NCBI RefSeq assembly: GCF_001659685.2
Contig: NZ_LXYE02000067.1
Location: forward strand, 1-34,400
Source of the DNA: Labilibacter marinus
Lineage (GTDB): Bacteria > Bacteroidota > Bacteroidia > Bacteroidales > Marinilabiliaceae
DNA length: 34,400 bases
Direction: 5' to 3'
Below the pieces are notes generated by a model, which was not told the origin of the DNA, searched no databases, and saw only the letters and a program-made list of their open reading frames with translations. How positions within the stretch are numbered: position 1 is the first letter of the stretch; every line of letters begins with the position of its first letter. A program made the translations under genes and the position numbers. Shown in pieces: positions 1 to 34,400 of the stretch.

Positions 1-159
1 AGTGGATAAAGGAATGGTAAAGGATATATCTTCATCCGTAGATATGGCATTTTGGCTATCAATGACTGGTGCATTATTTTGGGCATTAGCCGTAATTACA
101 GCTAACAAAGACAGTATCCCAATTAAGAAATAACGTTTCAATTCGGCAATTATATTCAT
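1..159 (-). CDS. Secreted tandem cadherin/Ig-like repeat surface protein, 5' end only
   Basis: This is the first 53 codons of a minus-strand gene that runs off the left edge; the frame is open throughout from an ATG at 157-159. The start MNIIAELKRYFLIGILSLLA followed by VITANAQ is a signal peptide with likely cleavage after ANA. The mature start, NNAPVI then ISTDEDISFTIPL, matches the opening of the 'Tandem-95'/cadherin-like repeats (NxAPxI...TxEDtxxxI) found in long secreted Bacteroidota proteins, often with a C-terminal sorting domain. The rest is outside the window, so total length, repeat number and function cannot be given. The secreted repeat class is fairly secure; an adhesin or surface-enzyme role is inference. 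Confidence 0.75.
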   Translation of the reverse strand, partial: MNIIAELKRYFLIGILSLLAVITANAQNNAPVIDSQNAISTDEDISFTIPLST

Positions 160-392
160 TGTACTTATTTTCTTTTAGTCCAGACAGTAAAAATACACTC
201 ATTGTTTTAGGTACAGCTTTAGTTTTTGACTAACCCTATTATTTTAATTATAAAAACAATGAATATTTTGAAACTATTTTACTATTCAGCAAAGGACGTA
301 TTGAAACTTAACAGACTTAATTGCGAATTAGGTTTTATTCATTTATCCGTGAAGATGAATTGCGATTAACAGAAGAAGAAAGTGTAGGACAT

Positions 393-427
393 AAAAAAAC
401 CGCTGTCAAACGTTTTGACAGCGGTTT
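393..427 (-). terminator. Intrinsic terminator with 14-bp stem
   Basis: Inverted repeat 397-410 / 414-427 (arm AAACCGCTGTCAAA) with a CGT loop; on the minus strand it is followed by a run of seven T. There is no T run on the plus-strand side, so it acts on minus-strand transcripts. Confidence 0.8.
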
Positions 428-463
428 CAATCTTTAACCAAACCTAACCCTAAACTATGAGTT
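393..463 (-). ncRNA. Candidate small RNA of about 70 nt ending in a strong terminator
   Basis: On the minus strand a promoter (TTG at 495-497, 19 bases, TATCTTTG at 468-475) is followed about 70 bases later by a near-ideal intrinsic terminator: 14-base arms 397-410 and 414-427 around a 3-base loop, then seven T (393-399 read on the minus strand). No credible reading frame lies between them. The intervening RNA is U- and G-rich with a GGUUAGGUUUGGUUA stretch. The layout fits a free-standing sRNA; it could also be a terminated leader of the minus-strand surface-protein gene starting at 159, with the hairpin as attenuator. I do not recognise an Rfam family. Confidence 0.55.
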
Positions 464-467
464 AATA

Positions 468-497
468 CAAAGATAAGAAAAACATCATTCAATGCAA
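468..497 (-). promoter_or_regulatory. Bacteroidota-type promoter of the small RNA
   Basis: Minus-strand TTG (495-497), exactly 19 bases of spacer, then TATCTTTG (468-475), a full match to the TAnnTTTG -7 consensus of Bacteroidota sigma factor. Predicted start of transcription is near 461-463. Confidence 0.65.
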
Positions 498-635
498 GTA
501 ATTTAATAAACAACGTGCATTTTTCAACTATTTAAAGGCCATGTTCAAAACTAATCAACACTTAATCCTCCCCCCTTACTTTCTGATATTTTTTTAGAAC
601 TTTTTACTAATTTGTACAAACACCCCTAAATTACA

Positions 636-665
636 TTGGATATATTTATTATAAAAGTATCTTTA
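636..665 (+). promoter_or_regulatory. Promoter of the oligopeptidase gene
   Basis: TTG at 636-638, a 19-base spacer and TATCTTTA at 658-665 (one mismatch to TAnnTTTG). Transcription would begin near 672, giving a very short leader before the ATG at 686. Confidence 0.55.
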
Positions 666-685
666 CTTATTGCAAACCTTAAAAA

Positions 686-2869
686 ATGATTATGCAGAAA
701 AAACAATTCCCCCTAGCAATTGCAGTTGTTATTTTTCTTTTTACCCACTGCACCAATATTAAAACACAACAATCCATGATTCCTTCAGAACTACCAGAAG
801 CTCCTATAGCAGCAAAGAAAGATTCTTTATTAACCTTTCATGATGACACAAGAGTAGATCCATATTTCTGGATGAGATTAACTGATGAGCAAAAAAATGC
901 GGATACGCCAGATCAACAGACCCAACAAGTATTGGATTATTTAAATTCGGAGAACGCATATACAGATTCTGTTATGAAGAATACGGATGAGTTACAGAAA
1001 AATCTATTCGACGAGATTGTTGGTCGCATAAAAAAAGATGACGAGTCGGTTCCATACTTCTCAAACGGCTACTGGTATTACGTAAAATATGAAGAAGGCA
1101 AAGAGTATCCTATTATATGTAGAAAAAAGGATTCTTTAGATAATACAGAGATCATTATTTTAAATGTAAACGAACTTGCTGAAGGCCATGAATATTATGC
1201 AGCCACTAGCCTAAGAGTTAGCGCAGATAACAAAATACTTGCCTTTAGCGAAGATACAGTAAGTAGAAGAATTTACACGGTTCGTTTTAAAAATTTAGAA
1301 ACAGGAGAGTTCTTAACTGATGAAATAGGAGGTGTCTCCGCAGGTGGCGCTTGGGCTAATGATAACAAGACTTTCTTTTATACTTCTAAAAACACGGTAT
1401 CATTACTAAGCGAAAAAATATGGCGTCACGAACTAGGCTCTCTTCAAAAAAATGATGTGATGGTATATCACGAAAAAGACCCTTCGTTTTACATTGGAGT
1501 ATATAAATCTAAATCGGATAAATATATTATCATCTCTGAAAGCAGCACCTTAGAAAGTGATTATCACATTCTGAATGCCAATGACCCTAGTGGTGACTTT
1601 AAACAATTTACACCTAAAATTGGAGAGCACGAATACTCCATTGATCATTTTGAGGATAAATTTTTCATTGTAACCAACCACAATGCCACTAACTTTAAAC
1701 TGATGGAAACTCCTGAGTCTTCAACAGAAATGAATAACTGGAAAGAAATAATTGCTCATCGAGAAGATGTACTATTAGAAGGAATTGACATTTTTAAAGA
1801 ACACCTTGTGATTAGCGAACGAAAGAATGCATTAAATCACATTCGTATTATAAATCAGAAAACAAAAGACGAGCACTATCTTAATTTCGGAGAAGAGGTA
1901 TATGTTACTTACACTTCAACAAATCCAGAATTTGATACACCCATTCTACGATATGGATATAGTTCATTAACTACTCCAAATTCAACGATTGATTACAACA
2001 TGGATACTAAATCCAAAGAAGTAAAGAAAGTAAGTGAGGTTGTTGGGGGCCATACGCCAGAAGATTACAAAGTAGAACGCCAATGGGCTAAATCTAGAGA
2101 TGGAGTTGATGTGCCTATTTCAATTGTTTACAAAAAAGGAACTAAGCTCGACGGTACTGCCCCTTTATTATTATATGCCTATGGCTCGTATGGCTCAACC
2201 GTTGACACATGGTTTAGCTCTACTCGTTTAAGCTTATTGGACAGAGGATTTATTTATGCGATCGCACACATTAGAGGTGGACAATCGATGGGACGCAAGT
2301 GGTATGATGATGGAAAAATGATGAAGAAAATAAATACTTTCAACGATTATATTGATTGCAGTAAGTATTTAATTGACTCAAAATATACATCTCCACAACA
2401 CTTATACGCTATGGGCGGAAGCGCTGGTGGTTTATTAATGGGAGCCATTGTTAATATGCAGCCTGACTTATATAATGGCGTTATAGCTGCCGTTCCTTTC
2501 GTTGATGTGGTATCCACCATGCTTGACGAAACGATTCCTCTGACCACAAATGAGTTTGATGAATGGGGAAATCCTAAAAACAAAGAATCATATGATTATA
2601 TGATGAAATACTCGCCGTACGATAATGTTAAAGCTCAACAATACCCAAATATGCTCATTACAACTGGGCTATTCGATTCACAGGTTCAATACTGGGAGCC
2701 TGCAAAATGGTTAGCAAAACTAAGAGATACAAAAGTTGACAACAACCTTTTAATAATGCACACGAACATGGAAGCTGGACACGGCGGAGCTTCTGGTCGC
2801 TTTAAGCGATATAAGGAAACTGCCTTGGAATATAGCTTTTTATTTATGCTGGAAGGAATAAATAAATAA
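686..2869 (+). CDS. ptrB: Oligopeptidase B-like S9 family peptidase, probable lipoprotein
   Basis: A serine peptidase of the prolyl oligopeptidase family (S9A), closest in motifs to oligopeptidase B, which cleaves short peptides after basic residues. The N-terminal half (about 70-440) has the repetitive beta pattern of the seven-bladed propeller that gates the active site; the C-terminal half is the alpha/beta hydrolase. The nucleophile is Ser579 in GGSAGGLLMG, with Asp664 (TTGLFDSQ) and His699 (EAGHGGASGR) completing the triad. At 727 residues it exceeds the roughly 690 of enterobacterial PtrB because of a leader MIMQKKQFPLAIAVVIFLF, then THC. Cys may be lipidated, although His before Cys is not a standard lipobox. 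It would then act on peptides in the periplasm. An alternative ATG lies at 692. It has its own promoter and terminator. Confidence 0.9.
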   Translation: MIMQKKQFPLAIAVVIFLFTHCTNIKTQQSMIPSELPEAPIAAKKDSLLTFHDDTRVDPYFWMRLTDEQKNADTPDQQTQQVLDYLNSENAYTDSVMKNTDELQKNLFDEIVGRIKKDDESVPYFSNGYWYYVKYEEGKEYPIICRKKDSLDNTEIIILNVNELAEGHEYYAATSLRVSADNKILAFSEDTVSRRIYTVRFKNLETGEFLTDEIGGVSAGGAWANDNKTFFYTSKNTVSLLSEKIWRHELGSLQKNDVMVYHEKDPSFYIGVYKSKSDKYIIISESSTLESDYHILNANDPSGDFKQFTPKIGEHEYSIDHFEDKFFIVTNHNATNFKLMETPESSTEMNNWKEIIAHREDVLLEGIDIFKEHLVISERKNALNHIRIINQKTKDEHYLNFGEEVYVTYTSTNPEFDTPILRYGYSSLTTPNSTIDYNMDTKSKEVKKVSEVVGGHTPEDYKVERQWAKSRDGVDVPISIVYKKGTKLDGTAPLLLYAYGSYGSTVDTWFSSTRLSLLDRGFIYAIAHIRGGQSMGRKWYDDGKMMKKINTFNDYIDCSKYLIDSKYTSPQHLYAMGGSAGGLLMGAIVNMQPDLYNGVIAAVPFVDVVSTMLDETIPLTTNEFDEWGNPKNKESYDYMMKYSPYDNVKAQQYPNMLITTGLFDSQVQYWEPAKWLAKLRDTKVDNNLLIMHTNMEAGHGGASGRFKRYKETALEYSFLFMLEGINK

Positions 2870-2894
2870 ATAATAACACAATGAAAATATATGA

Positions 2895-2920
2895 AAGTCA
2901 CCTTAGGGTGGCTTTTTTTT
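2895..2920 (+). terminator. Intrinsic terminator after the peptidase
   Basis: Arms 2895-2902 and 2907-2914 (AAGTCACC/GGTGGCTT, one G-U pair) with a four-base loop, followed by an eight-T run (2913-2920). Confidence 0.85.
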
Positions 2921-2984
2921 GCACTCTACTGGATTGTTTTATGCCAATACCTTAACTTACCTAAAACTTAAAACATACTTTATT

Positions 2985-3665
2985 ATGCAAACACTAGTGC
3001 ACACTCCAAGTATAAAACTTGAAGAAAGTATAATATACTACAAGTCTCTTGGGTATGAACAAGTAAACCCCAGTAAGCCTATTTTATCAGATGGCAAATT
3101 CCTCATTGAAATAAACCCAAACAAACATGCCAGAGTTGGAATTAAAATCATAAAAGAGAGCTGGCAGGCAGAAATTGAACAACTCAATACAGAAAAATTT
3201 GAAATTGAAAATGGATATCTAATTAGAGATAATAATGGTGTATGGATATATTTAATTGAAGATAAAGATCTAAAGATTGATATTATTCCTAATCAAAAGG
3301 AGAGTTATCTTGGCAAATTTATGGGTATCAGTATAGAAACCACTTCTTTTGAAAAGTCGATAGATTTCTGGAGTAAACTTGGCTTTGTTCAGGTGAGTGG
3401 GGCAATTGAACAAGGTTGGGTAGTAATAGCTAATGCCGATGGGTTTGCAATAAGTTTTATGCTTCCTCTAAGCTGTCCACATTCTTTTACAAATCCTTCC
3501 ATGACCTTCTTCAATGGAGGAAATAACTTAGAGAATATTGCCAAAATAAAAGAAGCTGCCATTCCTATAAAAGAAGAAATTACAGCATTTAATAAGGAAG
3601 GAATCGTTGATAATGTAATCATTCAAGATCCTGGAGAATATGCTATGTTTATCTTTAACGATTAA
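2985..3665 (+). CDS. Two-module VOC (glyoxalase/bleomycin-resistance fold) protein
   Basis: A 226-residue cytoplasmic protein with two VOC-type beta-alpha-beta-beta-beta modules, about residues 1-105 and 108-226. The second is the clearer one: GISIETTSFEKSIDFWSKLGF is the usual first strand and helix, and DPGEYAMFIFND the closing strand. The family holds metal-dependent lyases, dioxygenases and resistance proteins; conserved metal ligands (His/Glu) are not obvious, so no reaction is assigned. The start is taken at ATG 2985. The frame extends upstream only to a TTG inside the preceding terminator, which cannot be the true start. It stands alone between two terminators. Confidence 0.7.
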   Translation: MQTLVHTPSIKLEESIIYYKSLGYEQVNPSKPILSDGKFLIEINPNKHARVGIKIIKESWQAEIEQLNTEKFEIENGYLIRDNNGVWIYLIEDKDLKIDIIPNQKESYLGKFMGISIETTSFEKSIDFWSKLGFVQVSGAIEQGWVVIANADGFAISFMLPLSCPHSFTNPSMTFFNGGNNLENIAKIKEAAIPIKEEITAFNKEGIVDNVIIQDPGEYAMFIFND

Positions 3666-3701
3666 CTATATTGTCTGTTAACAACACAATAAAATAGAAA
3701 C

Positions 3702-3731
3702 ATAAAAGCCACTCATTTGAGTGGCTTTTAT
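3702..3731. terminator. Bidirectional terminator between convergent genes
   Basis: Near-perfect inverted repeat, arms 3702-3715 and 3718-3731 (core AAAAGCCACTCA/TGAGTGGCTTTT). Each arm ends in a T run on one strand, so it serves both the plus-strand VOC gene and the minus-strand DUF3127 gene. Confidence 0.85.
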
Positions 3732-3739
3732 TATCTTAA

Positions 3740-4114
3740 TTAAAATGGTAAATCTTCGTTATCTCCTGCTGGAGGAACTTCAGCCTCAGTAAATGGCGGT
3801 GGAGGTGTGCCTGGGTCTGCAGACGCTTGAACCTTCTCTAATCTCCATGCTTCAAGATTTGAAAAGTAGTTTACCTTTCCATCTTTTTCCCACTTACGAC
3901 CTCTAACATTAAAAGAAACCTTTACGGGCTCTCCTAAATTAAATGGATCTAATTGCGCACAACGATCTTGCGTTAACTGAAATTTAATAAAATCATTCCA
4001 GTCTGAATTACGCTCGTTCATTACTTCTACTACAAATTCTCTCTTTTTAAAGGATGCGCTAATAGATTGCTCATCATCCTTTACAATTAAATTTCCTACT
4101 AATTCAAAGTTCAT
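3740..4114 (-). CDS. DUF3127 protein with SSB-like acidic C-terminal tip
   Basis: A 124-residue cytoplasmic protein of the DUF3127 family, which is common in Bacteroidota. Residues 1-95 form a compact beta-rich domain (MNFELVGNLIVK; FKKREFVVE; VKVSFNVRGRKW; YFSNLEAWRLEKV) that reads like an OB fold. Residues 96-117 are a Pro-rich linker. The protein ends DNEDLPF, very like the acidic, hydrophobic tip of single-strand DNA-binding protein (DDDIPF in E. coli) that recruits repair and replication proteins. The family name is confident; the DNA-binding idea is inference from fold pattern and tail. It lies 19 bases downstream of the cyclophilin gene and is probably co-transcribed with it. Confidence 0.85.
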   Translation of the reverse strand: MNFELVGNLIVKDDEQSISASFKKREFVVEVMNERNSDWNDFIKFQLTQDRCAQLDPFNLGEPVKVSFNVRGRKWEKDGKVNYFSNLEAWRLEKVQASADPGTPPPPFTEAEVPPAGDNEDLPF

Positions 4115-4133
4115 CTATCCTAATTGTAAATGG

Positions 4134-4595
4134 TTATTCCTCTATAATTTTAATAGTCTCTATTCCGTCTCCAGCTTCAATGGCATCAATCACATCTAAA
4201 CCTTCATAAACCATTCCAAAACAAGTATGGTTACCATCTAAATGAGCGGTATTAGTACGGCTATGACAAACAAAAAACTGAGAACCTCCTGTGTTTCTTC
4301 CTGCATGTGCCATAGATAAAACACCTCTATCATGATACTGTTTATCTCCACTCGTTTCGCAATCGATGCTATAACCAGGACCGCCAGTGCCTGCTCTAGA
4401 GCTACTAGGATCTTTTGAATGAGGACATCCTCCTTGAATTACAAAATCAGGAATTACTCGATGAAAAGCTAATCCATCATAAAATCCTTCTTTGGCTAGT
4501 TTCACAAAGTTCTCTACTGTTTTAGGAGTTTCTTTCTCATATAACTCCAATTTCATCACCCCTTTTTCGGTATGTATTTCTGCTTTTATCATCAT
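4134..4595 (-). CDS. Cyclophilin-type peptidyl-prolyl cis-trans isomerase
   Basis: A 153-residue single-domain cyclophilin that speeds cis-trans isomerisation of peptide bonds before proline. Family signatures in order: the N-terminal strands ([19 protein letters not shown]), [13 protein letters not shown] with catalytic Arg46, then [19 protein letters not shown] and [20 protein letters not shown]. There is no signal peptide, so it is cytoplasmic. It is close to the size of E. coli PpiB. A second ATG one codon later (4592) is equally possible. A good promoter lies just upstream (4622-4651), and the DUF3127 gene follows after 19 bases. Confidence 0.95.
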
Positions 4596-4621
4596 TCAAA
4601 TGGTTTAATTTTTAAGCGGAA

Positions 4622-4651
4622 CAAAGGTACAATTTAATGTAGCTATTTCAA
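4622..4651 (-). promoter_or_regulatory. Promoter of the cyclophilin-DUF3127 operon
   Basis: Minus-strand TTG (4649-4651), exactly 19 bases, then TACCTTTG (4622-4629), a full match to the Bacteroidota consensus. The predicted start of transcription is near 4615, about 20 bases before the ATG. Confidence 0.7.
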
Positions 4652-4693
4652 ATTTGAATTTGTTTTTACATCAACTTAGGAAGGTTGTTCGCA

Positions 4694-4720
4694 TAAAAAA
4701 AGAGGACCTAAGCCCTCTTT
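4694..4720 (-). terminator. Terminator of the FKBP gene pair
   Basis: Arms 4699-4705 and 4714-4720 (AAAGAGG/CCTCTTT); on the minus strand the hairpin is followed by a T run (4694-4701). It separates the FKBP pair from the cyclophilin operon. Confidence 0.8.
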
Positions 4721-4756
4721 TATCTGATAATCTAATATTTTGAAAGTAACTTATAA

Positions 4757-5566
4757 TTACTTTTCGATATCTAATAATTCAACTTCGAATACTAAAAGTT
4801 GCATAGGGCCAATTTGTGCACCAGAACCTCTCATACCGTAAGCTAAGTTACCTGGGATATAAACTTTATATTTAGACCCAACAGGCATTAATTGTAATAC
4901 TTCAGTCCAACCTGGAATAACTTGAGTTACACCAAATGAAGTTGGCTCACCTCTATCAACAGAGCTATCAAATACAGTTCCATCCAATAATGAACCATGG
5001 TAATGAACTTTTACTTTATCTTCAGTTGTTGGCTTAGCACCATTTCCTGCTTTTAAAACTTCGTATTGTAATCCACTTGCAGTAGTAACAACGCCATCTT
5101 TTTTACCATTTTCTGATAAAAACTCTTCACCTGCTTTTTTGTTATCGTAAGCTGGCATTCCTGGCTTCATATTTTTACGCTCTTGTCCTGCTTGGAAAGC
5201 AGCTTGTAAGTACGCATTTGCACTTTCTTGATCGAAAGCACCATCTTTTTCTCCTACTAAAGAGTTAATAAATCCAGTTTTCATAGCATCATAGTTAATG
5301 CTGTCGAAACTTTGAGATAGACCTTCTTTCATTTGACTAGAAAGCTCAGCATTTACGTATGCTGCGGCTAAAGCTTTTGTATCAATTGAATCAAAAGGAC
5401 CTTTAAACTGCTGCTTCATACCTTCAGCATTTAAAAGACCTAAAGCATAACCAATACTATCCGCTTCGCTTTTAAGCTCAATTTTTTTAACACTTGGAGC
5501 TTGGGTACAAGAAACAGCCAATAAAGCTGCTGCACCTAATCCTAAAATAAGATTTTTAATTTGCAT
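4757..5566 (-). CDS. FKBP-type peptidyl-prolyl isomerase lipoprotein (Mip/FkpA-like)
   Basis: A 269-residue proline isomerase of the FKBP class exported as a lipoprotein: [20 protein letters not shown] has a lipobox LAVSC with Cys20. Residues 30-150 form the helical FKBP_N dimerisation region ([15 protein letters not shown] and later repeats). Residues 160-269 are the FKBP_C catalytic domain with [41 protein letters not shown] and [14 protein letters not shown]. Expected role is folding of periplasmic and outer-membrane proteins. It lies 16 bases downstream of a shorter cytoplasmic paralogue and likely shares its transcript; a terminator follows. Confidence 0.93.
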
Positions 5567-5582
5567 GGTTTATTTTGTATGA

Positions 5583-6167
5583 TTAAACAATCTCTAATAA
5601 TTCTACTTCAAAAACTAAAGAGGTATGTGGTCCTATATCCTGACCAGCACCTTGCTCACCGTAAGCTAAGTTTGAAGGAATAAATAATTTCCACTTAGAA
5701 CCTAATGGCATTAATTGTAAAGCTTCAACCCAACCAGCAATAACACCGTTTACTGGGAATGTAGCAGGCTCACCTCTTTGAACCGAGCTATCAAAAACTT
5801 TTCCATCAATTAAAGTACCGTGATAATGACATTTTACATTATCTGTAGCTGCAGGTTTTTCACCAGTACCTTCAGTCATTATTTCATACTGTAATCCACT
5901 CTCTAAAGTAACAACACCATCCCTTTTTGCATTCTCAGCTAAAAACTCTTGTCCAGCTTTAATATTAGCTTCAAACTGTTTGCCTTGTATAGCAGTAAAA
6001 AATTCGTTGATAATTGTATTAGCTTCTTCTGGAGCGATTTCTGGTTGTGCAGCTTCTAATTGGTGCTTCACCCCTCTTGCAAACGCCTCAATATCAAGTT
6101 CAGCAACACCCGAATTTTGAAGATTTCCGGCAATGCTTAATCCTAATGAATAACTTAACTTTTCCAT
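5583..6167 (-). CDS. Cytoplasmic FKBP-type peptidyl-prolyl isomerase
   Basis: A 194-residue FKBP-class isomerase without a signal peptide, hence cytoplasmic. A short helical FKBP_N segment (residues 1-80, starting MEKLSYSLGLSIAGNLQ) precedes the FKBP_C domain (about 90-194) with VKCHYHGTLIDGKVFDSS, VIAGWVEALQLMPLGSKWKL and LAYGEQGAGQDIGP. It is a clear paralogue of the lipoprotein FKBP immediately downstream; the C-terminal halves match motif for motif. The pair looks like a duplication in which one copy gained export and a longer N-domain. Confidence 0.93.
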   Translation of the reverse strand: MEKLSYSLGLSIAGNLQNSGVAELDIEAFARGVKHQLEAAQPEIAPEEANTIINEFFTAIQGKQFEANIKAGQEFLAENAKRDGVVTLESGLQYEIMTEGTGEKPAATDNVKCHYHGTLIDGKVFDSSVQRGEPATFPVNGVIAGWVEALQLMPLGSKWKLFIPSNLAYGEQGAGQDIGPHTSLVFEVELLEIV

Positions 6168-6197
6168 CTATTTATGTAATATATTTTTAAACGATGG

Positions 6198-6228
6198 CGA
6201 ATATAGTTCTTTACCCAATGGAAAACAA
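6198..6228 (-). promoter_or_regulatory. Promoter of the FKBP pair
   Basis: Minus-strand TTG (6226-6228), 20-base spacer, TATATTCG (6198-6205), one mismatch to TAnnTTTG. It lies about 30 bases upstream of the ATG at 6167. Confidence 0.5.
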
Positions 6229-6346
6229 ACGCATACAAATTCTTTAACTTGGCTTTAACGAAATTCTATAAAAGAAATAATCATGCTCTATCCGATTTTT
6301 TCGTACTTCCATACAGTTCATCACATAAACTAGGCCTTAAAGACAT

Positions 6347-6379
6347 AAAAAAGCCGCATTAAAAATGAATAATGCAGCT
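6347..6379 (-). terminator. Terminator of the four-helix membrane protein gene
   Basis: Arms 6352-6361 and 6370-6379 (AGCCGCATTA/TAATGCAGCT, one wobble) with a minus-strand T run (6347-6352), just past the stop codon at 6407. Confidence 0.8.
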
Positions 6380-6406
6380 TAAATATTCTAATATGAGTTG
6401 TTCGAA

Positions 6407-6826
6407 TTAACTAAATACAAGTACCGCCAGTATCAATACTACAACCCCTAAAAATAGGTTTAGCGTATTTATTTTACTAACAGATGAAAACGTTTTTTCA
6501 GAAGGCTCTTTTTTAGCTTTTTTAGCCTTAATACTAAGCAGCACTAAAACCACTAACAACACTACTACAATAGATAACTTAGCAACTAATAACGGCATTA
6601 CTCCTAAAGCGGCCCAATATGGGGTCATTAGATATCCTCCTGTAATAATTAATAAGGTTAAACCTCCTTTTCCTAAATAATTCAGCGTAAGTAAAGCACT
6701 ATTTACCTTAAGCTTATCTGAAGTTTCTAATTTATTAGCTACTTTATTTAATACAAAGGCTGATAAGGCTGCTCCGATAAAGATTGCTACGGACAACAGA
6801 TGTATAATTAACATTGGATTTCTCAT
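6407..6826 (-). CDS. Small four-helix inner-membrane protein, function unknown
   Basis: A 139-residue protein with four predicted membrane helices: about residues 5-27 (LIIHLLSVAIFIGAALSAF), 50-70, 75-100 and 118-139, joined by short loops; a Lys-rich loop (IKAKKAKKEPSEK) between helices 3 and 4 should face the cytoplasm. The His in the first helix followed by a small-residue GA pattern recalls CopD/DUF2269-type membrane proteins, some of which bind haem, but the match is too weak to name it so. It is flanked by its own terminator and by non-coding repeats, so it appears monocistronic. Confidence 0.7.
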   Translation of the reverse strand: MRNPMLIIHLLSVAIFIGAALSAFVLNKVANKLETSDKLKVNSALLTLNYLGKGGLTLLIITGGYLMTPYWAALGVMPLLVAKLSIVVVLLVVLVLLSIKAKKAKKEPSEKTFSSVSKINTLNLFLGVVVLILAVLVFS

Positions 6827-6930
6827 GATACAGTTTTAAATGTTTAGTTATTCAAACCCATAAAGTAGTAAATTGTTTATCAGGCTTTGCCAAACTCTAG
6901 CACCATACGTACATTATGTTTCCCAGACAC

Positions 6931-6983
6931 CTTGGAAGCCTAATGAAGTATACCCTGGGAGCCTAGTGAGGTACACCTTGGGA
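6931..6983. repeat. Degenerate 23-bp tandem repeat, about 2.3 copies
   Basis: Unit 1 is 6931-6953 and unit 2 is 6954-6976; they agree at most positions (shared core GCCTA-TGA-GTA-AC), and a third unit begins CTTGGGA at 6977 and then decays. The array is enclosed by an 8-bp perfect inverted repeat (6932-6939/6988-6995). Confidence 0.6.
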
Positions 6984-7073
6984 CTATGCTTCCAATGCCT
7001 ATGGAACTGTACTGGCCATATTATAATTAGTCATATTGAAAAAATACAATGTCGCAACTACACTTTCATATAC

Positions 7074-7102
7074 AAAAAAGCACCCTCGACATGAAGGTGC
7101 TT
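7074..7102 (-). terminator. Terminator of the acyl-CoA carboxylase genes
   Basis: Arms 7078-7084 and 7096-7102 (AAGCACC/GGTGCTT) with a minus-strand T run (7074-7079), downstream of the biotin carrier gene. Confidence 0.8.
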
Positions 7103-7127
7103 AATATCTCTTAGCATTAATATCAAA

Positions 7128-7649
7128 TTATTTATCCGGATCAATTTCAAATAAAACCTGATCTTTCATGACTGTATCATCCGCTTTTGCATGGATTGAT
7201 TTTATTTTTCCATTAACAGGACTTGTTATTTCATTCTGCATTTTCATGGCCTCCAGTATCATTATCGGCTCTCCTTTATGCACTTCCTGACCTTCACTCA
7301 TTAATACAGCAACGATCTCTCCTGGTAATGGAGCATTTACCTTCGAAACTTTAACACCTGCATTTTTGGCTATCTTCTCCTTACGCTTACTGGCTAACTC
7401 AGTATCAATAGTAAAATCATAAGTATTACCATTAATCATCACAGAAACCTCATTCTGTTTTAAATTAACCACCTCACCTATATGGGTCTGATTATCAATT
7501 TTTATTAACACTTCGTCGTTATTGATACCCTCAACTTCGACAGAAGCTTTTTTGTTATTTATCTTATAAATTTCATTATCTCTAATCTGAACACTAACTT
7601 TTTTTTCTCCCGTTAGCGTGTAATTTTTGGTATGACGTAATAACTTCAT
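7128..7649 (-). CDS. Biotin carboxyl carrier protein of acyl-CoA carboxylase
   Basis: A 173-residue carrier subunit. The last 75 residues are a biotinyl domain with the motif EAMKM; the acceptor is Lys136, preceded by APLPGEIVAVLMSEGQEVHKGE. The first 90 residues hold beta-rich segments (VSVQIRDNEIYKI; NEVSVMINGNTYDF) like the BT domain that links carrier and carboxylase subunits in multi-subunit propionyl-CoA and methylcrotonyl-CoA carboxylases. The start is set at the ATG at 7647-7649; the frame continues upstream only to a TTG (7670). It is last in the carboxylase cluster, 56 bases after the biotin carboxylase gene. Confidence 0.92.
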   Translation of the reverse strand: MKLLRHTKNYTLTGEKKVSVQIRDNEIYKINNKKASVEVEGINNDEVLIKIDNQTHIGEVVNLKQNEVSVMINGNTYDFTIDTELASKRKEKIAKNAGVKVSKVNAPLPGEIVAVLMSEGQEVHKGEPIMILEAMKMQNEITSPVNGKIKSIHAKADDTVMKDQVLFEIDPDK

Positions 7650-7705
7650 TCTATTTTGTTTTAAAGACAAAAGACACCGTAATTCAACCTCTTGATAAAA
7701 TTCAA

Positions 7706-9196
7706 CTACCCTTTAATTTTTTTACTCATTGCCCAGGCCGAAACTGGTTTGTCGTCTAATTCATCAGAATTAATTTTAGCCTGCTCTTGCAAATAAGCTT
7801 CCATAGCTAAAACAGCGGCTGCCACCAATTCGTTATCTTCCTGATAGAAGCTTTGAGTTAAATCAGTTTCAATAAACGAAGTAGTATATTTCCCTTTCAC
7901 AAACGAAGGCGTTTGCATTACTTGCTTAAAGAATGGCAAGGTTGTTTTTACCCCTTTTATAGTGGTATTATTTAAAACGGTACGACAGTTTTTAATGGCT
8001 TCGTTCCTTGTTTTACCAGTAATAATAAGTTTGGCTACTAAAGAATCAAAACTTGAAACAACCACTTTACCAGCTTGATACCCTGAATCACATCTTAAAT
8101 ACTTGCGCGTAGGAATATCCATTTGCTCCACCAAACCTGTTGATGGTGCAAAGCCAGACTGAACATCTTCGGCATTAACACGAAGCTCCATAGCCCAACC
8201 TTTAATTTTAATATCCTCTTGCTTTAGGCTCAGCTTTTCGCCTTCCGCAATTTTAATTTGCAGTTCTATAATATCAACTCCTGTTATTTCTTCTGTAATG
8301 GGATGCTCTACTTGAACACGCGTATTCATTTCCATGAAATAATGGTTCAGATCATCATCCAACAAAAACTCAACAGTACCTGCACTATAGTAATTAGTCG
8401 CCTTACATATCTTCACCGCATCGGCTCCAATTTTCTGGCGTAATTCCTCAGATAGGGCCGCAGAAGGGGCTTCTTCTAAAAGCTTTTGGTGCTTACGCTG
8501 AATACTACATTCGCGCTCGTATAAATGAATGATATTCCCATGTTTGTCTGCCATTACCTGAAACTCCACATGGCGTGGATTCTCTACATATTTTTCAATT
8601 AACATAGAGTCATTATCAAATAATGCTTTGGCTTCGTTAGTGGCTAATTTAAACATTAACGGCAGTTCTGCTTTTTTACGAACCACTCGCATACCTTTAC
8701 CTCCACCACCAGCAACCGCTTTTAAAATTATTGGGTAACCAATAATCTTAGCTGTTTCTTCAGCTTCCTCAATCTTGGTAATTACACCCTTACTTCCCTG
8801 AAGCACAGGTATGTCATTTTTGAGTGCCATATCACGAGCCATTCCTTTATTTCCCATTTGGTTAATGGCTTTTGAAGACGGCCCTATAAAAATGATATTA
8901 TTTCGCTCACATTCTCTGGGTAAAAATGGATTTTCTGAAAGGAATCCGTACCCTGGATGAATAGCATCTATCTTATTTTCTAATGCAACTTCAATTAATT
9001 TATCAATGTTAGTATAAACATTGATATAGGTATTGTCTGAAACATCAATTACCTCATCTGCATGATCTAAATGCAAGGCATTAGGTTCGTGATGAGAAAG
9101 AAACATATATGTCTTTATACCCATTTGCTTTGCAGTACGTGCAATTCGAATGGCTATTTCTCCTCGATTGGCAATTAAAATTGATTTAATTTTCAT
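7706..9196 (-). CDS. accC: Biotin carboxylase subunit of acyl-CoA carboxylase
   Basis: A 496-residue ATP-dependent biotin carboxylase that charges the carrier protein's biotin with bicarbonate. Order of domains: N-terminal KIKSILIANRGEIAIRIAR; the Gly-rich ATP loop AVAGGGGKGMRVV in the ATP-grasp domain; RECSIQRKHQKLLEEAPS; the active-site stretch MEMNTRVQVEHPITEEITG; then the C-terminal domain (RVNAEDVQSGFAPSTG). It is longer than E. coli AccC (449) by a C-terminal extension of about 45 residues (QEDNELVAAAVLAMEAYLQEQ...), as in acyl-CoA carboxylase alpha chains. The carrier gene follows; the carboxyltransferase gene lies 284 bases upstream on the same strand. Confidence 0.95.
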   Translation of the reverse strand: MKIKSILIANRGEIAIRIARTAKQMGIKTYMFLSHHEPNALHLDHADEVIDVSDNTYINVYTNIDKLIEVALENKIDAIHPGYGFLSENPFLPRECERNNIIFIGPSSKAINQMGNKGMARDMALKNDIPVLQGSKGVITKIEEAEETAKIIGYPIILKAVAGGGGKGMRVVRKKAELPLMFKLATNEAKALFDNDSMLIEKYVENPRHVEFQVMADKHGNIIHLYERECSIQRKHQKLLEEAPSAALSEELRQKIGADAVKICKATNYYSAGTVEFLLDDDLNHYFMEMNTRVQVEHPITEEITGVDIIELQIKIAEGEKLSLKQEDIKIKGWAMELRVNAEDVQSGFAPSTGLVEQMDIPTRKYLRCDSGYQAGKVVVSSFDSLVAKLIITGKTRNEAIKNCRTVLNNTTIKGVKTTLPFFKQVMQTPSFVKGKYTTSFIETDLTQSFYQEDNELVAAAVLAMEAYLQEQAKINSDELDDKPVSAWAMSKKIKG

Positions 9197-9480
9197 GCGT
9201 TTATATTTTAATTTTTATGATCGCATGGAACTCGCAAAATTTAATCATCCTCTTGTTTGAGTAATCTTTTATCCTGCTTGTTTCATCTCATAATAATTCT
9301 AACAATCAAACGTATTCGATGTAACTCCCAATCGTATTCTGCCTAAGTAATAAAGGCTTCTCTCGGGGCGTTTCACGATATACTTTATATTAGTGTTATG
9401 ATGAAAGTACAAAGACGCTTACTTCAAAACTTAACTTGTGAAGTTTTTATTCTTTATACTTCTACCCTTTATGCTAAATT

Positions 9481-11022
9481 CTATAATGGAATATTTCCGT
9501 GTTTACGTGCTGGGTTTTGCTCTACTTTATTCTCCAGCAAAGCAAAAGCATTAATAATTACTTCTCTCGTTTCCGAAGGATCTATCACTTCATCGATGTA
9601 TCCTTTTTCATCCGCCACATAAGGATTAGCTACATTTTCTTTATAATCAGCTATTAACTTACGTTTTAGTTCTTCAGGGTCCTTAGCGTTTAATAATTCT
9701 TTTCTGTTCAGAATTTTAACGGCCCCTTCTGGTCCCATAACCGCAACTTCTGCAGTTGGCCAAGCAAAGTTAAAGTCGCCACCCATATTCTTACTATTCA
9801 TTACAATATAAGCACCTCCAAAAGCTTTACGTAAGATAACAGTAACCTTAGGCACAGTAGCCTCGGCAAAAGCATATAATAGTTTTGCTCCGTGCATGAT
9901 AATTGCATTTTGCTCCTGACTTTTACCCGGCATAAAACCTGGCACATCCTCAAGCACTAAAACAGGAATATTAAAAGAATCGCAAAAGCGCACAAAACGA
10001 GCTGCTTTTTTAGAAGCGTTAATATCTAAACATCCTGCCATTACTTTAGGCTGATTAGCTACTACACCAACTACTTGATTATTTAAACGAGCTAAGCCAA
10101 TAACTATATTCTGTGCATGATTTTCCCCAATCTCAAAGAAAGATCCCTTATCAACAATCAGTTGAATTACCTCAACAACATCGTATGGCTTATTGGGATC
10201 ATCTGGTAAAAGCAAAGAAAGTTTTTCGGGTTTACCTGGCTCCACATCTTCTTTCTTCTTAACTGGCGGATGCTCTACATTATTGGACGGCAAATAACTA
10301 AGCAGCTTTTTCACCCCCATTAAGGTATGTTCTTCATCACTAAAAATCATATCAGCCACACCACTTTCCGTAGCATGTACTTCAGCACCACCTAAATCTT
10401 CAAAAGTAACATCTTCGTTTAGTACCTCTTTTACAACCTCAGGCCCAGTTACAAACATATATGATGTATCTCTGGTCATGAACCTAAAATCGGTTAACGC
10501 AGGCGAATAAACAGCTCCTCCGGCAGCAGGCCCTAGAATAACAGAGATTTGAGGAATGACACCAGAACTCTTTACGTTTTGCATAAAAATACCAGCATAA
10601 CCAGCCAAACTAGCTACCCCTTCCTGAATTCTCGCTCCACCTGAATCAATCAAACCAATAATTGGATGACCCATTTTAAGCGACATCTCCTGTACTTTTT
10701 GGATTTTTCGAGCATGTACGGTTCCTAACGAACCTCCCATAAAGGTAAAGTCTTGTGCAAACACAAATACTTTTCTACCATTTACGGTTCCGTAACCTAC
10801 AATTACTCCGTCACCATATTTTTTTTCATCTTCTTTACCAAGAGGTTTTACAAAAGCATCTACCTCACGGAAGCTACCTTCATCCATCAAGAAATCAATT
10901 CTTTCTCGTGCCGTAAGCTTGCCCTTTGCGTGCTGTTTTGCAAAATAATTCTCGTCGTATTGACTCTCTAAGGCTTCTTTTCGAGCGTGAAACCTTTTAA
11001 ATGGGATTCTATTATCGTTCAT
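9481..11022 (-). CDS. pccB: Acyl-CoA carboxylase carboxyltransferase, probably propionyl-CoA carboxylase beta chain
   Basis: A 513-residue carboxyltransferase with fused N- and C-terminal crotonase-type halves. It moves the carboxyl group from biotin to an acyl-CoA. Motifs: GKLTARERIDFLMDEGSFRE, FTFMGGSLGTVHARKI, GLIDSGGARIQEGVASLAGY, ILGPAAGGAVYSPALTDF with the first oxyanion hole, and RKAFGGAYIVMNSK with the second; the Zn finger of AccD is absent. Length and motifs fit propionyl-CoA carboxylase or methylmalonyl-CoA decarboxylase beta chains; substrate cannot be fixed from sequence. Carrier and biotin carboxylase genes next door, with no Na+-pump subunits in sight, favour the soluble carboxylase, which would serve propionate/succinate metabolism. 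Confidence 0.93.
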   Translation of the reverse strand: MNDNRIPFKRFHARKEALESQYDENYFAKQHAKGKLTARERIDFLMDEGSFREVDAFVKPLGKEDEKKYGDGVIVGYGTVNGRKVFVFAQDFTFMGGSLGTVHARKIQKVQEMSLKMGHPIIGLIDSGGARIQEGVASLAGYAGIFMQNVKSSGVIPQISVILGPAAGGAVYSPALTDFRFMTRDTSYMFVTGPEVVKEVLNEDVTFEDLGGAEVHATESGVADMIFSDEEHTLMGVKKLLSYLPSNNVEHPPVKKKEDVEPGKPEKLSLLLPDDPNKPYDVVEVIQLIVDKGSFFEIGENHAQNIVIGLARLNNQVVGVVANQPKVMAGCLDINASKKAARFVRFCDSFNIPVLVLEDVPGFMPGKSQEQNAIIMHGAKLLYAFAEATVPKVTVILRKAFGGAYIVMNSKNMGGDFNFAWPTAEVAVMGPEGAVKILNRKELLNAKDPEELKRKLIADYKENVANPYVADEKGYIDEVIDPSETREVIINAFALLENKVEQNPARKHGNIPL

Positions 11023-11232
11023 TTTTTTCTTAATTGATTATTGCCTTACTACTAATGCAACAATTTATAAGTACTGTGTTCTAAGCTATTAAATAAAATT
11101 ACAACTCTATCTTGGATTAAGATTCTGTAAAATCAACGTTACCATAACACATAAACCTTTTTAATTGTTCTTTCAAGACGGTTTTAATGATGTAAAGAAA
11201 GTGAAAAAAGAAGCAATATATGTTTTATAACA

Positions 11233-11240
11233 TACATTTG
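11233..11240 (+). promoter_or_regulatory. -7 promoter element of the TonB receptor operon
   Basis: TACATTTG fully matches TAnnTTTG and sits about 50-100 bases before the two candidate starts. No TTG occurs at the expected upstream distance, so activation by another factor is possible. Confidence 0.4.
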
Positions 11241-11343
11241 CAAAATAAACATAAGTTATAAGTCGGGACTAAATAGTAAGATTATAAGGTACATGATTAA
11301 AAATTGCATTCTTATTCTTATGTTTGGTCTGTATTACATTAGG

Positions 11344-14223
11344 ATGAAAGAAGTTTTTTATAAATTATTATTAGTCAGTATTCTTTTTAACTACCCCTGT
11401 GCCTTTAAAGCTAAAGCGCAAAATAATTTATTTTATCAGGGAAAGGTTATTGAAAAAGAATCCAGAGAGCCTATTATCATGGCCAATGTTCTTATTTTAG
11501 AACTCAATCGTTGGCAAATAACGGATGAAAATGGCTACTTCTCTTTTTCTAATATTCCTCAAGGAAACTACACTTTCATCGTTAATATTTTAGGATATAC
11601 ATCCATAGAGCAACGATTAGAACTTCTTTCAAACACCAACAGTGCGTTGTTTAAACTGGAAAAGCTATCTCTACAAATCGAAGAAATTGTGGTGAATGGT
11701 GAAGAAGCTAACCTAGGCTCATCCACAAAAATAAATCAATCGGCCATACAGCATATACAGCCCAAAAGTCTTAAGGACATTATTGATTTGGTTCCAGGGC
11801 ATTTAAGTTCTAATCCTACCTTAGCAAAACCGTTACAAGTTTCAATTAGAGATTTAGACATAGGAAATACGGATCCCAATAGTGCATTTGGTGCTGCTAT
11901 TTATGTTGATGGCGCTCCTATTTCCAACAATGCCAACATGCAGGTATTTTCTACTTCAATGGATGGACTGAACTTACATACCCCAACCGTGGCAGGTAAA
12001 GGAATTGATTTAAGAAGTATATCCGGAGAAAACATAGAATCTGTTGAGGTAATAAGAGGTATTCCCTCAGTTGAATACAGCGACTTAAGTTCTGGTGCTG
12101 TTATTATTAAAAGTAAAATAGGCACAACACCTTTGCGCATTAGAGCTACATCCGATTTAAACACAAAAACCCTATCCGCAGGTAAAGGAATAGGATTAAA
12201 GAGTAAAACAGGTGTTTTTAATTTAAATGTTGATTATGCACAGGCGTATCCTGATATAAAGAAAAAATACAAAGGCTATAAGCGCATTAACACACAAGTA
12301 GGTTATAGTTCAAGCATTTTCGATAAAAACAAACCTTTAACTTTTAATATAAAGCTGGACTACCAAACGACTATTGATAATGAAAAAACTGACCCTCAGT
12401 TTACAACAGAAGAAATGTACAACTCCGAATATCAAAGATTTAGAACAAATATTTTTGGGAAGTGGCAATTAAACTCCAAGTTAATAACAAATATAGAATA
12501 TAACTTTAGTGGCAATTATTCTCATCAAAAAGATCATTATAAAAAAATTATTTCTTCTGATATATTTCCTTTAGCCAGCTCTTTAGTTGAGGGCGAACAT
12601 GAAGCAGAATACTTGCCGTCAAATTATTTATCTGATACCCGAATTGATGGTAAACCGTTTTCGTTATTGGCCAAACTTAAGGTATCTAAATCTGTTAAAT
12701 CGGAACACTTATTTAATAAGATATTACTGGGTTACGAATGGAGAATGGAAGGAAATAATGGTTTAGGAAGAGTATATGATATTAACCGTCCGCCTAAAGT
12801 TTCTACTTCTACCTATTTCAGTACTATTCGACCAAGATCGTTAAAGGAGATTCCTAATATAAATAATTACTCCTTATACATTGAGGATAAACTGAATTTA
12901 CAGATTGGAAAGACTAAACTCATCACTCAGGCAGGCCTACGCTACAACTACTTAAAAGCTTCTAAAACTAACTACTATTCGTGGGAACCCAGAGTTAATT
13001 TAAAATATTCGGTTTACAATAACAATAAGACTTTCTTGCAACATTTAGGGTTTAGATTTGGCTACGGTATTGCCACCAAACTACCTGGGCTTATTCATTT
13101 ATTTCCGGACAAAGCATACTTTGATAAATTAAGCTTTAACCACTATAACGAAGTAGATCCCAGTACTTCATTAGCTGTGTATAAAACACAAATAATCAAT
13201 AACACGAACAATCCTAAACTTACTCCATTCAGTAATATTAAAAGAGAAGCGGGAATCGATTTTAAGATAAAGGGGATAGACGCCAAGATAACTGCATATT
13301 CTGAAAAACAGACTGGTGGCATAAGCTTTAATTCAATTCCCTTAATCATTAGCCATAATAAATACACCAACCTGGAAGGTGCACAAAATCCATATCTTAC
13401 CGATGATGGAGTATATTATACCTTAAATGGAGAAAACACAAAAGCCCCTATTGTAATTGACACCACATTTAATTTATACAAGGTGCCACAAAATGATAGA
13501 GTATTAATTAAAAAAGGAATAGAATATTTTATTGACTTAGGTAAACTAAATTTTATAAATACACAATTTATCTTAAATGGTGCGTGGATGAATATTGAAT
13601 CGTACAACACTCAAAACAAATACAATTTTGAATCGGACCTACACAATGGAAAACCATACCCTTACCTACCTGTATTTCCTGCTGGAGAAAAAACCGAGAG
13701 ACATCGTTTCAACACTAACATTCAAGCAGTAACCTACATTCCTGCAGTAAGGCTAATTGCAACGTTAACAACACAAATAGTTTGGTTTGAAAAATACCAA
13801 AACAAATGGGAAGACAATAAAGACAATCCATATGTATATGTAGTTGAAGATGGCAAAATAATTGAAGTAGATAACGTATACTCCTATGTAAATTACACTA
13901 CGAAAGTAACTAAAAACATTAACCCTATTGGCTACTATGGTAAAGATGGAAAATATTACAATTGGAACGTGAACCCAAATGATGAACCCTATCGGAAAAT
14001 GGTTGAAACTAAGCCTCAAGGAATTTATATAGAGGAAAGTTATCCAGTGCGTTTCCAGTTTAATTTTAAACTTACTAAAGAAATTGGAGACCATTTAAAA
14101 CTTGCATTTATGGCCAATAACTTCTTAAATACTCGCCCCAAATACCAATACAAACGCTATAATGGTTACACTTTGCTAAACCAACAATTGTATTTTGGTG
14201 CTGAATTGGTTTTAGAACTATAA
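11344..14223 (+). CDS. TonB-dependent outer-membrane receptor with carboxypeptidase-regulatory-like N-domain
   Basis: An outer-membrane active-transport protein, about 959 residues from this start. MKEVFYKLLLVSILF...AKAQ is a signal peptide; an upstream in-frame ATG at 11293 would add 17 hydrophobic residues and spoil it. Next is a CarboxypepD_reg-like beta-sandwich (about 28-110: GKVIEKESREPIIMANVLI, TDENGYFSFSNIPQGNYTF), the plug (about 130-255, with AIYVDGAPISN and ESVEVIRGIPSVEYSDLSSG), then a 22-strand-type barrel rich in Tyr/Asn, ending YFGAELVLEL. The architecture is SusC-like, yet no SusD gene follows; a DUF4876 lipoprotein and a second barrel protein follow instead. The substrate is unknown: iron chelate, peptide or glycan are all possible. 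Confidence 0.9.
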   Translation: MKEVFYKLLLVSILFNYPCAFKAKAQNNLFYQGKVIEKESREPIIMANVLILELNRWQITDENGYFSFSNIPQGNYTFIVNILGYTSIEQRLELLSNTNSALFKLEKLSLQIEEIVVNGEEANLGSSTKINQSAIQHIQPKSLKDIIDLVPGHLSSNPTLAKPLQVSIRDLDIGNTDPNSAFGAAIYVDGAPISNNANMQVFSTSMDGLNLHTPTVAGKGIDLRSISGENIESVEVIRGIPSVEYSDLSSGAVIIKSKIGTTPLRIRATSDLNTKTLSAGKGIGLKSKTGVFNLNVDYAQAYPDIKKKYKGYKRINTQVGYSSSIFDKNKPLTFNIKLDYQTTIDNEKTDPQFTTEEMYNSEYQRFRTNIFGKWQLNSKLITNIEYNFSGNYSHQKDHYKKIISSDIFPLASSLVEGEHEAEYLPSNYLSDTRIDGKPFSLLAKLKVSKSVKSEHLFNKILLGYEWRMEGNNGLGRVYDINRPPKVSTSTYFSTIRPRSLKEIPNINNYSLYIEDKLNLQIGKTKLITQAGLRYNYLKASKTNYYSWEPRVNLKYSVYNNNKTFLQHLGFRFGYGIATKLPGLIHLFPDKAYFDKLSFNHYNEVDPSTSLAVYKTQIINNTNNPKLTPFSNIKREAGIDFKIKGIDAKITAYSEKQTGGISFNSIPLIISHNKYTNLEGAQNPYLTDDGVYYTLNGENTKAPIVIDTTFNLYKVPQNDRVLIKKGIEYFIDLGKLNFINTQFILNGAWMNIESYNTQNKYNFESDLHNGKPYPYLPVFPAGEKTERHRFNTNIQAVTYIPAVRLIATLTTQIVWFEKYQNKWEDNKDNPYVYVVEDGKIIEVDNVYSYVNYTTKVTKNINPIGYYGKDGKYYNWNVNPNDEPYRKMVETKPQGIYIEESYPVRFQFNFKLTKEIGDHLKLAFMANNFLNTRPKYQYKRYNGYTLLNQQLYFGAELVLEL

Positions 14224-14305
14224 AAATTGTGATTATATTTACAGCCTTTCAATCTTACTTCCCCTACAACTAATCAATTCTATTTTAATTAAAATATCTG
14301 CATGG

Positions 14306-15511
14306 ATGAGAAGTTGTTTTAGATTAGTTAGCTTATTTTTATTGATAATACTATTGGTTAATTGTGATGATAAAATTGCAAAAGCTCATAAAGTTAATAT
14401 TCAGGTACAGTATAATAACAACATAACAGGTTCTGGGCTAGAAATGCTAAACGTTAATGCTGTAGGAGTCGACAATAAAATAAACAAAACGAATAGTACC
14501 GATGAAAGTGGAACTACTACTTTTAAACTTCCATCAGGTCTTTATAATTTTTCAGTAAGCTTTGTTAAAAACGGATATAACTACAATGGATATATCGAAA
14601 ACCAAGTAGTTAAAGAAGATGGCGATTCATTTACCATTGATTTAACCGAAAGCCTCCAACAAGGACTTGTTTTTAAGGAAATATACTATTCAGGATCAAG
14701 AACACCAGAAGGAAAAACTTACACTTCAGATCAGTTTTTAGAAATATACAATAATACAGATGAAGTTATTTATCTGGATGGATTAACTATCGGATCTCTG
14801 CAGCAGGCTGCTTCAAATGAAAACGACTGGATTAATAGCGCAAACAAAATTTTAAATAGAATTGCTTTACAGTGGCATGTAATGTATATCTTAGGCTCCG
14901 GTTACGATGTTTCATTACAACCATTTACCAGCGTAGTAATTGCTGTGGATGGCATCAACCACAAATCCGATCCAAATGGCAATCCCAATAGCCCTGTAGA
15001 TTTAGGTAATGCAAATTGGGAGGCATATTGTGGTGATTTTAATGGAGGTAAAGACCTCGATGCGGTAGGTGTGCCAAATTTAGAACTTTTATTTTCAACC
15101 AGACACTCTGCGAACGACTGGACAATTTCCCCAAATGGGAATAATTCAATTATCATGTTTAAGCTTCCTCAAATAAGTGATTATCCTACTTGGGGAGAAA
15201 ACCCAAACAACCGCAGTACAGAACCTGGAAGTTCCAGTTCAACTGAATTTCTTATGATCCCCAAAGAGTATGTTATTGATGCAGTTGAATTAGTGAGGCC
15301 TGATGATGGTAAGCAACATAAAAGCCTGCACAATGATATAGATGCTGGTAAAGTATGGTGTACTTCCTCTTTTAGCGGTAAAAGTATTCGCCGAAAGGTA
15401 AAAGAAATAGTGGATGGAAACGTTATATATCAAGATACGAATAACTCAAGCAATGACTTTTTGAGCGATCAGGATCCTACTCCCGGTATTCATCCTACAA
15501 GTGTAGATTAG
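14306..15511 (+). CDS. DUF4876-type lipoprotein with lamin-tail-like domain
   Basis: A 401-residue lipoprotein: hydrophobic leader with lipobox LLVNC (Cys20), then DD at +2/+3. Residues 28-115 look like a small transthyretin/carboxypeptidase-regulatory beta-sandwich (TDESGTTTFKLPSGLYNFSVS). Residues 121-165 (LVFKEIYYSG..., QFLEIYNNTDEVIYLDGLTI) match the opening of lamin-tail-like domains, and the remainder (LFSTRHSANDWTISPNGNNS; PKEYVIDAVELVRP; CTSSFSGKSIRRK) continues that theme. The whole fits DUF4876 as I recall it. It lies 82 bases after the receptor and 22 bases before the barrel gene. It probably sits on the outer membrane as the receptor's partner in SusD's place. The start ATG 14306 is in frame; an ATG at 14302 is out of frame. 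Confidence 0.75.
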   Translation: MRSCFRLVSLFLLIILLVNCDDKIAKAHKVNIQVQYNNNITGSGLEMLNVNAVGVDNKINKTNSTDESGTTTFKLPSGLYNFSVSFVKNGYNYNGYIENQVVKEDGDSFTIDLTESLQQGLVFKEIYYSGSRTPEGKTYTSDQFLEIYNNTDEVIYLDGLTIGSLQQAASNENDWINSANKILNRIALQWHVMYILGSGYDVSLQPFTSVVIAVDGINHKSDPNGNPNSPVDLGNANWEAYCGDFNGGKDLDAVGVPNLELLFSTRHSANDWTISPNGNNSIIMFKLPQISDYPTWGENPNNRSTEPGSSSSTEFLMIPKEYVIDAVELVRPDDGKQHKSLHNDIDAGKVWCTSSFSGKSIRRKVKEIVDGNVIYQDTNNSSNDFLSDQDPTPGIHPTSVD

Positions 15512-15533
15512 CAAAATATAGTATATTTAGCAC

Positions 15534-17105
15534 ATGCTAAACTCATGTACCAAGCTAACATCAAGAATAGTCATAATTACATTATGCTTTACACTGCAAT
15601 GCATTGGTTTTTATACCAATGCACAAAGTAAGGATACTTTAAAACATTATACCTCTTTAAACTATTCTATTGAGTATGCAGATATATGGCTGCAAAGTAA
15701 TCAGCCTGCTGCAATAAGCTATCAACCTTTTAATAAGCTAGCTACCATCAATGCCGGTTTTCTGCAAGCAGATAATTTATTCAAAAGTGTTTTTCATCCA
15801 ACATCGCAAACGCAATATAATTTAAGCAGCTCAGGTTACACAAAACTCAACCAGCTGAATTTATGGGGAAAAGCGCAGTATAAAAACACCAAACAGTCTG
15901 AACAAAAATGGAATAACACTACATTTATTTCAGAAGCTAATCCTTTTATTCATGGTGATTCAATTGGAGGTGACTACCAGCAAGATTTTTATTTATTAGA
16001 AGCCAGAATGGCTTACAGATCTGCCAGTAAGAAATATGATTGGGGATTAGGTTTAAATTATACAGTCAGCGATAAAACTAACCAATCTGACCCTCGCCCG
16101 CTGATTAAATCATTGCGGTTTAAATTAGAACCAGGGTTAATTATTCATCAACAGAAGTGGGATTATGGCATTAGCCTTAAATACGAAAGGTTAAGCGAAA
16201 CAACAGAAACAACACGAAATGATAAATCTGAAAATCATGCTTTGTTTCGCTTCATTGGAATGGGATTACATAAAAAAGAAACTCTTGGCACAGGCTACCC
16301 CGAAGATATAATGACCTATAATGGTTATAAAAAAGGCATTTCAATTCAATCTAAATACAAAGGCTTAGATTTTGAAAATTTAAGCATAGCTAGTTATGAA
16401 AAAACTTACGAAAGGGCTGCACAAGGATCTGTTGGACAACTTTTAACCGGAGACTATCACAATCACAAATACAACTTCACCAATATTCTTTTAATTAAAA
16501 AAGAGCAATTAATACATAATATTAAGCTAAACATTAGTCACAATCATATAAAAGGAATCTGGTTTTATCAAAAGGAAATTCCCCAATCACAATCATACAA
16601 CTTCGAAATATATGATAAAGCGGTAAGACACAAGAGAAAAATCACGCAAATAGAATCTTCATACGATTTTATAATCGAAGAAAACAACCTACCTCATTTA
16701 CAGGTGGAATCAGGCATTAAATTAACCTTCGACAAAACCGAGGTATTCCCAGAAAGCTATTATAACCAAGTCAACAATATACAGTTTAGCTCCAACATCA
16801 ATAAGTACTTGTATTTTGGTGGCATAAACCTGAAAATGAATTTAGCAGCTACATACCGCTTCAACTTAAGCAAGAGAATCTATATTGAAGATATTGAGCT
16901 AAAAGAACAAATTACTTACCCAGAATACTATTATAGTAGCGCTGATTTCCTTCAATTTAAGATTGGAATTACTACAGATTTGCTATGCCTGGCTGCGGAC
17001 AAATATATGCCTTATGCAAGCCTATACACTCAGCAACTATTTGTTACAGAAAATTCTAATAACCACAACCATAATTACTCCATTGGTATTGGTATTCTTT
17101 TTTAA
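15534..17105 (+). CDS. DUF6850-like outer-membrane beta-barrel protein
   Basis: A 523-residue exported protein (signal peptide through FYTNAQ, about residue 31) consisting of alternating amphipathic strands with many Tyr/Trp/Asn, such as ARMAYRSASKKYDWGLGLNYTV and KWDYGISLKYERLSE, and a C-terminal strand ending YSIGIGILF, the aromatic-terminated barrel signature. Position and pattern fit the DUF6850 barrels that I recall next to DUF4876 genes. There is no plug domain, so it is not itself a TonB receptor; it may be a passive pore or assembly partner. It lies 22 bases after the DUF4876 gene, is the last gene of the operon, and no clear hairpin terminator follows. Confidence 0.7.
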   Translation: MLNSCTKLTSRIVIITLCFTLQCIGFYTNAQSKDTLKHYTSLNYSIEYADIWLQSNQPAAISYQPFNKLATINAGFLQADNLFKSVFHPTSQTQYNLSSSGYTKLNQLNLWGKAQYKNTKQSEQKWNNTTFISEANPFIHGDSIGGDYQQDFYLLEARMAYRSASKKYDWGLGLNYTVSDKTNQSDPRPLIKSLRFKLEPGLIIHQQKWDYGISLKYERLSETTETTRNDKSENHALFRFIGMGLHKKETLGTGYPEDIMTYNGYKKGISIQSKYKGLDFENLSIASYEKTYERAAQGSVGQLLTGDYHNHKYNFTNILLIKKEQLIHNIKLNISHNHIKGIWFYQKEIPQSQSYNFEIYDKAVRHKRKITQIESSYDFIIEENNLPHLQVESGIKLTFDKTEVFPESYYNQVNNIQFSSNINKYLYFGGINLKMNLAATYRFNLSKRIYIEDIELKEQITYPEYYYSSADFLQFKIGITTDLLCLAADKYMPYASLYTQQLFVTENSNNHNHNYSIGIGILF

Positions 17106-17211
17106 AGTGGCATTTTTTTTCAATTTTCAGTCCGAAACACTCCTGTTTAAGTTCATTCGAATATTTTTCCATTTCATTTAAATAAGCCAAAGACTGCTTT
17201 AGGTCATATAA

Positions 17212-17219
17212 TATATTTG
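17212..17219 (+). promoter_or_regulatory. -7 promoter element of the RND efflux operon
   Basis: TATATTTG is a full match to TAnnTTTG, about 38 bases before the adaptor ATG. A TTG at the expected distance is missing. Confidence 0.45.
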
Positions 17220-17257
17220 TGGTCAATACTGAAATATAAAACCTAAAATAGATAAAA

Positions 17258-18337
17258 ATGAAAAGTCAGAATTTATGGCTAACAACCATAAGCTTGTTAG
17301 TTATATTGTTTTCATCGTGTGCCGGCAAGGATACACAAGCTAATCAAGAGGAAGCTAGGTATGTTAAATCAGCTTCAGTTTTACCTGCCAACGATAACAA
17401 CACCGTTATTTTAAATGGTGTTGTTAAAGAATTACGCCAAGTAACTTTATCGTTTAAAGTTGGTGGCCCAGTTCAAACATTATTAGTTGATGCTGGTGAT
17501 TATGTGAACAAGGGAGAAATTATTGCTCAAATCGACAAACGCGATTATCGCATCCAAGTGCAAGCCACCAAGGCGCAATACACGCAAGCTAAAGCTGAAT
17601 ACGAGCGATACCAAGAGCTTTACCAAAGAAAGAAACTTCCTGAAAATACTTTAGATAAATTAAAGGCTGGTTATCTTATGGCTAAAAGTCAGTACGAGGC
17701 TGCTGAAAATGCATTAATTGACACCGACTTAAAAGCTCCTTTTTCGGGATATATCGACAAAAAACTAATTGAAAACTTTGAAACAGTAGGCCCTGGTGTT
17801 CCTATCGTTAAACTTTTAGATTTCACCGATTTAGAAGTTGCTGTTAGTATTCCTGAAGGACAGATAAACCAAATGGAAATAGTAAAAGAAATTACTTGCG
17901 ATATTCGTAATGCTAACCAATTCAATATTCCAGCTACAGTAAAATCGTTGAGCAAAAAATCGGGCAGTGATAGAATGTTTGAGGCTAAGCTATTACTAAA
18001 ATCCAATGATTTAAAAAGCAATATTAAACCAGGCATGGTAGCCAAAGTAAAAGTTACTAAAAAACAGCAGAATGGCGATGGCCTTTTAGTTCCTGTTGAG
18101 TCTGTATTCTCCAAGAATCAGGAAAAGTATGTGTGGGTAATTCAGGCCAACAATATGCAGGTGAAAAAGCAACCTGTATCTGTATTAAAAGTGCATGGCA
18201 ACGGATTAATTGAAATTAATTCGAACCTTAAAGCTGGAGATAAGATAGTAACCGCTGGTGTTCATACTTTAATTGAAGGACAAAAAGTAAAAGTTCTTCC
18301 AAAAAAGTCAGCAACTAATATCGGAGGTTTACTATGA
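17258..18337 (+). CDS. RND efflux periplasmic adaptor (membrane fusion) lipoprotein
   Basis: A 359-residue adaptor linking an inner-membrane RND pump to an outer-membrane channel. Lipobox LFSSC (Cys21) anchors it. In order: a half-lipoyl/beta-barrel start (TLSFKVGGPVQTLLVDAGDYV, KGEIIAQIDKRDY), a short alpha-hairpin (about 95-145), the second lipoyl half (ALIDTDLKAPFSGYIDKKLI), a beta-barrel domain (about 185-260) and a membrane-proximal domain with VPVESVFSKNQEKYVWVI. Its stop codon overlaps the pump start (ATGA), so the two are translationally coupled. Substrate is not deducible. Confidence 0.93.
   Translation: MKSQNLWLTTISLLVILFSSCAGKDTQANQEEARYVKSASVLPANDNNTVILNGVVKELRQVTLSFKVGGPVQTLLVDAGDYVNKGEIIAQIDKRDYRIQVQATKAQYTQAKAEYERYQELYQRKKLPENTLDKLKAGYLMAKSQYEAAENALIDTDLKAPFSGYIDKKLIENFETVGPGVPIVKLLDFTDLEVAVSIPEGQINQMEIVKEITCDIRNANQFNIPATVKSLSKKSGSDRMFEAKLLLKSNDLKSNIKPGMVAKVKVTKKQQNGDGLLVPVESVFSKNQEKYVWVIQANNMQVKKQPVSVLKVHGNGLIEINSNLKAGDKIVTAGVHTLIEGQKVKVLPKKSATNIGGLL
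18323..18327 (+). promoter_or_regulatory. Strong Shine-Dalgarno (GGAGG) before the pump gene
   Basis: GGAGG six bases before the ATG at 18334, inside the end of the adaptor gene. Such a clear ribosome-binding site stands out in this window and supports coupled translation across the ATGA overlap. Confidence 0.6.
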
Positions 18338-21300
18338 GCAAAGGAACAATAGAAAAGGTACTGAACCAAAAGGCGTTTATCACCTCTATTTTGGTGGCAG
18401 TATTTTTGGGCGGAATACTTGCTTTTCAAGGCCTAGGGAAATTAGAGGATCCTGAGATTCCTATTAAATCGGCAGTTATCATTACTCCATATGCTGGAGC
18501 TTCTGCTTCCGAAGTAGAACTAGAAGTAACTGATGTACTTGAAAAAGCAGTTCAAAAACTAGAAAATATTGAATTCATAGAATCTCGATCTACGGATGGC
18601 ATGTCGGAAATTACGGTTAATGTTGAACCGAGGGTAATAACCGCTAAAATGCCTCAAATGTACGATCATTTGCGCAGAAAAATTAATGATGCAAAACGTG
18701 ATTTACCTGCAGGTGCTGATCCCATTGTTTTAGATGATTTTGGCGATGTATACGGTATATTCATTTCGGTAAGTGCCGATGGTTATTCGTACAGAGAACT
18801 AAACGATTACGTAGAGTACATTAAGCGTGAATTATTACTTGTTGAAAATATTCGACGCATAGAGATATTTGGACAGCAAATAGAAACGGTTGACATCAAG
18901 TTTTCTACCGAGAAATTTGCACAACTAGGTCTTAACCCGATGTTAATCGTTCAGGCTATTAACGATCAGGCTTCTATTGTTAACCCAGGCAATGTTGTGG
19001 TGGGTTCCGAAAGAATTAGGTTGAGTCTTGGTGCCAAGTTCAAAAGCATAGACGATATCAATAACTTGCTTGTTCAGGTTCCTGGAGGAGGATCTTTTTT
19101 ATTGGGTGAGATTGCTACGGTTGAAAGAAGTTTTTATACCCCTAAAAGAAATGACTTTAAATACAACGGAAAAAAAGCGATGTCGTTGGCCATTTCCATG
19201 GAAAGTAAAGTCAATGTAATAAAGGTTGGAGAGGTTTTCGATGCCAAGGTGGCTGAACTTCAAAAAAACTTACCTGTTGGAATTGAAATCAACAAAGTTT
19301 TCTTTCAACCGGACAGAGTAGATCAATCCATTAGAGGATTTATGATCAACCTAATTGAGTCAGTACTGATTGTTATTGTGGTGTTATTATTTGCCATGGG
19401 AATGCGCTCAGGACTGCTTATTTCAAGTGGATTGGTATTTACCATATTGGCGACTTTTATTGTGATGCAGGCAGCAGGAATAGAGCTACAGCGTGTATCC
19501 CTTGCAGCCATTATTGTGGCCATGGGTATGTTAGTAGATAACTCTATTGTTGTGGCAGATGGTATTCTGATCGACCTTAAAAAGGGAATGGATAGAAAGA
19601 AGGCCTTTATTAATACGGCACAAAAAACATCCATGCCACTTTTAGGAGCCACTATAGTAGCTATATTAGCATTTATGCCTTTAGGGTTTTCTCCGGGTCA
19701 AGCTGGTGAATTTTTAAAATCCTTGTTTTACGTTTTGGCTATTTCTTTATTCCTAAGCTGGATATTTGCGATGATACAAACGCCATTTATGGCCAACTGG
19801 TTTTATCGTGGCAAAGTAGCTAAAGCTAGTGATAACAATGATATGTACGACAATAGTTTATATCGTTGGTTTAAAAAAGTACTACAAGGTATGTTATGGC
19901 ATAAAACAGTATTTATCATTGCCACTACCATTGTACTTTTTACTTCAATCTGGTCATTTAAATTTGTTAAACAAGAGTTTTTTCCTGCCCTGGATTATCC
20001 GCAGTATGTAATTGAATATTGGTTACCACAAGGAAGCGATATTTATCAGGTTGAAAAAGATTTAGATAAAGCACAGCAAGATTTAAAAGATTGGGATGGC
20101 GTTGAAAACATCACCACTTCTTTGGGACAAACACCGGCTCGTTACACCTTGCTTCGACCAATGACTACCATCAACAGTAACTATGGTGAGTTAATTATTG
20201 ATGCTGTTGATTTTGAAGCTGCACAAAGAACAGCTGTTGAGTTGGTTGATTACATGCACAAGGAATACCCTCAGGCATTTGTTCGAGCTAGAACTTACAG
20301 CCCTATTTTTACTGAGTATTTAATTGAGGCTAAGTTTACCGGTCCCGATCCGGCTGTATTAAGAGACCTTTCTGTGCAAGCGGAAGAAATAATGAGAGGA
20401 AGTGAGTTTTGTGAGATTGCAACTAATAACTGGAAAAACCAATCCAAAGTATTAACTCCAGAATATTCCGTGGACCAAGCTCGCCTTCAAGGTATCAGCC
20501 GAAGCAATGTGGCCAATTCGTTAGCCATTGCATCAAACGGAATGCCTGTTGGAGCCATTCATCAAGGAGTAGATGTATTACCTGTCATCCTAAAAATGAA
20601 TGAACCTGTAGGCAGTCGTGTTGAAAACATAGAATCGGTTCCTGTTTGGAGTAATTCAATGTCTAGCGTTCCTTTGGCTCAAGTCATCGATTCGGTAACC
20701 GTAAGTTGGGAAAACAAACAAATCAGGAGATACAATGGATTAAGAGCTATTAAATCACAATCTAATCCAAAGTTAGGCATTACTGCTCCTGAGTTATGGA
20801 ACGATATTCATGCACAGGTAGAAGCTATAAAGTTACCGCATGGTTATGAGCTAGAATGGCTGGGAGAACATAAAGATAGTAAAGAAGCTAACGCCGACTT
20901 ATTCGCTTTACTTCCGCTTGCTTTAGGTATTATGTTGCTCATTGTCATTCTACTTTTCAACAACTTAAAACAACCTATGATTGTAATGGGTGTAGTACCT
21001 ATGGCTTTGGTTGGTGTTGCATTAGGCCACCATATTATGCAGGCCACTTTCGGGTTTATTGGAATTATTGGTACCCTAGGATTAATTGGTATGATGATTA
21101 AAAACGCCATTGTTTTACTGGACGAAATCAACGACCAAATAGCCAGTGGTGTAGATCAGTTAAACGCTATCATTAACGCAGCTATTTCTCGTATGCGTCC
21201 TGTTATGATGGCTTCTTTAACTACCATATTAGGAATGGTTCCATTACTTTTTGATGTCATGTTTAAAGGGATGGCGGTTGCTGTAATGTTTGGTTTATTG

Positions 21301-21384
21301 ATAGGATCTATAGTTACACTAGTTGTAGTTCCTGTAATGTATGCTATTCTTTACAAGGTTAACACCAAAGTTTTACACGATTAA
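18334..21384 (+). CDS. RND multidrug-type efflux pump, inner-membrane subunit
   Basis: A 1016-residue proton-driven pump of the AcrB/MexB superfamily. It has the duplicated layout: TM1 near residues 15-32, a large periplasmic loop (about 35-335), TM2-6 (335-500), then TM7, a second loop and TM8-12 (860-1010). The conserved TM4 stretch GMLVDNSIVVADGI carries the proton-relay aspartate. FIGIIGTLGLIGMMIKNAIVLLDEI marks the second half and RMRPVMMASLTTILGMVPL the final helices. It is in one operon with the adaptor (4-base overlap) and TolC-like channel (30-base gap). Divergent from named pumps, so drug, metal or lipid export are all open. Confidence 0.95.
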   Translation: MSKGTIEKVLNQKAFITSILVAVFLGGILAFQGLGKLEDPEIPIKSAVIITPYAGASASEVELEVTDVLEKAVQKLENIEFIESRSTDGMSEITVNVEPRVITAKMPQMYDHLRRKINDAKRDLPAGADPIVLDDFGDVYGIFISVSADGYSYRELNDYVEYIKRELLLVENIRRIEIFGQQIETVDIKFSTEKFAQLGLNPMLIVQAINDQASIVNPGNVVVGSERIRLSLGAKFKSIDDINNLLVQVPGGGSFLLGEIATVERSFYTPKRNDFKYNGKKAMSLAISMESKVNVIKVGEVFDAKVAELQKNLPVGIEINKVFFQPDRVDQSIRGFMINLIESVLIVIVVLLFAMGMRSGLLISSGLVFTILATFIVMQAAGIELQRVSLAAIIVAMGMLVDNSIVVADGILIDLKKGMDRKKAFINTAQKTSMPLLGATIVAILAFMPLGFSPGQAGEFLKSLFYVLAISLFLSWIFAMIQTPFMANWFYRGKVAKASDNNDMYDNSLYRWFKKVLQGMLWHKTVFIIATTIVLFTSIWSFKFVKQEFFPALDYPQYVIEYWLPQGSDIYQVEKDLDKAQQDLKDWDGVENITTSLGQTPARYTLLRPMTTINSNYGELIIDAVDFEAAQRTAVELVDYMHKEYPQAFVRARTYSPIFTEYLIEAKFTGPDPAVLRDLSVQAEEIMRGSEFCEIATNNWKNQSKVLTPEYSVDQARLQGISRSNVANSLAIASNGMPVGAIHQGVDVLPVILKMNEPVGSRVENIESVPVWSNSMSSVPLAQVIDSVTVSWENKQIRRYNGLRAIKSQSNPKLGITAPELWNDIHAQVEAIKLPHGYELEWLGEHKDSKEANADLFALLPLALGIMLLIVILLFNNLKQPMIVMGVVPMALVGVALGHHIMQATFGFIGIIGTLGLIGMMIKNAIVLLDEINDQIASGVDQLNAIINAAISRMRPVMMASLTTILGMVPLLFDVMFKGMAVAVMFGLLIGSIVTLVVVPVMYAILYKVNTKVLHD

Positions 21385-21414
21385 CTGGCATAGCCAAAGC
21401 AAATTACAAAACGG

Positions 21415-22758
21415 ATGAAATATAATATTAAAACCATATTGATATGTTGTGGATGGATAGTTTCAGTACTATCCATTCAGGCACAACAAAAGTCTTTAAA
21501 TCTGGAAGAGACTCGAAGTTTGGCATTGGAGTTTAACAAAACACTAAAGGTGTCAGCTTTACAAAAGGTGCAAGCAGAAGCTAAAAAGAAGGAGGCTTTT
21601 ACCAATTATTTGCCTGAGCTTAGTGCAACAGGTTCAGCAATGATGTATCCAGGAACGGATAATACAACTATTCCAGCAATGACATTGCCATCTGCAGCGG
21701 ATCCTTCAACTCCAAGTGATGCTCTTTTCCCAGGTTTGACGATTGAAACAGAGAATCTTTCGATTTTAAATGGTGGAGTAAACTTAAGTCAACCTATTTA
21801 TGCTGGCGGACAAATACGCATTGCTAATAAAATGGCCAATACGGGTGTTGAAATTAGCGAGCAGGCTTATCAATTAAAAGAGGCCGAAGTTATTTTAAAC
21901 ACAGATCAAGCCTATTGGAGGTTAGCCGCCATGCGCGAAACGGTAACCTTAGCCGAGAATTATGTATTAATGCTAGATAGTCTAGAGCAGCAATTAAAGG
22001 ATATGTATGAACTTAGTTTAGTTCCTAAAAGTGAGCAACTAAAAGTGACCGTACAAAAAAATGATGCCGAATTAAATCTGCTTAAAGCTAAAAATGGATA
22101 TAAAATTGTTCAGATGAACCTTTGCCAAATTATTGGCTTGCCACTCAACACCGAGATAACGGTAACCGAAACGGTAAAACTTAATCCTACCCTACCAGAA
22201 ATGACTGGTAGCATGGACAAAGCCTTAAGTAGTCGTCAAGAACTTAAGATACTAAATAGCCAAGCTGAAATTTCTACCTATAATAAAAAGTTAGTGAATG
22301 CTGAATTTCTACCTCAACTAGGAGCTCAAGTAGGGTATCAACATTATAAAATTAATGATTTAATTGACCAAGGAAATCTCTCAGTAGCTGCATCTTTATC
22401 TATTCCTATTTTTCATTGGAACGAGAAGAAACATAAAAAATCAGCTGCTCAGGCACAAATAGATCAGGCTTATTTAAACCTTAACGACACTCAGGAGTTA
22501 GTTCAGTTAGAGGTACAGCAAGTGATGATTCAATTGCAAGAAGGTTACGAATCAATATTATGGGCACAAAAAAACAAAGCGGAAGCGCAGGAAAGCTTAG
22601 ATGAAACACAAGCCAGTTATGATGTGGGTTTAAACACCACCACAGACTTGCTTAATGCAAAGGCAGCTTGGCAAAATGCTTATGCCAAAGAAATAGAAAC
22701 CCTCGCTAATTTTGAGGTTTTAAAAACCAAATATCAAAAAGCTTTAGGAGTATTGTAG
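21415..22758 (+). CDS. TolC-like outer-membrane efflux channel
   Basis: A 447-residue outer-membrane factor with signal peptide (cleavage near SIQAQ) and two OEP repeats of long helices with short barrel strands. Typical elements: LNLEETRSLALEFNKTLKVS at the start of the first repeat, LSQPIYAGGQIRIANKMA at its barrel strand, and SLSIPIFHWNEKKHKKSAAQ plus SYDVGLNTTTDLLNAKAAWQ in the second. No lipobox cysteine is seen, unlike OprM. Last gene of the tripartite pump operon, followed by a possible long-loop hairpin. Confidence 0.93.
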   Translation: MKYNIKTILICCGWIVSVLSIQAQQKSLNLEETRSLALEFNKTLKVSALQKVQAEAKKKEAFTNYLPELSATGSAMMYPGTDNTTIPAMTLPSAADPSTPSDALFPGLTIETENLSILNGGVNLSQPIYAGGQIRIANKMANTGVEISEQAYQLKEAEVILNTDQAYWRLAAMRETVTLAENYVLMLDSLEQQLKDMYELSLVPKSEQLKVTVQKNDAELNLLKAKNGYKIVQMNLCQIIGLPLNTEITVTETVKLNPTLPEMTGSMDKALSSRQELKILNSQAEISTYNKKLVNAEFLPQLGAQVGYQHYKINDLIDQGNLSVAASLSIPIFHWNEKKHKKSAAQAQIDQAYLNLNDTQELVQLEVQQVMIQLQEGYESILWAQKNKAEAQESLDETQASYDVGLNTTTDLLNAKAAWQNAYAKEIETLANFEVLKTKYQKALGVL

Positions 22759-22768
22759 TTATGTGTTT

Positions 22769-22827
22769 AAAACTCTGGCTTTGATGGTTTTTATTCAACA
22801 TTTTAGCTTTATTGGAGCCGGAGTTTT
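22769..22827 (+). terminator. Possible long-loop terminator after the efflux operon
   Basis: Twelve-base arms 22769-22780 and 22816-22827 (AAAACTCTGGCT/AGCCGGAGTTTT, one G-U pair) around a 35-base loop; the second arm ends in four T. The long loop makes it a weak candidate. Confidence 0.35.
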
Positions 22828-22841
22828 CATTAAGATAAAAG

Positions 22842-22873
22842 GTTGCCTGCGAGCAACATACAAAGGTATGTTG
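22842..22873 (+). promoter_or_regulatory. Overlapping hairpins upstream of the kinase gene
   Basis: GTTGC (22842-22846) can pair with GCAAC (22853-22857), or CAACATAC (22854-22861) can pair with GTATGTTG (22866-22873); the two share CAAC and exclude each other. The second is also an 8-bp perfect dyad that a dimeric regulator could bind. About 85 bases upstream of the ATG. Confidence 0.35.
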
Positions 22874-22958
22874 TCTAATAGGTTTTATAATGCAGTGTAA
22901 TTAGTCTTTTCATAATGATTGAAAATCGCAGGTAATCTTTATTTTTAAAATCTGATTA

Positions 22959-24023
22959 ATGAGGAAGTTGAGAAACATAGACGATAAATGTAAACATTGG
23001 AGAAAACTGCATACAAACAGCAGTTTTGTAAGCCTGAGAAGAAGATTATTATTCGTTCTTTTTATGGCTACCTCATTCTTTTACATTGTACACGAGCTAA
23101 TAATGAATGGGGAAGCAGTGCATTGGACTGGCTATGTATTTACCCTTTGTGTTTTCTTCTTATTTTCCGAAGCTATTATATTATTCGACCGACTTATTGC
23201 TAAAAGGTTCCCTTGGCACGAAGCCGTTAAAAAACGTACCTTATTACTCCTTGGTTTTGCCATTGTTTGGATGGTAATTATGGAATACACAGTAGTACAT
23301 TTAGAGCCTATCTTTGTTAAGCAAGTCATCATGGATCCTCAAAAGCATAGGTTATCCATAGCATATGGGATGTTATACTTAATCATTTATGTGGTACTCA
23401 TTATAGCACATAACTTTCATAAAAGTCTGGAGTTTTTTATGATTGAAAATGAAAAGCTCAAACAAGACAAAATATTAACCGATTATAAAGCATTACAAGA
23501 CCAAGTAAATCCACATTTTTTATTCAATAACCTGAGTACGCTTATTGCCATTATCAGAACGGATAAAAACAAGGCCATTGACTTTGCAGAAAATTTTACT
23601 GATGTGTACAGATACCTGCTCATTGGAGAAGGTCAGGCTGCCATATCGTTGAAAGATGAGCTTAAGTTTTTGGAGGCATATACAACCTTACATAAAGCGC
23701 GAATTGGAGACGGGTTAAGCATTGAAGTTAATGTACCTGAGGAAATCCAAAACAAAAGAGTTCCTCACCTAAGTTTACAAGTATTAGTTGAGAATGCCAT
23801 TAAACACAACATTACTTCGCGTACTAAACCTTTGGCTATACACATTGGCATTAATCAAGACAAGCTATTTGTAGCCAACAACAAGCAAATCAAAGAATCT
23901 ACTTACTCAACAAAAACGGGATTATCGAACTTAAGTAAACGACTAAAAATACTTACTGACGAGGAGTTGAAAATTGTAGAAGATGAAGAAACCTTTAGGG
24001 TAGAAATTCCTATTATTGATTAA
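22959..24023 (+). CDS. LytS/YehU-type membrane sensor histidine kinase
   Basis: A 354-residue kinase. Four hydrophobic helices occupy residues 27-165 (LLFVLFMATSFFYIVHELI, VFTLCVFFLFSEAIIL, LLLLGFAIVWMVIMEY, YGMLYLIIYVVLIIAH), followed by a coiled linker (MIENEKLKQDKILTDYKAL). The His_kinase (PF06580) domain has phospho-acceptor His186 in QVNPHFLFNN, then the ATPase motifs LVENAIKHN and TGLSNLSKRL. No separate sensor domain is present, so the stimulus is probably sensed in or at the membrane. The response regulator follows after 17 bases. The adjacent efflux operon on the same strand is a plausible target, but that is inference. Confidence 0.93.
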   Translation: MRKLRNIDDKCKHWRKLHTNSSFVSLRRRLLFVLFMATSFFYIVHELIMNGEAVHWTGYVFTLCVFFLFSEAIILFDRLIAKRFPWHEAVKKRTLLLLGFAIVWMVIMEYTVVHLEPIFVKQVIMDPQKHRLSIAYGMLYLIIYVVLIIAHNFHKSLEFFMIENEKLKQDKILTDYKALQDQVNPHFLFNNLSTLIAIIRTDKNKAIDFAENFTDVYRYLLIGEGQAAISLKDELKFLEAYTTLHKARIGDGLSIEVNVPEEIQNKRVPHLSLQVLVENAIKHNITSRTKPLAIHIGINQDKLFVANNKQIKESTYSTKTGLSNLSKRLKILTDEELKIVEDEETFRVEIPIID

Positions 24024-24040
24024 CCTTTAAATTAAATAAG

Positions 24041-24817
24041 ATGGCTTTTAATGTAATTATTGTTGAAGATGAGATATTAAGTGCTCAGATGCTGGAAGGA
24101 ATGATTCAAGAGCTCCGTCCTGATTGGGTTATTAAGGGAACTTTTGACAGCATAACCGAAACGGTAGAGTGGCTGCAAAACAACGAACATCCTAATTTAA
24201 TATTTCTGGATATTCAGCTTTCTGATGGTTTAAGCTTTTCTATTTTTGAAAAGGTAAAAGTAGAAAGTGGTATTATTTTCACCACCGCCTACGATGAGTA
24301 TGCTGTTAAAGCTTTTAAGCTAAATAGCATCGATTATATATTAAAACCTATCAAGGAGGAATCTTTACTTTCTGCCATTGAAAAGATGGAGAAAATTACC
24401 GAGCTGTTTGAAAACGAAAGTAGTACAGATATAAACTATGCCGAATTGGTTAAGGGCATTAAAGAAGGTGGAAGCACTTATCGCAAACGTTTTTTAGTTT
24501 CTAAACGAGATGCTTACTTCGCTATTCCTGTAGAGGATGTGGCCTATATCTTCTTTGAATCAAAAATGACTTATGCAGTTACCTTCGACAAGAAACAGCA
24601 CATCATTAACTTTACACTGGACAAATTGGAAGAGGAGCTTGACCCAGCTCAATTTATTAGAGCAAACAGGCAGGCTATTGTAAACCTAAAGGCCATTCAC
24701 TCCTTAGAAAACTATTTTGGCGGAAAACTAATTGTTAAGCTTCTTCCTCAGTTTGACGAGAAATTTGTGATTAGCAGAGCTAAAGCTACTGTATTTAAAG
24801 AGTGGTTAGACAGTTAA
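24041..24817 (+). CDS. LytTR-family response regulator
   Basis: A 258-residue regulator paired with the LytS-type kinase. Residues 1-125 are a receiver domain with the acidic pair ED (10-11), phospho-acceptor Asp57 in LIFLDIQLSDG, and the conserved Lys in YILKPI. Residues 155-258 are a LytTR DNA-binding domain (KRFLVSKRDAYFAIPVEDVAYI, FIRANRQAIVNLKAIHSLENYF). The gene ends tail-to-tail with the ArsC-like gene; the two stop codons share the palindrome TTAA (24814-24817). Confidence 0.94.
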   Translation: MAFNVIIVEDEILSAQMLEGMIQELRPDWVIKGTFDSITETVEWLQNNEHPNLIFLDIQLSDGLSFSIFEKVKVESGIIFTTAYDEYAVKAFKLNSIDYILKPIKEESLLSAIEKMEKITELFENESSTDINYAELVKGIKEGGSTYRKRFLVSKRDAYFAIPVEDVAYIFFESKMTYAVTFDKKQHIINFTLDKLEEELDPAQFIRANRQAIVNLKAIHSLENYFGGKLIVKLLPQFDEKFVISRAKATVFKEWLDS

Positions 24818-25188
24818 AAAACGCGTTCTTTCTTTTGCTGTTGTACAAAACTTGATAATTCAGCAACTACCTTTCTGTTGTTACCTACAAAAATTCTATC
24901 GTCTAGAATAAAAATAGGGCGCTTTAAAAATGTGTATTCTTCTAAAATAAGTTCGCGCATCTTTTCCTCACTTAAGTCCTCGTTATGCAGACTTAACTCA
25001 CGATACTTGCGTGCTTGCTTATTAAAAACACTTTGGTAATTACCCGTAAATCGATAAACAAAATCTAATTGCTCAGGACTTATTGGCGAAGTTTTTAAAT
25101 CTTGCTGAATAAATTCCTCACCCGGTTCTATTTCACGAATTATTCTTCTACAGGTTGAACATGTGGATAAATAATATAATTTCTTCAT
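24814..25188 (-). CDS. ArsC/Spx-like thioredoxin-fold protein
   Basis: A 124-residue cytoplasmic protein of the ArsC/Spx/YffB family. The N-terminal strand MKKLYYLSTCSTCRR carries the redox pair Cys10-x-x-Cys13; RPIFILDDRIFVGNNRKVV matches the conserved 'RPi...d...vGf' region near the C-terminus that follows the cis-Pro loop. Arsenate reductases use a single N-terminal Cys plus downstream Arg residues, whereas Spx has CxxC and binds RNA polymerase. The CxxC favours a redox or Spx-like role over arsenate reduction, and no arsenic genes are nearby. A -7 element TATATTTG lies about 95 bases upstream. Confidence 0.8.
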   Translation of the reverse strand: MKKLYYLSTCSTCRRIIREIEPGEEFIQQDLKTSPISPEQLDFVYRFTGNYQSVFNKQARKYRELSLHNEDLSEEKMRELILEEYTFLKRPIFILDDRIFVGNNRKVVAELSSFVQQQKKERVF

Positions 25189-25280
25189 GGTTGTTGTACT
25201 ATAACCTTTATTAATTGCTCTTTTCTTTTTCTTTGTGTCTGTAAAGGTTGTGTAGATCTTCTAACTTAAAACAACTATTT

Positions 25281-25288
25281 CAAATATA
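25281..25288 (-). promoter_or_regulatory. -7 element of the ArsC-like gene
   Basis: Minus-strand TATATTTG, a full consensus match; no TTG at the expected distance. Confidence 0.4.
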
Positions 25289-25444
25289 GAAGTACAAAAC
25301 TAATCATTATTAGCAGTGTCTGTTAAAATATAAGACTAAGCCAATCTATAATTTTATTAACACAAGGTATTCAAGGATTAATAATACTGCCGCCTCTAGA
25401 ATACACCCAACAATCATAAATTAATTCAAACAAGATGGTAATAC

Positions 25445-25474
25445 TTGTATCGAAAGAAATATAGTGTAACTTGC
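25445..25474 (+). promoter_or_regulatory. Probable promoter of the 93-residue protein
   Basis: TTG (25445-25447), 19 bases, then TAACTTGC (25467-25474), which departs from TAnnTTTG at two positions but has the right spacing. About 30 bases before the ATG. Confidence 0.4.
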
Positions 25475-25505
25475 ATTATCATAAGAAATTTATAAAAATT
25501 ACTCA

Positions 25506-25787
25506 ATGGCAAATCTTAGAGAATTAAAGAAAGATATCAACTATTTGGCTTCGGAAATAGTAACGCAAGGTTATTTGAAATTAGCTTTAATGGAAACGGT
25601 TAAAGAAGAGGCTTTAACACCCATTTTAGTTGAGGCAGTTGAAATGAGAAATGAGTTTATCGCCAGAGCAAATCATCCAGATGGCAAAAACAACAGAAAA
25701 TTAGTGAAAGCTTATTACAAAAAGCTTCGTGCTGATTTAATGGCAAAATCTCTAGAACTTCTAGAAAAACTGCAATCTCTGAAATAA
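25506..25787 (+). CDS. Small all-helical cytoplasmic protein, function unknown
   Basis: A 93-residue protein without signal peptide or membrane segment. It is predicted to be almost wholly helical with two long charged helices (NLRELKKDINYLASEIVTQG; about 60-93, AYYKKLRADLMAKSLELLEK) joined by HPDGKNNR. Repeated acidic and basic residues suggest a helical bundle or dimer. I do not recognise a named family. It is likely to be real: codon use matches its neighbours, a spaced promoter lies upstream, and a strong terminator follows 11 bases after the stop. Confidence 0.75.
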   Translation: MANLRELKKDINYLASEIVTQGYLKLALMETVKEEALTPILVEAVEMRNEFIARANHPDGKNNRKLVKAYYKKLRADLMAKSLELLEKLQSLK

Positions 25788-25798
25788 ACACATAACAT

Positions 25799-25834
25799 AA
25801 GCCTTTCTGATTTTTTAGAAAGGTTTATTTTTTT
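25799..25834 (+). terminator. Terminator of the 93-residue protein gene
   Basis: Arms 25799-25808 and 25817-25826 (AAGCCTTTCT/AGAAAGGTTT, one wobble), then seven T at 25828-25834 that run into the stop codon of the convergent dinB gene. Confidence 0.85.
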
Positions 25835-26939
25835 AATCAAAATCAATGGTTAATTGCACAGGCTGACTGTTGGTTTCCTCTCCTTCTAGATTAGAAATAC
25901 TCAATCCCATCAACCGTACTTTTTTATCAAACTTAACTTCTTGCATCAGCTGTTTAGCAATGGATGCTATTTCATCTTTCAACGTTAACTTATTCAGTAA
26001 TGTTTTACTATGTGTTTGCTGAATGAAATCGCTAAACTTAACTTTCAATGTCAAGGTTCTTCCATAAATATCGCGCCTAGCAGAACGATTCCATAATCCA
26101 TCAATCAGTACATTTAACTGCTCCAATCTTTCCTCATCTGTATTTAAGTCCTCGTAAAAAGTATTTTCAATACCTACAGATTTTCGCGTACGGTTGGGTC
26201 GCACAGGTCTGTCATCTACTCCTCTGGATATAGAATAGAAGAAATTCCCAACTTTACCAAAGCTGCGCACCAAGCCATTTAAACTCCATGCCTGCAAATC
26301 TTTGCCCGTATAAATACCCAGCTTATTCATTTTCTCGGCAGTCTTCTTCCCTACCCCGAAAAACTCTTTAATCGGCAGCTTTTCAATAAATGGAACAACC
26401 TCGTTGGGTTTAATCACAAATACACCATCTGGTTTATTCTGATCGGATGCTATCTTTGCCACAAACTTATTTACACTAATACCTGCCGAAGCTGTCAGCT
26501 GCGTTTCCTCCTTTATTCTTTGTCTTATTTCTTGCGCAATAAGTGTGGCCGATCGAAGGTTCTTTTTGTTGGTAGTCACATCTAAAAAAGCCTCATCAAT
26601 ACTCAAGGGTTCCACCAAATCGGTATAATCATGCAGTATATCCATCACCTGCTTCGAAACTGCTTTATACACATCAAAGCGATGATTCTGAAAAATGAGC
26701 TGAGGGCACTTTTTAAGAGCTGTTTGCGAAGGCATGGCAGAACGTACTCCAAATTTACGGGCCTCATAACTAGCCGCAGCAATAACTCCTCGTAAGGAAG
26801 GACTTCCTACCACAATAGCTTTGCCTTTTAACTCAGGAAAATCACGCTGCTCCACCGAAGCAAAAAAAGCATCCATATCAATATGAATAATCTTTCTTAC
26901 CTTATTCTCCTCCTGCTGTATGTTTTCCTCCTGATTCAT
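25833..26939 (-). CDS. dinB: DNA polymerase IV (Y-family translesion polymerase)
   Basis: A 368-residue error-prone polymerase that copies past lesions. Catalytic residues are Asp21 in HIDMDAFFASVE and Asp115-Glu116 in LSIDEAFLD; Phe26 sits at the steric-gate position that excludes ribonucleotides. The helix-hairpin-helix region (LPIKEFFGVGKKTAEKMNKLGI) and little-finger domain (RKSVGIENTFYEDL onward) follow. The C-terminal QLTIDFD fits a sliding-clamp-binding motif. A short charged extension, NQEENIQQEENK, precedes the core; the ATG at 26937-26939 is used. It is divergent from mnmD with 84 bases between. No LexA box was seen. Confidence 0.96.
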   Translation of the reverse strand: MNQEENIQQEENKVRKIIHIDMDAFFASVEQRDFPELKGKAIVVGSPSLRGVIAAASYEARKFGVRSAMPSQTALKKCPQLIFQNHRFDVYKAVSKQVMDILHDYTDLVEPLSIDEAFLDVTTNKKNLRSATLIAQEIRQRIKEETQLTASAGISVNKFVAKIASDQNKPDGVFVIKPNEVVPFIEKLPIKEFFGVGKKTAEKMNKLGIYTGKDLQAWSLNGLVRSFGKVGNFFYSISRGVDDRPVRPNRTRKSVGIENTFYEDLNTDEERLEQLNVLIDGLWNRSARRDIYGRTLTLKVKFSDFIQQTHSKTLLNKLTLKDEIASIAKQLMQEVKFDKKVRLMGLSISNLEGEETNSQPVQLTIDFD

Positions 26940-27023
26940 GAATGCGGTAAAATTAGCTTTTTATTTATCAAGACTGACCATAGTACAGTTTCAATTTTAT
27001 ACATTCGCATTTCAATTAATTTT

Positions 27024-27680
27024 ATGAGTAAGGCAGAAATTAAAATTTCGAAAGACGGGTCGCATACTTTATTTGTGCCTGAGTTAAACGAGCACTACCA
27101 CTCCACCAATGGTGCTATTCAGGAATCGCTACATGTATTTATTGAGGCGGGTTTAAAACATCTAAATCTGGATAAAATAAATATTTTGGAATTTGGATTT
27201 GGAACAGGGCTTAACGCCTTTTTAACCGCTATCCATAAAGGAGATAAAGAAATCCATTACCATTCGATGGAGAAATATCCCATTGAATCATCCACCATAA
27301 AGGAGCTAAACTACGGCGATATTGTCGACCCAAATAAAAAAGAACTATTTCAGCAATTACATCAGGTTAGCTGGGAAGAGGAACATAAACTAGAATATAA
27401 TTTCTCGCTCAAAAAGCAACAATGTGATTTTAAAGATGTAGTGCTTGAACCTAAATACAACCTCATTTATTTTGATGCCTTTGCTCCGGAAATACAACCG
27501 AAACTCTGGTCGAAAGAAATATTCGAGAAAGCATACAAGTCTCTAGTCTCTGGAGGTGTGTTAACCACCTATTGTGCCAAAGGTGTAGTGCGCAGAACCA
27601 TGCAAGAAGTAGGTTTTACAGTTGAACGCTTGCAAGGCCCTCCTGGAAAAAGGCAAATAATGAGAGCAATTAAGCAGTAG
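27024..27680 (+). CDS. mnmD: tRNA (5-methylaminomethyl-2-thiouridine)-methyltransferase MnmD
   Basis: A 218-residue SAM-dependent methyltransferase equal to the N-terminal half of E. coli MnmC, completing the mnm5 group at wobble uridine 34 of certain tRNAs. SAM-binding motif I is ILEFGFGTGLNAF; IYFDAFAPEIQPKLWSKEIF and TTYCAKGVVRRTMQEVGF with ERLQGPPGKRQIMRA are diagnostic of the family. The FAD-dependent oxidoreductase half of MnmC is absent, as in the known stand-alone MnmD enzymes, so the substrate is probably nm5U. The start is ATG 27024; the frame's earlier starts lie inside the divergent dinB gene and give a meaningless hydrophobic leader. Confidence 0.92.
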   Translation: MSKAEIKISKDGSHTLFVPELNEHYHSTNGAIQESLHVFIEAGLKHLNLDKINILEFGFGTGLNAFLTAIHKGDKEIHYHSMEKYPIESSTIKELNYGDIVDPNKKELFQQLHQVSWEEEHKLEYNFSLKKQQCDFKDVVLEPKYNLIYFDAFAPEIQPKLWSKEIFEKAYKSLVSGGVLTTYCAKGVVRRTMQEVGFTVERLQGPPGKRQIMRAIKQ

Positions 27681-27743
27681 ATAGTAATCAGTAGGCAGTT
27701 TGCTTTACATAGCATAAAGTAGAAAGTAGATAATCTGCAATAA
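27674..27743. repeat. Degenerate heptanucleotide array, CAGT orientation
   Basis: Ten consecutive seven-base units in phase, consensus about NNAGTAN (examples GCAGTAG, TCAGTAG, AAAGTAG). The first unit contains the mnmD stop codon TAG (27678-27680). It is the reverse-complement orientation of the array at 28308-28384, on the other side of the membrane-protein gene. Confidence 0.65.
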
Positions 27744-27760
27744 AGATTGTTTAATTATCT

Positions 27761-28270
27761 CTATGCTGTTTTTTCAATTGATAAAACTAGCTTGGTATTT
27801 TCAAGAACAGCTCCAATAATTGCATCTCCAACCTTAATATTTTCAAAGTCTTTTATATTGGAAGTTATAGCGTATTCCCCAAACGATAAAATACAGCTAT
27901 CGGAACTTCCAGAAGCTCTGTAATCACCCGTAGAGAATGTACCAACCTTACTCACAGACTTGGCCGAAATAATCGCACGAATAAGGTGAATCTTATTACT
28001 CTTTAAAGCTTTCTTAACAAACCTGACCTTAAATAAATACAGTAATCGGGAAAAACCTATCAATACTAATGGTATAAGCCAATGACCAAAATAACGTGTA
28101 AAAAATATTGTATTTTTAAAAGGGAAGTAATAAGCCAGTAGCAACAATATAGCCACCAATATAATCGCAACAAACTGCATTAACATTGAATCATAATGAG
28201 ATTGCTTTATACACAAAAGCTTATGCCTTTCATTTTCGGTTAATGATCTCTCCGTTTCTTTTAACTGCAT
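27761..28270 (-). CDS. Two-helix membrane protein with cytoplasmic or periplasmic beta domain, function unknown
   Basis: A 169-residue protein. Residues 1-28 are charged; two membrane helices follow (about 30-49, MQFVAIILVAILLLLAYYF; about 63-82, HWLIPLVLIGFSRLLYLF), then a soluble C-terminal half (90-169) with alternating strands (LIRAIISAKSVSKVG, SCILSFGEYAITSN, IKVGDAIIGAVLENTKLVLSI) resembling a small beta-barrel. I recognise no family. The gene is downstream of the capA-like gene on the same strand, separated by 109 bases mostly filled by a heptamer array, with a second inverted array just past its 3' end. Confidence 0.65.
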   Translation of the reverse strand: MQLKETERSLTENERHKLLCIKQSHYDSMLMQFVAIILVAILLLLAYYFPFKNTIFFTRYFGHWLIPLVLIGFSRLLYLFKVRFVKKALKSNKIHLIRAIISAKSVSKVGTFSTGDYRASGSSDSCILSFGEYAITSNIKDFENIKVGDAIIGAVLENTKLVLSIEKTA

Positions 28271-28307
28271 TTACTAGAACCTACAATTTAAACTATTCTT
28301 CTTTTAT

Positions 28308-28384
28308 GACTGTGGACTGCATACTGTACACTGCCAACTATTGACTCTTGACTAAAGGCTGTTGACCAGAGACTGCCAACTACT
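28308..28384. repeat. Degenerate heptanucleotide array, ACTG orientation
   Basis: Eleven consecutive seven-base units in perfect phase, consensus NACTGNN (examples GACTGTG, CACTGCC, GACTGCC). The last unit contains the CTA that is the capA-like gene's stop codon on the minus strand (28380-28382). It is inverted relative to the array at 27674-27743. Confidence 0.75.
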
Positions 28385-29489
28385 TCTTCACCCAGCCTGG
28401 TAACTCTTTATCAAAGTAATATTCTTTAATATTTACATTATGCTTGTAAATATCTCTGGCTTCTTTACCGTATTCTTTTAGTCGAGCATGTACTTTGGCA
28501 TCCATAAAAAGAGCCTCGTTTTCAAAAGCCGTTACAGGAAGCACCATAAATTCCTTTTTACCATTAATGGTTGGCGTATGTACCCAAGTAAGATAATACC
28601 CAGCATCCGAAACTTCCGTTTGATCGCCTACTTTAGAAAGTTCCAAACGAACAATGACTCCTCCATCGCGAGGGGCAGTGCGTTGGTTAGAAATAAAATT
28701 ACCCAAAGAATACACCACAAAATGATCCTCTTCGTATTTAATGGGTTGCAATACATGTGGATGAGAACCAATCACTACATCAACACCATTATCTTTAAAT
28801 AATTGGTTAAACTTTTGTTGCGCTGCATTGGGTAGTGTTTGATATTCCAGTCCCCAGTGTACAAAAGCAATAATCTTATCTGGATTTAATTCTTTGGCTT
28901 TTTTAATGTCACTTACAATAAGCTCCTCATCTAAAAAGTTAACCACATTAGGCTTTGTTACAGCAATTCCATTAGTTCCGTAAGTATAATTAATAACGGC
29001 TATTTTAATGCCATTTTTACGCAACAACATAGGATTATGCTTAACCCTATCTGCTTCATTTTTATAGGTGCCTGTTCGCGGAATTTCAAGACTATCCAGT
29101 ACATCAATTGTTCGCTCTAAGCCTTGTTTTCTTCTATCAACACAATGATTATTGGCAGTAACCATAGCATTTACACCAGCATCTTTCATGGCAATGGCTA
29201 GTTGATCGGGCGAACTAAACTGAGGATATCCTTTAAATGGAGGGCCTGCTAAAGTTACTTCTAAGTTGGCAATGGCAAAATCAGCATCCTCAAAAATATT
29301 ACTGACATATTTAAAACATCCATCATAATTATACTTTTGGGTTTGCTCGTTATAAGCACTTTTAATTTGGGTACCATGCCCCATTACATCACCAATAAAT
29401 ACCAATGATACCGAAGTTGTATCCTGAGCAGAAAGCAAAGTACTAATGGTTATAAATAATAAAAAGATAGTTTGTTTAAGACATCTCAT
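28380..29489 (-). CDS. CapA-like (PGA_cap) metallophosphatase-fold exported protein
   Basis: A 369-residue protein with signal peptide MRCLKQTIFLLFITISTLLSAQ. The rest is a PGA_cap domain related to calcineurin-type metallophosphoesterases: VFIGDVMGHG, FAIANLEVTLAGPP, MVTANNHCVDRRKQG, FVHWGLEYQ and VVIGSHPHVLQPI with VVYSLGNFIS, which supply the Asp/Asn/His metal ligands. CapA of Bacillus acts in poly-gamma-glutamate export; Bacteroidota carry CapA-like proteins without capB/capC, as here, so the true role is uncertain. It is likely periplasmic. A -7 element lies 23 bases upstream; the two-helix membrane protein gene is downstream. Confidence 0.88.
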   Translation of the reverse strand: MRCLKQTIFLLFITISTLLSAQDTTSVSLVFIGDVMGHGTQIKSAYNEQTQKYNYDGCFKYVSNIFEDADFAIANLEVTLAGPPFKGYPQFSSPDQLAIAMKDAGVNAMVTANNHCVDRRKQGLERTIDVLDSLEIPRTGTYKNEADRVKHNPMLLRKNGIKIAVINYTYGTNGIAVTKPNVVNFLDEELIVSDIKKAKELNPDKIIAFVHWGLEYQTLPNAAQQKFNQLFKDNGVDVVIGSHPHVLQPIKYEEDHFVVYSLGNFISNQRTAPRDGGVIVRLELSKVGDQTEVSDAGYYLTWVHTPTINGKKEFMVLPVTAFENEALFMDAKVHARLKEYGKEARDIYKHNVNIKEYYFDKELPGWVKK

Positions 29490-29511
29490 ATGATACTGCG
29501 TTTTAGAATTG

Positions 29512-29519
29512 CAAATATA
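29512..29519 (-). promoter_or_regulatory. -7 element of the CapA-like gene
   Basis: Minus-strand TATATTTG, a full consensus match, 23 bases before the ATG; the TTG element is not evident. Confidence 0.45.
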
Positions 29520-29694
29520 AGCTTTTAAGCGTTACATCGTAAGCTGCGTTTTGTTTAAAAAGATATGTAGTTTAGGTAAATAAACACTAAATTGCGCGGC
29601 TAATTATTTTAGTATCGAAAAGTCTTGAATTTATATTCTGGGGTTAGCTTAATGGCCTCGTCATATAACAGTATGTAGAAGAAAATAGTACGCG

Positions 29695-31515
29695 ATGATA
29701 TTTGAGAGAACCTTTGACATTTTACACCACCAAACACAAACTAACCCTCAAAATATAATGCTTTGTTCCAAAAGCAATGGTCACTGGAAAAAAATCAGTG
29801 CTCAGCAATACCACGATAATGCTGAACAGTTTGCATTGGGACTTTTAAGCATGGGGTTTAAACCCGGTGATAAAATTGCTACCATTTCTAACAACCGACC
29901 AGAGTGGAATTTTGTGGATATGGGTATGTCGATGGTTGGTGTGATTCATGTACCTGTTTATCCTACTATTAGCGAAGAGGAGTTTGAACATATTTTCAGA
30001 CATTCGGGTGCTAAGATGGTGATTGTATCGGATGTTGCACTATATGATAAGATTAAACCCATTACAGAAAAGATTGAAGCGCTTTCTCATCTTCTTACAT
30101 TTAACGAGATTGAAGGTGCTAAAAATTGGAGTATAGTACTTGAAAAAGGTACAGAACAAAAAGACGAATTCGAAACTCTTTATAAAGAGACTAAGGATAA
30201 AATCGCTTCTGAAGATATTGCTTCAATTATATATACCTCTGGCACAACAGGACTACCTAAGGGCGTGATGCTAACGCATGGTAACTTTATGAACAACGTG
30301 GCTGGTGTTTGGGACTCTTTTGAACTGAACCCTGAAACCAGAGCCTTGAGTTTTTTACCTCTTTGCCACGTGTTTGAACGAATGGTAAACTATCTATTTC
30401 AGGCCAAAGGAGTTGCCGTATACTATGCAGAAAACCTAGGAACATTAGCGGTTGACATGGCTGCTATTAAAGCCAATGTATTTGTTACTGTACCGCGTGT
30501 TATAGAGCGCATTTATGATAAGATTGTATCAAAAGGAGAAGATTTAAGTGGCATCAAAAAAGTTATATTCTTTTGGGCCATGCGCTTGGGCGAAAGATAT
30601 AGTAAAGCTAACAACAACAATATTTTTTATCACTGGAAGTTAAGGATTGCCCGTAAGCTGGTTTTTAGTAAATGGCAACAGACTTTTGGTGGAGAACTAA
30701 AGTATGTGATATCAGGGGGAGCAGCACTTCAGCAGCGATTAAGCAGACTATTTTTTGCGGCTAACATCCCACTGATGGAAGGTTATGGACTAACAGAAAC
30801 TGCACCTGTTATTGCGGTGAATCATTTAAGCGAACCGGGTAATATTATGATTGGAACGGTTGGTCCTGTAATTAAAGGGGTTGAAGTTAAAATTGACCAA
30901 GATGGGGAAATACTAACCAAAGGTCCTTGTGTGATGAAGGGGTATTACAATGCCCCTGATTTAACTGCCGAAGTGATTGACGAACAGGGTTGGTTTCATA
31001 CGGGAGATATTGGTCAATTAATTGAAGATAAATTCTTAAAAATTACCGACCGCAAAAAAGAAATGTTTAAAACTTCGAGCGGGAAGTACATTGCACCGCA
31101 AGCCATCGAAAACTTATTAAAAGAGTCTATATTTATTGAACAAGCCATGGTAGTTGGCGAAAGTGAAAAGTTTGCCAGCGCATTAATTTCTCCAAACTTT
31201 GATCACTTGCATATGTGGGCACACGACCATAAAATACATTACAGAGATAATAAGGAGTTGATTAAAAACCCGGTTATCCTGAAAAACTTTCAAAAGGAAG
31301 TGAGTAAAGCTAACAAGCAACTGGGGCAGCATGAGCAAATTAAACGCTTTAGAGTGGTTCGGGAGCCATGGACTTCGGCCAATGGTTGTTTATCGGCTAC
31401 CTTAAAGCTTAAGCGTAGAGTACTGTATAATCAATATGCCGATTTATTACGTAAGATATATGCCTACGAAGCTGATCAGGAAAATAAAGGTTCTATCAGT
31501 TTTGATGGGGAATAG
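29695..31515 (+). CDS. Long-chain fatty acid--CoA ligase (AMP-forming)
   Basis: A 606-residue acyl-CoA synthetase that activates fatty acids through an acyl-adenylate. The AMP-binding P-loop is IIYTSGTTGLPKGVMLTHGN; further signatures are GYGLTETAPVIAVNH, GWFHTGDIGQL with the ribose-binding Asp, and ITDRKKEMFKTSSGKYIAPQ with the hinge and C-terminal catalytic region. The size and TDRKKE-x-FKTSxGK form are those of the FadD15-like long-chain ligases of Bacteroidota, which probably recycle or import fatty acids for phospholipid synthesis. Monocistronic; degenerate heptamer-like sequence and a weak terminator follow. Confidence 0.93.
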   Translation: MIFERTFDILHHQTQTNPQNIMLCSKSNGHWKKISAQQYHDNAEQFALGLLSMGFKPGDKIATISNNRPEWNFVDMGMSMVGVIHVPVYPTISEEEFEHIFRHSGAKMVIVSDVALYDKIKPITEKIEALSHLLTFNEIEGAKNWSIVLEKGTEQKDEFETLYKETKDKIASEDIASIIYTSGTTGLPKGVMLTHGNFMNNVAGVWDSFELNPETRALSFLPLCHVFERMVNYLFQAKGVAVYYAENLGTLAVDMAAIKANVFVTVPRVIERIYDKIVSKGEDLSGIKKVIFFWAMRLGERYSKANNNNIFYHWKLRIARKLVFSKWQQTFGGELKYVISGGAALQQRLSRLFFAANIPLMEGYGLTETAPVIAVNHLSEPGNIMIGTVGPVIKGVEVKIDQDGEILTKGPCVMKGYYNAPDLTAEVIDEQGWFHTGDIGQLIEDKFLKITDRKKEMFKTSSGKYIAPQAIENLLKESIFIEQAMVVGESEKFASALISPNFDHLHMWAHDHKIHYRDNKELIKNPVILKNFQKEVSKANKQLGQHEQIKRFRVVREPWTSANGCLSATLKLKRRVLYNQYADLLRKIYAYEADQENKGSISFDGE

Positions 31516-31579
31516 ATGATTGGTAGAGTAGTCATTAGAAGACTGCTCATTGGTTGTTAGGACTATGCAACAGTAGACA
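31513..31579. repeat. Possible decayed heptamer array after the acyl-CoA ligase
   Basis: The stretch starting at the ligase stop codon repeats short words (TAGTCAT, CATTAGA, TCATTGG, AGACTGC, ACAGTAG) mostly at seven-base intervals, with at least one slip in phase. It resembles the two clear arrays at 27674 and 28308 but is much more degraded. Confidence 0.35.
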
Positions 31580-31581
31580 AG

Positions 31582-31620
31582 CTCCCCTCCTTATAAAGTA
31601 TGAGTGGGGAGGTGGTTTTT
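31582..31620 (+). terminator. Probable terminator of the acyl-CoA ligase gene
   Basis: CTCCCC (31582-31587) pairs with GGGGAG (31606-31611), followed by GTGG and five T. The gap between stem and T run makes it a moderate candidate. Confidence 0.45.
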
Positions 31621-31655
31621 ACTTATCGTATTTCTCCTATCATCCAAATCTCTCC

Positions 31656-32993
31656 TTACTTCTTCCAGTGCGAATCTATATACTCATAACTCTCGCGCAT
31701 GCTTAGTGGTTGCGAGGATGCTGAAGTACGAATGTAAAATTCTTCTTTATCGCCTTTACCAATAAACGCAGGTTTATCTCCTTTTTCTATGTTCACAATA
31801 CAAACATCCTTATCGTTTATCGATATGATATTGATATTTAAAAAGCTATGAATTCGTTTACCTAAGTGCTGATTGATTAGATTGGTTAAGCCAAGTAAAA
31901 AGCCATCTCTACTCTTTTTGCTATAGCTATTGTAATCATTCTCCAAACCTAAGGTGTTACCATCGTCATCTACCCCTATAAAAAGCATTCCTCCTTCGGT
32001 ATTTAAAAAAGCCGAAATGGTTTTAATAATTACCATTTCCAATGCCTTATTAGGCTTCTCTTGGCGGTAATCCCATCGCATCGACGACTTAAACTCTATC
32101 AAGTCATTTTCTCCTTTATCTAAAATTACTTGCCAATCAGTACCTGCCTCAAATTCCATCAATTTTTTATTGCGTTTCTTCTGCTTTTTCATGTACATCC
32201 AAAACATAAAAAGACTAAATACCAGGCAAATAAAAACAAATAAGGCCACCCAATACATGCTCCTACTTTCTTTGTAAAGCTTGTATTTTTTAGCCATAGC
32301 AATTAATTCTTCGGTACTAATTTTACTAGAACCCGACATAATATTCAACAATACTTCTTGATTGCCTTTTTTTACTGCCGGACGTAATTGCGAAGTAAAT
32401 AAAGTTGCAAATTCATAATACCCATCTGGGGTATCAAATCCTTTATAGGTTCCTAAAGTATTTGGAATATCATACACAAAACCATCGCATTGTTTTAGGT
32501 GAGCCTCTTCTCGAACCAACGAAAATGAATCCACTTTTTTAATCTTTAAGTTAGGATACCTTTTGCCCAGTTCTTTGATGGCCGTGCTTTTATCTAAAAC
32601 CGTAATCTCTGCTGTAAGATTTGTTGATACTTCAAATTCCTCTTTTAAAAACACCACCGAACGCAAACGTAAAATAGGGTCAGAGAATTCAATAATATCA
32701 GTCCGATCCTCCGTGTAATACAATCCAGCAATGGCATCTACCTCACCTTGAAGTAATAAATCACCTATATTATTTACATCAGAAGGAACAAACTCAACAT
32801 CAATACCCGACTTCTCACTCCATAATTTCCACCAGTCTATGGCAATTCCGCTGGCCTCGCCTTGATCGTTAATTGCAGTATAGGGGTAATAATCGTGTAA
32901 ACAAGCTATTTTATAGGTTTTACCTTCTAGCTTAGATGAATATATAAAGATGCTTAAAAGACTTAGAAGTATGCTTAAAGATAATTTTCTCAT
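31656..32993 (-). CDS. Periplasmic solute-binding domain - TM - AlbA_2 (Schlafen-type) receptor protein
   Basis: A 445-residue protein of unusual build. Signal peptide or first helix at 1-22. Residues 25-238 form a family 3 solute-binding (SBP_bac_3) domain: YKIACLHDYYPYTAINDQG, GIAIDWWKLWSEKSGIDVEF, GEVDAIAGLYYTEDRTDIIEF. One membrane helix follows (247-268), then a Lys/Arg-rich cytoplasmic edge. Residues about 293-430 match the AlbA_2 domain of Schlafen-type proteins (NDLIEFKSS; TISAFLNTEGGMLFIGVDDDG; FYIRTSASSQPL), a putative DNA/RNA-binding or nuclease-related module often annotated 'ATP-binding'. It reads as a one-component receptor: a small ligand outside, nucleic acid or nucleotide inside. 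No transporter genes are adjacent. Each domain is secure; the signalling role is inference. Confidence 0.85.
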   Translation of the reverse strand: MRKLSLSILLSLLSIFIYSSKLEGKTYKIACLHDYYPYTAINDQGEASGIAIDWWKLWSEKSGIDVEFVPSDVNNIGDLLLQGEVDAIAGLYYTEDRTDIIEFSDPILRLRSVVFLKEEFEVSTNLTAEITVLDKSTAIKELGKRYPNLKIKKVDSFSLVREEAHLKQCDGFVYDIPNTLGTYKGFDTPDGYYEFATLFTSQLRPAVKKGNQEVLLNIMSGSSKISTEELIAMAKKYKLYKESRSMYWVALFVFICLVFSLFMFWMYMKKQKKRNKKLMEFEAGTDWQVILDKGENDLIEFKSSMRWDYRQEKPNKALEMVIIKTISAFLNTEGGMLFIGVDDDGNTLGLENDYNSYSKKSRDGFLLGLTNLINQHLGKRIHSFLNINIISINDKDVCIVNIEKGDKPAFIGKGDKEEFYIRTSASSQPLSMRESYEYIDSHWKK

Positions 32994-33110
32994 GTGTTCA
33001 TGTTTTATGTCCGAAAGATAGAAAAAGTAATGGAAAGCACGGAGTTTATAACAAAATGCTCACCAATAATTCATCTTTTCTTTATCATCTTTTAATAGGA
33101 TAAACAAAGA

Positions 33111-33143
33111 ATCCCATCAAACCCTGAGCTAGTGTGATGGGAT
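33111..33143. promoter_or_regulatory. Hairpin upstream of the methyltransferase gene
   Basis: Nine-base perfect arms ATCCCATCA (33111-33119) and TGATGGGAT (33135-33143) with a 15-base loop; TGATGG is repeated just after (33145-33150 GTGATGG region) and could offer a competing pairing. No T run follows on the plus strand. A 12-bp perfect palindrome, ATACTATAGTAT, lies at 33154-33165. A regulatory leader or operator is possible; there is no recognisable cobalamin riboswitch. Confidence 0.35.
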
Positions 33144-33237
33144 GTGATGGTTTATACTATAGTATGGTGCTTTCATTGATAATGTAAGTCTGTAGGTATT
33201 TCTTTACGATATAGACATAATCAAATAAACTGAAGAG

Positions 33238-34278
33238 ATGAATTCAATTGAAAGAGTATCGGCCATTTTAAACCATCAGGAAGCAGACCGAGTTCCTGTG
33301 TATCCTTTAATAAATGGTGTAAACCGAAAATTTACCAATAGTAGTTATAAAACCTGGGCAACCGATGCCGATGTATGTGCGGATAGTTACTTAAAAGCAA
33401 CCGACGAACTAGACTTAGATGTAATTTGCACCTTGATTGATTTATCTGTTGAGGCATCTGATTTTGGTCAAGAAATTATATATCCAGAGAATGAGGCTGC
33501 CCACCCCAACTTTAAGAATCACTTATTAAAGAGTTCTGAGGAATATAACAAAGTAAAATATGTAAATCCTTTAGAAGCACCTCGCATGAAAATGCACATT
33601 GATTTGTGTGATAAAATTATGAAAGCCAAAGGCAAGGAGAAACCTGTTGTTGCATTTGTTTTTGGACCTCTGGGTATATTAAGTATGCTTCGCGGCCAGG
33701 TAGATTTATTTACGGATATATACATGGTTCCTGAGGATATAAAAACGGCCGTGGAAGAAATTAATAAAACGCTATACGAATATTGCGATGCTCTTATTGA
33801 AACAGGCGTTCATGCAATTATGTTTGATACCTTGTTTGCTTCTCAATCCATCATGAGTCCTGAAATGTGGATGGAGTTTGAAGGTGTATTTATGAAACCT
33901 TTAGCAGACTACGTTAGATCGAAGGGTTGTATGGTAATGATTCATAATTGTGGGCACGGCATTTATTTTAAAGAGCAAATAGAAGCCATGAAACCTGTTG
34001 CTATTTCGTTTTTACACGTTCCTGCATGTTGTTCTTCTTTTAAAGAAACAAAAGAAAAATATGGCAAAGACATTACTTTAATAGGCTGCATTCCGCCAAC
34101 CGACTTACCCAGAAACACTAAAGAAGAGGTTGAAAATGTTTGTAAAGAACAAATAGATTTATTTGCCAAAGATGGAGGATTTATTTTAGCTACTGGCTGC
34201 GAATATCCCGCAAATCTAGAGTTTGACCATGCCAAGACTATTGTAAATATGGCCAAGACCTATGGACAGTATAACTAA
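33238..34278 (+). CDS. Uroporphyrinogen decarboxylase-family (MtaA/CmuA-like) corrinoid methyltransferase
   Basis: A 346-residue TIM-barrel protein of the URO-D superfamily, in the MtaA/CmuA branch that moves methyl groups between corrinoid proteins and thiols such as coenzyme M. The N-terminal SIERVSAILNHQEADRVPVYP is the family opening. The zinc ligands are present as His236-x-Cys238 (MIHNCGHG) and Cys321 (ATGCEYP), the H-x-C...C pattern of zinc methyltransferases, which true HemE lacks. Partners (corrinoid protein, substrate methyltransferase) are not in the window, and a terminator follows directly, so substrate is unknown. Not a haem-pathway HemE. Confidence 0.87.
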   Translation: MNSIERVSAILNHQEADRVPVYPLINGVNRKFTNSSYKTWATDADVCADSYLKATDELDLDVICTLIDLSVEASDFGQEIIYPENEAAHPNFKNHLLKSSEEYNKVKYVNPLEAPRMKMHIDLCDKIMKAKGKEKPVVAFVFGPLGILSMLRGQVDLFTDIYMVPEDIKTAVEEINKTLYEYCDALIETGVHAIMFDTLFASQSIMSPEMWMEFEGVFMKPLADYVRSKGCMVMIHNCGHGIYFKEQIEAMKPVAISFLHVPACCSSFKETKEKYGKDITLIGCIPPTDLPRNTKEEVENVCKEQIDLFAKDGGFILATGCEYPANLEFDHAKTIVNMAKTYGQYN

Positions 34279-34301
34279 CAAGCTAACTTTATAATACACC
34301 A

Positions 34302-34340
34302 CCCCTATAGATTCTAAGATGATTTATAGGGGGAGTTTTT
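34302..34340 (+). terminator. Terminator of the corrinoid methyltransferase gene
   Basis: Arms CCCCTATA (34302-34309) and TATAGGGG (34325-34332), then GGAG and five T. It suggests the methyltransferase gene is transcribed alone. The last 60 bases of the window hold no recognisable feature. Confidence 0.75.
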
Positions 34341-34400
34341 ATAGTATGATACAGTAAACCTAGATTTCTTTCTATAAGACTCTTTAATCTTACTTGATGA

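Follow-up and report, generated by a model that had tools for sequence, protein, structure and literature searches.

Bacterial receptors speak to the cell interior via kinases, cyclases, phosphodiesterases, methyl-accepting proteins and DNA-binding domains, and ToxR and CadC exemplify the membrane-bound one-component transcription factor. Family 3 solute-binding (SBP_bac_3) domains usually feed ABC transporters. In eukaryotes, Ire1 joins a luminal sensor through a membrane helix to an RNase, with a kinase in the same protein. Vertebrate Schlafen proteins have nuclease cores built of two related lobes. SLFN13-N is described as a U-pillow that embraces the acceptor stem (PMC5862951). Among the SLFN14 mutants reported in PMC12215978, every alanine mutant of the catalytic motif ExxxxExK (E206, E211, K213) was inactive and tRNA cleavage was only moderately affected in D248/D249 mutants; the account of E205, E210 and D248 in SLFN13 gives a similar picture (PMC5862951). 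Bacterial Schlafen proteins, including the Schlafen-kinase-wHTH type, have been placed in defence (PMC12839542).

The gene described here lies in the window, by which we mean the whole stretch of 34,400 nucleotides of Labilibacter marinus DNA that was analysed. It encodes a protein that combines a solute-binding domain with an AlbA_2 domain of the Schlafen type, and its features are as follows:

31656..32993, minus strand: whole gene, SBP_bac_3 domain, membrane helix and SLFN_AlbA_2 domain, 445 amino acids
32922..32993, minus strand: signal peptide, residues 1-24, with hydrophobic core 4-22 (from hydropathy, without cleavage-site prediction)
32283..32912, minus strand: family 3 solute-binding domain, residues 28-237, with candidate clamp R97 and D175 (Pfam, Foldseek, alignment with AncQR, conservation)
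32142..32261, minus strand: helix, residues 245-284, a membrane segment (248-266) followed by a basic linker (hydropathy, AlphaFold2 model, sequence)
31704..32111, minus strand: SLFN_AlbA_2 domain, residues 295-430 (Pfam, profile match to Schlafen structures)
32088..32111, minus strand: ExxxxExK motif (E295, E300, K302), residues 295-302 (alignment to SLFN14, conservation)
31965..31970, minus strand: tandem aspartates D342-D343, aligned with SLFN14 D248/D249 (profile alignment)

The sequence-only reading had the coordinates of the gene right and left the strand unsaid; the plus strand across 31656..32993 is riddled with stops. Its anatomy of export signal, solute-binding domain, one membrane helix and AlbA_2 domain was confirmed by Pfam, hydropathy and AlphaFold2. 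SBP_bac_3 (PF00497) scored 66.8 bits over residues 28-237 (cut-off 26.4, E 2e-18), and SLFN_AlbA_2 (PF04326) scored 75.2 bits over residues 295-430 (cut-off 25.3, E 8.1e-21). The peptide EFKSS, which that reading had picked out within the AlbA_2 domain, is indeed there and begins at residue 300; LNTEGGMLFIGVDDDG begins at residue 330. Hydropathy gave a single membrane segment (248-266) besides the signal-peptide core. There are five lysines or arginines in the 15 residues N-terminal of the helix compared with seven in the 15 residues C-terminal of it, a modest bias, and the cytoplasmic placing of the C-terminal half follows mainly from the signal peptide and the SBP domain. The gene stands alone, since one neighbour (which we take to be acyl-CoA-ligase-like) is convergent with it and the other (presumably uroporphyrinogen-decarboxylase-like) is divergent. 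Elsewhere in the window, sequences judged by eye include an efflux operon of adaptor, RND pump and outer-membrane factor at 17258-22758, after which comes a pair of sensor kinase and LytTR-type regulator at 22959-24817.

Like BvgS and other SBP_bac_3-HisKA-HATPase kinases, two of which are encoded in the same genome, the protein has a periplasmic SBP domain on a membrane helix. Unlike these sensor kinases its output is AlbA_2, and no phosphotransfer domain or other third domain was found above the Pfam cut-offs, so that by architecture it is a one-component protein with input and output in one chain. The earlier view that signalling would proceed with no kinase is consistent with the lack of a kinase domain, with a gene that stands by itself and with the repeated fusion of AlbA_2 of this subfamily to other sensors, a receiver included. 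With SLFN13 and SLFN14 the protein shares the AlbA_2 unit, ExxxxExK and tandem aspartates; unlike SLFN14 and SLFN5, whose matched chains of 912-943 amino acids have further domains, it has a single such unit, anchored to the membrane and preceded by a sensor. It resembles bacterial Schlafen proteins in having AlbA_2 as a putative RNase (an AlbA_2-HATPase_c_4 protein is also present in the same genome), and differs from the defence Schlafens in having the build of an extracytoplasmic receptor and in not being seen in a defence island. Neither AlbA_2 as a signalling output nor an SBP-AlbA_2 fusion was found in the open-access literature searched, which agrees with the sequence-only statement that no protein of this build is known to have been characterised, and the main text of a census of archaeal two-component systems (PMC5847659) does not mention AlbA or Schlafen. 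Both halves are from known families, and what is new, within the literature searched, is their fusion and the use of this AlbA_2 subfamily in signalling. Our favoured explanation, which we hold with moderate confidence, is that the protein is a one-component receptor: a ligand in the periplasm would gate a Schlafen-type RNase, tethered to the membrane, whose action would restrain translation.

With an alignment of 16 sequences, AlphaFold2 gave a model of mean pLDDT 88.1 and pTM 0.54 (with only four aligned sequences the pLDDT was 42). The model shows an SBP-like fold that leads via a helix (245-284) into an alpha/beta domain, predicted with confidence from about residue 291 onwards, where an AlbA_2 fold had been expected. 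Block means over residues 31-230 are mostly 88-96, with dips to 77-78, and the predicted fold of this region is the two-lobed one of solute-binding proteins. At residues 271-290 the block means drop to 62-67, and because of this and the pTM of 0.54 the linker and the arrangement of the domains are not fixed by the model. Foldseek matches had E-values as low as 1.5e-18 and TMt of 0.72-0.80 to many amino-acid binding or sensor domains, with others lower; the best 50 of 1692 matches of the full-chain model were all of the SBP kind, with the BvgS sensor domain on top. There was no AlbA_2 protein among these 50, and the identity of the output domain and its relation to Schlafen proteins therefore rest on Pfam and sequence profiles. 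In the profile search the AlbA_2 half matched chains of SLFN14, SLFN11, SLFN12 and SLFN8 at E 1.7e-10 to 2.3e-9 and, more weakly, SLFN5 and other SLFN11 chains, giving 15 sequences in all at E 0.01.

The fusion is not an assembly chimera or an accident of reading frame. In a genome scan with one genome per species and two narrow peptide patterns, for which 107 stretches were tried, all 12 confirmed loci matched from the SBP domain to the end of AlbA_2, and in 11 of them the frame is intact, L058 being frameshifted. The spread of the fusion, which the sequence-only reading had proposed to follow by a domain search, is with these two narrow patterns confined to Bacteroidota (Labilibacter, Marinilabiliaceae, Draconibacterium, Eudoraea, Algibacter, Cyclobacteriaceae and others). 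The frameshifted relative, from Draconibacterium, is split into two frames at L058:397-1742. Four of 71 genomes of the family, the own genome included, encode the full-length form (the sets overlap, L033-L035 of the family search being L050, L051 and L056 of the scan), and in searches of 295 order genomes (E 1e-10) and 395 phylum genomes (E 1e-30) the own genome was the only one with a full-length match. A phage origin was ruled out, since the phage collection gave one weak match, to the AlbA_2 half. A viral scan gave six loci, and the four that were read have no SBP domain by eye; 23 plasmid records matched part of the query and none covered 80% of it.

Across the 13 SBP-type loci, no neighbour gene family was common to more than two, which rules out a conserved adjoining partner, whether an ABC transporter or another, and supports a receptor. 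Nor was a defence island seen by eye among these neighbours. RND genes adjoin the SBP-type gene in two loci (L052 and L055), and the RND-type gene of the window, at 18334-21384, is approximately 10 kb from the SBP-AlbA_2 gene; a link of the SBP type to RND efflux was rejected as insufficiently supported by these cases.

What might the sensor half bind? R97 aligns with an arginine of AncQR, an ancestral arginine/glutamine-binding protein, and R97 and the lobe-2 aspartate D175 are candidates for the pair that clamps an alpha-amino acid. R97 is kept in seven and D175 in nine of the 12 SBP-type proteins, window protein included, and hence a single amino acid cannot serve as the ligand of all; from these residues the ligand of the window protein is likely to be amino-acid-like, which does not hold for every SBP-type protein. 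The SBP homologues that we scanned, two from the own genome (L002 and L003) and four from the family, were SBP-HisKA-HATPase kinases in six cases out of six, a count that covers these homologues and leaves out other partial SBP matches in family genomes. The sensor half is thus drawn from a pool used by kinases, and together with BvgS as the best fold match this supports reading the protein as a receptor. Over 11 orthologues, identity to the window protein is 56-94% in AlbA_2 compared with 31-62% in the SBP half. Divergence has been faster in the sensor than in the output, which is expected where receptors are tuned to different ligands, and the better preservation of the output also favours the RNase receptor.

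We then consider the output half as a module. At E 1e-25 a profile of the AlbA_2 region gave 36 matches in 33 of the 295 order genomes, of which 35 were read and the fragment G052 was left out. They divide into proteins with a soluble N-terminal region (11), cNMP_binding (9), an extracytoplasmic region with membrane helices (8), two helices (3), other partners (2), GmrSD_N (1) and the window's SBP domain (1); the nine cNMP proteins and the GmrSD_N protein were classed by Pfam, the extracytoplasmic and two-helix proteins by hydropathy, and L004 runs off its contig. In the soluble class L013 alone was scanned and the others were assigned by likeness; apart from AlbA_2, L013 matched nothing in Pfam, and it matched nothing in NCBIfam. 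The soluble N-terminal region of this class, seen in L013, L014, L016-L018, L020, L021, L023-L025 and L027, is about 250-320 amino acids long. After loci from the family, phylum, plasmid and viral searches had been added, there were 67 modules, all of at least 145 bits, and the next match had 68 bits, a gap that is partly one of selection as most loci were chosen for strong matches.

The partners of this AlbA_2 subfamily are extracytoplasmic regions, cNMP_binding, REC, a two-helix anchor, GmrSD_N, DUF499/HmaC and SBP. One of the 67 modules, L088:5991-6914 (minus strand), is a response regulator, with Response_reg at E 4.7e-26 and AlbA_2 at E 3.2e-18. By its domain make-up this REC input is strong evidence, from one case, that AlbA_2 would act as a signalling output. 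The long frame beside this gene has, by eye, PAS-, kinase- and receiver-like parts as in a hybrid sensor kinase. On the tree of the 67 modules the 13 SBP-type modules form one clade (support 100/99), which is grouped with seven of eight extracytoplasmic-sensor modules and three of five GmrSD_N-class modules (90/83, branch not starred). The two-helix class (97/90) and the soluble class (100/96) each form one clade and the cNMP class is less sure (77/80); with eight classes, ten class changes are needed on the tree compared with a minimum possible of seven. Judged from these partners, the output module of this subfamily is portable, beyond the single window protein, and its occurrence with inputs as varied as Response_reg, cNMP_binding, extracytoplasmic regions and SBP speaks for a gated RNase.

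In the profile alignment, E295, E300 and K302 of the window protein fall on E206, E211 and K213 of SLFN14, so that ExxxxExK is present, and D342-D343 fall on D248-D249, the tandem aspartates found in a subset of SLFNs. D342 varies within the subfamily and D343 hardly does. All 51 modules outside the two-helix class, 13 of the SBP type included, keep E295, E300, K302 and D343. Together with the fusion at 12 of 12 loci and its single clade, this conservation supports an RNase receptor. The presence of ExxxxExK alone is not special to the subfamily, because the own genome encodes two further AlbA_2 proteins, of which one also keeps the motif and the other reads ExxxxDxK. All 67 modules have R422, which might do the work of R133, the invariant arginine near the site in SLFN14, but R422 sits C-terminal to the motif and R133 N-terminal.

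It is in the two-helix class that the site breaks down. The three motif residues are kept in ten of its 16 modules (14 distinct) and lost in six: L081 and L082 have Q in place of E295, and in L085, L086, L087 and L094 both K302 and D343 are changed, with E300 also gone in L094. In addition L093 keeps the motif and has lost D343. By the tree, the joint loss of K302 and D343 concerns two or more lineages (L085-L087 and L094), and it adds to the case for the RNase receptor; joint decay in a side branch with strictness elsewhere is, as far as conservation can tell, the pattern of a catalytic site. The sequence-only reading had left the output as either nucleic-acid binding or RNA processing, and of the two the latter is now better supported by the strict preservation of ExxxxExK in this branch.

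The neighbours of the two-helix genes are distinctive. Among the 14 loci with wide neighbourhoods (L079, L081-L087 and L089-L094), several of which are close relatives and so not independent, some with stretches that end at contig ends, there is an RND pump gene in 11 and an adaptor-like gene in 13, although some of the 'adaptor' matches are small HMA proteins. Eight chosen neighbours proved by Pfam to be two AcrB-type pumps, two CusB-type adaptors (one with HMA), and HMA, P-type ATPase with metal-binding domains, P-II and cation efflux proteins. RND and adaptor genes are absent from the stretches of L095-L100, which have extracytoplasmic or cNMP input, and from that of the REC locus L088. Five of the six motif-losing members (L081, L082 and L085-L087) have metal-efflux-type genes alongside; no match to a pump or adaptor was obtained in the stretch of the sixth, L094. 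A role of the module in metal homeostasis is therefore possible, and some members may fill it although their site is no longer intact.

These relatives bear on the main rival of the RNase receptor, a membrane-bound regulator of the ToxR/CadC kind in which AlbA_2 would bind DNA or RNA according to the periplasmic state and have no catalytic role. Six of the 16 two-helix members persist with motif residues lost, so that an RNase would not be the sole workable use of the fold, and the metal-gene setting (RND in 11 of 14), in which a regulator would be unsurprising and which includes members with a broken site, keeps this alternative alive. Moreover, PMC6299218 counts PF04326 among the DNA-binding domains. 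A non-catalytic binder, however, would have no obvious need to preserve E, E, K and D in every one of the 51 modules outside the two-helix class, it leaves the joint loss of K302 and D343 in four members unexplained, and it sits badly with the occurrence, in one defence ATPase, of AlbA_2 in the place reported for HEPN RNases (see below). We regard it as unlikely, though the most serious of the alternatives.

The defence ATPase in question is encoded at L106, where a module of the subfamily forms the N-terminal part of a DUF499 ATPase with a match to the PADLOC model HmaC (E 1.4e-120). Matches to HmaA (6.6e-214) and HmaB (8.3e-140) lie on the same strand around it in one operon (2556-16573), and a NOV_C/sacsin-type gene lies between the operon members. 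The Hma protein is thus like the window protein in its AlbA_2 subfamily, and unlike it in being operon-encoded and having no SBP domain by Pfam. Type-1 DUF499 systems, as described in PMC12839542, consist of ATPase, methyltransferase and helicase, and the ATPase often has an N-terminal HEPN endoRNase. From the three common components we infer that the PADLOC Hma system is of the same kind. The alternation of HEPN and AlbA_2 in the same place on HmaC suggests, by analogy and from one locus, that both do the same job of RNA cleavage; this supports an RNase receptor, and its being a single locus counts against leaning on it heavily.

A second defence-linked partner is GmrSD_N (DUF262), which by Pfam carries a C-terminal AlbA_2 of the subfamily in L071:1144-3450, L077:6387-8519 and L101:985-3126, found on a viral contig, on the Sinorhizobium pSymA plasmid and in an order genome, respectively. 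To the five members of this class belong also L078, a Haloquadratum plasmid gene assigned by its DUF262 annotation, and L072, assigned by likeness. In the vicinity of the Sinorhizobium gene there are genes with annotations of type I restriction and abortive infection.

Could the window protein itself serve defence, its SBP domain sensing envelope damage or a phage cue and its AlbA_2 RNase halting translation as in abortive infection? The fusions of the subfamily to GmrSD_N and HmaC/DUF499 and the Sinorhizobium neighbourhood point that way, but the best match of the window protein to PADLOC models was at E 0.1, which places it with no known defence model, the 13 SBP-type loci have neither a neighbour family beyond pairs nor a defence island by eye, and SBP, REC and cNMP inputs suit ordinary sensing; we therefore consider a defence receptor improbable. 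Most improbable of all is an accessory of transport or metabolism with AlbA_2 as a scaffold without nucleic-acid function, which could appeal to the usual role of SBP_bac_3 with ABC transporters but is opposed by the lack of a conserved adjoining transporter partner and by the output domain being the better conserved half.

For the favoured RNase receptor we envisage the following course. The periplasmic family 3 SBP domain would bind a small ligand, which is probably an amino acid or closely related to one, and binding would alter its lobes; the helix at 245-284 would carry the change across the membrane to AlbA_2. The signal would probably pass as a change in a dimer, in which two AlbA_2 units meet or shift. 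By Pfam there is one AlbA_2 unit per window-type chain, which set against the U-pillow of SLFN13-N counts against an RNase; a homodimer could supply two units, and since vertebrate Schlafen cores are two-lobed a receptor dimer would be a natural means of gating the one-unit form. RNA, perhaps tRNA or rRNA by analogy with SLFN13 and SLFN14, would then be cut or spared, and translation tuned at the inner membrane. If the RNase reading is true the protein is like Ire1 in logic, an outside sensor gating an inside RNase in one chain; unlike Ire1 it has a different sensor, a different RNase and no kinase, and we claim no homology.

More tentatively, and with rather less confidence than in the receptor itself, we suggest that the module defines a class of bacterial signal-transduction proteins with a Schlafen-type RNase output gated by ligand, by phosphorylation (REC) or by cyclic nucleotide, of which the window protein would be the nutrient-receptor form and the counterpart in logic of Ire1. 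The occurrence of one tight AlbA_2 subfamily in both signalling and defence settings provides a link to the antiviral Schlafen RNases. A receptor with an RNase output, if that is what this protein is, would couple nutrients outside the cell to translation in a single step.
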